Positions 1 to 62,619 of a DNA stretch of 62,619 bases are shown here, one piece after another (the first letter of the stretch is position 1; every line of letters begins with the position of its first letter). The stretch lies in contig JAOZSV010000003.1 of the NCBI GenBank assembly GCA_029939505.1, positions 13,692 to 76,310 on the forward strand, given 5' to 3'. The translations under genes and the position numbers were made by a program. The stretch is from Thiotrichaceae bacterium. Its GTDB lineage: Bacteria > Pseudomonadota > Gammaproteobacteria > Beggiatoales > Beggiatoaceae. The notes beneath the pieces are model-generated. The model was given only the letters and a program-made list of their open reading frames with translations. It was not told the origin of the DNA and did no database searches.

Positions 1-340
1 GAGGTTTGGCTCCATTTTAAAGAAATCTTTTCACGCGAAAAAACCTCTGAGGTTTCCAAAACCTCAGAGGTTTGGCTCCATTTTAAAGAAATCTCTTCAC
101 GCGAAAAAACCTCAGAGGTTTCCAAAACCTCAGAGGTTTGGATTCCATTTTAAAGAAATCTCTTCACGCAAAAAAACCTCAGAGGTTTCTAAAACCTCTG
201 AGGTTTGGCTCCATTTTAAAGAAATCTTTTCACGCGAAAAAACCTCTGAGGTTTCCAAAACCTCAGAGGTTTGGCTCCATTTTAAAGAAATCTCTTCACG
301 CGAAAAAACCTCAGAGGTTTGGATTCCATTTTAAAGTTAG
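1..340. repeat. 66-bp tandem repeat array with AACCTCAGAGGTTT palindromes
   Basis: About five direct units start near positions 1, 67, 133, 200, 266 and 314. Spacing is 66-67 bp; the last full step is only 48 bp because one palindrome copy is missing. Each unit carries the inverted repeat AACCTCAGAGGTTT or AACCTCTGAGGTTT, a CATTTTAAAGAAATC segment and a TTCACGCGAAAAAA segment. A unit length divisible by three keeps a repetitive frame open over 138-353, which I do not regard as a gene. The array continues beyond the left edge. Confidence 0.9.
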
Positions 341-1413
341 CGAACGGTTCTAATATGACAGGTTTTTCCTAAGTTATCCAATTCCCAATTCCCAATTCCC
401 AATCTCCAATTCACAATATCTGAATCATTGCTTATGGATAACTTATTTTTCTCTTTGATCAGATCAATCTGTTTATTATCTTCTATTGCTGCCTGTCCAA
501 ACCAATAAGATAAATCCTTGTTTAAAAACGTCTCTGAGGGTATATGTTGAGAACCATCAAAGGAAAAACTTAAACCCACTAAACCATTCATAATATTAAG
601 AGAGCCAGAACGGAGATAAAAGCGATCATCAAACAATCGTAAAGTACAAAACTGTTCAAGTACCTGCTTGACAATTTTTACAGACACTTTCGCCTTTGCA
701 GGATAAGGACAACGGGGATAAGTAAGATACATATCAGGATCAAGCAATTTTTCTACGTCATAAAGGCTGTATTGGTAGGGATCATTTATTTGCCACAACA
801 TGGCTTGAGCACTTGCATAATGCAATGCACAATGAAAAACACCATGCTCACTGATGAGCTTATTTAATATGCCCTGAATGTCAGTTAAGTGCTTATCAAA
901 TAGACTAGTTACACGATACTCTTGCGACAAATTCTCAGAACTATTCAAACAATCTTTTTGGCATGAAAGCGTTTTAGAATGGGTAATAACGGGTAATTTC
1001 TGCAAATCAAAATCGGCGACGATAAACCCCAAAAATTGCTGTTCATGAATCACAGGGTGCATTGCACTGATACAGGGGCGACCTGTATTTTGACTGATAT
1101 ACACAGAAGATAATAGAAAATGCCGCTTGGGATATAAACTGACGGAGTAAGGTCGTCTTGATAAATCCTGATTGCGGTAAGTGTTATCAACACCGTTGGT
1201 AGTGATGTTAGAGCTGATTTGTCTGCCCAGTTTGTCAACAGCATAAACCAAGTGGCAATAGGGAATTGAACTGAAATGTCTTCGGAGGACTTCATCCAAC
1301 AGTTTTAAATCTGACCAGGCAAAGACACATATTTGAGACAATTCAAGCATCGCTGGTTCAAACAAGGTCGCTAATATTTTACGTTGTTTTCCATTCGTAT
1401 TTTTAACCCACAT
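337..1413 (-). CDS. PDC/Cache-type sensor domain protein
   Basis: 358 aa. Residues ~30-140 resemble extracellular PDC (double-Cache) sensor domains: YAVDKLGRQISSN, then RPYS, then a two-strand segment ending in GFIVADFDL. No transmembrane helix, kinase or GGDEF/EAL part is visible, so it may be a soluble ligand-binding protein or a domain separated from its output. The last ~25 residues (WRLGIGNWELDN) are encoded by an 8-bp tandem repeat (CCCAATTC on the plus strand, about 378-410), so the natural C terminus may have been replaced. Fold assignment is by pattern only and no function is assigned. Confidence 0.55.
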   Translation of the reverse strand: MWVKNTNGKQRKILATLFEPAMLELSQICVFAWSDLKLLDEVLRRHFSSIPYCHLVYAVDKLGRQISSNITTNGVDNTYRNQDLSRRPYSVSLYPKRHFLLSSVYISQNTGRPCISAMHPVIHEQQFLGFIVADFDLQKLPVITHSKTLSCQKDCLNSSENLSQEYRVTSLFDKHLTDIQGILNKLISEHGVFHCALHYASAQAMLWQINDPYQYSLYDVEKLLDPDMYLTYPRCPYPAKAKVSVKIVKQVLEQFCTLRLFDDRFYLRSGSLNIMNGLVGLSFSFDGSQHIPSETFLNKDLSYWFGQAAIEDNKQIDLIKEKNKLSISNDSDIVNWRLGIGNWELDNLGKTCHIRTVR

Positions 1414-1787
1414 TTTTTTATCCTTATTATAGTTACCTTTTTACAATAAATAATCAAAAAATATGCCAATTTTGGACTTAATTTTAATTAAAAGAATTTG
1501 ATAATAATTAAAATGATCTAAAGATATGCTGTCAACTTAAAATGGCTTGCATTTTGCAGTAATGTTCAGAGAAATAATTGAACCTAACAGTTACTTCGTT
1601 TCACAGGACGAACACATAGCCCCTACAAAAGAAAACATTTTGGAGTTCGAGGTTTTAGTTTTTTTGAAAAAAAACTAAATTCGAGGCTAAAGTTTTTTCT
1701 TCAAAAAAACTTTAGCCTCGAATCGAAAACGCTTTAGCTTTGTTAGAGCATATTGAAGAATAATATTTTTACAAAGGATTACTTTCC
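1414..1787. repeat. Intergenic region with a hairpin nested in another hairpin
   Basis: 374 bp between divergent genes. The proximal part is AT-rich and may hold both promoters, but I see no convincing pair of boxes. From 1646 to 1727 a TTCGAGGTTTTAG hairpin is interrupted in its right arm by a complete 43-bp TTCGAGGCTAAAG hairpin (1680-1722), after which the outer arm resumes as TCGAA. A partial GCTTTAGCTTTG repeat follows at ~1730-1742. Confidence 0.8.
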
Positions 1788-2870
1788 ATGAAAAGAATAC
1801 TACAAATTGACGGTGGCGGTATTATGGGGGTTATCCCTTCCACTGTCCTTGCCAGTTTGGAAGAGAAGCTGAGTAATAAGCCCTTATGTAAGTGTTTTGA
1901 TTTGATTACAGGCACTTCCACCGGCGCAATTATTGGCGGTGCCATTGCAGCGGGCGTTCCTGCAAAAGAAATTGCAAGTATCTATACTGACAAAGGTAAA
2001 GAACTCTTTACAAGACGAACTTTATGGAATCCAACAAACTGGTTGCGGAGTAAATATGATCGCAAGCCTTTTATGGATGAAATCGCTAAAACCGAAACAA
2101 TCAATCGGGATGAACAGGGCAACAGGATACCATTAGGCCAAATCAAACTTTCTGATTTAAAACATCGATTCATGGCGACCAGTTTTAATCTCTGCTCACA
2201 GCGAACACATTTTATCAAATCGTGGGAAAAAAGACATGACAAATACCGCCTTATAGATGTGATTTCGTGGTCTGCACTTTCAGCAGCGTATTATTTCGGT
2301 AAAATCAATGTGAGTGATTATGAGTGGTGTCACTTCCAACCAGGCTGTTACAAAGAATGCGGAGAGAGTAGTCAGTCTAAAGATCAATTAGAAGACTACA
2401 AAAGATGCCGCTATCAACCAGACAATGATTCTAAGAATGTTGCCCTAAATAAAGGGGCAGTATTTCAAGATGGGGGACAAGGCGCACATAATAATACACT
2501 GGCTTATGCACTCATGGAAGCGGTGGCAAATGACTGGATAAAAGAGGATGAGGATATTTATATTCTCTCATTAGGTGCAGGCAGCGTCGATCAATATGTT
2601 CCCTACGAAAAGGCTGAAAGGTTCAATCTCCTTAAACAAATCTATCTCCATTACTTAGGGCAAGCGAGAAATGAATCTATTGTGGATCAAGTGCTTGCGA
2701 CAATTCATCTTTCAAGTTACAACCCAAAAATCAAATTCAAGCGAATTGATCGAGTTGTAAAAGAAGCGGAAAATGGGCTGGATAAAGTAGAATATATTGA
2801 ACAATATCGTAAATACGGTGAAGAACTGTCTGAGCAACTGACTGATGAAGACCTAAAAATGTTTTTATAA
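1788..2870 (+). CDS. Patatin-like phospholipase
   Basis: 360 aa. Patatin hallmarks are all present: the oxyanion-hole glycine motif DGGGIMG at residues 8-14, the nucleophile elbow GTSTG with Ser44, and the Asp of the catalytic dyad in QDGG (Asp228). Family members are acyl hydrolases acting on phospholipids or other acyl esters through a Ser-Asp dyad. There is no signal peptide, so a cytosolic or membrane-surface enzyme is likely. Patatin-like proteins occur as effectors in some bacterial defence systems, but no cyclase or other defence partner is next to this one, so a general lipase role is as likely. The start is supported by an AAAGGA segment upstream. Confidence 0.9.
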   Translation: MKRILQIDGGGIMGVIPSTVLASLEEKLSNKPLCKCFDLITGTSTGAIIGGAIAAGVPAKEIASIYTDKGKELFTRRTLWNPTNWLRSKYDRKPFMDEIAKTETINRDEQGNRIPLGQIKLSDLKHRFMATSFNLCSQRTHFIKSWEKRHDKYRLIDVISWSALSAAYYFGKINVSDYEWCHFQPGCYKECGESSQSKDQLEDYKRCRYQPDNDSKNVALNKGAVFQDGGQGAHNNTLAYALMEAVANDWIKEDEDIYILSLGAGSVDQYVPYEKAERFNLLKQIYLHYLGQARNESIVDQVLATIHLSSYNPKIKFKRIDRVVKEAENGLDKVEYIEQYRKYGEELSEQLTDEDLKMFL

Positions 2871-2948
2871 AAGTCTCCAAAGCTGAAGCGTTGGACTCCA
2901 AAAAACGCCGAAATTTCCAATGGAGTACAACGCTTCAGCTTTGTCATT
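2871..2948. terminator. GCTTCAGCTTTG-type inverted repeat between convergent genes
   Basis: The CCAAAGCTGAAGCGTTGG arm at ~2879 and the complementary GTACAACGCTTCAGCTTTG arm at ~2925 can form a long hairpin between the convergent patatin and ligA genes. It belongs to a repeat family found throughout the window, so it may only incidentally act as a bidirectional terminator. Confidence 0.45.
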
Positions 2949-5302
<2,354 letters not shown>

Positions 5303-5518
5303 TTACTGTGATTGTGAAGGCATAAATTCGCCAAGCATTTCTTCCAAACCCAACATATTAATCGCCATTTCTAAACCCATTTTTAATAAAATAACTATAA
5401 TCCCTAAAATAATAAGTGCAGGGATAAGGGCGAATACCCATTTAATCATAAAAATAACCATAGAAAAAAAGGGCATTTTTATGTTGGTAATCACAACATT
5501 TTGGCTTTCATTTTCCAT
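5303..5518 (-). CDS. Small membrane protein, unknown function
   Basis: 71 aa from the MENESQN start at 5518, preferred because an AAAAAAGG purine stretch lies just upstream and the 12 earlier residues look like intergenic sequence. One long or two short hydrophobic segments cover residues ~13-55 (FFSMVIFMIKWVFALIPALI), followed by an amphipathic MGLEEMLGEFMPSQSQ tail. It resembles small integral membrane proteins with no assigned role. I do not recognise the family. Both neighbours are repeats. Confidence 0.6.
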   Translation of the reverse strand: MENESQNVVITNIKMPFFSMVIFMIKWVFALIPALIILGIIVILLKMGLEMAINMLGLEEMLGEFMPSQSQ

Positions 5519-6253
5519 TATTTTAAAACCTTTTTTTTGATGAAAGTGCCTCAATAAATTCTAGTGAAATAACCCAAATCTTATGAAACACTGAATATTG
5601 CAATATATCAATTCTAATTAAAAATTCAATTCTAATTTGAGGCTAAACTTTTTATTCAAAAAATTTTCACCTCAAATATTGTTTATCATTGAGACTAAAA
5701 TGATAAATTCCAAACATATAGAGGTTCAGATAAATCACTTCCAAAAACCTGACAGGTTTCCAAAACCTGTCAGGTTTAGTGTGATAAATCACTTCCAAAA
5801 ACCTGACAGGTTTAGTGTGTGAAATGATTTATCTGAAAAACGATAGAAAAAACGGGAATGTAGTGAACACAAAAATTTTTTATGCGAGTGCTTAATACGT
5901 TTCCATGCTCATAATCATTATAATTAAAGTGATGTCGATTTTCAAATTCTTAGAAATCCGATTTTTTTCAAAAAATCGCTGAAACCTCAGCCCATATTAA
6001 AATATAAATATACTGCACACGGGCATAACTTAAACTTTTTATGCTGGTTCGGTGGGCAACAAAGTGCCCACCCTACAAACCTCAAATTTTCATGTCGGGT
6101 GGGCAATTTTTTTACTGCCCACCTTCTACAAACCTCAAATTTTCATGTAGGGTGGGCAATCTTTTACTGCCCACCTTCCTCATTAAAAAAGTTAAACTTA
6201 TTACCTTGTTGAGTATAGTTAATTAACATAATAATACAGATGGAGAAAAACTA
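5519..6253. repeat. Repeat-rich leader region upstream of gltB
   Basis: 735 bp with no credible gene. It contains three AACCTGACAGGTTT-type inverted repeats (~5742-5815), an AGAAATCCGATTTTTT hairpin (~5948-5975), and copies of the GTGGGCA...TGCCCACC element (6050-6175) whose right end reads CCTTCCTCATTAAAAAAG before AACTTATT. The gltB promoter should lie in the last ~70 bp (TTAATTAACATAATAATACAG), and GGAGAAAA at 6242 is its ribosome binding site. Confidence 0.7.
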
Positions 6254-9200
6254 ATGAGTCACAGCACTTTGCCACCCAAACAAGGACTCTATGATCCACA
6301 GAATGAACATGATGCCTGTGGTGTCGGTTTTATTGTTCATATCAAAGGGCATAAAAACCACGAAATTATCAAACAAGGTTTAGAAATCCTAAAAAATCTA
6401 ACCCATCGAGGTGCAGTAGGTGCTGATCCTCTCGCTGGCGACGGGGCTGGAATTCTTATCCAAACGCCAGATGCTTTTTTGCGCGAAATGTGCAAAACCT
6501 CTTTTGCAACGCCCTTGCCGCCGCTCGGTGAATATGGTGTGGGCATGGTATTTTTGTCGCGTCATGCAGAAGCTGCTTGTGAAAAAGTGGTGACTAAAAT
6601 TATTGCCGATGAAGGACAAATTTTACTGGGCTGGCGAGATGTACCAACGAATAATAACTGCTTAGGCGAAAGTGTTAAAGCCTGTGAGCCTGTGATTCGG
6701 CAAGTGTTTATAAAAAAAGGGAGCAATTGCGCTGATCAGGATACTTTTGAGCGGAAACTGTTTATTATTCGCAAAATCATCGAACATGCCGTTGAACGCG
6801 AATTGAAATTAAATAAAACTCATTTTTATATTCCCTCCTTTTCATCACGCACCCTATTATACAAAGGCATGTTACTCGCTAATCAAGTCGGGGATTTTTA
6901 TCCTGATTTATTAGATGAACGCATGATAACGGCACTGGCTCTCGTCCATCAACGCTTTTCAACAAATACATTTCCAACTTGGGATTTAGCGCAACCTTTC
7001 CGCATGATTTGCCATAATGGTGAATTCAACACCTTGCGCGGCAATATCAATTGGATGGCCGCCCGCCGTCATTCGATGGTTTCCGAATTACTCGGCGATG
7101 ATTTGAAAAAATTATGGCCTTTGATTACTAAAGGACGCTCTGACTCTGCCAGTTTTGACAATGCCCTAGAATTACTGGTGGCGGGCGGCTACCCCATAGC
7201 AGAAGCAATGATGCTGCTCATTCCAGAAGCCTGGGCGGATAATCCACTCATGGACGAAAAGCGTCGCGCATTCTACGAATATCGTGCTGCCCTCATGGAA
7301 CCTTGGGATGGTCCAGCGGCGGTTGCCTTCACAGATGGCCGCCAAATTGGAGCCACTTTGGATAGAAATGGCTTACGTCCTGCGCGTTACTTAGTCACCA
7401 ATGATGACATCGTGATCATGGGATCAGAAATGGGCGTACTTAATATCCCACAGGAAAAGATCATCAAAAAATGGCGGTTGCAACCCGGCAAAATGTTTTT
7501 GATTGATACCGAACAAGGACGCATTATTGATGATGCTGAATTAAAAGCGCAATTAGCCAACAATGCCCCCTATCAAGATTGGTTAGATAAAACGCAAATT
7601 TCCTTGGAAGAGTTACCCCCTGAAGTAGCCGCAATGCCACCGTCTAAAAAAACGTTTTTAGATCGTCAACAGGCTTTCGGTTATACGCAAGAAGACTTGA
7701 AAATCTTTTTAATACCAATGGTTATTAGTGGTCAAGACCCGATTGGCTCAATGGGTGTTGATACCTCGCTGGCCGTATTATCAAATCGCCCAAGAATGCT
7801 ATATGACTACTTCAAGCAAAATTTCGCACAAGTCACGAATCCGCCGATTGATCCGATTCGAGAAGAATTAGTCATGTCCTTAGTCTCCATGATTGGACCC
7901 CGCCCTAATCTCTTAGGACTCAAACAAGGACCTTCTCATAAGCGGCTTGAAGTCCGTCAGCCCATTTTGACGAATACCGATTTAGAAAAAGTACGCCGTA
8001 TTGAAGCTCGCACGGGTGGCGCGTTTCACACAAAAACGCTGAATATCTGTTATTCAGCAAACAGTGAACAATCCGTGAAACTCAGTATGGAAACCGCCCT
8101 GAACCAACTGTGCAAACAAGCTGAAGAAGCGGTACTCGCGGGTAATAATATTTTAATCCTATCTGATCGCGCTGTAGATGCCGATCATATTGCTATTCCT
8201 GCCCTCTTAGCAACATCGGCTGTTCATCATTACTTGATAAAAAAAGGCTTACGCACAGAATCGGGGTTAGTCGTAGAAACAGGCGAAGCGCGTGAAGTTC
8301 AACATTTTTGTTTGCTCGCAGGCTACGGAGCAGAAGCGATTAATCCCTACCTTGCTTTTGATACACTTTCTAGCATTCGGCACACATTGCCTGAAAAACT
8401 GACTGAACAAGAAGTCCACAAACGCTATATCAAAGCCGTCAATAAAGGACTATTAAAAGTCATGTCAAAAATGGGCATTTCCACCTATCAATCTTATTGT
8501 GGTGCCCAGATTTTTGATGCAATCGGATTAGCTAATGACTTTATAGAACGCTATTTCACCGGCACGCAATGTAGTACATCCGGTGTTGGATTAGCCGAAA
8601 TTGCAGAAGAAACCGTGCAGAAACACCAGTTAGCGTATGGAAATGCACCCCTGTATCGCAATGCGTTAGAGGTTGGCGGAGAATATGCTTATCGCGTTGA
8701 TGGAGAAAAACACGCTTGGACTCCTCAAAGTATTAGCACATTACAACAAGCCACTCGCAACAATAACCGCGCGTTATATGATGAATACGCCAAAGAAATC
8801 AATGAACAAAATGAACGAATACTCACATTACGCGGACTGTTTGAATTTAAACCGGCTAATGAACCGATTCCCTTAGAAGAAGTTGAACCCGCATCAGAGA
8901 TTATAAAACGCTTTGCGACAGGCGCGATGTCCTTTGGTTCTATTTCTTATGAAGCGCACACAACTATCGCTATCGCCATGAATCGTCTTGGCGGAAAATC
9001 CAATACCGGAGAAGGCGGCGAAGAAGCAGAACGCTATGTACCGCTGCCTAATGGTGATTCAAAACGTTCCGCCATTAAACAAGTCGCCTCCGGGCGATTT
9101 GGTGTCACGACAGAATATTTAGTGAATGCTGATGATATTCAAATTAAAATCGCGCAAGGCGCGAAACCAGGCGAAGGCGGACAATTACCCGGTCATAAAG

Positions 9201-10858
9201 TCAATAAAACCATCGCACGAGTTCGTCACTCCACGCCCGGCGTAGGGCTGATTTCACCGCCCCCACATCACGACATTTATTCGATTGAAGACTTAGCACA
9301 ATTGATTCACGATCTCAAAAACGTCAATCCCAAAGCAAGGATTAGCGTCAAACTCGTCTCTGAAATTGGAGTAGGTACAGTCGCAGCGGGTGTTTCCAAA
9401 GCCCATGCTGATCATGTAACGATTTCCGGCTATGAAGGTGGCACAGGGGCAAGTCCCATTACTTCCATTAAACACGCCGGTTCACCTTGGGAAATCGGTT
9501 TAGCTGAAACCCACCAAACCTTAATCCTCAACAAATTGCGAGGACGCATTGCGGTGCAAACCGATGGTGGATTACGGACTGGGCGTGATGTCGTCATCGC
9601 CGCCTTATTGGGTGCTGATGAATTTGGCTTTGCAACAAGCGCATTAATTGTATCCGGCTGCATTATGATGCGTAAATGCCATCTCAATACCTGCCCTGTA
9701 GGTGTCGCAACGCAAGACCCTGAATTGCGTAAGCGTTTTATGGGAAAACCTGAATATCTCGTCAATTTTTTCACATTTTTAGCTGAAGATATCCGAGAAT
9801 GGATGGCAAAACTGGGTTTTCGCACCATCAATGAAATGATTGGACGTTCTGATAAACTAGATATGCGCCGCGCCATTTCCCATTGGAAAGCCAAAGGACT
9901 TGACTTCTCACGCATTTTATATAAACCAGAAGTGGGACCAGATGTCGCCGTTTATCATTGTGAAAAGCAAGAACATGGCTTAGAAAATGCGCTAGATCAA
10001 TCCCTTATCAAACAAGCAAAACCCGCATTAGAAAACCGTACTCCTGTAAAGATTGAAATACCGATTTGCAATAGTAATCGGACTTTCGGTGCAATGTTAT
10101 CTGGCGAAGTGGCTAAACGTTATGGACATAAAGGGCTGCCAGAAAACACGATTGATATTAAAGTCATCGGCTGCGCTGGACAAAGTTTTGGGGCTTTTGT
10201 CGCGCATGGCGTGACAATTGAATTGATAGGCGAAGCCAACGACTATGTCGGCAAAGGTTTAAGTGGAGGGCGTTTAATCATTTACCCGCCAAAAGAATGT
10301 CCCATTGTCGCAGAAGAAAATATCATTGTCGGCAATACAGTATTATACGGTGCCATTAGCGGCGAATGCTATTTCAGAGGAGTCGGCGGAGAACGTTTTG
10401 CCGTGCGTAACTCAGGGGCTATCGCAGTGATTGAAGGGCTTGGCGATCACGGTTGCGAATACATGACAGGCGGTATTGTCGTAGTACTCGGTACGACTGG
10501 ACGTAATTTTGCCGCCGGGATGAGTGGTGGAATTGCTTATGTGCTTGATGAAATCGGCAATTTTGAACAGCGTTGCAACCTGTCGATGGTTGAACTAGAA
10601 CCCATTATCGCAGAAGAAATCGCTTTAGAAAAAAATTATCATCAAAGCGGCGATTTAGAAACACATGGGCTAGTCGATATTATGCACGATATGACAAGCA
10701 ACGATGCGATTCGTCTCAAAACGCTAATTGAACGACATTTCAAATATACCAATAGTCGTCGCGCAAAAGAAATTCTTGAAAACTGGAATGAGTATTTACC
10801 GAAATTTGTCAAAATTATGCCTGTTGACTATCGACGTGCTTTGATGCAATTGCATTAG
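6254..10858 (+). CDS. gltB: Glutamate synthase large subunit GltB
   Basis: 1534 aa, full length for GltB. It transfers the amide nitrogen of glutamine to 2-oxoglutarate, giving two glutamates. Order: a short propeptide, then Cys22 in DACGVGF, the class II glutaminase nucleophile exposed after cleavage; central domain; FMN-binding synthase barrel ([20 protein letters not shown]); 3Fe-4S cysteines at 1136, 1142 and 1147 in [12 protein letters not shown]; and a C-terminal GXG beta-helix domain ([16 protein letters not shown]). The small subunit GltD is not adjacent, which is unusual for the NADPH form, so gltD must lie elsewhere or a ferredoxin may supply electrons. SD GGAGAAAA precedes the ATG. 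Confidence 0.97.
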
Positions 10859-11037
10859 AACTAAAAGTGCTTTTTTTGGAGTCCAACGCTTTCGCTTTGG
10901 ACTTTTTTTGGAGTCCAAACCTTTAGATTTGGAATTTTTTTGGAGTCCAACGCTTCAGCTTTGGACTTTTTTTGGAGTTCTTTTTTATTGTTCCCAAAGC
11001 TAAAGCGTTGTACTCCAAAATACCTGGTTTGGAGCAA
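10859..11037. repeat. Tandem GGAGTCCAACGCTTCAGC repeats after gltB
   Basis: Four head-to-tail copies of a ~33-bp unit (TTTTTTTGGAGTCCAACGC..TTTGGA) start near 10872, 10907, 10939 and 10970. They end with an inverted copy, CCCAAAGCTAAAGCGTTGT, at 10993. T-rich stretches after each arm could serve as the gltB terminator. Confidence 0.75.
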
Positions 11038-11269
11038 ATGATGAACTTAACCGTTACTCAAGAAGGTGCCTCACTTTTCTAATGAGGAAGGTGGGCAAAA
11101 AAAAGACTTTGCCCACCCTACCTAAAAGTTTAAATTATGCCAGCGTGATATACAAACTGATGCTGAATATGAAGCCGCTATGCAATCCTATTTATCACAT
11201 CCCGCCTACCTATTAAGTGATCCATCTCAAAAATACCCACAACGGGAGACACTTTATTTAAACTTTTAA
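11038..11269 (+). pseudogene. Small gene remnant interrupted by a GTGGGCA element
   Basis: ATG at 11038 opens a frame (MMNLTVTQEGASLF) that stops inside a GTGGGCA repeat. Beyond that repeat another frame (11141-11269) carries protein-like sequence, with QRDIQTDAEYEAAMQSY and SDPSQKYPQRETLY. Joining the two across the element gives a plausible ~58-residue protein, but the second element at 11257 cuts it off, so the real end is lost. I do not recognise the family. Calling this one interrupted gene is inference from codon-like composition on both sides. Confidence 0.35.
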
Positions 11270-11311
11270 GTAGGGTGGGCAAAGTCTTTTTTTTGCCCAC
11301 CTTCCTCATTA
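11080..11311. repeat. 55-bp inverted repeat pair flanking a gene fragment
   Basis: 11080-11134 (TAATGAGGAAGGTGGGC ... AAAAGTTTAAA) and 11257-11311 are inverted copies, differing at one position by my comparison. Each copy itself holds a GGTGGGCA/TGCCCACC hairpin. They enclose 122 bp of gene fragment, so the unit resembles a small composite element. Confidence 0.75.
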
Positions 11312-11451
11312 AAAAAATTTGTTCCCACGCTGAGTTTAACTAACCACTATCCAATACAACTTCTTCAAAAAAACCTCAAAAAAACCTCGAATATATTCTG
11401 AAACTTGATTTTGCTAAAAATTCTTTTTTTAATACTTTTAATCATTATTAC
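11312..11451. promoter_or_regulatory. Presumed leader of gcvT
   Basis: AT-rich sequence ahead of gcvT. I looked for a glycine riboswitch, the usual control of gcv genes, and found none of its conserved core. No clear Shine-Dalgarno precedes ATGATGG. Confidence 0.3.
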
Positions 11452-12540
11452 ATGATGGAAAAAAAAACACCGTTATATCACAAATACTCAGAGGCTAAAA
11501 TCGTCGATTTTGGCGGTTGGCGTATGCCATTACATTATGGCTCACAAATTAATGAACATCATCAAGTGCGTCACGATGCAGGCGTGTTTGATGTTTCACA
11601 CATGACGATCATTGATTTAACCGGACAAAAAGTCCGTGATTTTTTGCGCTATTTGCTCGCCAATGATGTGGGGCGTTTGAAAAATAAGGGCAAAGCACTC
11701 TATAGTTGTATGCTAAATGAACAAGGCGGTGTGATCGATGATTTGATTGTTTATTTTCAAAATGACACTCAATTTCGACTGATCACGAATGCAGCAACGC
11801 GGGATAAAAATATTGCTTGGATTAAAAAACAGGCAAAAACGTTTGATGTACAAATTCACGAGCGTGATGATCTCGCAATTTTAGCTATACAAGGACGTTA
11901 CGCCATAGAAAAAGTTCTCCCCCTATTACCAAAAAATTTACACGCCTCAGCAAAAACGCTTGCACCTTTTCATGCGATATGGAATAATGAAGAACTGTTT
12001 ATTGGACGAACAGGCTATACGGGTGAAGATGGATTTGAAATCATTTTACCCGCCCAACAAGCACCAGAATGGTGGGATGCGCTACTTGCCGCAGAAATCG
12101 CGCCTATTGGTTTAGGAGCGCGTGACACTTTGCGCCTTGAAGCAGGCTTGAATTTATATGGGGCGGATATGGATGAAAATTATTCCCCTTTGGAATCAGG
12201 GTTAAGTTGGACAGTCGCTTTTAAACCAGAAAATCGGGATTTCATTGGACGTAGTGCCTTGCAAGTTCAGCGTGAAAGTGGTATTCATCCTATCATGGTA
12301 GGCTTAGTCTTACGAGAAAGGGGAATATTACGACAACATCAAACCGTGAGAACTGAAAATGGTGTTGGAGAAATTACCAGCGGCACATTTTCACCAACGT
12401 TGGGCGTTTCTATCGCTCTTGCCCGTTTGCCAGCAGGGAAGCATGAACGTGTTTTTGTCACCATTCGCAATAGAGAATTATCGGCAGAAGTCGTTAAACC
12501 TCCATTTGTGCGACAGGGCAAAATCTGTGTAGAATTGTGA
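11452..12540 (+). CDS. gcvT: Glycine cleavage T protein (aminomethyltransferase)
   Basis: 362 aa, normal length. GcvT takes the aminomethyl group from the lipoyl arm of GcvH, releases ammonia and passes the one-carbon unit to tetrahydrofolate. Diagnostic segments: FGGWRMPLHYGSQINEH near the N terminus, GVFDVSHM, the folate-binding region GYTGEDGFEI, LGARDTLRLEAGLNLYG, and a C-terminal barrel with GEITSGTFSPTLG. gcvH follows after 25 bp, indicating one transcript. The start is one of two adjacent ATG codons. The gcvP genes that usually complete this operon are not in the window; repeats and a broken gene follow gcvH. Confidence 0.97.
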   Translation: MMEKKTPLYHKYSEAKIVDFGGWRMPLHYGSQINEHHQVRHDAGVFDVSHMTIIDLTGQKVRDFLRYLLANDVGRLKNKGKALYSCMLNEQGGVIDDLIVYFQNDTQFRLITNAATRDKNIAWIKKQAKTFDVQIHERDDLAILAIQGRYAIEKVLPLLPKNLHASAKTLAPFHAIWNNEELFIGRTGYTGEDGFEIILPAQQAPEWWDALLAAEIAPIGLGARDTLRLEAGLNLYGADMDENYSPLESGLSWTVAFKPENRDFIGRSALQVQRESGIHPIMVGLVLRERGILRQHQTVRTENGVGEITSGTFSPTLGVSIALARLPAGKHERVFVTIRNRELSAEVVKPPFVRQGKICVEL

Positions 12541-12565
12541 ATTAAACGGATAACTGAGAATTAAT

Positions 12566-12958
12566 ATGAGTAAAATACCTGATAATTTAAAATATACCGA
12601 ATCCCACGAATGGGTGCGTATAGAAGAAGAGGACATTGTCACTATTGGCATTACCGAACACGCCCAAAAAAACTTAGGCGACTTAGTCTATGTTGAAGTG
12701 CCAGAAGTCGGGATCACACTGAAAATCAAAGATGAAACCGGTGTTGTTGAATCGGTTAAATCTGCTGAAGATTTGTACAGCCCATTATCCGGTGAAGTGA
12801 TTGACAGTAACACCATTTTAGCGGATACCCCTGAATTGGTGAATAAAAGCCCTTATGATGAAGGTTGGTTGTTCAAAATGAAATTGACTGAAAAGGCTGA
12901 GTTGGACAATCTGTTAGGGGCAGCCGAATATGCGAAATTCATTGCAGATGATGAATAA
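12566..12958 (+). CDS. gcvH: Glycine cleavage H protein
   Basis: 130 aa, typical size. GcvH is the lipoylated shuttle of the glycine cleavage complex and carries intermediates between GcvP, GcvT and dihydrolipoyl dehydrogenase. It starts YTESHEWVRIEEE, has ITEHAQKNLGDLVYVEVPEVG, and carries the lipoyl lysine Lys65 in ESVKSAEDLYSP. The C terminus (YDEGWLFKMKL) is complete. It is co-directional with gcvT, 25 bp downstream. Confidence 0.97.
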   Translation: MSKIPDNLKYTESHEWVRIEEEDIVTIGITEHAQKNLGDLVYVEVPEVGITLKIKDETGVVESVKSAEDLYSPLSGEVIDSNTILADTPELVNKSPYDEGWLFKMKLTEKAELDNLLGAAEYAKFIADDE

Positions 12959-13088
12959 ACGCTGATAAAAAGCGATTGCCGAGGTTGGAAAAGTCGTTTT
13001 AAACCTGACAGGTTTTTGAAACCTGTCAGGTTTGGCTTTAAAAGTGTTGGAAGTGATTAAAGTCTCATTTCTAAGATGGAAAATTAAC

Positions 13089-13220
13089 ATGAAAAAACAA
13101 CTAATAAGTTTAGCGATTTTACTTGCACTAGCCCCTTTACAAGCCAGTTATGGCTTTCGCTGTCAAGGAAGATTGGTTTATGAAGGTTCGCTCCTAAGTA
13201 CTGAAGCACATCGGATATGA
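13089..13220 (+). pseudogene. Truncated secreted protein (DUF2845-like N terminus)
   Basis: From ATG 13089 a clear signal peptide (MKKQLISLAILLALAP) is followed by YGFRCQGRLVYEG, which resembles the start of mature DUF2845 proteins (typically FRCGxRLVxxG). The match stops at 13197, where a repeat element with AGTACTGAAGCA ends begins; the frame then ends at 13220. No continuation of the domain is found after the element, so the gene is truncated. A purine-rich AAGATGGAAAA precedes the ATG. The family link is from memory of the motif and is tentative. Confidence 0.5.
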
Positions 13221-13317
13221 TGGAGTCCAACGCTTTAGCTTTGGCATTCGTGATTTCGCCACACCCAAAGCTGAAGCGTTGGACTCCAAAAAGTCTTAAA
13301 ACTTATGCTTCAGTACT
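13197..13317. repeat. 121-bp element with AGTACTGAAGCA terminal inverted repeats
   Basis: AGTACTGAAGCA at 13197-13208 and its reverse complement at 13306-13317 bound an interior with CGGATATGATGGAGTCC followed by a GCTTTAGCTTTGG/CCAAAGCTGAAGC hairpin. The left half recurs at ~16506 and, degenerate, at ~41113. It sits inside the DUF2845-like gene. Confidence 0.7.
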
Positions 13318-13394
13318 GACAACGACAACCTTTGAATATGTGGTTTTTTTTTAAATCTCTAATTTCCGATACTTTTATGTTAACTAATTTTAAC

Positions 13395-13590
13395 AATAGC
13401 ACCCAAACATTGGGTGGGGGTATCTCCCAAAGATCTAAATAATTCTTAGATCGCTTTAAACAATCCTAATTGACTTGGTTCTCGCCAATTTGAAAGGATT
13501 GTTAGTTTCAGATTTTACCAGTCTGACTTTTTAGACTGAACCAAATACCTGCCACTTGAACTCAAGTCCCTTGACTTGAGTTGTTAATTA
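13395..13590. other. Array of five hairpins; possible IS200/IS605 end remnant
   Basis: Successive stem-loops: ACCCAA/TTGGGT (13401-13415), GATCTAA/TTAGATC (13432-13452), CAATCCT/AGGATTG (13461-13501), AGTCT/AGACT (13520-13537) and AACTCAAG/CTTGAGTT (13559-13582). Read on the minus strand, the block encodes a short basic tail and then ends in hairpins, as the 3' ends of tnpB-containing elements do. No tnpB body is present. A structured RNA is the alternative. Low confidence in either reading. Confidence 0.3.
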
Positions 13591-13780
13591 TAATACTCGA
13601 AAAAGAATAATTTGTCAAGAAAATCGGTTGATATTTTTTTGTTAAGTTTTATTAGAATTTGTTAACAAAATGTTTACTATTTGAAAACCTCTGAATTTAA
13701 TCAGGTTTTCCATTGGTTAATTGCGTTTTCTGGAAACACCGTTGGGCGTGTATGACTCGCACAATGGAAAACATATACCC

Positions 13781-13848
13781 TAGCCAGCGTCGCTTATGTT
13801 AAATTGTAGGGTGGGTAGAGCGAAAGCGAAACCCACCTTTTTTTTCGC
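13781..13848. repeat. Left direct repeat flanking the mazEF-type module
   Basis: TAGCCAGCGTCGCTTATG followed by a GGGTGGGTAGAGCGAAAGC / ACCCACC hairpin. A second copy in the same orientation lies at 14591-14658, so the two direct copies bracket the TA gene pair. Confidence 0.75.
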
Positions 13849-13954
13849 CCACCACATTATTCGTCAGTTTTCCTCACATTTAGTTCCCTCTTGAAACGAG
13901 ATGAATGATTTTAAGTTATAATAACCCAAATAGTGTTTAAATAGAGGAAACACA

Positions 13955-14243
13955 ATGACTATTCTTCAACGTCAATTTATCAATGACATAAAAGGCATTC
14001 CAATTGGTGTTATTTTACCGTTAGAAGAGTATAAATGGATTGAACCCATTCTTAAGCAACGCACTCAAGTTTCAGTCAGTCATGCTGACAAACTCAAACA
14101 AATGGAACAAGCCACTGATGATACTCGCTTTATGACGGATTTGCATGAAGTGATTTTCGAGGTTTAAGTTTTTTGAAGAAAAACTTAAACCTCGAAAAGA
14201 TTTTGCTGATGTGGATGCTGAATGGTGGGAGGCAAAAAGATGA
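13955..14243 (+). pseudogene. MazE/AbrB- or Phd-like antitoxin interrupted by a 40-bp palindrome
   Basis: The frame from 13955 (MTILQRQFINDIKGIPIGV) resembles small antitoxins of the type paired with MazF/PemK. After codon 67 (Ile) it enters a palindrome and stops. Deleting 14156-14195 (40 bp) joins ATT to AAA GAT TTT GCT and restores the tail KDFADVDAEWWEAKR, ending at the TGA at 14241-14243. That stop overlaps the toxin ATG as ATGA, a standard TA arrangement. The gene as it stands encodes 70 aa with an altered C terminus, the part that usually binds the toxin. SD GAGGAAAC lies upstream. Confidence 0.8.
14156..14196. repeat. 41-bp TTCGAGGTTTAAG hairpin inside the antitoxin gene
   Basis: Perfect arms TTCGAGGTTTAAGTTTTT and its complement around a short GAAG-type centre. 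Removal of 40 of the 41 bp restores the antitoxin reading frame. Confidence 0.92.
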
Positions 14244-14585
14244 TCTATCAATGGCATATCTTTCTTGCATCACTTGATCCTGGTAAAGGCTCAGAGCAGG
14301 GTGGAAAACGTCCAGTACTGGTTATCAGTCGAGAAAGAATTAATCAATTGTTGCCAGTCGTTAATGTTATTCCATTAACATCTAAAAAATTTGATTCAAA
14401 TATCATTTATCCTAATGAAGTGTTATTGTCTGCCAATGTAGCAAATTTAAAGTGTGATTCTATTGCTTTGTGTTATCAAATTCGTACTCTGGATACGTTT
14501 GGAAAAAGATTTTGGTGAATTAGTTGATGTGAATTTACGTCAAAAAATTTCAGAAGCAATTCGATTTCAACTAGATATTGAATAA
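14240..14585 (+). pseudogene. MazF/PemK-type mRNA interferase toxin, frameshifted
   Basis: The start at 14240 gives MIYQWHIFLASLDPGKGSEQ, then GKRPVLVISRE and VNVIPLTSK, the classic MazF/PemK pattern of ribosome-independent endoribonucleases. The frame breaks after IRTLDT at ~14497 and ends FGKRFW at 14518. Removing one T from the TTT at ~14497 continues as LEKDFGELVDVNLRQK and AIRFQLDIE to TAA at 14585, the normal C terminus. With the antitoxin also interrupted, the module is probably dead. A sequencing or assembly indel cannot be excluded for the single base. Confidence 0.85.
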
Positions 14586-14590
14586 AAGAT

Positions 14591-14824
14591 TAGCCAGCCA
14601 GCGTCGCTTCTGTTAAATTGTCGGGTGGGTTTCGCGAAAGCGAAACCCACCTTTTTTTATTGACGTACCCTGAAAATGGATGGTGGGGGTGGTTTTAAGG
14701 GGGAGTAAAGGATGGTGGGCAATATAAAGACTTTGCCCACCCTACCTGAACTAAATTCTAAATTCCACCGATTTCATCGGTGGAACTTTAAATTAATAAT
14801 TTATGAATCTATTGCCTTTTTAAA
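14591..14824. repeat. Right flanking repeat of mazEF module and xseA leader
   Basis: It holds the direct repeat 14591-14658 (TAGCCAGC...ACCCACC), a 35-bp segment at 14692-14726 (GTTTTAAGGGGGAGTAAAGG...) that recurs exactly at 16454-16488, a GGTGGGCA/TGCCCACC hairpin, and a TTCCACCGATTTCATCGG palindrome at ~14762. The xseA start lacks a strong SD. Confidence 0.75.
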
Positions 14825-16264
14825 ATGATTACTCAAGAATCCATCTTCATAGACTGCCCTTTTGCGGAAAAGGATGAAGCAAAGAAACGAGGGGCAAAGT
14901 TTGATTGGGATAAAAAAAAATGGTTTATCCCCCCTGGATTTGAAATAACGCTTTTTACTAAATGGTTACCAAAAACGGTTGCCCCAGATCAAATTGATCA
15001 AACGGAGCAATTTGATAAAAATAGCTTTAAACTCAATGATTTATTATTAAATATTCAAAAAACGCTTGCCGAGCAACATAGCACTCGTTATTGGGTACGC
15101 GCTGAAGTGGCTAGTCTATCCGCGAATGTGCATACCTATTTGGAACTGATCGATCATGATAGTGAAGGGCATGAAGTGGCAAAAGTGCGTGCCACGCTGT
15201 GGAATCATCGGGCGGATACCTTACTTGAACGATTTGAAAAGCAAACAGAAATGCCCTTTAAAGCGGGTATTAAGGTTTTGCTACAGGTACATGTTGAGTT
15301 TCATACGCGCTATGGTTTTTCCCTCAATATCTTGGATATTGATCCCACTTTTACTTTGGGGGAGATGGAAGCGAAATTAAATCGTATCCGGGCGAAACTG
15401 AAACAAGAAGGGATTTATCAGCAAAATCATGAATTGACAAAAGCCCTCGAATTTTGCAAAGTCGCGGTGATTGCACCGCCTCACGCGGCAGGCTTAGGCG
15501 ATTTTAAAAGTCAGGCGGATATTTTAGCGGATATGGGATTATGTGAATTTCACTACTATTCGGCGAGTTTTCAAGGGCAAAATACGGTAACTGAAATCCC
15601 CGCAGCCTTTGAATTGGTTAATCAAAAGCATCAGCAGCAAACTTATGATGCGGTGGTCATGATTCGGGGTGGTGGCGCGAAAACGGATTTGTTTCAATTA
15701 AATGAATATGAAATTGTCAAAGCCGTTTGTACGGCACATTTGCCCGTTATTGTTGGGATTGGACATAAAAGGGATAAAACTTTATTAGATGAAGTGGCTA
15801 ATCAAGCTGACCATACACCCAGTTTAGTGATTACCCATATAACGAGTACGATCATTCAAAATGCGCGAAATGCGAGACAACATTGGCAAAGTTTCGTTCA
15901 GCGAACCAGAGAAATTTTAAATAAGGCTCAGGCAGATAATGATCGCCTTTTGGCTTTTATTCGAGAAAAAAACGTGAAATGTTTGTGGGTGCAACGCCAA
16001 AAATTGGATACCCTCATGCAAACGGTTAAAAATGCGAGTCAAAATCAATTGGTTCAAGCCCGTCATCAAGTTAAATTGTTGATGGAGCAAGTGTTATTGG
16101 GTGATCCCAAACGGGTTCTCAATCGCGGTTATGCGATTATTAGAAATGGCAAAAATCAAGTAATCACGACTCAAGTCGCCGCTCAAAAAGAAGCATCGTT
16201 ATTCATTGAGTTTAAAGATGGGCGTGTCCATTGCCAAGGAGAAAAAAATGCCAAGAAAATCTGA
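14825..16264 (+). CDS. xseA: Exodeoxyribonuclease VII large subunit with N-terminal DUF5710 domain
   Basis: 479 aa. Residues ~5-52 (FIDCPFAEKDEAKKRGAKF ... KKWFIPPG) match a DUF5710-type module, not part of classical XseA. From ~65 on it follows XseA: an OB-fold (YWVRAEVASLSANVHTYLEL), the catalytic region with AVIAPPHAAGLGDF, the MIRGGGAKTDLFQLN loop, VIVGIGHKRDKTLLDEVA, then a long coiled coil and RVLNRGYAIIRNGK. With XseB it degrades single-stranded DNA from both ends. It overlaps xseB by 17 bp. The start is chosen because the DUF5710 motif begins at once. Confidence 0.93.
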   Translation: MITQESIFIDCPFAEKDEAKKRGAKFDWDKKKWFIPPGFEITLFTKWLPKTVAPDQIDQTEQFDKNSFKLNDLLLNIQKTLAEQHSTRYWVRAEVASLSANVHTYLELIDHDSEGHEVAKVRATLWNHRADTLLERFEKQTEMPFKAGIKVLLQVHVEFHTRYGFSLNILDIDPTFTLGEMEAKLNRIRAKLKQEGIYQQNHELTKALEFCKVAVIAPPHAAGLGDFKSQADILADMGLCEFHYYSASFQGQNTVTEIPAAFELVNQKHQQQTYDAVVMIRGGGAKTDLFQLNEYEIVKAVCTAHLPVIVGIGHKRDKTLLDEVANQADHTPSLVITHITSTIIQNARNARQHWQSFVQRTREILNKAQADNDRLLAFIREKNVKCLWVQRQKLDTLMQTVKNASQNQLVQARHQVKLLMEQVLLGDPKRVLNRGYAIIRNGKNQVITTQVAAQKEASLFIEFKDGRVHCQGEKNAKKI

Positions 16265-16454
16265 TTCATACCTTCAGAATTACCAGAAGCTCAAAAAAAT
16301 AGCCGAGACGATGCGTGAACCTTCCGAACCGGATATTGATCAATTGGTTGCAATGGTTAGCGAAGCCGCTAAAGCTTACAAAAACTGTCAAGTTCGTATT
16401 GAAGCGGTTGAAAAGGCATTGGGTTTAGCAGAAGAAGGGAACAATGCCATGTAG
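16248..16454 (+). CDS. xseB: Exodeoxyribonuclease VII small subunit
   Basis: 68 aa from ATG 16248. SD AAGGAG lies 7 bp upstream, and the start overlaps the xseA end by 17 bp, implying translational coupling. The helical-hairpin pattern SYLQNYQKLKKIAETM ... EAAKAYKNCQVRIEAVEKAL is that of XseB, several copies of which coat the XseA coiled coil. The length is slightly short but complete. The final base of its stop codon is also the first base of a 35-bp direct repeat found upstream of xseA. Confidence 0.9.
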   Translation: MPRKSDSYLQNYQKLKKIAETMREPSEPDIDQLVAMVSEAAKAYKNCQVRIEAVEKALGLAEEGNNAM

Positions 16455-16830
16455 TTTTAAGGGGGAGTAAAGGATGGTGGGCAATATATAGCATTTCCCT
16501 TTTTAAGTACTGAAGCACAAGTTATCGGATATGATGGAGTCCAAACCTTCAGACTTGGCACTCGGTGATCACGTCCAAATCTAAAGGTTTGGACTCCAAA
16601 AAGTCATGTAGGGTGGGCAAGGTCTTTTTTTGCCCACCTTATTAACTGATGTTACGCACTATGTCTCCAGGATGTTTCAGAAATCCGATTTCTGAAAAAA
16701 AATCGGATTTCTAAGCGGCGAAACGATGTTTAAGCGATTTCTGAAAAAAAATCGGATTTCTAAGCTCGAATAGAATCGCTTTGCGTAACATCAGTTATTA
16801 AAAAAAAGCTAAATAGAATACAAGTTAAAA
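16455..16830. repeat. Repeat cluster after xseB
   Basis: It contains the second copy of the 35-bp xseAB flank (16454-16488), a half copy of the AGTACTGAAGCA element (~16506), an inverted GGAGTCCAAACCTT/AAGGTTTGGACTCC pair, a GGGTGGGCAAGG hairpin, and the ACTGATGTTACGCA MITE at 16645-16795. No gene seen. Confidence 0.8.
16645..16795. mobile_element. MITE, ACTGATGTTACGCA family, copy A
   Basis: 151 bp with terminal inverted repeats ACTGATGTTACGCA / TGCGTAACATCAGT, flanked by 5-bp direct repeats TATTA (16640-16644, 16796-16800). The interior has two units of a GATTTCTGAAAAAAAATCGG hairpin separated by AAGCGGCGAAACGAT. Confidence 0.88.
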
Positions 16831-17052
16831 TCAATACTTTCTCATTTCTTTATAATCATAATCATCGTAATAATCAATCTGGCCAAACAAGTCAATAATA
16901 GATTCTGGTGGTACAGAAGCTGAATTTTGTTGCAAATAGGATACATACACTTCTAATGCTTTATCTATTGTCTCAGCTTCGCTCGTATGTTTGCCCAAAC
17001 GACGGGCTTTTTCACTAAGTCGATTATCAAATTTTAATGCCGTTTTCATCAT
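16831..17052 (-). CDS. VapB-type antitoxin, apparently orphan
   Basis: 73 aa, MMKTALKFDNRLSEKARRLG, then ETIDKALEVYVSYLQQ. This matches the ribbon-helix-helix N terminus of VapB/DUF2191 antitoxins; the acidic tail IDLFGQIDYYDDYDYKEMR is the usual toxin-binding segment. These proteins neutralise PIN-domain RNases and repress their own promoter. A PIN toxin normally follows directly, but here the 3' side is a MITE and repeats, so the toxin is missing. GGAGAGAAA upstream is a good SD for either of the two adjacent ATGs. Confidence 0.8.
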   Translation of the reverse strand: MMKTALKFDNRLSEKARRLGKHTSEAETIDKALEVYVSYLQQNSASVPPESIIDLFGQIDYYDDYDYKEMRKY

Positions 17053-17196
17053 TTTCTCTCCTTTTCCTTGTTTTTTCGTTCCATTCGAGAGTCGAGGTTT
17101 TAGTTTTTTTACAAAAAACTAAAACCTCGACTAAAGTTTTTTTGGACTCCAATAATGATGATAAACCAAGTTTCTTCGAGAAACTTGGTTTATCAC
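17053..17196. repeat. Hairpins between the orphan antitoxin and the PKD-protein gene
   Basis: A GTCGAGGTTTTAG hairpin (17092-17131) and an AACCAAGTTTCTTCGAGAAA hairpin (~17165-17192). The latter lies just past the PKD gene stop and could terminate it; a near copy occurs at ~59650. Confidence 0.7.
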
Positions 17197-20100
17197 TTAT
17201 CGTTGTGGAAAATCTCCTATCACGACTTCGGGAAAACGATGGGTTTCTTGAGCGAAATCTTCTACCGTAACCGTGAATTGTGTTGGTTCTATCCCAAATA
17301 AATGCCCCAAAGTGCCTTTTTTAAAACTCTCACTGGGATAAGGGTAATTGACGACATATAATTCATCACCATTGGGTAAAGTTTCTTGTAAGTGCATGGG
17401 AAAATTCAAAGTTCCTTTATTCTGTTTGAGAGTGACGCTTTGAATCGGAAAAAGCCCTTCACGCACAATCGCTTTGATCATAAACTCGGCATCGCTGGCA
17501 TTGACTAAAACAGGGGCATCGTCATTCTTATGTACTAAGATGGGATCAAAACCGGCTGCGAGTACTTGTGGTTGACGGCGATGGATGCCCTTTTGATGTA
17601 ATGAGCCAATATTCAATGATTGAGGAACAAAATTCAGTGGGGGATTGTTGCCGATTTCTAAATTGGGAAAGGCATGAAATTGTCCTGCTTGATCAATGGC
17701 TTGAATTCTAAATTGTCCCTTCTTTTCACCAAAGAGAGTACCAAGCGTTCCTATTGGAAAAGTGCCTTGTTCAAAGTTAAATACCGTTTCATAATACTGT
17801 TCACCATTAGCCAGCGTAGCAACCTGTTGCATCAGGTATTCAAAATCGCTGCCATTTTTTATGAAACGCACTGTTTTTACCGGTGTTTTACCAGCCCTCA
17901 CGAGCGCAAAGATTTTGACATGGGTATCTAATAAATCGATCAAGATGGGATCGAAGCCTGCCATGAGTACTTGGGGCAATTCGCGTACTTTTCCTGTGAT
18001 GGGTAGCGCTGTGTCGTCGTGATCAATCACGGTGACAGGTACGGTGTATGAGGCGCGTTCTTGGCGAGAAAAGACTTCTAAAGTGATGTAATAAGTGCCT
18101 GCTTTTGTAAAGGAGTGGGCGGGATTGGTGTCTGAAGACAAATTCCCGTCGCCAAAGTGCCAAACATAATTGAGCGCGTCATCCTGCGAATTGGGAACAG
18201 AGTCATTCGTAAAAAACACGCGCAAAGGTTTTTCCCCAAACAAGGGTTTAGCAGTAAAGCTGGCTTTTGGTGCTGTTATTTTATTGTTCACAATAACGCG
18301 TTGACTTCCAGTAAACCTTTGATTTTTATCATTAATTGCTGTTACCGTCACCGTCATTTCGCCTCTTTGAGTGTAGGTATGTGACAGAATGGATTTATTT
18401 GTTTTCACCGTTTCCGTTTTATCACCAAAATCCCAGTGTAAAGAGGTTGCCTTGAAACTGTTAGGCAAACGGGCAATAAATTGGTATTGTAAGGGATTAT
18501 TTAAAGCGGGTGAAAATGCGATCGGAATTTCAACGGGAACCTCGTTTTCAGCCAATTTCATGGAAAGATGGTATTTTCCTTGCGTATTATCTTTGACAGA
18601 AGTGGCTTCAATCCATAAATCGTCGTCATGCAGGGGCGTGTAACGCAAGCGGGCATGAGTGCTGCCACCACTATTATTGTCTTGAGCTAAGGGCTGATTA
18701 AATCGATCAGTTAAGTAGAGATAACTGTCAAAGTCGTCAGAAATCATATCAATAACCAATTCTTGCCCTGCCGTTATTGAACTGATTCGGTAACGATCTG
18801 CAAAGGCGTAAAAGCGGATTTGTGAGTACCCATCTGATGGCATTAATTCCTTAGAAACGATATTTGAGAGGCGTAGTACAATACCTTCGGGGGGAGAGGC
18901 GATTGAGATTTGTTCGTTATGGTAGCTATATGCACCATCGTTATCGCGTAGGGTTAAGCCGACGTTATATTGCCCAGCTTCTGTGTAGGTATGGGTTACG
19001 GTATTGTTGTTGATATCGCAGGTGACATCGCTCCCATCGTCAAAATGCCAGCAGCGTTCGACAATGTCGCCTTCTTTATCTGTATTAAAATCTGTCAATG
19101 TCACCGTGGCAGGAGAAATAAGATTTTTCCCTGTAAAATCAAATGGATAAGCCGTTGGCGGTTCATTAACTGCCCCTGAAATAATTTCTAGCGTGTACTC
19201 ACCACGCTCACGGCGATTATGAGCCGTTGCTTCAATATAATATGTGCCGTCTTCTATTGCTGTAAAGACGATTTCAGCATGGGTTGTCTTGAATTCCCGA
19301 TCATCGTTAGCCGCGACGACTGTTTCAGCCTTCATATCCTGAAAGAGATATAAATAAGCATTAAAACGTGCTGACATGCGAATCGTTACCGTTTCATCTG
19401 CCTTTAAATTCAAGGCATAAGCGTCGGCAGGCGTTGCCATTCGTTTAAATGACCAAAAATCCTTTTCTTCTAACGTACCTCTCCGTAATTCGCCCAATTT
19501 CAAAAACGGGGCGTGACTCAAATCGCTGACTTCCTCATCTTCACGCGATATGGGTTGTTGTGGTTCAAAATTGAGCAGTTGCGCTGATTCATCTATATTT
19601 TCATATAGGGCAGTCGGATTGATATAGATATTGGTTGCAACCTGTTTTGCTACATTAACATCTGTTGTTTGAGCCACAAAATAAATGAGACGCGCCTCGG
19701 ATTGCGCTGGGATGGTGATCTCAGAATAAACCCAGCTTAATTGGTTATTATTGAGCGTATGCGTTGCTGTGACAGGATGATTCACTTGTGAATGGTAATG
19801 TAGCAAAAAGACAGGGATAATGCCTGAAACATCACCAGTGATTAAAAAATGCTCCTGATCAACAAGGGCAGTCGTATGACTTTTCGCGCCCAATTTGCCA
19901 TAGATTTCGACATCAACTGTGATGGGGATATCAGTCGGGTTATGTAAGATTTCAGAAAAGCGGGCAAAATTTTGGGTTTTAGAGACATAAAAATGTCGTT
20001 TCACTTCCAAACCACTGCCTTGTTCAATGAAAGGCGCACTGCGAACTTCTCTGCCATCAGGAGATAAATGATCAATGTCGCCTATATAATTAACACCATT

Positions 20101-20271
20101 CACCCGCAAATAATACAAGCCGAGATAGGCATTCAGTTTACCTCGCATCAAGGCCCCATTTTCGCCGACATCATATAAAAAATTTTCGCTATCAAATAGC
20201 GGCAATGAAAAACTTTGCCCTGAAAACACACATAATAATAGGGCGTTTAGTATCAAAAATGATTTAGACAT
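17197..20271 (-). CDS. Large exported PKD/PPC-domain protein
   Basis: 1024 aa from the internal Met at 20271, which begins a clean signal peptide (MSKSFLILNALLLCVFSG, then QSFSLP); the 33 upstream residues are repeat-encoded. Order: unassigned N-terminal beta region (~20-270); pre-peptidase C-terminal type domain (~280-360, DAYALNLKADETV); PKD (~368-445, CWHFDDGSDV); second PPC (~477-572, DSYLYLTDRFNQPL); PKD (~580-657, LHWDFGDKTE); PKD (~665-755, YVWHFGDGNLSSDTNP); then two homologous C-terminal repeats (~775-880, ~905-1020) sharing AGFDPIL. No catalytic domain is seen, so an extracellular adhesive or matrix role is a guess. Confidence 0.85.
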   Translation of the reverse strand: MSKSFLILNALLLCVFSGQSFSLPLFDSENFLYDVGENGALMRGKLNAYLGLYYLRVNGVNYIGDIDHLSPDGREVRSAPFIEQGSGLEVKRHFYVSKTQNFARFSEILHNPTDIPITVDVEIYGKLGAKSHTTALVDQEHFLITGDVSGIIPVFLLHYHSQVNHPVTATHTLNNNQLSWVYSEITIPAQSEARLIYFVAQTTDVNVAKQVATNIYINPTALYENIDESAQLLNFEPQQPISREDEEVSDLSHAPFLKLGELRRGTLEEKDFWSFKRMATPADAYALNLKADETVTIRMSARFNAYLYLFQDMKAETVVAANDDREFKTTHAEIVFTAIEDGTYYIEATAHNRRERGEYTLEIISGAVNEPPTAYPFDFTGKNLISPATVTLTDFNTDKEGDIVERCWHFDDGSDVTCDINNNTVTHTYTEAGQYNVGLTLRDNDGAYSYHNEQISIASPPEGIVLRLSNIVSKELMPSDGYSQIRFYAFADRYRISSITAGQELVIDMISDDFDSYLYLTDRFNQPLAQDNNSGGSTHARLRYTPLHDDDLWIEATSVKDNTQGKYHLSMKLAENEVPVEIPIAFSPALNNPLQYQFIARLPNSFKATSLHWDFGDKTETVKTNKSILSHTYTQRGEMTVTVTAINDKNQRFTGSQRVIVNNKITAPKASFTAKPLFGEKPLRVFFTNDSVPNSQDDALNYVWHFGDGNLSSDTNPAHSFTKAGTYYITLEVFSRQERASYTVPVTVIDHDDTALPITGKVRELPQVLMAGFDPILIDLLDTHVKIFALVRAGKTPVKTVRFIKNGSDFEYLMQQVATLANGEQYYETVFNFEQGTFPIGTLGTLFGEKKGQFRIQAIDQAGQFHAFPNLEIGNNPPLNFVPQSLNIGSLHQKGIHRRQPQVLAAGFDPILVHKNDDAPVLVNASDAEFMIKAIVREGLFPIQSVTLKQNKGTLNFPMHLQETLPNGDELYVVNYPYPSESFKKGTLGHLFGIEPTQFTVTVEDFAQETHRFPEVVIGDFPQR

Positions 20272-20703
20272 AAGCAATTTCCGTGTTGTATAAATTTGGA
20301 GTCCATAAGAGTTGAATTTTTTTGAAAATGGAGTTCGAGATTTTAGCTTTGGACGTATTTTGGAGTACATTCGAGGTTTAAGTTTTTCTTTAAAAAACTT
20401 AAACCTCGAACTCCTATTTTAACTCTTAATTCGACTCTTCAGCTTTGGGTATCAATTATAATTATAGTGTAAATTTTCCATTTGTTCAATACGAGGAGAG
20501 CAAGAATAATAAAATAGAGGTATCCTATCAAAATTTGGTGGTCTCTATGTAGGGTGGGTAGGAACGAAGTGGAAACCCACCGTTCCGTTTTGAAAAATGG
20601 ATAGTAATGCAACCCGATTAAATTAAAAACGCTATTTTTTCAATAAGTTATAAAATATCAATCCGTTGTATTCCCAAATCCGTTGTACTCAATTAATACT
20701 CCC
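20272..20703. repeat. Intergenic repeats upstream of the PKD-protein gene
   Basis: 432 bp without a gene. It holds a TTCGAGGTTTAAG hairpin (20370-20410), a GTAGGGTGGGTAGG/ACCCACC inverted repeat (~20550-20582), and ATCCGTTGTACTC-type repeats (~20660-20695). Confidence 0.7.
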
Positions 20704-21403
20704 TTATCTATGTTTAAACCGATAAATAATCATAATCTTCTGCCATATCTTACGCGATAAGCCAGTCGTGAGATTTTCCACCTCATTGACTGCCGCTAAA
20801 ACCACTGTGTCTTCAAAATCCTGGGCATATAAAGCCGCCACTTTGCCAACCAGAGATAACATTTCAGTACAGTAATCAAGATACCGTGTCAATTCAAAAG
20901 CATTCATCGTTTGACGGGGAGATGATGCCGTTCGATTTGCCTTGGAAAAAACCCGTTCCGGATCCTTTGTGAGTTGGTGCATGTCAATGACATGGGCTAA
21001 TGCGCGGAGTTGATGAATAGCAGTCATTGCCCTGTTTCGTTTCCTTCTCGTTTCAACCGTCACAAGAAAGAATAGGGCGGCACTGATGAGTATAATCGTA
21101 TTCATTCCCGCCTCTAATATTTGCAAAAAATCAGTAAATTCAATATCTTGAGACGAAAACGTCACGGATTGCCCAATCCCAAACGTAACGAGGAGCAGGA
21201 TCAGAACAATAAGCACCGCCACGCCAACTCGAAGTAGGATATGAGGCTATCCAGTGACAACGCGATTGAGAATCTTTGGCAATGTGATGTAACTGCATAC
21301 ACACATTCACAAGCCCAGCTTTGGGAAAACGCTCATGGATCCGCTTGTGAAGTAGGTGAATTGTATCAACAATTTTGTTAGGGTTTAAATTATTATCCAT
21401 CAT
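20704..21403 (-). pseudogene. Membrane protein gene split by a frameshift
   Basis: The first part, from ATG 21403 (MMDNNLNPNKIVDTIHLLHK, then GLVNVCMQLHHIAKDS), stays in frame to about 21240. The other part ([19 protein letters not shown], two hydrophobic helices separated by [17 protein letters not shown], then a helical cytosolic tail) is open in a different frame down to 20704. Together they make a ~230-aa two-helix membrane protein; separately neither piece is sensible. The 172-aa distal frame alone would lack a normal start region. Function unknown. Decay or an indel error near 21235-21245 explains the break. Confidence 0.65.
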
Positions 21404-21458
21404 TTTTGATATTTAGAAATCCGATTTTTGAAAAAAATCGGATTTCTTAAACCTCCTT

Positions 21459-22664
21459 CTAAAAATAATAAGTCAATCGGATAGAAGCTCTTTGCCCTGG
21501 CGCAATATATTTATCGTCAATCGGAATACCACCAAATTCAGAACCTTTATCCCCATAAGGAATATCTAACCACGCGATGAGTTGTAAATTTTGATCCAAG
21601 TCATAAATGCCACGTATTTGAAAAATTCCACTATGATCATATAAATTGATCATACTACTGGTATAGAAGTTAAATAAGGGCGTTAATTCGATTTGTATTC
21701 CGGTACCCAGATAATCTTTGCCCCGCGTATAAACTTCGCCACGCTCAAGGCGGGTTTGTAAGGCTAATTCTGGATAACGATCAACTTGTGTTTCGCCCAC
21801 GCCATTATGGAAATATTCAATATAGCCATAAGAATTATGCTCAAACCAAACCCATGAGTAATCCATATTAGTGATTAAAGAGACGACCGTATTACCCTTT
21901 TTCAAATGAGTGGCTGTGACATCAAAACGCCAAATCGCTTCAGAAACATCTTTACTCAAGCCAAATCCAAGTACATTTTCATCGAAATGGCGGGCTAAAG
22001 CAAAATCAAAATCCCATTCTTCTTGATATCGCCCATGATATTTAAAAGCAAGGCTACTCTGTTCGTTCTCAATGCGATTACTTTTAGGATTACGGCGTGG
22101 CAATAGAATCATTTGTAAATCATCGTCATTCTCAAAAAGCCATTGTCCATAAAGCATATCGTCACCGGTTTTATAGTTTTTATTAATATCAACCGGTGAA
22201 AAAGGGGTAAAAATATCAAGGGGATGAAAAATCAGCCCATTACCCCAACTAACCGTTTGACGACCAAAACGAATAACCAATTCTTCACCATTATAACCCA
22301 AATAAAAACGATCTAAACGTTGCACCGCGTCTAGTTTGTCACTATTGCCCAATTTCTTCGTCAGTTTAAACAGGCGATGTTCATCTTTTGATAATGTCCC
22401 TGCTTGTACTTTTTTTTGCGTATCGCCGTAAAGGGCTAAGACTTCATAATGAATTTTCGCATCCAATACACTCCAGCGTTTTTCTGCTTTAAGACGAAAA
22501 TGAAAAGCGTTATCTCTAAGCGATTGAGAGCCATTGACTGTATTGATGTTATCACGCTCATAATTGATATTAGCAAAATTATATTTGAGATGACCATCCA
22601 GAGACCAATCATCGGCTGTGAGAGCGGTGGAGAAAGTGAGTAAACAAGTGAGTAAGTATTTCAT
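21459..22664 (-). CDS. Outer membrane beta-barrel protein
   Basis: 401 aa with signal peptide MKYLLTCLLTFSTALTADD and alternating aromatic/hydrophobic strands throughout, ending in the outer-membrane signature RASIRLTYYF. Segments such as RLDRFYLGYNGEELVIRFGRQTVSWGNG and FHPLDIFTPFSP are typical of DUF1302-like or alginate-export-like porins. It lies 51 bp downstream of the RND pump gene and in the same direction, so it may serve as, or be co-expressed with, an outer-membrane component, although it is not a TolC-type protein. Confidence 0.75.
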   Translation of the reverse strand: MKYLLTCLLTFSTALTADDWSLDGHLKYNFANINYERDNINTVNGSQSLRDNAFHFRLKAEKRWSVLDAKIHYEVLALYGDTQKKVQAGTLSKDEHRLFKLTKKLGNSDKLDAVQRLDRFYLGYNGEELVIRFGRQTVSWGNGLIFHPLDIFTPFSPVDINKNYKTGDDMLYGQWLFENDDDLQMILLPRRNPKSNRIENEQSSLAFKYHGRYQEEWDFDFALARHFDENVLGFGLSKDVSEAIWRFDVTATHLKKGNTVVSLITNMDYSWVWFEHNSYGYIEYFHNGVGETQVDRYPELALQTRLERGEVYTRGKDYLGTGIQIELTPLFNFYTSSMINLYDHSGIFQIRGIYDLDQNLQLIAWLDIPYGDKGSEFGGIPIDDKYIAPGQRASIRLTYYF

Positions 22665-22715
22665 GGTGAATTATTAATGGTGAATTATTAATGGTGAATG
22701 GTGAATTAAACTCAT

Positions 22716-25700
22716 TCATCTTGTGAACCATTGATAAAATAGGGGCACTAATAACAGGCTGATTAATAAGGAAAAACTTAAACCAACCCCAATGGTAATT
22801 GCTAAGGGCTGCAACATTTCTGCCCCTTCACCCCAACCGAGTGCAAGCGGCAATAATCCGACGACTGTTGTTAAAGTTGTCATAAGGATAGGGCGTAGGC
22901 GTAATTCGCCCGCCTTCAAAATGGCTTCTTGCACATTTAAACCCGCCGTTCGTTGTAATTCTATCGTTTCCACTAAGACAATCGCATTATTTACGACAAG
23001 CCCTGATAACATAATCATCCCTAACCAAACGGGCATTGATAAAGGCATTTTTAGCCATTCAATCCCCATTGCTACCCCTATCGTCACAAACGGAATACTG
23101 AATAATATCACAAAAGGATTGCGTAGCGATTCATATTGTACTGCCATCACGACAAAAACTAAAAATATCGCGAGCGCGAGTAAAATATAGGTGAGTTGTT
23201 GATTTTCCTGCAACGCTTTAACCGCGCCGCCTTCATATAAGGTATAACCACTAGGCAAATCATAAGAGGCTAAACGCCGTTCGACTTCTTTCATCACTTC
23301 TAGCAAACTGCCATCGGTGCTAATATTGCCGTTGATTTCAATAATACGATGTTGCTGATCGCGTATAATCTTAGAAGGAACAGGTATCCATTGTAATTGT
23401 GCGATTTCATCTAAACGAACGGCTCTGCCTGCCTTGTTATAAAGTAAGACGGATTGCAAATCTTGTGGGTTTTGCAGTTCATGCCGGGGAAGACGTAAGC
23501 GTACATCAATACTGAGTTCACCGTCAATAAAATCAGTTACTACACGCCCATTCATCAGCGTTTTTAAATCGCGCCCTATCTCTTCAACGTTAAAACCCAA
23601 GGCATGAGCGCGTTGTCTATCTATAATAATGGCTAATTCTTGACGAACTTCTTCGGCAGAATGGCTGAGATTGTCCAAATTAGGAATGTCGGAAAGGCGT
23701 TTTAATAATTCATTGCCCAAATGAGCGAGTGTTTCTAAATCTTCGCCTTGTAAACGCAAACTAAATCCCTCATTGCTTTTACCCAACCGAATACCCCGAA
23801 TACCCATACTCCATATATGGATTTTAACCCCAATTAACGCGAGTTTTTTTAGCTTTTTCTTGAATTGTTCAATCCAATCCTTAGTCAGAATGCGATGCGT
23901 GATAGGGACTAATTGCACATTAAGACTGCTAAGATGACTGACTTCATATTGGGAACGCCCAAAGACAAAACCGCCCATTTGTGTAAACACCGATGCGACT
24001 TCGGGTTCTTTTTGCAATAACTGTTCCACTTGGATCACAATATTATCCATTTCCTGCACAGCAATTCCCGGTTCAGCGATGATGATGGCACGCACCTGTC
24101 CTTCATCTAAATGAGGTAAGAAAATCTGTTTTCCGTGAATAAATGTCGGAAGACTAAACCAGAGTCCTATAGAAAATAAGGCGATTATAAAAAAAGGCCA
24201 ACGTAATAGGTATTTGAGTAGCCATGTATAAATTCGTGTTAGGCTGAAAAAGCGGAAAAGTTTTCCCAAAAATCGGTTTTTTTGACTTTTCAACTCTATT
24301 TTCTCTTTTCGTAAAGAAGAATCAGAAATTTTCAATCCGCCCGCCAGGGCTGGTACAACCGTCAATGCGACAATCAATGAAGCCACCATCGCCGCAGAAA
24401 TGGTAAAAATCAATTCCCGAAAAAGCAGCCCAACTAATCCAAGAATAAATAAAAAGGGTAGCACTGCCGCTAAATTGGTTGTCGTTGAAGCCACAATCGC
24501 GCTGGTGATTTCACTCACCGCTTGAATTGTCCCTTCTATTGGAGAATCAGACTCTTGTTGATGGCGCGTGATATTTTCTAACATCACAATCGTATTATCA
24601 ACCACCATTCCCACGCCTAATGCCAAACCGCCTAATGTCATAATATTTAAGGTTAAACCACCTAATGCCATGAATATCAGCGTCACCGTAATGGCTAAAG
24701 GTATCGCAGTACCAATAATTAAAGTTTGTCGCCATTGCCCTAAAAAAAGGTAAACGACTAACATCGCCAATATGGCACCACTGATGGCAGAAGAAACGGC
24801 ATTTTTCAAAGCATGTCGCACATAAATGGCTTGATCATTGACGACATCAATTTGTATATCGGGGGATAAAATCCGTTGTTCGTTGAGCCATGCCATGCGT
24901 TCTCTCACGTAATCGACGACTTTAACCGTGTTGGCTTGCGGTTGTTTTTGGAGAGATAATTTAATTCCAGCGATGTTATTGAAACGGATTCGTAGTCGCT
25001 CATCTTGATGCGTATCAAGGATTTGGGCGATGTCGCCTAAGAATAAATCTCCTTGATGAGAGTAGTTAGCACTGGATGAATTGGCAGAATCCGTTTTCCC
25101 ATTAGAAGTAGGGGAAATTCGCACCGCTGCAATATCTTCCACCCGTTCCCATCGCCCAAGCACGCGCGTATTGATTTCCTGTTTGGGCATAATTAATCGT
25201 CCGCCCGCGCTTTCTATATTGCCCTGCTTCAAAGCGTTAATCACATCATTCAAAGTTAAGCCTAATGCGACTAAACGTTGTTGATCGGGTAAAACATGAA
25301 TTTCTCGGATTAAACCGCCCCCGACTTCGGCAGCCGCTACGCCTGGTAAATTAATAAACCATTTTGACAATTGTTTATCTACCCAAGTACGCAATTCAAT
25401 CGGATCGCGTAAATCAGAACTGACGGCTAAGGTCAACACAGGAATTTGTGACGGATCTCTTTTATAAATCACAGGCGGTTGAATCGTGTCTGGTAAAAAG
25501 CGTTTTGCCCGATCTAAACGGGTGCTGGCATCACGCAGGGCAATATCAATATCTTTACCATAATCAAATAATAAATTAACGGCACTACGCCCTTCCGATG
25601 TCTGCGATTCTACACTGATAGCCCCCTCTGTGATCGCCAATTGTTCTTCAAGATATCGTGTCACCTTTTCTTCCATCACTTTCGCAGGTACACCGGGATC

Positions 25701-25880
25701 AAGAACGCGCACTTGTATTCCGGGATAGATGATATGTGGTAATAAGTCAATACCGAGCTTTGATAAGGAAATTGTACTTAACAGGATGACAGCCAGGGCT
25801 ATCATGATCACGCCGATGGGATGATAGACTGCATAAGTTGCTAAACGGCTTTGTTTTGAATGGTTCGGATTAATTGTCAT
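22716..25880 (-). CDS. RND-family efflux transporter (AcrB/HAE-type)
   Basis: 1054 aa from MTINPNHSKQSRLATYAVYH at 25880; the 18 residues before it are encoded by a GGAGTCCAAAGC repeat. Twelve-helix RND layout: TM1 (~15-35), first periplasmic domain (PGIQVRVLDPGVP, LDRAKRFLPD), helices 2-6 with GGLALGVGMVVDNTIVMLEN, second periplasmic domain, helices 8-12 with SGLVVNNAIVLVETI and GLLPLALGWGEG. Such proton-driven pumps export drugs or metabolites with an adaptor and an outer-membrane channel. No adaptor gene is adjacent; only the barrel protein follows. Confidence 0.93.
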   Translation of the reverse strand: MTINPNHSKQSRLATYAVYHPIGVIMIALAVILLSTISLSKLGIDLLPHIIYPGIQVRVLDPGVPAKVMEEKVTRYLEEQLAITEGAISVESQTSEGRSAVNLLFDYGKDIDIALRDASTRLDRAKRFLPDTIQPPVIYKRDPSQIPVLTLAVSSDLRDPIELRTWVDKQLSKWFINLPGVAAAEVGGGLIREIHVLPDQQRLVALGLTLNDVINALKQGNIESAGGRLIMPKQEINTRVLGRWERVEDIAAVRISPTSNGKTDSANSSSANYSHQGDLFLGDIAQILDTHQDERLRIRFNNIAGIKLSLQKQPQANTVKVVDYVRERMAWLNEQRILSPDIQIDVVNDQAIYVRHALKNAVSSAISGAILAMLVVYLFLGQWRQTLIIGTAIPLAITVTLIFMALGGLTLNIMTLGGLALGVGMVVDNTIVMLENITRHQQESDSPIEGTIQAVSEITSAIVASTTTNLAAVLPFLFILGLVGLLFRELIFTISAAMVASLIVALTVVPALAGGLKISDSSLRKEKIELKSQKNRFLGKLFRFFSLTRIYTWLLKYLLRWPFFIIALFSIGLWFSLPTFIHGKQIFLPHLDEGQVRAIIIAEPGIAVQEMDNIVIQVEQLLQKEPEVASVFTQMGGFVFGRSQYEVSHLSSLNVQLVPITHRILTKDWIEQFKKKLKKLALIGVKIHIWSMGIRGIRLGKSNEGFSLRLQGEDLETLAHLGNELLKRLSDIPNLDNLSHSAEEVRQELAIIIDRQRAHALGFNVEEIGRDLKTLMNGRVVTDFIDGELSIDVRLRLPRHELQNPQDLQSVLLYNKAGRAVRLDEIAQLQWIPVPSKIIRDQQHRIIEINGNISTDGSLLEVMKEVERRLASYDLPSGYTLYEGGAVKALQENQQLTYILLALAIFLVFVVMAVQYESLRNPFVILFSIPFVTIGVAMGIEWLKMPLSMPVWLGMIMLSGLVVNNAIVLVETIELQRTAGLNVQEAILKAGELRLRPILMTTLTTVVGLLPLALGWGEGAEMLQPLAITIGVGLSFSLLISLLLVPLFYQWFTR

Positions 25881-25984
25881 GTTTGGACGTTTTTTGGAGT
25901 CCAAAGCTGAAGCTTTGGGTTTTCTGAAGTACAACTTTTGGAGTACAACGCTTCAGCTTTGTGCGTTTTTTGGAGTACAACGCT

Positions 25985-26419
25985 TTAGCTTTGTGCGTTT
26001 TCTGAAGTACAACGCCAAGAAATTGGCTCATTTTGCTCCATTACTTCCAATGCGGCTAGTGTAAAAAAGTCACTACGAGTCATTTGGTAACGACTGACAT
26101 ACGCATCAAGACGTGAAACCAATTTAGAAGGCAAAGAAATATTAAGTGGCACTGATTTGAGATTCAATTTGGAAACATTAATATCCAACATCATCCAAAT
26201 CCCTGCTTGATATTCCTTATTTTTTATCAGTTTTTCCAAAGAACTTGGCTTTGGTAATTCCATGTCTTCACCTTCGCAATAAAGTTCTATAGATTCATGA
26301 ACCATTGCTGGCAATTCATCCCAATTATCAACTGCTGAAAAACAGCCGGGAAAATCTGGAATAGTAACACCATGAGCATGTTTGGCATCACCTTGATGAA
26401 CATAAATAGGATAAAGCAT
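25985..26419 (-). CDS. hicB: HicB-type antitoxin
   Basis: 144 aa from ATG 26419, preceded by a perfect SD (GGAGGTAATTAAA). The N-terminal HicB fold is evident in YPIYVHQGDAKHAHGVTIPD and FPGCFSAVDNWDELPA; a C-terminal ribbon-helix-helix DNA-binding part follows (PLNISLPSKLVSRLDAYVS). It neutralises HicA and represses the operon. The final residues (WRCTSENAQS) are encoded by a CAACGC..GAAAACGCACAAAGC repeat abutting the gene, so the natural C terminus has been replaced or extended. hicA lies 5 bp upstream. Confidence 0.92.
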   Translation of the reverse strand: MLYPIYVHQGDAKHAHGVTIPDFPGCFSAVDNWDELPAMVHESIELYCEGEDMELPKPSSLEKLIKNKEYQAGIWMMLDINVSKLNLKSVPLNISLPSKLVSRLDAYVSRYQMTRSDFFTLAALEVMEQNEPISWRCTSENAQS

Positions 26420-26424
26420 TTTAA

Positions 26425-26613
26425 TTACCTCCATTTCCAACCAGCTTGACGATAGATATTACGCAAGGTGCCAATAGGAATATCTTTACGTGGATGTGGC
26501 ACAACAACATGACCAGATTTATCTGGATGTTTAAATTTTTCATGATCACCTTTACCACCCACTTTAAGCCAACCATCATCAATCAATCGTTTAATAATGT
26601 CAGAGCTTTTCAT
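26425..26613 (-). CDS. hicA: HicA-type mRNA interferase toxin
   Basis: 62 aa, MKSSDIIKRLIDDGWLKVGG then KGDHEKFKHPDKSGHVVVPH. This is the double-stranded-RNA-binding-like HicA fold with the catalytic His24. The toxin cleaves mRNA and is held by HicB, whose start lies 5 bp after the hicA stop. The gene is complete and looks functional, one of the few intact TA pairs here. Upstream is a tandem of GGAGTACAACGC repeats, so the promoter lies in or beyond repeat DNA. Confidence 0.93.
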   Translation of the reverse strand: MKSSDIIKRLIDDGWLKVGGKGDHEKFKHPDKSGHVVVPHPRKDIPIGTLRNIYRQAGWKWR

Positions 26614-26685
26614 TTAACAGTCTTTGTGCGTTTTCTGGAGTACAAAGCATTTTCTGGAGTACAACGCTTTAGCTTTGTGCAACAA

Positions 26686-27468
26686 CTATAAATCAAACGT
26701 CGCAACAACCGGCGCATGATCCGAAGGGCGTTCTAAACCGCGAGGGCGAATATCTATCATACAACCTGTGCAATGAGAAGAAAGAGAAGAACTCGCTAAA
26801 ATGAAATCAATACGCAAACCCATATTGCGTGCAAACGCTTCTCTACGATAATGCCACCAACTAAAAAGGGCGGGCGGTTGTTCAAATAAACGAAAAGTGT
26901 CGTGCAATCCTAAACTGAGTAAATCCCGTAAAGCAGCCCGCTCCGGTGGACTTACAATCACTTTTCCTTTCCAAGCCGCTGGATTATAGACATCTCTGTC
27001 TTCGGGGGCGATATTAAAATCGCCTAATAGAATTAAATGGGGAAATTTTTGAATACTTTCGCTAATGTAATTATGTAAGTGTTTGAACCAATTGAGTTTA
27101 TACTGATATTTATCAGAATCTAAAGAAGCACCATTAGGCACATACAGATTCAACACACGTAATTTGTTATCATAAGTCGTTCCCAATACGCGCCGCTGTG
27201 GATCGTCTAAATGAGGTAAATCAGTAATGACATCGTTACCTTTCAGACGGCTGAGTAGAGCGACACCGTTATAGGTTTTCTGCCCTGAAAAAAGAACATG
27301 ATAACCTGCTGCCTGTATTTCTTCAACAGGAAATTGGTCATCAGTCATTTTTATTTCTTGTAAAGCGAGAATATCTGGTGCGCTGCTTTTCAAAAAATCT
27401 AAAACGTATGGTAGGCGAACACGTAGGGAATTGACATTCCATGTTGCAATTTTTATTTTTTTGTTCAT
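26686..27468 (-). CDS. xthA: Exodeoxyribonuclease III (AP endonuclease)
   Basis: 260 aa from ATG 27468 (MNKKIKIATWNVNSLRVRL). The 27 codons upstream are partly repeat-derived. ExoIII motifs: the metal-binding Glu38 in ILALQEIK, NLYVPNGASLDSDKY, GDFNIAPEDRDVYNP with the active-site Asp/Asn, and the terminal SDHAPV His. It repairs abasic sites and trims 3' ends in base excision repair. The length is normal. It is flanked by repeats and co-directional with hicAB, but 72 bp and a repeat separate them. Confidence 0.95.
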   Translation of the reverse strand: MNKKIKIATWNVNSLRVRLPYVLDFLKSSAPDILALQEIKMTDDQFPVEEIQAAGYHVLFSGQKTYNGVALLSRLKGNDVITDLPHLDDPQRRVLGTTYDNKLRVLNLYVPNGASLDSDKYQYKLNWFKHLHNYISESIQKFPHLILLGDFNIAPEDRDVYNPAAWKGKVIVSPPERAALRDLLSLGLHDTFRLFEQPPALFSWWHYRREAFARNMGLRIDFILASSSLSSHCTGCMIDIRPRGLERPSDHAPVVATFDL

Positions 27469-27675
27469 AATTGATTGCGATTTTGATAGAAGATGTTTTA
27501 AAAAACCTCTGAGGTTGGGCTGCCAAACATTTTTCTTACGATATATCAAGAAATCCGATTTTTGAAAAAAATCGGTTCGAGGCTAAAGTTTTTTTAAATA
27601 AAAAACTTTAGCCTCGAATTCTATTTTCACAAGAAAATCTCAAAACAATTTTTGAGAAGCCGATAGAGAAAACTC
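27469..27675. repeat. Hairpins upstream of xthA
   Basis: An AAATCCGATTTTTG hairpin fuses directly to a 43-bp TTCGAGGCTAAAG hairpin (27576-27618). The xthA promoter region is therefore largely repeat sequence. Confidence 0.7.
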
Positions 27676-27792
27676 TCACTTCCCCCATTTTTCTTCAGCC
27701 GCATCTAAGAAATCTCGGCGTTTTGGGTATTGCGTTTGCAACGTTTCCAAATCGCGAAAATAATTATTAATCGCGTTATGTAATTGATTCAT
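27676..27792 (-). CDS. 38-aa small protein, unknown
   Basis: ATG at 27792 is preceded by GAGGTTATT, a usable SD, and encodes MNQLHNAINNYFRDLETLQ, then TQYPKRRDFLDAAEEKWGK, stopping at 27676. Hydrophilic and helical with a sensible composition, unlike the surrounding repeats. It may be a genuine small protein or the C-terminal remnant of a larger one. I do not recognise it. Palindromes lie on both sides. Confidence 0.45.
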   Translation of the reverse strand: MNQLHNAINNYFRDLETLQTQYPKRRDFLDAAEEKWGK

Positions 27793-28011
27793 AATAACCT
27801 CTTAATAAATGACTATGTTACTATTATAACTTTTTTTGAACAGGATTAATAAGAAACCGATTTTTTTCAAAAAATCGGTTTCTTTTAACCTCAGAAATCC
27901 GATTTTTTCAAAAAATCGGATTTCTAAAATCATTCGATTGATATTTTATTGAAAAGTTGATTATAATAAACAGTATTCTTTTTATTGTTGATTATAATCA
28001 CTATCATTAAT

Positions 28012-28347
28012 ATGTCGAAACATATTGCACTGATTTCAACACAGACGACTATTGTTTTAAAAACATTGGGAAACCTGATTAAGGCGGCGCGTATAGAACG
28101 CCATTTTTCACAAGTTGACTTAGGTGAACGTGTAGGGGTAAGCCGTTATACCATCAGCACTTTAGAAAAAGGCGATCCTTCAGTGGCTATTGGAACGGTA
28201 TTTGAAGCAGCAATCGTCGTTGGTATTCCACTGATGGGGAATGATCCACGCCAAATCACTCACCTTTCTCAAGCGATTGCCAATCTCGTGCAGATTCTGC
28301 CCTCAAAGGGAGTCAGTAAAAAGGTTGAACTAGATGATAACTTCTAA
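28012..28347 (+). CDS. XRE/HipB-type antitoxin regulator, toxin missing
   Basis: 111 aa from MSKHIALISTQ at 28012. The helix-turn-helix (LGNLIKAARIERHFSQVDLG, then ERVGVSRYTISTLEKG) and the following DPSVAIGTVFEAAIVVGIP match short XRE proteins that precede HipA-type kinase toxins. Nothing HipA-like follows: after the stop there are ~20 unassigned bases and then repeats, so the toxin gene seems to have been lost. Two TTGATTATAAT direct copies (~27957 and ~27987) in front of the start, the second within the palindrome GATTATAATC, are a plausible operator for autoregulation. Confidence 0.75.
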   Translation: MSKHIALISTQTTIVLKTLGNLIKAARIERHFSQVDLGERVGVSRYTISTLEKGDPSVAIGTVFEAAIVVGIPLMGNDPRQITHLSQAIANLVQILPSKGVSKKVELDDNF

Positions 28348-28639
28348 TGCCTCACAATGTTTGGAAAATGAAAATTGGAGTCCAACGCTTCAGCTTTGGA
28401 CGTTTTTTTGGAAAATGAAAATTAGAAACCGAGTTTTTTTAAAAAACTCTGTTTCTTTTAACCTCAAGAAATCCGATTTTTTGAAAAAATCGGATTTCTA
28501 AAATCATTCACCATTCACCATTCATAATTCACCATTATTTAGAAACCGAGTTTTTTCAAAAAACTCGGTTTCTTTTAACCTCAAGAAATCCGATTTTTTC
28601 TAAAAATCGGATTTCTAAAATCATTCACTTTGTGAGTTA
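28348..28639. repeat. Cluster of two related hairpin types
   Basis: Alternating AGAAACCGAGTTTTTT and AGAAATCCGATTTTTT hairpins (at ~28430, 28465, 28540, 28585) joined by CTTTTAACCTCA, plus ATTCACCATTCA simple repeats. The two hairpins differ by matched changes in both arms. Confidence 0.8.
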
Positions 28640-29194
28640 TCAATTCGCCAACAAGATATTGACAATGCTCTCTAAAGTCGTGTAAGCCGATTTTGGCAAC
28701 ACTGCTGATACATTTTTTTTGGTGCTTTTACCATGCGCTATCCAGTTTCGATACTTGTATATCGCTTTGGCTTTACCAACCAACTCGGATTCTGTTTTCA
28801 ATAAACTATCGCGAAGAGAATCCAAAATGTCTTCAGGGCGCCAAAATTCGATTTCTTGGTAAACATGATGGTACATCGCATTTGCAAAGTCAGGAGGAGT
28901 CATTTGTTGTAAAACCGCCTCCTTGTATTTGTACTGCAAATAATCCCTCAGAAAGCGTTCAAAGGCAGCCCATAACGTTAGGATATATAAACCTTTCGCT
29001 TCTTGAATATTTTGGATAATCATCAGTTCAGCATCGGCGAGTGTTTGCGTCTCAAAATCGGTACGCTGAAGCAACCGCTGTTTTGTTTGAGGATGTTGGG
29101 TTTTAATCGCCCTTCTTGCTACTCTAAAACACCCTTGCGCCGCTTCATAAGCCTGCCGTATTGGTGGTAATGGATTAGACAAATTCATAATCAT
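28640..29194 (-). CDS. HEPN-domain protein (putative RNase)
   Basis: 184 aa, nearly all helical. Residues 149-154 (RNWIAH) fit the HEPN signature R-x4-6-H inside YRNWIAHGK, next to AFERFLRDYL. HEPN domains with this motif are typically metal-independent RNases in toxin-antitoxin or defence systems. It resembles the RiboL-PSP/MAE_28990-like HEPN groups as I remember them, but no search was possible. Its ATG at 29194 (or Met3) lies inside the end of the upstream gene with a 20-bp overlap, so the two are translationally coupled. Confidence 0.7.
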   Translation of the reverse strand: MIMNLSNPLPPIRQAYEAAQGCFRVARRAIKTQHPQTKQRLLQRTDFETQTLADAELMIIQNIQEAKGLYILTLWAAFERFLRDYLQYKYKEAVLQQMTPPDFANAMYHHVYQEIEFWRPEDILDSLRDSLLKTESELVGKAKAIYKYRNWIAHGKSTKKNVSAVLPKSAYTTLESIVNILLAN

Positions 29195-29660
29195 TCACCC
29201 AAGTCATTATTTCTAGTAATGACGTTTTATTGGCGATGAGATGGGAATGATTATCAAGGCGATAATCCCAATACCAGCCATCAACATCAATACCATCATA
29301 GATTGGACGTTTAACCCCGGAAAATGGATCAGTAATGGTTGGCTCACCAACTCGCATGTATGTCATAAAATCATTATCGAAACAACCGATGACTTCAATA
29401 ACGCCTTCACCTATAATGGCAGAAGCCCCAATCGGTTTCATTTCCGCTAACAATTTACCTGCGGCTGTTTTAATAGAGAGAAAAGGAACCACATAATGAC
29501 CTAATTCTTCATAAATTTCAGTGGGTTGGGTGGTAAAACACAGATTTTCATCTTTTAACCAGTTTTGAATGTCATTATAAAACTGGTGAACACGTTGTAA
29601 ATAGAGGTGCTTTTGCGCTTCAATCTTTTGCGATGATTCTTCAACTTCAAAAATAGCCAT
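29175..29660 (-). CDS. Partner gene of the HEPN protein, unknown family
   Basis: 161 aa. It begins MAIFEVEESSQKIEAQKHLY, has a helical N terminus, then a beta-rich middle (GHYVVPFLSIKTAAGKLLAE, MKPIGASAIIGEGVIEVIG) and ends WYWDYRLDNHSHLIA ... IMTWVNDYEFV. I do not recognise a named family, though similar short proteins occur in cyanobacteria and sulfur bacteria as I recall. It overlaps the downstream HEPN gene by 20 bp and has SD GGAGAAAAA. By position it could be the antitoxin or specificity partner of the HEPN RNase. That is inference from context only. Confidence 0.6.
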   Translation of the reverse strand: MAIFEVEESSQKIEAQKHLYLQRVHQFYNDIQNWLKDENLCFTTQPTEIYEELGHYVVPFLSIKTAAGKLLAEMKPIGASAIIGEGVIEVIGCFDNDFMTYMRVGEPTITDPFSGVKRPIYDGIDVDGWYWDYRLDNHSHLIANKTSLLEIMTWVNDYEFV

Positions 29661-29794
29661 ATTTTTCTCCTTAGAAACCGAGTTTTTTTTAAAAACTCGG
29701 TTTCTTGCCTCATTAAAAAATTAAGTTTAGTTTAACCTCAAGAAATCCGATTTTTTCAAAAAATCGGATTTCTAAAATAATTCATAATTCACCA
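29661..29794. repeat. Paired CGAG/CCGA hairpins upstream of the HEPN operon
   Basis: An AGAAACCGAGTTTTTT hairpin at 29671-29705 and an AGAAATCCGATTTTTT hairpin at ~29744-29774. The operon promoter would have to lie in or beyond these. Confidence 0.7.
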
Positions 29795-30382
29795 TTAATT
29801 ACCGTCTCCAATCAATATAAATCCACTCCAATAGTAAGGGTTTTGATAGGGAATCGTTGGCGCGTTGATTTCAGTTTGTAATCTTTCTTCTGCCACGGCA
29901 CGGGGCATTTCGCGGAGTTGTTGTTGGGCTTGTTGGAGGGCGAACATTGGTGTTAAGCCTTTTGCGATGCCCTGATAAAAGTCTTCCATCAGGAGCCGCG
30001 TCGATCTGTCGCTCACACGCCATAATGCCGCTAGTACATTATGTGCGCCCGCAAAGAGAAAGCTGGAGGGCAATCCCATATATTCATCGCCTAATGTCGT
30101 TTGGATTTTGGCGGTTTCACAGGCACTGAGTATGATGAGGCGGGGATTGGGGAGTCGTATTTGGGCGAAGAGTTCTTTGGCTTGCAGGGTTTCACCGTTG
30201 GCGAGTTTTAATCCCGCATTTAAATTGGGGGAAAAGTAGCCGTGACAGGAGAAATGTCCGTGTTTTGCTGTGGTGAGATTTTGACAGACGGTGGCATGGG
30301 TGGCTTGTTCGCGGATTAATAGGGTGTCGTCAGGGCGATGTTGTTTGATGATTTTGCCTTCTTCTTCGGCGTAGGGGAGAGT
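29795..30382 (-). pseudogene. CHAT-domain (caspase-like) protease, 5'-truncated
   Basis: Reading through from ~30379 in one frame gives about 195 residues with the CHAT catalytic pair intact: His in HFSCHGYFSP and Cys in ILSACETAK, followed by YMGLPSSFLFAGAHNVLAAL, WRVSDRSTR and the closing PYYWSGFILIGDGN. CHAT proteases are caspase-related peptidases often fused to TPR repeats. The N-terminal part is missing: at ~30383 the sequence changes to a GTAGGGTGGGCAAAGTCC repeat. A Met at 30079 opens only the last 94 codons, too few for activity. Confidence 0.85.
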
Positions 30383-30476
30383 AGATGTAGGGTGGGCAAA
30401 GTCCTTTTAGTGCAACGGCTTCCTCATTAAAAAAGTGCCGTTGCACCCACGTTGCCCGCCCTACATGGCTACATGG
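30383..30476. repeat. GTAGGGTGGGCAAAGTCC element, recurring at ~33692
   Basis: A hairpin-forming unit with GTGCAACGGC / GCCGTTGCAC arms, followed by three CTACATGG repeats. A similar copy lies at ~33692-33775. Confidence 0.75.
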
Positions 30477-30521
30477 CTACATGGCTAATTCTTGAACCTG
30501 AGAATAAGTCGCTATCTCCAT
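30477..30521 (-). pseudogene. Truncated duplicate of an antitoxin 5' end
   Basis: ATG 30521 with SD (GGAGGAAATAAAC) encodes MEIATYSQVQELAM and stops. The first 12 residues match the antitoxin at 32638 (MEIATYSHVQEL) except one, and the upstream DNA also matches for ~80 bp, including a CCGATTTTTTC hairpin. It is therefore a duplicated, decapitated copy. Confidence 0.8.
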
Positions 30522-30915
30522 GTTTATTTCCTCCGGGGCAAAGTTTAAGCGATTTTTTCAAAAAATCGGATTTCTGAGCGAGTGTAAAAAAACGTTGTCT
30601 CACGAAAATTGATGAAATTTAATCCGTTTTATTCTAAAATCCGTTGTACTCAGTGATGTAGGGTGGTTTCGAGGCTAAAGTTTTTTTAAAGAAAAAGCAT
30701 TCGAGGTTTAAGTTTTTTTATCGAAAAAACTTAAACCTCGAATTCGAGGTTTAAGTTTTTTTATCGAAAAAACTTAAACCTCGAATAGCCTCGAAAGGAA
30801 CGAAGTGGAAACCCACCATTTTTCAACTGATGAACATTAGGATGGCGATGATTTTTATGATACGCTATTTCTAGTATTTGGAATATTTTCTGTTATTTTT
30901 AATTTTGAGGAGACT
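30522..30915. repeat. Triple-nested repeat region upstream of vapBC
   Basis: Within a GTAGGGTGG...GGAACGAAGTGGAAACCC repeat lies a TTCGAGGCTAAAG hairpin. Inside that are two tandem TTCGAGGTTTAAG hairpins (~30699-30784), after which the outer arm resumes as TAGCCTCGAAAGG. The vapBC promoter is presumably in 30820-30900; GAGGAG precedes the ATG. Confidence 0.8.
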
Positions 30916-31188
30916 ATGTTACAAACTTTTGAAGCCAAATTAAAAGGGAATCAGTTGGAATGGATTGATGAAATACCAAAGCAGGTGCATGAACACCCAC
31001 ATTCGATTTATGTCTATGTGACTTTACGTGAAAATGTACCCGTTGAAGACTCAGAAACATTACGAAAACAACGTATCGCAGAAGCCCTTAACAAATTAGC
31101 GGCTATAGATGCAGTAGCCGATATAACTGATCCAGTCGCATGGCAACGCGAAATACGTGAAGATCGTCCGTTGCCTTTTAGAGAATGA
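30916..31188 (+). CDS. Antitoxin of a VapBC-type module
   Basis: 90 aa beginning MLQTFEAKLKGNQLEWIDEI, with a short beta-rich N-terminal part and a helical, charged C terminus ending in WQREIREDRPLPFRE. The C-terminal W-x-R-E-I-R-x-D-R-x-L-P-x-R pattern is common in antitoxins preceding PIN toxins. SD GAGGAG precedes the start, and the toxin ATG is 13 bp after the stop. It should neutralise the PIN RNase and repress the operon. The module looks intact. Confidence 0.8.
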   Translation: MLQTFEAKLKGNQLEWIDEIPKQVHEHPHSIYVYVTLRENVPVEDSETLRKQRIAEALNKLAAIDAVADITDPVAWQREIREDRPLPFRE

Positions 31189-31201
31189 GGATTATTAAGT
31201 C

Positions 31202-31579
31202 ATGTTATCTGATAGTAACATTATTATTTATTCAGCAAAGCCGCAATATGCCCATATTAAAAAATTTATTCTTGATCATCATCCGATTTCGGTATCGGCT
31301 ATCAGTTATATTGAAGTGTTAGGTTATCACTCATTAAATGCTCAGGCTCAGCAGTATTTTGAGATATTTTTTCAGAACGTGATCATGTTGCCCGTTTCAG
31401 AAGAAGTGATAAAAAAAGCCTCTGTTCTGAAACAACAGAAAAAAATGTCTTTGGGAGATGCTATTATTGCGGCAACCGCTTTACTGCATGGTTTAACGCT
31501 AGTGACACATAACGTAAAGGATTTTGAATGGATTAATAGTTTGTCGGTGCTTGATCCATTTGAACAACAAGTCATGTAG
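31202..31579 (+). CDS. vapC: PIN-domain toxin (VapC-type RNase)
   Basis: 125 aa, complete PIN domain: Asp4 in MLSDSNIIIYSAK, Glu38 in SAISYIEVLG, Asp86 in SLGDAIIAATAL, and THNVKDF with Asp107. These form the acidic metal site of VapC ribonucleases, which cut tRNA or rRNA. It is coupled to the antitoxin 13 bp upstream, with GAGGA as SD. It is the only PIN toxin in this window with an uninterrupted frame. Confidence 0.93.
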   Translation: MLSDSNIIIYSAKPQYAHIKKFILDHHPISVSAISYIEVLGYHSLNAQAQQYFEIFFQNVIMLPVSEEVIKKASVLKQQKKMSLGDAIIAATALLHGLTLVTHNVKDFEWINSLSVLDPFEQQVM

Positions 31580-32001
31580 GGAAGGCACAATGCCATTAAG
31601 TTAAGGGCAGACAGGACTGCCCCTACCAAACACCGCGTATTCTGCGCTTGTAGGGGCGAACCGGCGTGTTCGCCTGGCTTAACTTAATGGCATTGAGGGA
31701 AGGGCATCAACACAATTCATCAGCTTCCAGTCATGTAGATCGGGTTAGATGGCGTCGCAAAGTAACCCGACATTTATCACCATTCGATGTTTTAGTTTTT
31801 CTTTAAAAAACTAAAACATCGAATGCTTTCGCCTCGAATTGAATTTTTAGGAAAATGTCGGGTTACTTTGCTTTGCAAAAAAAGCTAACCCGACCTACAT
31901 AGCTAACAATAAAAAATGTCCTGTACAAAGGTTTTTTCTTTAAAAAAACTTTAACCTCGAAACCACCCTACAAGACCAAATTTTGATAGGATACCTATTT
32001 A
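31580..32001. repeat. Repeat cluster between two PIN-toxin modules
   Basis: Includes an element bounded by CAATGCCATTAAGTTAAG and its inverse (~31589-31697), whose centre encodes no protein. Next is a GATCGGGTTAGATGGCGTCG ... CTAACCCGACCTAC inverted repeat (~31739-31903) with a compensated CGATG/CATCG hairpin (31783-31823) inside it. A TTTAACCTCGAA half hairpin follows. Confidence 0.8.
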
Positions 32002-32390
32002 TTACCATATCACCTCAACAGGATATTGTACAAATAGACTATCAGCAGTAATTATAGGTATTTGTTCCACTTTGGCTTGTGCAATCAATAAACGATCAAA
32101 TGGATCTTTGTGAAATAACGGCTTAATTCAAAAATATGCCCTTGTTCAATGGACAAAATTCTTAGATCGTTAAGTAAACATTGCTCTTCAATCATTTCTG
32201 GTAAAGACACATCGAATTGAAGTTGACCTAATTGGTATTTAATCTGCATTTCCCAGATACTTGCCATACTTAAATACGCAATATTATTCGCCTCTTGATA
32301 AATTTGTAAGGCAATATCCGATACTTTCTGTGGCTCATTCCTCAACCACAAAAAAGCGTGTGTATCGAATAAGAATTTCTTCTTTATCAT
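32002..32390 (-). pseudogene. PIN-domain toxin, frameshifted near the C terminus
   Basis: From ATG 32390 (MIKKKFLFDTHAFLWLRNEP; Asp9) through SMASIWEMQIK (Glu47) the frame is a VapC-like PIN toxin of the 120-130 aa type. At ~32115, after HIFELSR, it shifts. The other frame continues PLFHKDPFDRLLIAQAK, then PIITADSLFVQYPVEVIW to TAA at 32002, supplying the missing acidic residues. As it stands the 101-aa product lacks the final metal ligands and is probably inactive. Its start overlaps the antitoxin stop as ATGA. Confidence 0.85.
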
Positions 32391-32638
32391 TTATCAGATT
32401 TCCCAAGCCAAAATTCATCAGGCAGTGGTGCATCAAAATCATCACTAATGTGTATTTTCCCAACATATTCGCCCACAGTACGTTTTTTAGGCGAGGTTGT
32501 GGGCATGATTTTTTGAGGCAACAGCGTTTCTTCCTTCTTATCTACCAAATCAAGCAAAAAGCGATAAGCAATTAATCGCTTTGTCGCGGGTAATTGTCTC
32601 ACTAATTCTTGAACATGAGAATAAGTCGCTATTTCCAT
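32387..32638 (-). CDS. Antitoxin paired with the frameshifted PIN toxin
   Basis: 83 aa, MEIATYSHVQELVRQLPATK then LIAYRFLLDLVDKKEE. The arrangement resembles DUF2281-type antitoxins, with a helical N terminus and an acidic C-terminal toxin-binding tail (ISDDFDAPLPDEFWLGKSDK). SD GGAGGAAAT is strong. The toxin start overlaps its stop. A 5' fragment of the same gene with matching upstream DNA is found at 30477-30521, so this locus was partly duplicated about 2.1 kb away. Confidence 0.78.
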   Translation of the reverse strand: MEIATYSHVQELVRQLPATKRLIAYRFLLDLVDKKEETLLPQKIMPTTSPKKRTVGEYVGKIHISDDFDAPLPDEFWLGKSDK

Positions 32639-32876
32639 GTTTATTTCCTCCGAGGCAAACGATGTTTAAGAAATCCGATTTTTTCAAAAAATCGGATTTC
32701 TGAGCGAGTTTAGAATTCGAGGTTTGAGTTTTTCTTCAAAAAACTCGGTTTCTGAGTGATGTAAGGAACGAAGCAGAAACCCACATTTTCAAGTTCACTT
32801 ATAATTATTACAACATTATCCATTATAACGTGAACCATAATATATTCAAAAAATCAACTTATCTGTCATAAGAATT
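32639..32876. repeat. Hairpins upstream of the antitoxin, including a chimeric one
   Basis: It contains a CCGATTTTTTC hairpin and then TTCGAGGTTTGAGTTTTTC joined to AAAAAACTCGGTTTCTGA. The left arm belongs to the CGAGG family and the right arm to the GAAACCGAG family, so this is a hybrid of two hairpin types. No gene seen. Confidence 0.65.
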
Positions 32877-33152
32877 ATGATATGTTCTTTTTCTTGTTCA
32901 AAAACTCATGTTTGAAACAGGTAAAGCAACTGGTTTCCTGGATTCTATTCAAAAACTAGCCAAGCGTAAACTAACTATGCTGCATTTAGCAAAAAAATTA
33001 GACGATTTACGCATACCCCAGGGAACCGTTTAGAAGCACTCACCGGGGATCGTTTTGGACAATATCGTATTCGTGTGAATAAACAATATCGAGTTTGCTT
33101 TCGATGGATTAATGAAAATGCTTTCGATGTTGAAATTGTTGACTATCATTAG
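32877..33152 (+). pseudogene. HigB/RelE-type toxin, frameshifted
   Basis: ATG 32877 gives MICSFSCSKTH, the start expected of this family, then loses frame. The second frame runs FETGKATGFLDSIQKLAKRK ... LDDLRIPQG. A base is missing in CAGGGAACCG at ~33023 (CAGGGAAACCG expected), after which NRLEALTGDRFGQYRIRVNK and QYRVCFRW...VEIVDYH finish at 33152. HigB proteins are ribosome-dependent mRNA endonucleases. At least two indels make it inactive unless they are assembly errors. Confidence 0.8.
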
Positions 33153-33267
33153 GAGGAAATATGACTATCGGATTTGAAGTAGAACATCCCGGTCTTATTT
33201 TATGGGAAGAATATCTCAACCCACTGAAAATAAAAAAAAGCCAATTTGCGCGAGAGATACGAATTAG

Positions 33268-33368
33268 AGTTTATATTGATTTAACGTAACTCATTGATTT
33301 ACTTTAAATTATTAAAATTGATAAATGTAATAAAATCAAACACTTAAACTTAAATCAATATAATGTCT
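33268..33368. mobile_element. 101-bp MITE in higA with ATTAG target duplication
   Basis: Near-terminal inverted repeats TTATATTGATTTAA (33271-33284) and TTAAATCAATATAA (33350-33363). The element is bounded by ATTAG at 33263-33267 and 33369-33373. It is AT-rich and has no coding capacity. No other copy seen in the window. Confidence 0.88.
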
Positions 33369-33531
33369 ATTAGCTATCAACACGCCCATGCGATTTTACA
33401 GGGCAAACGGGCGATTACACCTGATACCGCGTTGCGACTCTCATCGTATTTAGGAACAACGGCAGAATTTTGGTTAAATTGGCAAGGAATATATGACTTG
33501 CAACAAACCGCCAAACCGCATCAGGAATATA

Positions 33532-33572
33532 TTCGAGGTTTGAGTTTTTTTTCAAAAAACTCAAACCTCGAA
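33532..33572. repeat. 41-bp TTCGAGGTTTGAG hairpin inside higA
   Basis: Perfect arms; deleting 40 bp restores the higA frame (GAA TAT AAA GCA TTA). The geometry is the same as the hairpin in the mazE-like gene. Confidence 0.9.
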
Positions 33573-33636
33573 AGCATTAAACAATGCCATCTGTTCAAAA
33601 TGGGTGGTTTGCAAGCGTCGTGGTGATTTGGAGTGA

Positions 33637-33855
33637 TGTAGGAAGTTAAGAAATCCGATTTTTTTCAAAAAATCGGATTTCTGAGTAGATGTAGGTGGGC
33701 AAAGTCCTTTTCGTGCAACAGCTTCCTCATTAAAAAAGTGTCGTTGCACCGACGGTGCAACGGCCTACATGGCTGAACATCTATATCTCATTAATTTTGA
33801 ATGTTGGAGTTCGCAAACGCGGGCTAGAAAATTTGGTTTTGCTTACCCTACCTGG
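33637..33855. repeat. Repeats downstream of higA
   Basis: A CCGATTTTTTTC hairpin (~33650-33682), then GTAGGTGGGCAAAGTCC with GTGCAACAGC arms, similar to 30388-30476. The rest (33780-33855) shows no gene. Confidence 0.65.
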
Positions 33856-34986
33856 CTAGTTATTGTATTGCCTATTGAGAAAATCAAATATTCTCGTAAG
33901 AGCTGGCTTTCTGTATTTGTCTGTTTCTATAAACAACTCATGAAATGCACCTTCTATCACATACGGACGGCCACCATCACATTCATTTTTACCCCCTGCT
34001 TTTAGGTTCTTACAAAATTCATTCTGACCCTTAGCTGTGACTGATGTATCTTGATCCGCCTGTAAAACTAAAACGGGTATGACGATTTTATCAGCGTTGT
34101 TTCGCGCTTCTTTTGCCGCATTACAAGCATAAGCTACCCAATGGTTCGTTGGTTTGCCTAATTTTACGGTTGGATTGGTCTCATATAAATCTCGGAAGAT
34201 TTTATACCTGATCTGACTATGAGTCAGTTCGTGTTCTTTCTCACCCTCCTCGTTTTGAAAAGGAATATTGCGGTAACCCGCCTCTTCAATACTAACAACA
34301 TATCTCGGCTCCCATCCAAAAACCCAGATAAAGAAATTTCTGATTCGACTGGTGATCCCAACTAGATCACATGCGATTTTATCTGAGTAGAACATCTTAG
34401 TTGATGGTTCAAGCATTGGAGATGATAAAACGGCGGCATCAAAATCATTGGGATACCGTTCTATATATAAAGCAGCTATTCCACCTCCCATCGAATGAGC
34501 GAGCAGAAATGTCTTCTGATGTTCCTTTTGGGTGACGACGCGAGTATAAAACGTCTTTAAATCCTCTACGTAATCATCAAAATCCCAAACATGACCCATT
34601 TCAGGGTTTTTTGTCATTCTTCCGGAAAAACCTTGCCCACGATGATCGTGAATGTAAACCGAATAACCCTGTTTGCCAAGATCATAGATAATCTCCTCGT
34701 ACTTGATGTAACTTTCAGTACGTCCACTGGAGATAACAACAGCCCCTTTTTCATCCTCATTGAGGATTGAGACATATTTAATCTTAATGTCATCTACACC
34801 CAGGAATTCTCCTTCAATCCGACGTTCCCAGTTGTTATTTATTTCAGTTTGTGTGGATTTCAATTCTAATTCAGTCGAGAATTCATAGACATTAGAATTG
34901 TCTGAATAGGCGATGGTTATATTAGCGACATTGATAATTAACACATACAACCATGCCTTTAATATTGCCAGGCTATATTTATACAT
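33856..34986 (-). CDS. Alpha/beta hydrolase, lysophospholipase L2-like
   Basis: 376 aa with an N-terminal signal or anchor segment (AWLYVLIINVANITIAYS, residues 11-28), so probably exported or membrane-attached. Hydrolase core: oxyanion region YIHDHRGQGFSGR, nucleophile Ser165 in LLAHSMGGG, acid in LVLQADQDTSV, and His in IEGAFHELFIE. The layout and the HDHRGQGFSGR motif match PldB-like lysophospholipases or monoglyceride lipases. Its two neighbours are repeat tracts, and no operon is evident. Confidence 0.85.
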   Translation of the reverse strand: MYKYSLAILKAWLYVLIINVANITIAYSDNSNVYEFSTELELKSTQTEINNNWERRIEGEFLGVDDIKIKYVSILNEDEKGAVVISSGRTESYIKYEEIIYDLGKQGYSVYIHDHRGQGFSGRMTKNPEMGHVWDFDDYVEDLKTFYTRVVTQKEHQKTFLLAHSMGGGIAALYIERYPNDFDAAVLSSPMLEPSTKMFYSDKIACDLVGITSRIRNFFIWVFGWEPRYVVSIEEAGYRNIPFQNEEGEKEHELTHSQIRYKIFRDLYETNPTVKLGKPTNHWVAYACNAAKEARNNADKIVIPVLVLQADQDTSVTAKGQNEFCKNLKAGGKNECDGGRPYVIEGAFHELFIETDKYRKPALTRIFDFLNRQYNN

Positions 34987-35563
34987 TTTTTTCTCCTATC
35001 AAAAAAGGATTTGATTTTTGTAACGACTCCGCCTTGAAATCAATTTCAAGACTAACAACTCAAGCGGGCTAAAGCCAGCTAAACGACTCAGTCTTTTTTC
35101 AGAAGACTTTAGCAGATTTTAGCTTTCAGCCTTGAAATTGATTTCAAGGCGGAGTAATTACTTTATTTTAAATAATCCTAAATAGTTTATCAAGTTTTCG
35201 GATTTGATCCTAAGTTTTTTTAAAAACTTCGAGGCTCTTGCAAAACTCGTTAGCCTTGAAATTGATTTCAAGGCTAAAAGCTAAAGTCGGCTAAAGCCGA
35301 CTAATCAAATTCATTTCGAGGCTAAAGTTTTTTCTTTAAAAAAACTTTAGCCTCGAAAACAGTCAGTTCGCCTCGGAATTTATTCCGAGGCGAAGGAATT
35401 TTGCAAGAGACTCCTTCTTAAAATCTTAAAAAATCCGAAAATTGGCGTGCCGCTATTGCGTTTGACTGTGCGAACCAAAGCTGAAGCGTTGTACTCCAAA
35501 TACGTCCAAAGCTGAAGCGTTGAACTCCAATTTCAACTCTTAATTCGCATCATTCACCATTCA
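34987..35563. repeat. Repeat tract with an IS5-like small element
   Basis: Includes AGCCTTGAAATTGATTTCAA inverted repeats (~35035-35155 and inside the element), an element bounded by GAGGCTCTTGCAAAACTC and GAATTTTGCAAGAGACTC (35231-35413), a GCCTCGGAATTTATTCCGAG palindrome, and CCAAAGCTGAAGCGTTG repeats before rnfC. No gene in 577 bp. Confidence 0.8.
35231..35413. mobile_element. Small non-autonomous element with CTCTTGCAAAACTC ends
   Basis: Terminal inverted repeats GAGGCTCTTGCAAAACTC / GAATTTTGCAAGAGACTC, with CTTC immediately outside both ends as a possible 4-bp target duplication. The interior holds a GCCTTGAAATTGATTTCAAG repeat and a 43-bp TTCGAGGCTAAAG hairpin (35315-35357). The end type resembles IS5-family termini as I recall them. 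A related element is at ~62411-62520. Confidence 0.65.
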
Positions 35564-37057
35564 TCATTTCGCCTTAACCCTTTCCATTGCTGCTTTAATT
35601 GCTGCTTCTTTACTCGCATTCGATACGGTTTTAAGTTTTTTTAAACGCGCTTTTTTTTCAGCTTTGTCGCGTTTAAGACGAAATGTACGAAATTCATGCC
35701 GTTTTTTGGCTAATTCCGCTTTTTTACCTTCACTATCATTGGCGCGAATTTCTGCTTTAGCATAACGATAGTAGCTGACGAGAGGAATATGACTTGGGCA
35801 AACGTAGGCGCAGCAGTTACATTCAATACAATCAAAAATGTGATACGCTTGCGCTTTTTTAAAATCCTTCGCTTTTGCGTGCCAATAGAGCTGTTGTGGC
35901 AATAAGCTGATAGGGCAAACTTGGGTGCAAGCCCCACAGCGTATGCAAGGCATTTGTGATAAGCGTGATGTTTCTAACTCATCAGCACGCATAAGAATTA
36001 AACAGTTTGTCGTTTTAACAATCGGCATTTCGTCATTGGGTAAAGCGAAGCCCATCATGGCTCCCCCCATAATGAGTCTTTCTACCCCTTCTTTGCGACG
36101 ACATTGTTCAATAATGAGGTGCATTGGTGTTCCTAATAGCACTTCAAAATTTTGCGGTTTTTCTACACCGCCACCCGTAACAGTAATGAGTCGTGATAAT
36201 AAAGGGATTCCGAGTTGCACCGCCCGATAAACGGTTCTAGTGGTTTCTACATTATGTACGACAATGCCAACACTGGCAGGTATTTGGGAACGCCCCACTT
36301 CTTTTCCTGTAAGCGTTTGAATTAATTGACGTTCTCCTCCCATTGGATATTTTGTCGGTATTTCTACTACTTCCACACGCTCATCGGCTGCTTCTAAGAG
36401 TGCTTTATACGCTTCCGGTTTATTATTTTCTACTGCAATGATACAACGTTTTGCACCGCCTAAGATGTGCATGACTATCTTTGCACCGGCAATAATCTCA
36501 TCTGGGCGTTCACGCATAATGCGATCATCACAGGTGATATAAGGTTCGCATTCGGCACCGTTGATAATCAGGGTGTCTATACTACCCGAGTTTAATTTGA
36601 TATGGGCTGGAAATCCTGCTCCGCCTAATCCGACGATGCCGGCTCTTGCAATGTGCTTACGCACCACGTCAGGGGCTAACTCGGCGTAGTTTGTCAGGGG
36701 TAGGCATTCTATCCATTCTTCTTTTCCATCTGTTTCGATAATAATGCACGGGGCAGTTAAACCTGATGGATGTGGTACTGCGCGGTGTTCAATAGCGACA
36801 ACGGTGCCGGAGCTAGAAGCGTGAATGGGGGCACTCATGGTTAAATGACAATCTTTTTTCCGCTTGCAATGGGCAACGATTTGACCTTTTAATACTTTTT
36901 CACCGACTTTTACGATGGGTTCAGTGGGTTCGCCAATATGTTGTAATAAGGGCAGAATTAAAAACGGGGGAATATCTGCTTGAAGTATTGGGGTTTGATT
37001 TGATAAACTTTTATGTCCATCAGGTTTAACCCCGCCATGAAATGGCCACAATGTCAT
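35564..37057 (-). CDS. rnfC: Rnf complex subunit C
   Basis: 497 aa from ATG 37057, which overlaps the rnfB stop as ATGA. RnfC is the peripheral NADH/flavin and Fe-S subunit of the Rnf ion-translocating NADH:ferredoxin oxidoreductase. Seen: [10 protein letters not shown] terminus, [17 protein letters not shown] (nucleotide binding), [19 protein letters not shown]-like region, two 4Fe-4S motifs [12 protein letters not shown] and [12 protein letters not shown], and a short Lys/Ala-rich tail. It is at the shorter end of the family. rnfD, rnfG and rnfE, expected next, are absent; repeats follow the stop. Confidence 0.95.
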
Positions 37058-37623
37058 AATACAGGCTCCATAGGATTTTGTAATGTTGGGGGCAATGCGG
37101 GATAGGGCCATTTCCAAGTGTTCATCGCTAATGGGATAGAAACCATCTTAATACAGTCAACAGGACAGGGGGCAATACAACGTTCACAGCCTGTACATTC
37201 TTCTACAATAACTGTGTGCATACATTTTGCGGCACCTAAAATGGCATCAACTGGACAGGCTTGTATGCAGAGTGTACAGCCAATGCAAGTCGATTCGTCA
37301 ATCACGGCTAACATTTTTTGCTTTTCTATGCCATGTTCTGTACTGAGGGGTTTAGGCTCACAGTCTAATAAATCGGCTAAGGCTAAAATGCTCACTTCAC
37401 CGCCGGGTGGACATTGGTTAATTTCAGCCTCTCCTTGAACAATTGCTTCTGCATAAGCGCGGCAACCAGGATAACCACATTTTCCACATTGTTGTTGTGG
37501 TAAAATGGCATCTATTTGATCAACAACGGGATCGCCTTCGACTTTAAAGCGCACTGAGGCATAACCGAGCAGTAATCCGAATAATAAGGCGAGGAGGCTA
37601 AGAAGACTAATTGCTGTTATCAT
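37054..37623 (-). CDS. rnfB: Rnf complex subunit B
   Basis: 189 aa. One N-terminal membrane helix ([18 protein letters not shown]), then the [25 protein letters not shown] cluster of the four-cysteine Fe-S domain, followed by two ferredoxin-type motifs [12 protein letters not shown] and [12 protein letters not shown]. RnfB passes electrons between ferredoxin and the membrane subunits. Its ATG overlaps the rnfA stop (ATGATAA), and its stop overlaps the rnfC start, so the three genes are tightly coupled. Confidence 0.96.
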
Positions 37624-38201
37624 AATTTAACTAATCCAGAAAATCCCATAAATGCGATTGACATAATGCCTGCGGTAACCAATGTAATTGGTGCGCCTTG
37701 AAAAGCGTCAGGCACATCTGCTACGGCAATACGCTCTCGCATTGCGGCAAATAATACTAATACTAATGAGAAGCCAATCGCTGCACCAAAACCATAAATG
37801 GCAGATTCTATAAAGCCATGTTTTTCCTGTACATTTAATAAAGCGACTCCTAATACGGCACAGTTCGTTGTGATTAAGGGTAGAAAAATACCTAAGACTT
37901 GATATAACATGGGGCTGGTTTTATGAACCACCATTTCTGTGAATTGTACGATGACTGCAATAACTAAAATAAAGGCAATAGTGCGTAGAAATTCTAATCC
38001 CAGTGGTATTAATAAGTATTCATTAACCAAATAACTGCTGATGGCGGATAAGGTCAATACAAAAGTTGTTGCCATTCCCATTCCCATCGCTGTTTCTAAT
38101 TTGGTTGAGACGCTCATAAAAGGGCATAGCCCTAAAAATTTGACGAGTACAAAATTATTAACCAGTACAGTGCTAATAAAAATAAGTAGATATTCAGTCA
38201 T
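37620..38201 (-). CDS. rnfA: Rnf complex subunit A
   Basis: 193 aa, six predicted membrane helices. Hallmarks: [20 protein letters not shown] at the N terminus, [17 protein letters not shown], and [16 protein letters not shown] with the conserved cysteine thought to bind an Fe-S centre with RnfE. It is first in the rnfABC run. The upstream DNA to 38370 contains no gene and should hold the promoter. The standard order is rnfABCDGE; only ABC is present here. Confidence 0.97.
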
Positions 38202-38458
38202 TTTGATTATCAGTTCTCATTGGAAATCTGAGTACAGGATTAACGGTGTAAACGAATTAAATTTTATCAATTCTCGTGATACAACGTTTTTTCAAATTTG
38301 TCTTACACAGATAATTTTAACATTAAAATCAATTAGTTACAAAAAAACGCTTTTTTTCTATTCAAAGATTGGAAATAAAAGATTCAGCCTTGAAATTGAT
38401 TTCAAAGTTGAATTTGTTTGAAATAGATATTTACAACAAGGAGTTCAATAATTTAAAA

Positions 38459-38851
38459 ATGCAGACATCTAATAACTCAAATATTGAGGTGAAAAATTCA
38501 CCTACCCAAGAAGAGGCTTTGCTAATACAGGAGATAAATAACACATTAGCTGATTTCATCGGTGAAGATGAACATGAAATTTTTTCTGATTTGATACAAA
38601 CCTATCAAAATGATGCCAATAAATTAGTTAATTCACTACGTGAAGCGGTTGCCCAGGGAGATGCCAAAGGTTTAAGACGAGCAACACATGCGCTTAAATC
38701 AAGTAGTGGTAATTTGGGTGTACATAAATTAGCTCAACAGGCTGATGAGCTAGAGAAACGGGCTAAAGCAAACGATTTGAGCAATATTACGTTGACCGCA
38801 TTTGAGATTGAGTATGATTTAGTATGTCGCACGCTAAAACATTTTAGTTAA
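38459..38851 (+). CDS. HPt (histidine phosphotransfer) domain protein
   Basis: 130 aa from ATG 38459, with AAGGAG ~16 bp upstream; earlier in-frame codons overlap an AGCCTTGAAATTG repeat. The helical bundle carries the phospho-accepting His77 in ATHALKSSSGNLG, the classic HPt motif. It would relay phosphate between a hybrid kinase and a response regulator. No kinase or regulator is adjacent, so its partners are elsewhere. Divergent from rnfA. Confidence 0.9.
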   Translation: MQTSNNSNIEVKNSPTQEEALLIQEINNTLADFIGEDEHEIFSDLIQTYQNDANKLVNSLREAVAQGDAKGLRRATHALKSSSGNLGVHKLAQQADELEKRAKANDLSNITLTAFEIEYDLVCRTLKHFS

Positions 38852-39362
38852 TGATTAATGGTGAATGTGTTTAATGATGAATGATTAACTGATGTTACGC
38901 ACTATGTTTCCAAGATGTTTAAGAAGCGGTGAAACGATATTTAAGAAATCCGATTTTTGAAAAAATCGGATTTCTTAGCGGCGAAACGATATTTAAGAAA
39001 TCCGATTTTTGAAAAAATCCGATTTCTAAGCGGCGAAACGATATTTAAGAAATCCGATTTTTGAAAAAATCCGATTTCTAAGTTTGAATAGAATCGCTTT
39101 GCGTAACATCAGTGATTAATGGTGAATGATGCGAATTAAGAGTTGAAATTGGAGTTCAACGCTTCAGCTTTGAATTTTTGGAGTTCAACTGGTGAAAATT
39201 CGCAAAAAGTGGAGCGATGACAAACAAATCTTAAAAAACAATAATTTACATTCACCATTCACCATTCTTCTGGTTATTTTTGAAAAAATTAATTTCGTCA
39301 TAATGGAAAATCGACAACTAAACCTGACAGGTTTATTAAAACCTGTCAGGTTTGAAGCAACA
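38852..39362. repeat. Intergenic repeats with a MITE
   Basis: 511 bp holding the ACTGATGTTACGCA MITE (38888-39113), GGAGTTCAACGC repeats (~39149-39190), ATTCACCATTCA simple repeats and an AACCTGACAGGTTT palindrome pair (~39322-39355). A 62-codon frame from 39192 consists of repeat sequence and is not credited. Confidence 0.8.
38888..39113. mobile_element. MITE, ACTGATGTTACGCA family, copy B
   Basis: 226 bp. Terminal repeats ACTGATGTTACGCA / TGCGTAACATCAGT are flanked by GATTA on both sides (38883-38887, 39114-39118). The interior is three tandem units of ~51 bp, each GCGGCGAAACGATATTTAAG plus an AAATCCGATTTTTG hairpin. Confidence 0.92.
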
Positions 39363-39926
39363 TTAATGAATCATCCTTGAACCCCCATAATAATCAAATT
39401 CTTCTTCTATCTGCTCAAGCAACTGTTCTTGAAAACATTTTTTACACATAAATTTTATCGTCAAATCTAAATGTGAATGAGGATAACTTTCAAGAATATT
39501 GTTGACGCAATCATTTCTCTCTTCAGGATCGACAACAATTTGATTCACATTATCCTCATCCTCATCAATTTTAAAAGAAACGATACAGACGAAACTTTTA
39601 CCATGCTCTTCATGTTCGAGATTATCCATGAATGGCATGTTAGGCACACTTTGATCCTCTTCTTCCTCTTGCTCTTCCTGTTTGCTTTGAATAAAATTAT
39701 CAAGCAACTCAAGCCATTCTTGAAGTTCAATATATTGCGGATTTTTACCAGACTGCTCGCTAAAAGTCATCATTATCCGTGTTTGATGTGTGGGAAATTC
39801 ATCCGCAGGGTACTCAAGACTCACAACATCATTATCATCAAATATATGCTTGAGTTCATCGGAGGTGACGGAAATGAGAAGTTGAGAAATGTCTTCAGAT
39901 GGTTCAGCTTTCAATTGATTTGTCAT
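39363..39926 (-). CDS. Acidic protein with a C-terminal CxxC motif, unknown
   Basis: 187 aa from MTNQLKAEPSEDISQLL at 39926; the 50 codons before it lie in repeat DNA and are discounted. Strongly acidic, with a run of Glu/Asp (QEEQEEEEDQSVP) around residue 100. The C terminus has MCKKCFQEQLLEQIEEEFDY, where CxxC could bind metal. No known domain is recognised. The stop is followed directly by AACCTGACAGG repeats. Composition and length look genuine. Confidence 0.6.
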   Translation of the reverse strand: MTNQLKAEPSEDISQLLISVTSDELKHIFDDNDVVSLEYPADEFPTHQTRIMMTFSEQSGKNPQYIELQEWLELLDNFIQSKQEEQEEEEDQSVPNMPFMDNLEHEEHGKSFVCIVSFKIDEDEDNVNQIVVDPEERNDCVNNILESYPHSHLDLTIKFMCKKCFQEQLLEQIEEEFDYYGGSRMIH

Positions 39927-40210
39927 GGGATATATCCTATATTGCGGTTCTAATCTGAATCCAGGTTTCTGATCAAAGTGTCGAAGCAGAAGGCAAAGGC
40001 TGTAAAACAGCAGGCAGGGGTTCAATGTCATTAAGTTAAGGGCAGACACGCAGGTGTGCAGCCTACAAAACTCCACCTATTCAGAAGCTGTAGGGGCGAA
40101 CCTGCGTGTTCGCCCTAGCCCTAGCTTAACTAAAGCGTCTGCAACATGAGAAGTCGATTTTATTTGATGCACATTCCTCAATAGTGACTAAAAATGTTAA
40201 AAGAACCCGT
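39927..40210. repeat. CATTAAGTTAAGGGCAGAC element upstream of the acidic-protein gene
   Basis: The segment 40027-40135 resembles the element at 31589-31697: CATTAAGTTAAGGGCAGAC at one end, TAGGGGCGAACCTGCGTGTT near the other, and TAGCTTAACT as a degraded inverse end. Confidence 0.6.
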
Positions 40211-40966
40211 TTATTCTACTACAAATCTATCCCCAGCGGCAACTTCACCATCATCAATCACTTGTACATAAATCCCCAAATAGCAATGCTTAAACGTTTT
40301 AAGCAAACTTGACGGAATCTGTAAATCTCGCTCCGCCGTTTGCGGATTAACATTAGTTGCAGCACAGCGTTGAATGGGTTTAAAAACACGCACTTTAGCT
40401 GTACCTAATATAAATTCTTTACCCACCCAATTTAACTCATCCCAAGGCGGTGTCTCATCAAAATAGACATTCGCACGAAATCGCAAAGGATGAACAGTTG
40501 TACCTAACACCTTCTCCAATTCACGCACACTGGCTAAATTGATACATGATAACACCTTTGCATCAACATCAGAAAAGCTATGTTTAGGGGCTTGCACCAA
40601 TTTGGGAATTCCCCGTATTTCATCGCCAAGATATTGAGCCAAAAAATCTTCAATCGCTTTTCGCCCATCACTTTCCTGTAAACAACCACTAACAAGTTGT
40701 TTATCTTTTTGGAAAATCTGCAAAATACCTGTACTATCATTATAAATCGTACTCAAAGCCGCCAAACGTTCATTTTTCATCAACATCAAAAAATGCGTTT
40801 TAGGAAGATGCTGTGGTGCATCTGGGTTAAAATGGTTTGTTCCATGCGCTAAAGCAAAACAGCGATCCAGTGGCATTGTTTCACCCGTTTTTAAAGAGAC
40901 GCGCTGCAATTCCTCAGGGCTCATGCCCTTAATTGGATAACGATAAAGATGAGTGATTGTTGACAT
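40211..40966 (-). CDS. MOSC-domain protein
   Basis: 251 aa with an N-terminal MOSC_N beta-barrel (ITHLYRYPIKGMSPEELQRV, LDRCFALAHG) and a C-terminal MOSC domain with the conserved cysteine near residue 202 in VFKPIQRCAATNVNP and the closing GDRFVVE. MOSC proteins relate to molybdenum-cofactor sulfurases and mARC-type reductases and carry sulfur or molybdopterin on that cysteine. No molybdenum genes are adjacent. The gene appears complete and is flanked by repeats. Confidence 0.92.
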   Translation of the reverse strand: MSTITHLYRYPIKGMSPEELQRVSLKTGETMPLDRCFALAHGTNHFNPDAPQHLPKTHFLMLMKNERLAALSTIYNDSTGILQIFQKDKQLVSGCLQESDGRKAIEDFLAQYLGDEIRGIPKLVQAPKHSFSDVDAKVLSCINLASVRELEKVLGTTVHPLRFRANVYFDETPPWDELNWVGKEFILGTAKVRVFKPIQRCAATNVNPQTAERDLQIPSSLLKTFKHCYLGIYVQVIDDGEVAAGDRFVVE

Positions 40967-41260
40967 AGTTATTTATAATTGTGAATTATGAATTATGAAT
41001 TATGAATGAAATCATTCAAGAAAATTTTTTTTTATCAAGTAACTACTCAGCCTTGAAATCAATTTCAAGGCTGAAAGCTAAAGTCTGCTAAAGCAGACTA
41101 ATTAAATAATTTAAGTGCTGAAGCACAAATTATCGTATATTATAATGGTGAATGATGAATTATAAATGATGAATTATGAATTATGAATGAAATCAATCAT
41201 TTAAAGAAAATTTTTAGTTTATCACCATTCACGATTAACTTAAAATGACAGGATTAGATA
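40967..41260. repeat. GAATTATGAATT simple repeats and palindromes
   Basis: ATTATGAATTATGAATGA tandem copies twice (~40982 and ~41165), a CAGCCTTGAAATCAATTTCA palindrome (~41048-41073) and a degenerate AGTGCTGAAGCACAAATTAT half element (~41115). No gene. Confidence 0.7.
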
Positions 41261-41872
41261 ATGTCTTATAGTGATTTCAATCTCAAACAAGTTCAAAAGG
41301 ATTTCAACTTAGAAATTATTGAAAAATTAGGTATTTTTTCAAAAATTAAAAAGTCAGAAATTAGTGATTATTTTATGATCACCTTAGAAGAAAATATTCC
41401 ATTAGCGGTTTCTATTAACACAGAAAAAGCGAAATCAGAATTAATTATTTCCAATGTCTTAATTGAAGTAAGAAAAATATTTGATAGAAAAATTAGTTTT
41501 TTTTCTGGCATTGAATTTAATATTGATAAAGAAAAAGGATTAAATGGTTATTGTGATTTTATGATCAGTTTATCCTCAGAACAATTGTTTGTAAAATCCC
41601 CGATTATCATACTTGTGGAAGCAAAAAACGAAAATATGATGGGGGGACTTGGACAATGTATTGCGGAGATGGTTGCTGCAAGAATGTTTAATGAAAAAGA
41701 AGGTAATAATATACCGTCAATCTATGGTACAGTGACAACAGGTCTTTTTTGGAAATTTATCAAATTGACGAATAATATCGTTGAAATTGATTTGAAAGAT
41801 TATAGCATTGAAGATAATCCTGAACGGGTGATTGGTATATTATCATCAATGATGAAAGAGAAGGAAAATTAA
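41261..41872 (+). CDS. PD-(D/E)XK nuclease-like protein abutting guaA
   Basis: 203 aa. The arrangement Asp99 in NGYCDFMIS, Glu120 and Lys122 in IIILVEAKNE, and Gln132 in GGLGQCIAEM fits a PD-(D/E)XK restriction-like core, D-x(20)-ExK-x9-Q. The rest (IYGTVTTGLFWKFIKL) is like short uncharacterised proteins often seen in cyanobacteria and sulfur bacteria. The stop is directly followed by the guaA ATG with no gap, which implies co-transcription. The link to GMP synthesis is unexplained. Codon use is lower in GC than guaA, a hint that the gene was inserted upstream. Confidence 0.7.
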   Translation: MSYSDFNLKQVQKDFNLEIIEKLGIFSKIKKSEISDYFMITLEENIPLAVSINTEKAKSELIISNVLIEVRKIFDRKISFFSGIEFNIDKEKGLNGYCDFMISLSSEQLFVKSPIIILVEAKNENMMGGLGQCIAEMVAARMFNEKEGNNIPSIYGTVTTGLFWKFIKLTNNIVEIDLKDYSIEDNPERVIGILSSMMKEKEN

Positions 41873-43438
41873 ATGCCAAATATCCACGCTCATCGTATTT
41901 TAATCCTTGATTTTGGTTCACAATATACGCAACTAATTGCTCGACGCATCAGGGAAGCAGGTGTTTACTGTGAAATTCACCCCTACGACATTAAAAAACA
42001 AGCGATTTCTGATTTTAAGCCCAAAGGCATTATTTTATCGGGTAGCCCTGAATCTGTAAATGAAAAAGAGATTCGCGCCCCAGATTGTATTTTCACCCTT
42101 GGCGTACCCATATTAGGCATTTGTTATGGTATGCACATCATGACATTACAATTGGGAGGAGAAGTTGAAACATCCCATTTGCGTGAATTTGGTTATGCCC
42201 AAGTGCGTGCAAGGGGGCATTCGCAATTACTCCACAACATTGAAGATCATATCAGCGAAGAGGGCTATGGCTTATTAGAAGTCTGGATGAGTCACGGTGA
42301 TCGCGTCACTCACTTACCCCCTGATTTTAAAATCATTGCATCAACAGATAACGCGCCCATTGCAGCCATCGCTGATGAATCTCGTCATTTTTACGGCTTA
42401 CAATTTCACCCTGAAGTCACTCACACTTTACAAGGCGCAACGATTTTACAACGATTTGTAGAGGACATCTGTCGCTGTGATGCGTTATGGTTCCCGGCTC
42501 TGATGATTAATGACAATATTGAGCGAATTCAAGCTCAAGTCGGTAAAGACAAAGTACTATTAGCATTATCGGGCGGTGTCGATTCATCAGTTGTAGCCGC
42601 CCTATTGCACCGCGCCATCGGCGAACAATTAACCTGCGTCTTTGTTGATAACGGCTTACTCCGTTTACATGAAGCCGATCAAGTCATGGCGACTTTTGTT
42701 CAACATCTTGGCGTGCGCGTCATACGTGTTGATGCCCAAGCGCGTTTTTTAAGCGCGTTAAAAGGAATATCTGATCCTGAGCAAAAACGGAAAATCATTG
42801 GTCACTTATTTATTGACGTTTTTGAAGAAGAAGCGTCTAAATTAAAAAATGTGGCTTGGCTCGCACAAGGAACCATTTACCCCGATGTGATTGAATCCGC
42901 CGCTTCAGGCAAAGCAGGGGTTATTAAATCTCATCACAATGTCGGCGGTTTACCCGATAAAATGAAACTGAAACTCATTGAACCACTACGTGAATTATTT
43001 AAAGATGAAGTGCGTAAAATTGGCGTAGAATTAGGTTTGCCGTATGAAATGGTTTATCGTCACCCCTTTCCAGGACCCGGTTTAGCTGTGCGGATTTTAG
43101 GCGAAGTCAAAAAGACTTATGCTGATATTTTGCGCCAAGCAGATGCCATTTTTATTGAAGAATTATACAAACAGGGCTGGTATAATAAAGTCAGCCAAGC
43201 ATTTGCTGTATTCTTACCGGTAAAATCGGTGGGCGTGATGGGGGATGCACGGCATTATGACTATGTCGTCGCTTTACGTGCGGTAGAAACGGTTGATTTT
43301 ATGACAGCACGGTGGGCGCAATTACCTTATGATCTCTTAGAAAAGCTGTCAAATCGAATTATTAATGAAGTGGCGGGCATTTCACGAGTCACTTATGATA
43401 TTTCTGGTAAACCACCAGCGACGATTGAATGGGAATAG
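41873..43438 (+). CDS. guaA: GMP synthase (glutamine-hydrolysing)
   Basis: 521 aa, normal length. Converts XMP to GMP with ATP and glutamine. N-terminal class I glutaminase with nucleophile Cys in [10 protein letters not shown] and the [10 protein letters not shown] His/Glu pair. The ATP pyrophosphatase P-loop is [17 protein letters not shown]. The C-terminal dimerisation domain has [17 protein letters not shown] and ends KPPATIEWE. guaB is not adjacent. The start ATG touches the stop of the upstream nuclease-like gene, and the SD GAGAAGGA lies inside that gene's end. Confidence 0.98.
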
Positions 43439-43690
43439 GTTTAAAACGTATCTTCTCTAAATTCTGTGGAAAAAACCTGACAGGTTTGGGCCAGTTAAGT
43501 AGGTCGGGTTAGATGGCGACGCAAAGTAACCCGACACAATTTATTAGGTAAGTAGGTCGGGTTAGATGGCGTCGCAAAGTAACCCGACACAATTTATTAG
43601 GTAAATGTCGGGTTACGTTATCACGCGACGCGTGATAAGCTAACCCGACCTACCATACTACCATACTGAGTCGTGACGACTCCAGAACAT
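43439..43690. repeat. GTAGGTCGGGTTAGATGGCG repeat, tandem plus inverted copies
   Basis: Two direct copies (~43499 and ~43550) ending CAATTTATTAGGTAA, followed by an inverted arm TGTCGGGTTACGTTATC ... GCTAACCCGACCTACC, form a large hairpin after guaA. The same family is at 31739-31903. A half AACCTGACAGGTTT precedes it. Confidence 0.8.
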
Positions 43691-45178
43691 TTAAATCTTT
43701 TGAGGCACAACAGACTCAAAAGCAAGCCCTGTTTGTATCAAGGCATTAGCGTCAGGATTTTGTGATAAATGGGGCATTCCTGTTGGCTGCGCGACCTGTT
43801 GAGGAAGTACAACTATCGGCTGAAGTGCGACAGCTTGTTGAGGTACGATCATCGGCTGAAGTGCGACAGGCTGTTGTTGAGGTACGAGCATTGATGCTAA
43901 TACCTGTTGAGGTACAACGGACTGTTGCTGAGAAACAACCATCGGCTGAGGTACGAGAGCTTGAGGTATAACACTCCCCATCTGTTGAGGAATTGGCTGC
44001 TGAGGTACGCCCATTTCAGGCGCAACTGGCGGCTTTTTACGTCCAAATTTTAAGAAAAACAAAAAGAATATGGCAATGCCGATAAGTATTACACTCAATA
44101 CGGGACGATAGAATAACCATGCAATAGCAATGGTTATAAGAGAAAATACAGCAGCTAGAATAAAAGAGGTAATAGTCGTTGCGATTTCAACAAATCGCCC
44201 TAAAAAAGGAACAACGCTTGCCAGTACTATCAGTACACTAAATACCATAAAAAGACCAAAAAACATCATCAAAAATCCTGTCAAACGAGAACTCCAAGTT
44301 TCAATGACATTGCTCATCGTAGCGCGTTCAAATATTTCTTCGGCGGTCACGGTACCATATTCAAGCAATTCAATAGACTCGCCTACTTGAGTCGTATAAG
44401 CCGCTAAACGGAAACCAACCTGTTTGGCGATAACACTGATAGTCGTGGGCTGGACTATTTGAAATTTTATCCGTAGATCACCAATTTTATGAAATTTAGG
44501 GTTTTCAACCAGGTAGAAATACTCTCCCTTGAAATAGATGTTTTCAAATTGTGGTCCAAATGTGACATTGAGCTTTTCCAACACCTGCCCTCGCCAGCTT
44601 TCCTCTATCTTTAAATCAGAATAAGAGTTTATCTTATCGACAAAACCCTTTGATAGGGTGAACTCACCCAATTTAACCTGTTGGGCAGTAAATGTCTCTC
44701 CGCTAACTGGCATGTCAGCAGGATTTTTATGACCTTCTTCTTCAAAGTGCTTGGAATCAATAAGGTGTTTTGACCATATTTTGGAATAGGTTCGCGTGCT
44801 ATCCTCCAAAAGTCTATCCAGCTTTGACTCTTCAGACTCTTTCCATTGGTACATTTCCACCACACGCCGCAATTTGAGCATAAGGGTTGCATCAACGCCA
44901 ACCTCAAAATCGGTTAAAACTTCGTTTGTCGTCGCTTCACCAGTTAAATGAATGAGTCTGCCATCATTATCTTCTATAACATGATTAGCATTAACTGAAG
45001 TGACGATGCGCCCACCTTCTTCCAAAGCTTGAGCGCGATCAACAGAATGACCTTCATTCAAAAACAACAACGGAAAAGCACCAAAAAACAAGGTGAAGCC
45101 TATTAGGGCAACGGTGAGAGATTCTTTCATTCGATCCCCCCAGGGTTGATTATTTACATTATATGAATTGGGCATCAT
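43691..45178 (-). CDS. TMEM43-like membrane protein with a Q/P/V-rich tail
   Basis: 495 aa. SD GGAG lies 4 bp before two adjacent ATGs (45178, 45175). One helix near residues 20-42 (TVALIGFTLFFGAFPLLFLN) is followed by NEGHSVDRAQALEEG, then a large soluble middle and four closely spaced helices at ~300-385. This is the TMEM43/LUMA layout known from the nuclear envelope of animals and also found in bacteria. The last ~100 residues are a low-complexity tail of VPQQ-, VALQP- and VSQQ-type repeats, unlike the rest. Bacterial function is unknown. Confidence 0.85.
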   Translation of the reverse strand: MMPNSYNVNNQPWGDRMKESLTVALIGFTLFFGAFPLLFLNEGHSVDRAQALEEGGRIVTSVNANHVIEDNDGRLIHLTGEATTNEVLTDFEVGVDATLMLKLRRVVEMYQWKESEESKLDRLLEDSTRTYSKIWSKHLIDSKHFEEEGHKNPADMPVSGETFTAQQVKLGEFTLSKGFVDKINSYSDLKIEESWRGQVLEKLNVTFGPQFENIYFKGEYFYLVENPKFHKIGDLRIKFQIVQPTTISVIAKQVGFRLAAYTTQVGESIELLEYGTVTAEEIFERATMSNVIETWSSRLTGFLMMFFGLFMVFSVLIVLASVVPFLGRFVEIATTITSFILAAVFSLITIAIAWLFYRPVLSVILIGIAIFFLFFLKFGRKKPPVAPEMGVPQQPIPQQMGSVIPQALVPQPMVVSQQQSVVPQQVLASMLVPQQQPVALQPMIVPQQAVALQPIVVLPQQVAQPTGMPHLSQNPDANALIQTGLAFESVVPQKI

Positions 45179-45873
45179 TTATCTCCATATTTGAATTTAA
45201 AACAATGAATGCGAATTAAGAGTTAAAATAGTGTCCATCTGGAAACACTTCCAAAGCGAAAGGTTTGGAATTTTAAAAGCCGTTTCAGGATGGACACTAA
45301 AATAGGAGTCCAACGCTTCAGCTTTGGGCGGACTGACAAAGCTAAAGCGTTTTCGAGATTTGAGTTTTTTGAAAAAAAACTCCATTCTAGGTTCAAGTTT
45401 TTTCGGTAAAAAAACTTGAACCTAGAATCGAGGCTAAAGTTTTTTCTTCAAAAAAATTTTAGCCTCGAATGCTTTCACTCGACTATCAAGTTTTTTAACA
45501 ACCAGTATTCAAAACACAATTCGAGGCTAAAGTTTTTTCTTTAAAAAAACTTTAGCCTCGAAAACAACAAGCACTATAACTATAAGCACTATAACTACAA
45601 GGATTATTTATAAGAAAGGATAATCACTCGGTATTTTTTAAATAATTGATTTATAATCGTTTTTTATCTCTCCTTTCTTATAAATAATCCTTGTAGTTAT
45701 CGTTTAAAAAACTTGATAGTCGAGTTTCAGCCTTGAAATTGATTTCAAGGCTGAGTCGTTACAAAAAACTCAAATCTCGAACTCCATTTTCAAAAAAAAA
45801 TTCAACTCACCATTCGAGGTCTGAGTTTTTCTTCAAAAAACTCAAACCTCGAAACCATTCAGTATATCACACC
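45179..45873. repeat. Dense nested repeat tract
   Basis: 695 bp, no gene. Contains a CTAGGTTCAAG hairpin (45385-45427) inside the remains of another hairpin and two TTCGAGGCTAAAG hairpins (~45430, ~45521). An outer inverted pair, CTCGACTATCAAGTTTTTT (~45478) and AAAAAACTTGATAGTCGAG (~45707), encloses the 110-bp MITE 45591-45700. A CAGCCTTGAAATTGATTTCA palindrome and a CGAGGTCTGAG/CTCAAACCTCG hairpin follow. Confidence 0.85.
45591..45700. mobile_element. 110-bp MITE with 30-bp terminal inverted repeats
   Basis: The left end ATAACTACAAGGATTATTTA continues to AAGAAAGGA at 45620, and the right end 45671-45700 is its reverse complement by inspection. The central 50 bp is AT-rich and non-coding. 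A diverged copy is at ~62303-62415. Confidence 0.85.
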
Positions 45874-48800
45874 CTAATCAATACATTGACTCACAATACT
45901 AACCAACATACGTTTTCTATCCTTAAAAATGACTCGGCTTGCCATAATTTGTACTTCAATGGACTGACCATTGCGATGCTGTTCTTCACGGCGTTTGAAA
46001 AACTTCTCTTCCTCCTGCGTCATCAATATACTATAATATTCACGCACCGCACTATCATGGACTGCTGGCGGTAATAATATTGTAAAAGCCTGTCCTAGTA
46101 ATTCATCCTGACGATATCCATACAATTCAGCAAACGCTTGATTCACTTGTAAAAAACGTCCTCTGTCATCTGTGACACAAATACCCAAGTTAGCTACTTC
46201 AAAGACTGATGCAAGAAAAGTTTCATTTTCACGAAAACTTTGTTCTTGAAAACGATCCTGCAATGATGATTGACTTTTTTTCTGTTCTGTAATATCAATC
46301 GCAAAAACAATGACACCTATTAGATGACCTTGAGCATTCTGATAAGGAATTTTATCAAACTGTAACCAACGTGTAAACTCTTCCTTTGAATTTGACGTTT
46401 CATCTTCTGAAGTCTCTTTCAGAGTACACACTATGCCATAATGGGGACGACCCAACTGAATAACGACCTGACAATCAGTGTACTTTTCAAGCTCTTCTTT
46501 ATGGTTTTTAAAGGTTTTTTCGGCTCTTTGATTATAGCGCAATAAATGATTCTCTTTATCACGATACCAAATCATCGCAGGTACGGTATTGAAAATCATT
46601 TGGTATTCCTGCCATTGCTTTCGTAGCATATCCCACATTCGTTTACGTTCACTGATATCGTGCATCAAACCAAAACTAAATATAATGTTATTCTTGGCAT
46701 CACGCACCGCATCAACTCGCTGCCAAATTGGAAATGGAGAGTTATTCTTGTATAGAACATTTAACTCGCCCTCCCAACTTTGACCATTTGCCAAAGCGGG
46801 CATCATTTCCTCTTCCCAAATTTTTCTGGATTCCATTGGGTAATGATCAAATAAATTCTTTTCTTTAGCTTCTTTGAAAGAAATTCCAAACAGTTTTTCA
46901 TAAGCTCGATTAACATAAATCAATTTTTCTTCTGCACTTCTAATCGCAATAGCTTCTTCGGAAGATTCAATGATAGATTTAAACAAACGTAAATGCCCTT
47001 CTGCTTTTTTACGCTCCGTCACATTAATTCCCACGCAAAAAAAATAATCAAGTTTTCCATTCGCCTTCACGACAGCACTGCTATGCCACTCGACCAGTAA
47101 TAATTGACCGGTTTTAGTTTTAATATGGTATTCTGCTCGTGAAGATTGCATAGATTTAATCAGATTGCCAAATTCAGTAGAAACTAATGGACGCTCTTTT
47201 TCAGGAATAAAAAGCGTCAGAAAGTCAGATTTTTCTACTTGAACATGCGAATATTCCGTCGCTTGCAGCATCATCTGATTTATCATACGAATTTGACCAT
47301 TAGGATTGAGTGCGAAAAAAAATGCAGGAGAGGTTTGAATCAAAGACTGTACAAAATCTCTTTCTTGACGAAGTGCTTCATCATAAGCTTTACGTTCTGT
47401 AATATCGCGCAATGCGGCACACACTAAAGATCGTCGTCCTTGAAACAAGTAAGAATCACCGCTAAACACTTCCACCGGAAAGACGGTACCATCCTTTTTC
47501 TTATGCCAACGCAGGGGAATAGATTGTCGTTTATTGCCATTCCCAAAAGCCCCTCGCGTTTTCACGGGTTCAGCAGAAATATCATCGGTTTTCATGTGCA
47601 ACCATTCATTTTTACTGTACCCATATAAGTCAATAGTCGCTTGATTGACATCAAAAATATGTTGGGTATTACTATCAAACACGACGATTGGATTATAAGC
47701 GACTTCAAATAACTGTCGATACTTTGATTCATTTTCCCACAAAGCGGTTTCAAGTTGATGTCTATCAGAAATATCGCGCACAGCCATCATTAATACTGGC
47801 TTACCTTTAAACAAAAAAGGATTGGTTGTGGTTACTTCCACTGGAAAAACCGTTCCATCCTTTTTTTTATGGTACCGTGTTGATATTGATTTCGTCCCTT
47901 TTCTTATTATATGCTCTGTTTTATTAGGTCGTGCTGACAACATTGTTTTTTGGGACTTTAACAATTGATGGCGGCTGTAACCATATAAATGTGTCGTTGA
48001 TTTATTCACATCCAATATATCCATTGTCTCCGCATCTACCATAAAAATGGCATCCGATTCGACCTCCATCAATCGTTGATATTTCAGTTCTAGTTTGTTT
48101 AACTCATCTTCAAAACGACGCGGTTCTGTTGTATCTATATGCGTTCCTACCATCCGATATGGTTTACCACTTGAGTCTCGAACCATGATGGAACGACTTA
48201 AAAACAACCGATAATTTCCATCCTTATGCTGTAAACGATGGGTATTTTCACATACCGGTGTCAAACCGGCTAAATGATCCTGAATTTCTTTCATTACCCG
48301 CTTATAATCCGCCTTATGAATGCGTTTATGCCATGATTTCACCTGTCGTAACAATTCATGTTCTTCAAATCCTAACATTTTTTCCCAACGCCCTGAAAAA
48401 TACATTTCATTCGTTGATAAATTCCAATCCCATAAGTCGTAATTATTTTCTGGTACACATCCGTTATGCGCGTTTAAATTTTCACGTAAGGCTTGCTCTG
48501 TTTCTTTGAATGGTGTTATATCTGAAAATGATATGATGACTGCGTAGGGAATTGTGACATCATCACGCCATAATGGATGAGTATGAATCCGAATCCAAAT
48601 CACCGAATCATCTGGCTTGACTATGCCCATGACTACATCGGCATAAGATTGCCCCGTTCGTAATGTACAAATCGCTGGATGGCTTTCCGTTGGAAACAGT
48701 GAACCATCTTCATGAATAATCCGCCAATCTGGATCAACTAAAGTCCATCCCATCATTTGATCAGCAGATAAACCTAAAATACGCTCTGCACTTGGATTAC

Positions 48801-49236
48801 ATATTCCAATGGAACCATTTGCATATTGTAAAATGACTCCTTCTTGTAATACGCCAATCATTTCATCAGCCGTCATTGGCTGTTCACGCATTGTTATATC
48901 CATCCCTACGGCATAATAAGCGTATTCAACGGCATTACCTCTGTTAATTTCCCACAAGACGTTACGATAATCACCATCGTAATGGCGAAATTGAGTGGAA
49001 AATGAAACAGAATTAATCCCCTCATCCAATTGACCAAAATAATGTTCAACCAATGCCTGTTCATCTTGATGAACAAATTCTAAAAACCGTTTAGCCAGTA
49101 GTTGAGGTGTAGATAAACCCAGAATATTTTCCCAGGCGTTGTTGACTTCTTGAAACTCGCCTTCTGAATTTAAAATGCCGAACATTGCAGAAGAACGCCA
49201 AAAAAAACGGGAATGATGGGATGTATTAACAGACAT
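45874..49236 (-). CDS. Multi-PAS sensor protein without an output domain
   Basis: 1120 aa from MSVNTSHHSRFFWRSS at 49236, where AAAAGGAAA is a good SD. I count nine PAS domains in series; the last begins FEVANLGICVTDDRGRFLQV. Most have PAC tails of the kind GTHIDTTEP, AVRDISDRH, GLMHDISERK and VFAIDITEQK. No membrane helix, histidine kinase, GGDEF, EAL or receiver domain is present; the protein ends just after the ninth PAS (MLVSIVSQCID). Either output is through a partner or the gene has been cut at the repeat tract that begins directly after its stop. Confidence 0.88.
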   Translation of the reverse strand: MSVNTSHHSRFFWRSSAMFGILNSEGEFQEVNNAWENILGLSTPQLLAKRFLEFVHQDEQALVEHYFGQLDEGINSVSFSTQFRHYDGDYRNVLWEINRGNAVEYAYYAVGMDITMREQPMTADEMIGVLQEGVILQYANGSIGICNPSAERILGLSADQMMGWTLVDPDWRIIHEDGSLFPTESHPAICTLRTGQSYADVVMGIVKPDDSVIWIRIHTHPLWRDDVTIPYAVIISFSDITPFKETEQALRENLNAHNGCVPENNYDLWDWNLSTNEMYFSGRWEKMLGFEEHELLRQVKSWHKRIHKADYKRVMKEIQDHLAGLTPVCENTHRLQHKDGNYRLFLSRSIMVRDSSGKPYRMVGTHIDTTEPRRFEDELNKLELKYQRLMEVESDAIFMVDAETMDILDVNKSTTHLYGYSRHQLLKSQKTMLSARPNKTEHIIRKGTKSISTRYHKKKDGTVFPVEVTTTNPFLFKGKPVLMMAVRDISDRHQLETALWENESKYRQLFEVAYNPIVVFDSNTQHIFDVNQATIDLYGYSKNEWLHMKTDDISAEPVKTRGAFGNGNKRQSIPLRWHKKKDGTVFPVEVFSGDSYLFQGRRSLVCAALRDITERKAYDEALRQERDFVQSLIQTSPAFFFALNPNGQIRMINQMMLQATEYSHVQVEKSDFLTLFIPEKERPLVSTEFGNLIKSMQSSRAEYHIKTKTGQLLLVEWHSSAVVKANGKLDYFFCVGINVTERKKAEGHLRLFKSIIESSEEAIAIRSAEEKLIYVNRAYEKLFGISFKEAKEKNLFDHYPMESRKIWEEEMMPALANGQSWEGELNVLYKNNSPFPIWQRVDAVRDAKNNIIFSFGLMHDISERKRMWDMLRKQWQEYQMIFNTVPAMIWYRDKENHLLRYNQRAEKTFKNHKEELEKYTDCQVVIQLGRPHYGIVCTLKETSEDETSNSKEEFTRWLQFDKIPYQNAQGHLIGVIVFAIDITEQKKSQSSLQDRFQEQSFRENETFLASVFEVANLGICVTDDRGRFLQVNQAFAELYGYRQDELLGQAFTILLPPAVHDSAVREYYSILMTQEEEKFFKRREEQHRNGQSIEVQIMASRVIFKDRKRMLVSIVSQCID

Positions 49237-49780
49237 ATTTTTTCCTTTTGTGTTAATGTTTAAGTACCACTGCATAAATAATCTGGTATTAACTTGATGT
49301 TCTCGCTAATGAGTACAACGGATTAGCGGAATAAACGGATTTTAAAAAACGTTGTATCAGATGAACTTATCCCACTATTCAATAAATGGTGAATAATGAA
49401 TAAAACAGACAGATAAATCGCCTGATTTTTAAATCAAACGAGGCTCAAGAAATCCGATTTTTGAAAAAAAATCGGATTTCTAAAATCAAAAACGAATAGG
49501 GAGAGAGAGTTTAGCAGGCTTGAGCCTGCTTTAGCTTTCAGCCTTGAAATTGATTTCAAGGCTGAGTAGTTACAAAATTTACAAATAATTATATCTATAA
49601 TGTACAATTAATGGTGTTTTAAAAAAACACAAACTCCCTATGAATGAAACTTTAATAATCTCCAAAACCTTTAAGCCAAACCTGACAGGTTTAGTTTTGT
49701 GTTTTATTAAATTTTCATTTTTTAATGTACAATTAATGGTGTTTTTAAAAAATACAAATTCCCTACAACGGAGTAACAAT
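49237..49780. repeat. Intergenic region with a duplicated ppk1 leader
   Basis: It contains GTACAACGGATTAGCGG repeats, a CCGATTTTTGAAAAAAAATC hairpin, a CAGCCTTGAAATTGATTTCA palindrome, and then the ppk1 leader as two 42-bp direct copies (49599-49640, 49724-49765; both start AATGTACAATTAATGG and end CCCTA). The copies flank an 83-bp AACCTGACAGGTTTAG repeat. SD CGGAG precedes the ppk1 ATG. Confidence 0.8.
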
Positions 49781-51913
49781 ATGGCTTCTAATATTCCAAT
49801 CGCAAATAAAACCGAAACCGCCGCTGACTTAAATCACTCTAAAGAAACAATTGATCTAAACCATCCAGAATTATATCTCAATCGTGAATTAAGCCTACTG
49901 GCTTTTCATCGTCGCGTCTCTGCCCAAGTCACTGATCAAACAATACCATTATTAGAGCGATTACGTTTTTTATGTATTGCCAGCACTAACCTTGATGAGT
50001 TTTTTGAATTACGCGTTGCTGGTTTAAAACAAAAAGTAGTAGCAGGTTCAGTGCAGGTTGAAGCTGATAATTTGTCTTCACAAGAAACGCTTCATCGTAT
50101 TAGTATCGCCGCCCATGATTTTGTTGAAGAGCAATATCGCTTACTGAACGAAAATATTTTACCTGCATTGGAACAAAAAGGCATTTGCTTTCTTAAACGT
50201 GAAATGTGGACTAAAGCACAAAGCAAATGGGTGCGGGATTATTTTGATAATGAATTATTGCCTATTTTAAGCCCCATTGGGCTTGATCTTGCGCATCCTT
50301 TCCCACGTATTCTGAACAAGAGTTTGAATTTTATTATTTCCCTCAAGGGCAAAGATGCTTTTGGGCGGGATAGTGGAATGGCTGTTGTACAAGCCCCACG
50401 TTCATTACCCCGTTTTATTCAATTTCCTGATGAATTATCTGAACATCATTACGAATTGACTTTTTTATCTTCTATTATTCATGCTTATGTTGAAGATTTA
50501 TTTCCGGGTATGAAAGTAACAGGGTGTTATCAGTTTCGCGTCACCCGCAATAGCGATTTATTTGTTGATGAGGAAGAAATTGATGATTTGCTACGTGCTT
50601 TAGAAGGCGAATTGCCTGGACGACGCTATGGGGATACTGTGCGTTTAGAAGTCCCCGATAATTGCCCAGATAAAATGATTCTTTTTTTATTGAAGCATTT
50701 TAAATTGACTCAAGAAGATTTATATCAAGTGAATGGACCTGTTAATCTTAATCGACTGTTAGCTTTACCTGATATGGTTGATTGTCCCGATTTGAAATTC
50801 CCTAGTTTTACGCCTGGAATTTCTAGGAATTTAGGGCGCAATTTATTTGCAACGATCCGTGAAGGTGATATTTTACTTCACCATCCTTTTCAAACCTTCA
50901 CAACAGTCATTGACTTTGTTCGTCAGGCGGCGACCGATCCCCATGTGTTAGCGATTAAACAAACTTTATATCGCACAGGACCTGATTCTGTGTTAGTTGA
51001 TGCATTGGTAGAAGCGGCACGCGCTAATAAAGAAGTCACGGTGGTGGTGGAATTGCGAGCACGTTTTGATGAGGAGGCGAATATTCGTTTAGCTAACCGC
51101 CTACAGGAAGCAGGTGCTCATGTTGTTTATGGCGTGGTGGGATACAAAACTCATGCAAAAATGATCATGGTTGTGCGCCGCGAAGATAAGAAACTTCAGC
51201 GTTATGTGCATTTGGGTACAGGTAATTATCATGATCGAACTGCGCGTCTTTATACCGATTATGGTTTATTAACTTGTCGTAAGGATATTGGTGAAGATGT
51301 TCATAAGATATTCATGCAGTTAACCACTCTTGGGCGGGGTACAAAGTTGAAAAAAATGCTGCAAGCCCCGTTTAGTTTGCAGACCGGTTTAATAGAACGT
51401 ATTGAACGTGAGGCGGAGGTCGCTCTAAAAGGTAAACCTGCACATATTATGGTTAAAGTCAATGCCTTAACAGAATTAAAAATAATTCATGCTTTGTATA
51501 AGGCTTCAATGGCTGGTGTTAAAATTGATTTGATTGTTCGGGGAATATGTTGCTTAAAGCCGGGCATTCCAGGGATTTCCGAGAATATTCATGTGCGTTC
51601 TATTGTGGGGCGTTTTCTTGAACATACCCGTTGCTTTTATTTTCTCAATGAAGGACAGTCCGAAGTTTTTTGTGCGAGTGCTGATTGGATGACTCGCAAT
51701 TTACTGAAACGGGTGGAAGCATGTTATCCTATTGAAGAGCCTGCACTTAAAAATCGGGTGATTGAACAGGGCTTGAAATTGTATTTGCAAGATAATACTC
51801 ATGCTTGGGTACTTGATAAGGAGGGTCATTATACCCGTTTGATTCCTAAAGATGATGAACCTGCGATTTCCGCTCAACAAATTTTATTAGAACAGTTAGC
51901 TGAAAAGGCTTGA
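49781..51913 (+). CDS. ppk1: Polyphosphate kinase 1
   Basis: 710 aa from ATG 49781, typical for PPK1; an earlier in-frame ATG at 49640 lies in the duplicated leader and is discounted. Makes polyphosphate from ATP reversibly. Shown by YLNRELSLLAFHRRV, SSTNLDEFFELRVAG-like ASTNLDEFFELRVAGLKQKV, the first catalytic region with VLAIKQTLYRTG and VVELRARFDEE, and the phosphorylated histidine area KTHAKMIMV and VHLGTGNYHDRTARLYTDYG. Large sulfur bacteria store polyphosphate, so it fits the presumed host. No ppx neighbour. Confidence 0.97.
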   Translation: MASNIPIANKTETAADLNHSKETIDLNHPELYLNRELSLLAFHRRVSAQVTDQTIPLLERLRFLCIASTNLDEFFELRVAGLKQKVVAGSVQVEADNLSSQETLHRISIAAHDFVEEQYRLLNENILPALEQKGICFLKREMWTKAQSKWVRDYFDNELLPILSPIGLDLAHPFPRILNKSLNFIISLKGKDAFGRDSGMAVVQAPRSLPRFIQFPDELSEHHYELTFLSSIIHAYVEDLFPGMKVTGCYQFRVTRNSDLFVDEEEIDDLLRALEGELPGRRYGDTVRLEVPDNCPDKMILFLLKHFKLTQEDLYQVNGPVNLNRLLALPDMVDCPDLKFPSFTPGISRNLGRNLFATIREGDILLHHPFQTFTTVIDFVRQAATDPHVLAIKQTLYRTGPDSVLVDALVEAARANKEVTVVVELRARFDEEANIRLANRLQEAGAHVVYGVVGYKTHAKMIMVVRREDKKLQRYVHLGTGNYHDRTARLYTDYGLLTCRKDIGEDVHKIFMQLTTLGRGTKLKKMLQAPFSLQTGLIERIEREAEVALKGKPAHIMVKVNALTELKIIHALYKASMAGVKIDLIVRGICCLKPGIPGISENIHVRSIVGRFLEHTRCFYFLNEGQSEVFCASADWMTRNLLKRVEACYPIEEPALKNRVIEQGLKLYLQDNTHAWVLDKEGHYTRLIPKDDEPAISAQQILLEQLAEKA

Positions 51914-52304
51914 TTAGGAATGCACATTCCTTAGCTTTAATGAGTTTCAACGCTTTAGCTTTGAACTCCAATCCAAAGCTAAAACGTACTCAGGGCAACC
52001 ACAAGGGATTGCCCCTACATCAGCTCTCATCGTTATACATAAGTCAAAAATCGTCAAAGTAGGGTGGGTAGAGTGAAACGAAACCCACCATTTTTGGCGG
52101 TTCGGTGGGTTTCGCTATCGCTCTACCCACCCTACGAAAAAACCATTTAAATCAAATGCTTAAATACTTATGTATAACGATGAGACATCAGCTCAGGGCA
52201 ACCACAAGGGATTGTCCGATGAATATTTTCGTCCGTATTAATAAAAATATTGTTGTAGGGGCAATCCTTTATGGTTGCCCTGAGTAGTTATGCTAAAACA
52301 AAAA
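51914..52304. repeat. Repeat tract between convergent ppk1 and secA
   Basis: 391 bp. CAGGGCAACCACAAGGGATT copies (51983 and ~52195) and the inverse ATGGTTGCCCTGAG (52270) surround a GTAGGGTGGGTAGAGTG / CTCTACCCACCCTAC hairpin; TCATCGTTATACATAAG and its inverse form an inner boundary. No gene seen. Confidence 0.75.
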
Positions 52305-55067
52305 TTACGTCAATTTACCATGACAAAGTTTATACTTCTTCCCAGAACCACAAGGGCAAGGCTCATTACGCCCCACTTTACGTTCCTTTCGCACAAAAGG
52401 CTTTTTCTGTATTTTTGGCTTCGGTTGTTGTTCACTCTCTGCGCTTTCCGCAACTTCATTAGCCAAGCCTTCTACTTTGGCATGTCTAAACTGCATCGCA
52501 GGCATACTTTGTCGCCGTTGTTCTTCCACCGCATCGACATCAGTTTCAGCACGGATTTGCACTTTCGAGATAATACTAATGACTTCATGCTTAATTTTGT
52601 CAAGCATTTGAGAAAACATTTCAAAGGCTTCACGCTTATACTCATGTTTAGGATTTTGATGAGCATAGCTGCGTAGGTGAATACCTTGACGTAAATGATC
52701 CATTGCAGCGAGATGTTCTTTCCAATGGTTATCAAGGACTTGCAACATCACCGCCTTTTCAAAATGGCGTATGACTTTAGTACTCGCCAAGCGTTCTTTT
52801 TCATCATAAGCGGCGACAAGGGCTTCTTCTATTTTTTCACGTAAAGGCTCCTCATGCAAACTCTCATCTTCTTCTAACCATTTCACAATCGGTAAACGTA
52901 AACCATACAGATCTTCAATGGCTTTTTCAAGTCCCTGAGTTTCCCACAATTCTTCCAAACTCTGAGGCGGAATATAGCTATCTATCACGCCCATGAGTAC
53001 CTCGTGACGAATCGTTTTGATAGATTCTTCAACAGAATCAACTTCCATCAATTCGCGGCGTTGTTTATAAATAATCTTACGTTGATCATTGGCGGTATCG
53101 TCATATTCAAGCAGTTGCTTACGAATATCAAAGTTGCGTCCTTCTACCTTGCGCTGTGCATTTTCAATGGCTTTAGTGACCCAAGGATGTTCAATGGCTT
53201 CTCCTTTTTCCATGCCCAATTTCTGCATTAAACCCGCCATCTTATCAGAGGCAAAAATTCGCATCAAGTTGTCTTGTAAAGACAAATAAAAACGACTTGA
53301 ACCCGGATCACCCTGCCGCCCTGAACGACCACGTAATTGATTATCAATGCGTCGTGATTCATGGCGTTCTGTGCCGATGATGTGCAAGCCATTGCTCAAG
53401 ATAACCGCTTCATGACGTTTTTGCCAGTCTTGACGCATTTTTTCAATTGTTGCTTCATCCACTACTTTGTCTTTGTTTTTTCGCAGATTATCAATTTCTG
53501 CTTCGACATTACCCCCTAAGACAATATCAGTACCCCGTCCAGCCATATTGGTCGCAATAGTGACAGTTCCCGGCATTCCCGCGTTTATAATAATCTGCGC
53601 TTCTTGTTTATGGAATCTGGCATTCAACACTTGATGTTGAATTTGTTGTTTTTGCAACTGTTCCGATAATAATTCAGAGTTTTCAATTGAAGTTGTACCA
53701 ACAAGCACCGGTTGCTTACGCGCTTGGCAGTCTTTAATGTCTTCAATAATGGCTTCATATTTTTCCTCTGTGGTGAGATAGACTAAATCACCTCTATCGT
53801 CACGAACCATATCCTTATGGGTGGGAATAACGACCACTTCTAAGCTATAAATTTGTTGAAATTCAAAGGCTTCCGTATCAGCCGTTCCGGTCATCCCAGA
53901 CAATTTATCGTAGATACGAAAGAGGTTCTGGAAAGTAATTGAAGCCAGGGTTTGATTTTCGTTTTGAATCGTCACCTTTTCCTTGGCTTCAACAGCCTGA
54001 TGTAATCCTTCAGACCACCGCCGTCCTGGCATTTGTCGCCCTGTAAATTCATCAACAATAATAATTTGATCGTCTTTGACAATGTAATCGACATCACGCT
54101 GAAATAAAGAATGGGCGCGTAATGCTGCATTGACATGGTGCATCAAGCTAATATTGGAGGCATCATACAGACTCTCACCTTCTTTAAGAATACCTTCTTT
54201 AACGAGAGATTCTTCAATATGCCCATGTCCTTCATCACTCAAGGTCACTTGTTTGTTTTTCTCATCAATATAAAAGTCGCCTGGAACTTCGACTTCTTCA
54301 TCTTTTTCCGTTTCACGTTCTTGAGCTGTTAAACTGGGAATAACAACATTGATGCGCCTGTATAAATCAGAATTGTCATCGGTTGGTCCAGAAATAATGA
54401 GGGGGGTACGCGCTTCATCAATTAAAATTGAATCGACTTCGTCAATAATGGCAAAATGCAAATTTCGCTGGACACGCTCATTGATGCTAAAAGCCATATT
54501 GTCACGCAAATAATCAAAGCCAAATTCATTATTTGTACCATAAGTAATATCAGTAGCATAGGCCGCTTTTTTTGCTTCATGTGACATATCGGCAATGATC
54601 ACGCCTGTCGTCAAGCCAAGAAAATGATAAATGTGGCCCATCCATTCTGCATCACGCCCGGCTAGATAGTCATTAACGGTGATGATATGAACCCCTTTAC
54701 TTGGGAGGGCGTTCAGATAGGCTGCTAGAGTGGCGACTAAGGTTTTACCTTCGCCTGTCCGCATTTCAGTAATTTTGCCTTGGTGGAGTACCATGCCACC
54801 AATCAGTTGTACGTCAAAATGACGCATATTTAATGTGCGCTTTCCTGCTTCACGAACAGTCGCAAAAGCTTCTGGCAGTAAATCGTCTAATGAACTACCT
54901 GCATCTAAGCGTTCACGAAATTCCGCCGTTTTGGCTTTTAATTGTTCATCAGTCAGGGCAGATATAGAGGGTTCAAAACTGTTAATTTGTTTAACAGACT
55001 TATACATCTGTTTAATGAGCCGTTCATTGCGGCTTCCAAAAAATCGAGTAAAAAATTTGCTGATCAT
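52305..55067 (-). CDS. secA: Preprotein translocase ATPase SecA
   Basis: 920 aa, full length. Motor that pushes unfolded preproteins through SecYEG. Walker A is in [20 protein letters not shown], Walker B is [15 protein letters not shown]-like ([20 protein letters not shown]), followed by the preprotein cross-linking domain, [39 protein letters not shown], and the C-terminal zinc site [14 protein letters not shown] after a basic linker. Convergent with ppk1 and alone in its transcription unit. Confidence 0.98.
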
Positions 55068-56009
55068 CTGTATTTTTAATAATTTGTTGTGAGGACGAGG
55101 CGAAAGGTTTTTAACAAAAAATGGTAAGCCTCGTTAGTTAGTTATTATATTGTCATGTTTCGAGGTTTAACGCACGAAAGTTTTTTGATAATTTTTGATA
55201 AAAGGATTCTAATTGTAATTAATTATAAGTGATGTCACGGTTGAGAGTACAACGAATTGACGAAATAAACGAATTTTGTGAAATGTTCAAGATTAAAATC
55301 AGGCGTTTTGTTCACTTAACCACTATTTTCACATTTTTCAAGTACATTCCATCTAAAATTAAACATTAATATTATTTTCAATAATGATTGAATATTTTGA
55401 ACAATACTCATTACAGCATTAATTAAGTATATTCATTAAAAGGAACTCGCAAAATCATTTTTTTAAAGTAACTACTCAGCCGTTAGCCTTGAGATAAATC
55501 TATTCGAGGTTTAAGTTTTTCTTCAAAAAACTTAAACCTCGAATGCTAAAAGCTCAAGCAGGCTAAAGCCAGCTAAACTATTCAGTCTTCTTTTAGTCTG
55601 CTTTAGCAGACTATTCGAGAGTCGATTCTAGGTTCAAGTTTTTTCGGTAAAAAAACTTGAACCTAGAATTTAGTTTTTTGTAAAAAAACTAAAACCTCGA
55701 CTAAAGTTTTTTCTTTAAAAAAACTTTAGCCTCGAATGCTTTCAGCCTTGAAATTTATTTCAAGGCTGAGTAGTTACTTTTTTCAAAGCTAAAGTTTTTG
55801 TCAAATTTTTAGCCTCTAAAGCAATAGCTAAAGCAATTGGCTAAAAACTTTTGAGGGGAAAGTTATTGAAACGGACGTTTTTTAAAGAAAAATTTCGCAT
55901 CGAACATCTTCTAAAAGGATCGTTTGCTCATGTTTCTTGCATATCACTAAAAAGTTTATAACTACGTTTCAGTATAACCTTGAAAATATTCTAAAAGGAT
56001 CGTTTAATC
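55068..56009. repeat. 942-bp repeat-rich region between divergent secA and the cyclase gene
   Basis: No protein gene found. The secA promoter should lie near 55070-55300. Repeats: GTACAACGAATTGACG at ~55249, a TTCGAGGTTTAAG hairpin (~55503-55543), and a CTAGGTTCAAG hairpin (55626-55668) inserted into a TTCGAGAGTCGA ... CTAAAACCTCGAC hairpin. Also a TTTTTTCTTTAAAAAAAC hairpin and CAGCCTTGAAATTTATTTCA. A duplicated SD segment is at 55909-55925 and 55989-56005. Confidence 0.75.
55909..56005 (+). promoter_or_regulatory. Duplicated ribosome-binding leader with a six-codon leader ORF
   Basis: TTCTAAAAGGATCGTTT occurs at 55909-55925 and 55989-56005, each followed by NNTCATG. The first ATG (55930) opens only MFLAYH and then stops at 55950; the second starts the cyclase. 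The two are 80 bp apart. It could be a simple duplication or a short leader ORF affecting cyclase translation. Confidence 0.55.
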
Positions 56010-58256
56010 ATGTCTAAATATTATGTGGTTATTAAACGTCATGCGTTACGACTATTGATCAGTTTAACTATTTTGTTATTTTTTATTTTACATGTGACGA
56101 AATTCATTGAATGGGATTTTATTAACGCCTTAGAAAATAATGCTTATGATGTTAGGGTGAGACTGACCATGCCTAATATTGTGGATTCCCGTATTGTTAT
56201 TGTCGATATTGATGAACAAAGTTTGAATGAAATAGGTCGTTGGCCTTGGAATCGCAAAGTGATTGCAAATCTGATTGAGCAATTATTTAATACCTATCAT
56301 ATTGATGTTCTTGGTATGGATGTCGTATTTGCCGAACCTGATAACAGTTCAGGTTTAAAACAATTGCGGGAATTGGCTCAAGGGCCTCTTAAAGAGGCGA
56401 AGAGGTTTTCAGAAATATTAAAAACACTTGAAACTGAACTTGATTATGATGCTTTATTAGCCCAAAGTATGCGAAACCGTCGAATCGTGTTGGGCTACGC
56501 TTTTCCTATTAGTCAAAATGGAGCACAAGTTGAAGCCGGTGAATTGCCACCCCCTGTTTTTAGCCGCGAAGAGGTACAAACTTATCAGTTGAATTATATC
56601 ACTGCTAATGGTTTTGCAGGTAATTTACCCGAATTTCAGGCGAATGCGATGACAGCGGGACATTTTGTGTTTACGCCTGATCCTGATGGTATTGTACGAC
56701 GTGTACCTATGCTTTATGGTTATAAAGGGCAATTGTATGAATCACTTTCATTAGCAGTTGCCCGCGCCGTCTTTGGAAATCCTAAAATCAAGTTAGGCGT
56801 TGTGACTTCTGAAAGCGGTTATCATAGCCTAGAATTTCTAAAGATGGATCATCGGAATATTCCTGTTGCTGGAAATATTCAAACTTTAATACCCTTTCAA
56901 GGGAGTCAGGGTAGTTTTCCTTATGTTTCAGCAAGTGAAGTCTTAAATAGACGTGTGAAGAACCCTGAAATACTTAAAGATAAGATCGTATTACTTGGCA
57001 CCAGCGCGGCGGGTTTGTGGGATTTGCGTGCGACTCCTGTTGAGGAAGTTTATCCGGGTGTTGAAATTCATGCCAGTCTGATTTCAGGTTTATTAGATAA
57101 TAGAATAATGGAAAATCCTAACTATATGATTGGTATGGAAGTTTCCCTTTTAATCTTTATTGGATTAGTCATGATTATTGTTTTACCGCTACTCAGTCCA
57201 TTGTTAGCGACTGTTGGTACGATAATCGTTTTTGGATTTGTCTTTGGGCTTAATATTAATATCTGGACTCAAATGCAACTCGTTTTGCCTTTAGCAACAA
57301 CGTTTTTACTCATGTTCACCTTGTTTCTTTTTAATATGTCTTATGGATATTTCATTGAAACCAGTAATAAACGCCATTTAACAGGATTATTTGGACAATA
57401 TGTGCCACCAGAATTGGTTGATGAAATGAGTAATAATCTGGGTAGAGAGTTTTCTATGGAGGGCGAAAGTCGGGAAATGACCGTCTTATTTTCAGATATA
57501 CGTGACTTTACTAGCATTTCTGAAAATTTAGCTTTAGCACCTAAAGAACTGTCTCAGTTAATGAATGAATATCTTACTCCCATGACTCATGCCATTCATC
57601 ATCATCGGGGGACTATTGACAAATATATAGGTGATGCTATCATGGCATTTTGGAATGCCCCTTTAAATGATCCTCATCATGCGCGTCATGCTATAGATAC
57701 GGCTATGGAAATGCTTGAGCGTTTAAAAGAAATACAGTTGAAATTTAAGGCAAAAGGTTGGCCTGAAATCAATATAGGTATTGGCTTAAATACTGGCATT
57801 ATGAATGTTGGTAACATGGGTTCGCAATTTCGTATAGCTTATACAGTATTAGGCGATGCCGTGAATTTAGCCTCACGCTTAGAAGGAACCACTAAGCAAT
57901 ATGGTGTACAAATTATCGTCAGTGAAATGACTAAAGCCGCTGTGCCAGAATATCTTTATCGCAAGTTGGATTTTGTGAGAGTTAAGGGAAAAGTTCAGCC
58001 CGTTGCCATTTTTGAACCCATTGGATTGCATGGCCAGATCGCGCTAAATGTGATGGCGGAAATCGCTCATTATGAGCAAGCCCTTGAACATTATCAACAA
58101 CAACATTGGCCTCTGGCGAGAAAAAAATTTGCCCAATTATGTGAAGAATATCCTGAACGTTTCTTATATTCACTTTATCTCAAAAGGATTGAAAACTTTA
58201 TAAAAAATCCACCAGGCGATAATTGGGATGGTATATATACTTTTACGACTAAATGA
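56010..58256 (+). CDS. CHASE2-sensor adenylate/guanylate cyclase
   Basis: 748 aa. The first helix (~13-31, LRLLISLTILLFFILHVTKF) is followed by an extracytoplasmic CHASE2 domain (~35-350; DSRIVIVDIDEQSLNEIGRW, ALSLA-type core, VLLGTSAAGLWDLRATPV). Three helices (~370-450) come next, then a class III cyclase domain (~485-660) with metal-binding Asp residues in VLFSDIRDFTSISE and GDAIMAFWNAP, and IAYTVLGDAVNLASRLEG. It should make cAMP (or cGMP) in response to an outside signal. A ~70-residue helical tail follows. SD AAAGGAT fits the start. Confidence 0.94.
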   Translation: MSKYYVVIKRHALRLLISLTILLFFILHVTKFIEWDFINALENNAYDVRVRLTMPNIVDSRIVIVDIDEQSLNEIGRWPWNRKVIANLIEQLFNTYHIDVLGMDVVFAEPDNSSGLKQLRELAQGPLKEAKRFSEILKTLETELDYDALLAQSMRNRRIVLGYAFPISQNGAQVEAGELPPPVFSREEVQTYQLNYITANGFAGNLPEFQANAMTAGHFVFTPDPDGIVRRVPMLYGYKGQLYESLSLAVARAVFGNPKIKLGVVTSESGYHSLEFLKMDHRNIPVAGNIQTLIPFQGSQGSFPYVSASEVLNRRVKNPEILKDKIVLLGTSAAGLWDLRATPVEEVYPGVEIHASLISGLLDNRIMENPNYMIGMEVSLLIFIGLVMIIVLPLLSPLLATVGTIIVFGFVFGLNINIWTQMQLVLPLATTFLLMFTLFLFNMSYGYFIETSNKRHLTGLFGQYVPPELVDEMSNNLGREFSMEGESREMTVLFSDIRDFTSISENLALAPKELSQLMNEYLTPMTHAIHHHRGTIDKYIGDAIMAFWNAPLNDPHHARHAIDTAMEMLERLKEIQLKFKAKGWPEINIGIGLNTGIMNVGNMGSQFRIAYTVLGDAVNLASRLEGTTKQYGVQIIVSEMTKAAVPEYLYRKLDFVRVKGKVQPVAIFEPIGLHGQIALNVMAEIAHYEQALEHYQQQHWPLARKKFAQLCEEYPERFLYSLYLKRIENFIKNPPGDNWDGIYTFTTK

Positions 58257-58871
58257 TGAGAGGAATGTGGGACTATTCGATGTTCAAGTTTTCAAGTCAG
58301 CGTCTTAGCATTGAAATAAGTGGAGTACAACGCTTTAGCTTTGTATGGAGTACAACGCTTTAGCTTTGTGGAGTACAACGCTTTAGCTTTGTGTGGAGTA
58401 GAACGCTTTAGGAATGAGGCTTTAATAACAGCCGAAACTTTAAAGCCAAACCTGACAGGTTTAGTTTTATGAACCTATCCCACTATTCAAAAATGTGGAA
58501 CCATGACTAAAAATCGTTTGGTTTTTAACCAAAAAATGAGGGTTAAGAAATCCGATTTTTTCCAAAAATCGGATTTCTAAGTTCAAAAATGAATAGTGGG
58601 ATAGGTTCATGGTAACTACTCAGCCTTGAAATCAATTTCAAGGCTAACCGCTGAGTAGTTACATTCGCATTATTATTTTGCAAAAAGTTCTCATTTGAGT
58701 TAATTACTGATGTGACGCAGGGTGCTTCTAAATTCCACCTAAATTCCACCGATTTCATCGGTGGCTATTCACATTTCACCCCGTTGGGGTTAGTTTCAAC
58801 CCTGAAGGGGTTAAACATGAATAGCCACCGATGAAATCGGTGGAACTTGGAAGCATCTTGCGTCACATCAG
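58257..58871. repeat. Repeat tract with two complete MITE-like elements
   Basis: Three tandem GGAGTACAACGCTTTAGC units (58321-58400), an AACCTGACAGGTTTAG unit similar to that at 49641, the GAACCTATCCCACTATTC element (58469-58610), a CAGCCTTGAAATCAATTTCA palindrome and the ACTGATGTGACGCA MITE (58706-58872). No gene. Confidence 0.82.
58469..58610. mobile_element. MITE-like element with ATGAACCTATCCCACTATTC ends
   Basis: 142 bp. ATGAACCTATCCCACTATTC at the left and its inverse GAATAGTGGGATAGGTTCAT at the right. The interior has a GGTTAAGAAATCCGATTTTT hairpin. Single ends of the family appear at ~49369, ~62015 and ~62549. Confidence 0.8.
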
Positions 58872-58872
58872 T
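58706..58872. mobile_element. MITE, ACTGATGTTACGCA family, copy C
   Basis: 167 bp, ends ACTGATGTGACGCA / TGCGTCACATCAGT (a matched T/G to A/C change relative to other copies), flanked by TAATT at 58701-58705 and 58873-58877. The interior differs from the other copies: TTCCACCGATTTCATCGG arms around CACCCCGTTGGGG and AACCCTGAAGGGGTT. It lies exactly at the stop codon of the downstream minus-strand gene. Confidence 0.88.
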
Positions 58873-59561
58873 TAATTATCATAAACAGGATCTTTTTTTG
58901 GTGCAATGACACATCCGCATCCATCATCATCAAAAAATTCGTCATCAATGGAGTCACAGTTTAACTCAAATTCCTCGTCTTCACATTCTGCGGACAACTC
59001 ACTGACATATTCTTTGAAACTCAGGAGATTACCGGATTCTCTCATTTTTTGATAGACTAATTCGAGGTCTTTCATTTGGGTTAAATCTGTCGCTCTGGCG
59101 TATAAATCGTAAGCAAGAGCAGCATCCATTCGGGGTATCACAGTATGTATTTCAAATAGACTTTTGCTATTTTTCTCATTTGGTTTAATTTGTACAATAT
59201 ACAGTAAACCTTCTTCCCAGTCTAAACTGAGCATGAAAGGCCCTAAAAAATCACTGTTTTTGGGTAACATTTCTGTTGTTTCCCAGTCGTCTTTTTCAAT
59301 CTTTGTCCATTTGAAACCGACTAATGGTAATCCAGTTTTATTAGGAGACCATGCTGTTTCTTTACCTTGTTGAATCCAGCTTTTTGGAATCTCAATGGTA
59401 ATGCTCGCCTCTTTGATTTCTAGGGACTTATATTTTGATACTGGGGGCAACGGTGACAGCGAATCGGATAATGGTTCAGATAATGGTTTAGCGTTGATTA
59501 CTTGGGAGAGTAATATCAAGCTAATCATCATGAATTTTTTTGGTGAAAAAAATATTTTCAT
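58872..59561 (-). CDS. Secreted acidic protein, unknown function
   Basis: 229 aa with a signal peptide (KKFMMISLILLSQVINAKP) and a Ser/Pro-rich linker (LSEPLSDSLSPLPPVSK). The body includes IEIPKSWIQQGKETAWSPNK and GLLYIVQIKPNEKN. The C terminus is very acidic and cysteine-bearing (CEDEEFELNCDSIDDEFF, then DDDGCGCV). I do not recognise the family; a metal-binding exported protein is possible. The stop is made partly by the first base of the MITE that follows, though the target duplication suggests the original stop was the same. SD is GGAG-like in the AT-rich leader. Confidence 0.65.
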   Translation of the reverse strand: MKIFFSPKKFMMISLILLSQVINAKPLSEPLSDSLSPLPPVSKYKSLEIKEASITIEIPKSWIQQGKETAWSPNKTGLPLVGFKWTKIEKDDWETTEMLPKNSDFLGPFMLSLDWEEGLLYIVQIKPNEKNSKSLFEIHTVIPRMDAALAYDLYARATDLTQMKDLELVYQKMRESGNLLSFKEYVSELSAECEDEEFELNCDSIDDEFFDDDGCGCVIAPKKDPVYDN

Positions 59562-59771
59562 TGTATTTTCATATATTTGGAGATAAAAAAAGGTGAAGGT
59601 TCAGATTTTAACCTTCACGCGGTTATAAACTCATTTTTAGTGACGCAAGAAATAAACCAAGTTTCTTGAAGAAACTTGGTTTCTAACTAATTGAGAATGT
59701 AGGGTGGGTAGCTGAAAATGGTGGGTTTCCACTTCGTTCCTACCCCACCCTACATTACTTTGAAATATGGC
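59562..59771. terminator. Hairpins between sat and the secreted-protein gene
   Basis: GTGAAGGTT/AACCTTCAC stem (~59592-59618), an AACCAAGTTTCTTGAAGAAA hairpin (~59658-59682, near-copy of 17165-17192) and a GTAGGGTGGGTAG/CTACCCCACCCTAC inverted repeat (59699-59755) directly after the sat stop. These are plausible terminators for sat, moving right to left. Confidence 0.5.
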
Positions 59772-60965
59772 TTATTTCGCCGCTTGGCTTTGATAATAGC
59801 CCATCAAAATCTTTGCCACTTCTGGGCGTGAAAATTCTGGTGGCAAATCTTTGCCCTCAGATAACATCTTACGCACCTTTGTACCAGAAAGGATGACAAA
59901 ATCCTCTTTGCTATGATCTGGCACATCGCGCATCATAACCACCTTGTTTAATTTCTTGGAATAGGCGGTGTGATCAGCGCGGAAAATTTCAATCTCAAGC
60001 GCACCCGCAGGCACTTTCTCATCAAAAATCGTTTGGGCATCAAAAGCACCATAGTAGTCACCTACCCCAGCATGATCGCGCCCAACGATAAGATGGGTAC
60101 ATCCTGTATTTTGGCGGAATGTGGCGTGTAATATGGCTTCACGGGGTCCAGCATAGAGCATGTCGAAACCGTAGCCAGCAACCATAACGGTGTTGGGTGG
60201 GAAATACACATCTACCATCTTACGAATGGCAGCGTCGCGCACGGGCGCTGGAATATCACCCGGTTTCAATTTACCCAGCAACATGTGAACGAGAATACCA
60301 TCCGTTTTGAGCCTATCATGTGCCATTCTGCACAATTCTTCATGGGCGCGGTGCATAGGGTTGCGCGTTTGAAAGGCCACGACTTTATTCCAGCCACGTT
60401 CAGCAATTTCATTGCGAATTTCAACGGCTGTACGGAAGGTGTCTGGAAAATCTTCTTGGAAGTAGCTGAAATTTAAAACTTGAATCGGACCTGAGATGAC
60501 ATATTTACCGAGATTAAGAAAATTTGTCGCGCCTGGATGTCCTGCATCTAAGGTGGTGAAAATATTCTCAGTGATGCCATTGAGTTGCTCTGTACTGATT
60601 TCTTCAATGGCTTCAATGTCTTGAATTGCTATCACAGGATTGCCTTCCACATTGGGATCACGCAGTGCGATACGTTTGGCGTTTTTAATCGCCGAAATAT
60701 CGTCAGTGCGATTGACAATGGGGACAGGCCAAAATAAACCACTGGTTGTCTGCAATTTTTCTGCAACGCTTAACATATCGGCGATATTCATGTAACCTGT
60801 TAATGGGTTAAAATAACCCGCGCCGAGCATCACCGCATTGGTTGCCGCTGCCGAATTGAGTAGCAAAGAGGGTAAACTTTCGGCTTCTTTTTTAAGCTCA
60901 TGATGTTTTTCGACATCATAAACAAATAATGGATTTAATTTTTCAGAACCATGTGGTTTTATCAT
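59772..60965 (-). CDS. sat: ATP sulfurylase (sulfate adenylyltransferase), dissimilatory type
   Basis: 397 aa. Single-chain Sat without an APS-kinase extension. Motifs: NPLTGYMNIADMLSV, VVAFQTRNPMHRAHEELCRM with the HxxH pair, GKLKPGDIPAPVRDAAIRKM, HLIVGRDHAGVGDYYG, and the C-terminal ILSGTKVRKMLSEGKDLPPE. In sulfur oxidisers this enzyme makes ATP and sulfate from APS and pyrophosphate, the last step of sulfite oxidation with AprAB, which is not in the window. SD AGGAA precedes the start. It is divergent from ccmB. Confidence 0.95.
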   Translation of the reverse strand: MIKPHGSEKLNPLFVYDVEKHHELKKEAESLPSLLLNSAAATNAVMLGAGYFNPLTGYMNIADMLSVAEKLQTTSGLFWPVPIVNRTDDISAIKNAKRIALRDPNVEGNPVIAIQDIEAIEEISTEQLNGITENIFTTLDAGHPGATNFLNLGKYVISGPIQVLNFSYFQEDFPDTFRTAVEIRNEIAERGWNKVVAFQTRNPMHRAHEELCRMAHDRLKTDGILVHMLLGKLKPGDIPAPVRDAAIRKMVDVYFPPNTVMVAGYGFDMLYAGPREAILHATFRQNTGCTHLIVGRDHAGVGDYYGAFDAQTIFDEKVPAGALEIEIFRADHTAYSKKLNKVVMMRDVPDHSKEDFVILSGTKVRKMLSEGKDLPPEFSRPEVAKILMGYYQSQAAK

Positions 60966-61307
60966 TATTTATTCCTATCGTTTTTCAGATAAATCTTTTT
61001 ACTAAAAAGAAAGCAAGTTTTTTTAAGAAACAGGCCGTTTCTTAGAATTTATTTTTCTGAACGTCTATAAATCAATTTTAGGCTAATTTTCCAACAAACT
61101 TTAGCCTCGAAGGGTTATCAAAGTGACAAATTTTTCATTATACTGAAATGTATTTCAAAATCGTGAAAATTTATCAAAATTATCATTTATGATAATTAAA
61201 TGTTTATTTTTAAAACAAATAATAAATAACGAATTAAAATATAACAATATTATTAATAATTATTTCCACTTGTCAAGTATTTTTGTTATTTTGAGGCTTT
61301 AAAAGCA
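60966..61307. promoter_or_regulatory. Divergent sat/ccmB control region with palindromes
   Basis: 342 bp, AT-rich, mostly free of the window's usual repeats apart from a fragment (TTTAGCCTCGAAGGG) near 61083-61102. Two palindromes stand out: TGAAATGTATTTCA (61143-61156) and AATTATCATTTATGATAATT (61178-61197). Either could be an operator shared by the divergent genes. I assign no regulator. Confidence 0.4.
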
Positions 61308-61985
61308 ATGACATCTGATTTATCCACATTTTATCTCTTATTGAAACGCGATTTAACTTTAGCTTATCGCCATCGTGCGGAATTAGCTAATCCTTTGTTA
61401 TTTTTTATTATTGTTGTGAGTCTATTTCCGCTAGGTATTTCGCCTGAATCGAAAGTTTTACAGGGCATTGCGCCGGGGGTGATTTGGGTGGCAGCCTTAT
61501 TGGCGGCGATGTTATCATTAGATAGTCTATTTCGCTCCGACTTTGAAGATGGTAGTTTGGAACAAATGGCGTTATCCGAACATTCTTTGCCAGTGCTTGT
61601 GTTGGCAAAAGTTTTAGCACATTGGCTCGTTACTGGCTTGCCGCTTATCGTTTTAGCTCCTTTTTTGGGCATCTTGCTTTTTTTACCAGAGAATGCGATG
61701 TTGACGCTCATTGCAACTTTGGCAATCGGCACGCCTATTTTAAGTTTAGTTGGTGCAATAGGCGTTGCCTTAACTGTTGGATTACGGCGTGGTGGTGTAT
61801 TATTGTCTCTATTGGTATTGCCTTTATATATTCCTGTCTTGATTTTTGCGGCTGGTGCTGTTAATGAGGCGGCTAGGGGTTTTCCAGTCGCTGGGCATTT
61901 GTATTTTTTGGGGGCATTGCTTTCTTTATCTTTGACGCTTGCGCCTTTTGCGACGGCATCTGCTTTACGAATTAGTTTAAGTTGA
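61308..61985 (+). CDS. ccmB: Haem exporter subunit CcmB
   Basis: 225 aa with six membrane helices. CcmB is the permease of the CcmAB(CD) ABC system for c-type cytochrome maturation. Diagnostic: FYLLLKRDLTLAYRHRAELA at the N terminus, ANPLLFFIIVVSLFPLGI, GVIWVAALLAAMLSLDSLFR, DFEDGSLEQM. Starts at 61308 with GAGG upstream. The ATPase gene ccmA usually precedes and ccmC follows; neither is here. The stop is followed directly by repeats. Confidence 0.95.
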   Translation: MTSDLSTFYLLLKRDLTLAYRHRAELANPLLFFIIVVSLFPLGISPESKVLQGIAPGVIWVAALLAAMLSLDSLFRSDFEDGSLEQMALSEHSLPVLVLAKVLAHWLVTGLPLIVLAPFLGILLFLPENAMLTLIATLAIGTPILSLVGAIGVALTVGLRRGGVLLSLLVLPLYIPVLIFAAGAVNEAARGFPVAGHLYFLGALLSLSLTLAPFATASALRISLS

Positions 61986-62046
61986 ATGGTTGTTGTTAAT
62001 GGTGAATTATGAATTATGAACCCATCACACTATTATTCAATTAATA

Positions 62047-62286
62047 ACTGATGTTACGCACTATGTTTCCAAGAGGTTTAAGAAATCTTTGAAAAAAAAT
62101 CGAATCTAGGCTAAAGTTTTTTTGAAGAAAAAACTTTAGCCTAGATTTCTAAGCGGCGAAACGAGGTTTAAGAAATCTTTGAAAAAAAATCGGATTTCTA
62201 AGCTCGAGACGAGGTTTAAGAAATCCGATTTTTGAAAAGAAATCCGATTTCTAAGCTCGAATAGAATAGCTTTGCGTAACATCCGT
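62047..62286. mobile_element. MITE, ACTGATGTTACGCA family, copy D, with a nested hairpin
   Basis: 240 bp, ends ACTGATGTTACGCA / TGCGTAACATCCGT, flanked by TAATA (62042-62046 and 62287-62291). Three interior units are visible; the first is split by a 43-bp CTAGGCTAAAG hairpin (62104-62146), i.e. a small palindrome inserted in a MITE. Confidence 0.9.
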
Positions 62287-62410
62287 TAATAATGACAAGT
62301 AATAACTACAAGGATTGTTTATAATAAAGGATGTTTTATAAAAAAACATTATAAATCAAATAGTTAATAACATAATACAGAATGATTATCCTTTTTTATA
62401 AATAATCCTT

Positions 62411-62520
62411 AGAGGTTCTTGCAAAACTCTGAACACACAAGGTTTAAGAAATCCGATTTTTGAAAAAAATCGGATTTCTAAAAAATATAAACTCGAAAAA
62501 GTGAGTTTTGCAAGAGACTC
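62411..62520. mobile_element. Small element with CTCTTGCAAAACTC-type ends
   Basis: GAGGTTCTTGCAAAACTC at the left and GAGTTTTGCAAGAGACTC at the right, 110 bp, containing an AAATCCGATTTTTG hairpin. Same end type as 35231-35413. It abuts or overlaps the right end of the AACTACAAGGAT element. Confidence 0.65.
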
Positions 62521-62619
62521 GTTATATTGTGTTTAGGTTAAGTATTAGTGGGATAGGTTCACCATTCATCATTCACCATTCATCATTCACCATTCATCAT
62601 TCATCATTCACCATTCATC

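Follow-up and report, generated by a model that had tools for sequence, protein, structure and literature searches.

An inserted 247-bp miniature inverted-repeat element and its palindromic passenger in a Thiotrichaceae genome

Layout of the locus

The window analysed here is a whole stretch of 62,619 bp from a Thiotrichaceae draft assembly that totals 5.58 Mb and is divided into 497 contigs. Between a TMEM43-domain gene (43691-45178) and a PAS-domain gene (45874-49275), both on the minus strand, lies intergenic DNA with several inverted repeats. The outermost pair consists of 21-bp arms, CTCGACTATCAAG... at 45478-45498 and ...CTTGATAGTCGAG at 45704-45724, which are the left (plus strand, CTCGACTATCAAGTTTTTTAA) and right (minus strand, TTAAAAAACTTGATAGTCGAG) terminal inverted repeats of a 247-bp element, 45478-45724, that we call T1. 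The sequence TTTCA stands immediately outside both arms, at 45473-45477 and at 45725-45729, and the outer arms, already paired in the initial annotation, do belong together. The element contains no ORF of at least 80 aa.

Within T1, the left spacer carries a 43-nt hairpin, TTCGAGGCTAAAG...CTTTAGCCTCGAA, at 45520-45562, which reads TTCGAGGCTAAAGTTTTTT-CTTTA-AAAAAACTTTAGCCTCGAA and is the CTAAAG hairpin that had been noticed alongside the inner repeat. It is followed by spacer DNA of iterated AAGCACTATAACTA-like units (45563-45590), recognised from the sequence and from the alignment of copies, and then by a palindrome of 110 bp, module S, at 45591-45700. The arms of S are perfect over 30 bp, as first described, with 45591-45620 the exact reverse complement of 45671-45700, and when extended to 33 nt they are still 97% complementary. 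To the right of the element, a palindromic repeat TCAGCCTTGAAAT..ATTTCAAGGCTGA (45727-45754) had its left edge struck by the T1 insertion, as alignments with its paralogues reveal. Folded as a single DNA strand, the feature stretch reaches -65.9 kcal/mol against a mean of -16.1 for shuffled sequences (z -15.4), an energy attained by none of 200 shuffles; a search of 44500-62619 against Rfam at gathering thresholds returned no match.

T1 as the transposing unit

If T1 inserted as a unit, sites lacking it should read straight through a single TTTCA, and a query made by joining the flanks of the T1 insertion in this way found such sites. One lies in the window itself, on the plus strand at 55622-55777, with 78% identity over 156 columns and, in the block that spans the junction, 39 identical bases out of 41; the TTTCA ends at 55744 and the junction falls at 55744/55745. 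Another is in the host genome (L232), with 96% identity over 75 bases. Both are paralogous repeats rather than the orthologous locus. Two genomes of the same genus offer no usable comparison at the locus itself: the flanks are on separate contigs and next to different neighbours in G002, and the contig of G001 that matches did not yield the insertion region. A different, S-free copy of T1 corresponds to an unbroken site in Thiomargarita sp. RS_2_10 (L184).

The second line of evidence is the target duplication. Using the consensus end CTCGAYNATCAAGTT, and counting convergent pairs 90-700 bp apart in the host genome and its relatives, we found an exact 5-bp duplication at 56 of 85 distinct pairs, whereas 200 shuffles averaged 4.0 and never exceeded 10. 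The loci had been picked because they contain T1 or S motifs, or in some cases a transposase, hydrogenase or dsrA gene, independently of any duplication. Excluded from the counts were pairs of 90 bases or fewer, pairs of at least 700 bases (450 in one count) and pairs within 40 bases (20 in that count) of the end of a locus, together with places whose 15+15 flanking bases repeat those of another place. The host genome contributes 24 of 42 pairs and the other genomes 32 of 43; within the host genome, duplications accompany 13 of the 24 pairs in which both ends have S and 10 of the 16 that lack it. The duplicated block follows the pattern TNNNA in 53 of the 56 cases, and the three exceptions, GAAAA, CTCAA and TTTAT, are duplicated in full, which favours a 5-bp duplication and disfavours one of 3 bp between fixed A and T ends. 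The 29 pairs without an exact duplication could be explained by divergence, chimeras or wrong pairing.

From the duplications and the uninterrupted sites together it follows that the 247-bp unit inserted with a 5-bp duplication at a TNNNA target. The outer element has the features by which a MITE is known: it is short and non-coding, it has terminal inverted repeats, many of its copies are flanked by duplications, and empty, if paralogous, sites exist.

Distribution of T1 and S

The genome search for the ends that the initial annotation had proposed gave numbers well above chance, with 83 matches to the outer end at up to 3 mismatches and 274 to the inner end at up to 2 mismatches in the host genome, against none in either case for the reversed-pattern control. 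The 110-bp S query has 36 host-genome matches, both orientations counted. Beyond the host, 23 of the 42 genomes examined from this family contain the T1 end, and the 110-bp S sequence matches 18 of 57 genomes (E <=0.001), the host itself being included in both counts. Across genomes of named species, the exact 21-base T1 end occurs in 21 stretches: 19 from Thiomargarita, Halobeggiatoa, Parabeggiatoa or Thioploca, one from a Desulfamplus MAG and one from Sarmatiella. Neither of the last two has a second end in convergent orientation when up to 2 mismatches are allowed, and both are probably chance matches or decayed ends; the Sarmatiella end lies, by eye, near transposase-like ORFs.

Module S in its several frames

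The half-sites of S are TAACTACAAGGATTRTWTATAAG. In T1 most of them sit 10-60 bp in from the ends (99 bp on the left side in the window; up to 243 bp), inverted and often repeated. They occur mostly 12-61 bp inside the ends of a second type of element, T2, with GAACCYATCCCACTA ends, and S fills the middle of elements of a third type, T3, with ACTGATGTTACGCA ends, from other genera. When the nearest ends within 110 bp were assigned to 61 distinct copies of S, they were of T1 in 32 (on at least one side), of T2 in 4 and of T3 in 4; the 21 copies with none of these suggest that S could move independently.

The initial annotation had rightly recognised MITE-like mobile DNA at this place and had taken the inner 110-bp palindrome for the MITE; the mobile unit is instead the 247-bp outer element. 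Among the 61 distinct copies of S, no duplication of at least 4 bases rose above shuffles (offsets -14 to +6, lengths 2-10), so that S taken alone does not show the target duplication of a MITE and is not supported as the transposing unit; for the outer ends a test of this type detects the 5-bp duplication strongly. This weak or absent duplication may reflect old insertions, or a true edge of S outside those tried. A 2-base direct repeat 12 bases outside the half-sites was seen in 15 of the 61 copies against a shuffle mean of 6.3, an excess that tops all 500 shuffles and is one of 189 tests. The two arms of a single S copy are somewhat more alike (0.857) than arms of different copies (0.792; shuffle maximum 0.819, 67 copies), a likeness of which subfamily structure could be the source. 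At one locus (L226, 970-1660) an S-bearing unit is present in tandem copies with a spacing of 192 bp, and at another (L085, 1711-2303) about three partial tandem copies can be made out by eye.

Order of events

How S came to lie within T1 is a separate matter. The initial annotation's nested arrangement depended on the outer arms occurring without the inner piece, and they do: 40 of the 85 T1 pairs are free of S, and 26 of these 40 have exact duplications, implying that S is dispensable for the movement of T1. The uninterrupted outer element that had been looked for is thus present in the family at large, but absent from the subfamily to which the window's copy belongs, where S lies within 260 bp of all 64 arm hits (redundancy kept) and no S-free, pre-insertion form was found among them. 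Insertion of S into this subfamily is consequently something we infer rather than observe, and a nested insertion of S into T1 is possible.

The 43-nt hairpin in the left spacer is carried by the window copy and by the copy on contig C234, and is absent from this position in copies on C151, C303, C366, C101 and C263; this patchy occurrence among aligned copies marks it as a separate arrival. A copy on C23 has a sister hairpin at the centre of S. These hairpins of about 43 nt form a family with the frame TTCGAG-N6-GTTTT..AAAAC-N6'-CTCGAA, with members in the window at 1680, 5028, 5237, 14156, 20370, 27576, 30700, 30743, 33532, 35315, 45520, 45813 and 55503 and at many other loci of the host genome. 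Among 133 hairpins found by the conserved frame alone, in a selected part of the host-genome DNA, the variable cores, of which there are 19 different ones, are perfectly complementary in 119, against a mean of 17.4 and a maximum of 31 when the partners are shuffled; the two arms change together.

A second copy of S and the T2 and T3 elements

A diverged copy of S, which the initial annotation had taken as a sign of mobility, is indeed present on the minus strand at 62302-62410, in the opposite orientation and 82% identical over the aligned part. It confirms that S is dispersed, but it sits in a frame of another kind: a T2 element (62018-62560) that also contains T4 motif matches and is itself broken by a T3 MITE (62047-62286), which is bordered left and right by TTAATAA. 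The copy thus shows reshuffling between elements, not simple self-mobility. T2 elements at two other loci (L044 and L048) are without the T3 insertion, and nesting does therefore occur in the host genome, but the proven case is that of T3 in T2, not of S in T1.

T3 has its own target duplication, a 7-bp block TNNNNNA, at 16 of 26 pairs, where shuffles average 1.7 and reach at most 6. S-bearing T3 elements have exact flanking repeats at L267 and L275 and none at L025 and L266. In the window, MITEs with ACTGATGTTACGCA ends lie at 16645-16795, 38888-39113 and 58706-58872 in addition to the nested one. For T2, no clear target duplication was found in 12 pairs; a T2 element of 138 bp with GAACCTATCCCACTA ends is also present in the window at 58471-58608.

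Search for a parental enzyme

The initial annotation had also called for a parental IS, and here the search, carried out in draft assemblies for the transposase families PF01609 and PF01526, was negative. PF01609 gave 41 hits in 7 genomes, and none of the 30 inspected lies between convergent T1 ends; T1-like matches occur at four of the 30 loci (L141, L144, L146, L155), with no convergent pair, and a single S half-site at two (L150, L159). The Tn3 transposase, PF01526, was found in none of 10 genomes. Between long candidate pairs of T1 ends, from the host genome, G019 and G034, lie eight ORFs that match no transposase family: two are histidine kinases, and the others are a VWA protein, a radical SAM protein, an aminotransferase, a leucyl-tRNA synthetase (in G034) and two proteins without clear family. 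Most of these long T1 pairs are therefore chance or unrelated ends. A transposase-like ORF near T1 elements (L118) was considered as parent and set aside, as by eye it has ends of its own.

Two T1-ended elements at different loci, of 1260 bp (L062, 917-2176) and 1366 bp (L286, 264-1629), contain no transposase. They encode an identical 254-aa protein of the GATase_7 type, glutamine-amidotransferase-like, and share 1101 of 1124 aligned columns; one end is common to both and the far ends differ, while the flanking 5-mers match at 4 of 5 positions in both. The pair is likely to be a gene cassette moved by T1 ends.

Interpretation

Taken as a whole, the structure is very probably a single insertion of T1, a MITE family so far undescribed, that carries S as a passenger. 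Its flanks show that the gene-less unit of 247 bp with 21-bp CTCGACTATCAAGTTTTTTAA termini duplicated TTTCA on insertion, and it was most likely moved in trans by a DDE-type transposase that cuts TNNNA targets with a 5-bp stagger. S is then a resident passenger near the ends of the window's T1 subfamily and moves because T1 moves, as is shown for the unit as a whole. The subfamily probably gained S at an earlier time, either through its insertion or through an exchange with another element, because S is shared with T2 and T3, which have other ends. The 43-nt hairpin is a separate arrival in some copies, as their alignment shows.

The nested model of the initial annotation takes S for a MITE in its own right that entered an older outer one. 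In its favour are the variety of frames that hold S, its occurrence apart from T1 ends in other genera (L028, L029, L268, L271) and the existence of S-free T1 pairs. It can also draw on the real nesting of T3 in T2, given the T2 copies without T3, and the 2-base excess outside the half-sites could be the trace of a short duplication. We nevertheless hold it to be rather unlikely: the 61 copies of S are without duplications of at least 4 bases, the window's subfamily has no S-free version among its 64 arm hits, and S usually stands near both ends, inverted and often as tandem half copies, where independent insertions would sit at random. In another reading S has a functional role and is not foreign: it would be a set of subterminal repeats, the terminal arms being cut and the S half-sites bound by one and the same transposase or by a host factor; inverted, subterminal and often repeated half-sites (with S-2-S and S-26-S spacing) are what one would expect in transposase-binding arrays. 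S-free T1 elements also duplicate their targets, though, so that S is not needed for transposition, and the sharing of S with T2 and T3, whose ends differ and, for T3, whose duplication length differs too, makes such a role improbable. About equally doubtful is a further idea, that S is a mobile palindrome with little or no duplication that prefers transposon ends and passes between MITE families, and which, with the 43-nt hairpins, would belong to a self-complementary population spreading and corrected as hairpins rather than by cut-and-paste.

The very stable fold and the position between the PAS-domain and TMEM43-domain genes might suggest something else again, namely a regulatory or terminator-like RNA hairpin, or a REP-type repeat, kept under selection and dispersed incidentally, and published genomes of marine Beggiatoaceae are rich in intergenic repeats (PMC4679880). 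Exact target duplications and uninterrupted sites show transposition, however, and with no match in Rfam this explanation has very little probability.

T1 is a clean family with duplications and uninterrupted sites, by which insertions can be placed in temporal order. If it is true that three end types, with at least two duplication lengths, carry one palindrome, then elements in these genomes swap internal parts, and how a palindrome can travel without leaving a clear target duplication becomes a directly testable question.

Comparison with known systems

Among the known classes of small elements, the Tn3-derived miniature elements (TIMEs) make a 5-bp duplication in AT-rich targets, like T1, and have terminal inverted repeats of about 38 bp that start with GGGG. 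T1 differs in its repeats of about 21 bp, which start with CTCGA, and a Tn3 origin was rejected, no Tn3 transposase being present in the 10 genomes. REP and BIME sequences are dispersed short palindromes, as are S and the 43-nt hairpins, whereas T1 is set apart from them by its terminal inverted repeats and target duplications. PATEs derived from IS200/IS605 have the end hairpins of an HUH transposase and make no target duplication, and it is conceivable, by analogy, that S is an element of this sort, given that it shows no clear duplication.

Large sulfur bacteria are reported to carry many mobile and repeated elements (PMC4853749), and two of these invite comparison. The hupL MITE of Candidatus Thiomargarita nelsonii Bud S10, to which Flood et al. 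(2016, PMC4853749) assign an inverted repeat of 19 bp and direct repeats of 10 bp, resembles T1 in its size of about 200 bp, its host family, its spread throughout the genome and the lack of a known parental IS. We recovered this type at one locus (L216), with 19-bp ends and, by eye, a 10-bp repeat; a matching interrupted hydrogenase in the genome G018 has TCAATGCCATTAAGTTAAG ends and is without T1 or S motif. T1 is not the hupL MITE, as ends and duplication length differ. The MITE in the dsrA intron of Thiomargarita nelsonii, which has TATAG direct repeats (PMC4853749), is likewise a palindromic MITE-like repeat in Beggiatoaceae, and identity with T1 or S was rejected, as neither motif occurs at up to 2 mismatches in the interrupted dsrA of G018 or of the host genome. 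In the host genome an insert of some 0.7 kb divides dsrA (L220, L224; contig C264), with sequence that by eye resembles the interrupted dsrA of G018, and a second dsrA match, partial as well, lies on C207; a group I intron is published for the dsrA of Thiomargarita nelsonii.

The cassette pair may be likened to mobile insertion cassettes and to exchange of ends. As in MIC231 and mic-qnrD (PMC3913671), a gene lies between the ends and no transposase does; the T1 cassettes differ in that no mobilising IS is known for T1, the flanks match at 4 of 5 positions, and one end is not the same. Searches of a limited literature set for motif strings gave nothing relevant, with a single unrelated match in a paper on cattle, and the T1 family and the palindrome common to three end types appear to be undescribed within the literature searched. 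As a kind, MITEs are well known and the mobility of T1 is ordinary; what is unusual is the shared passenger, S.
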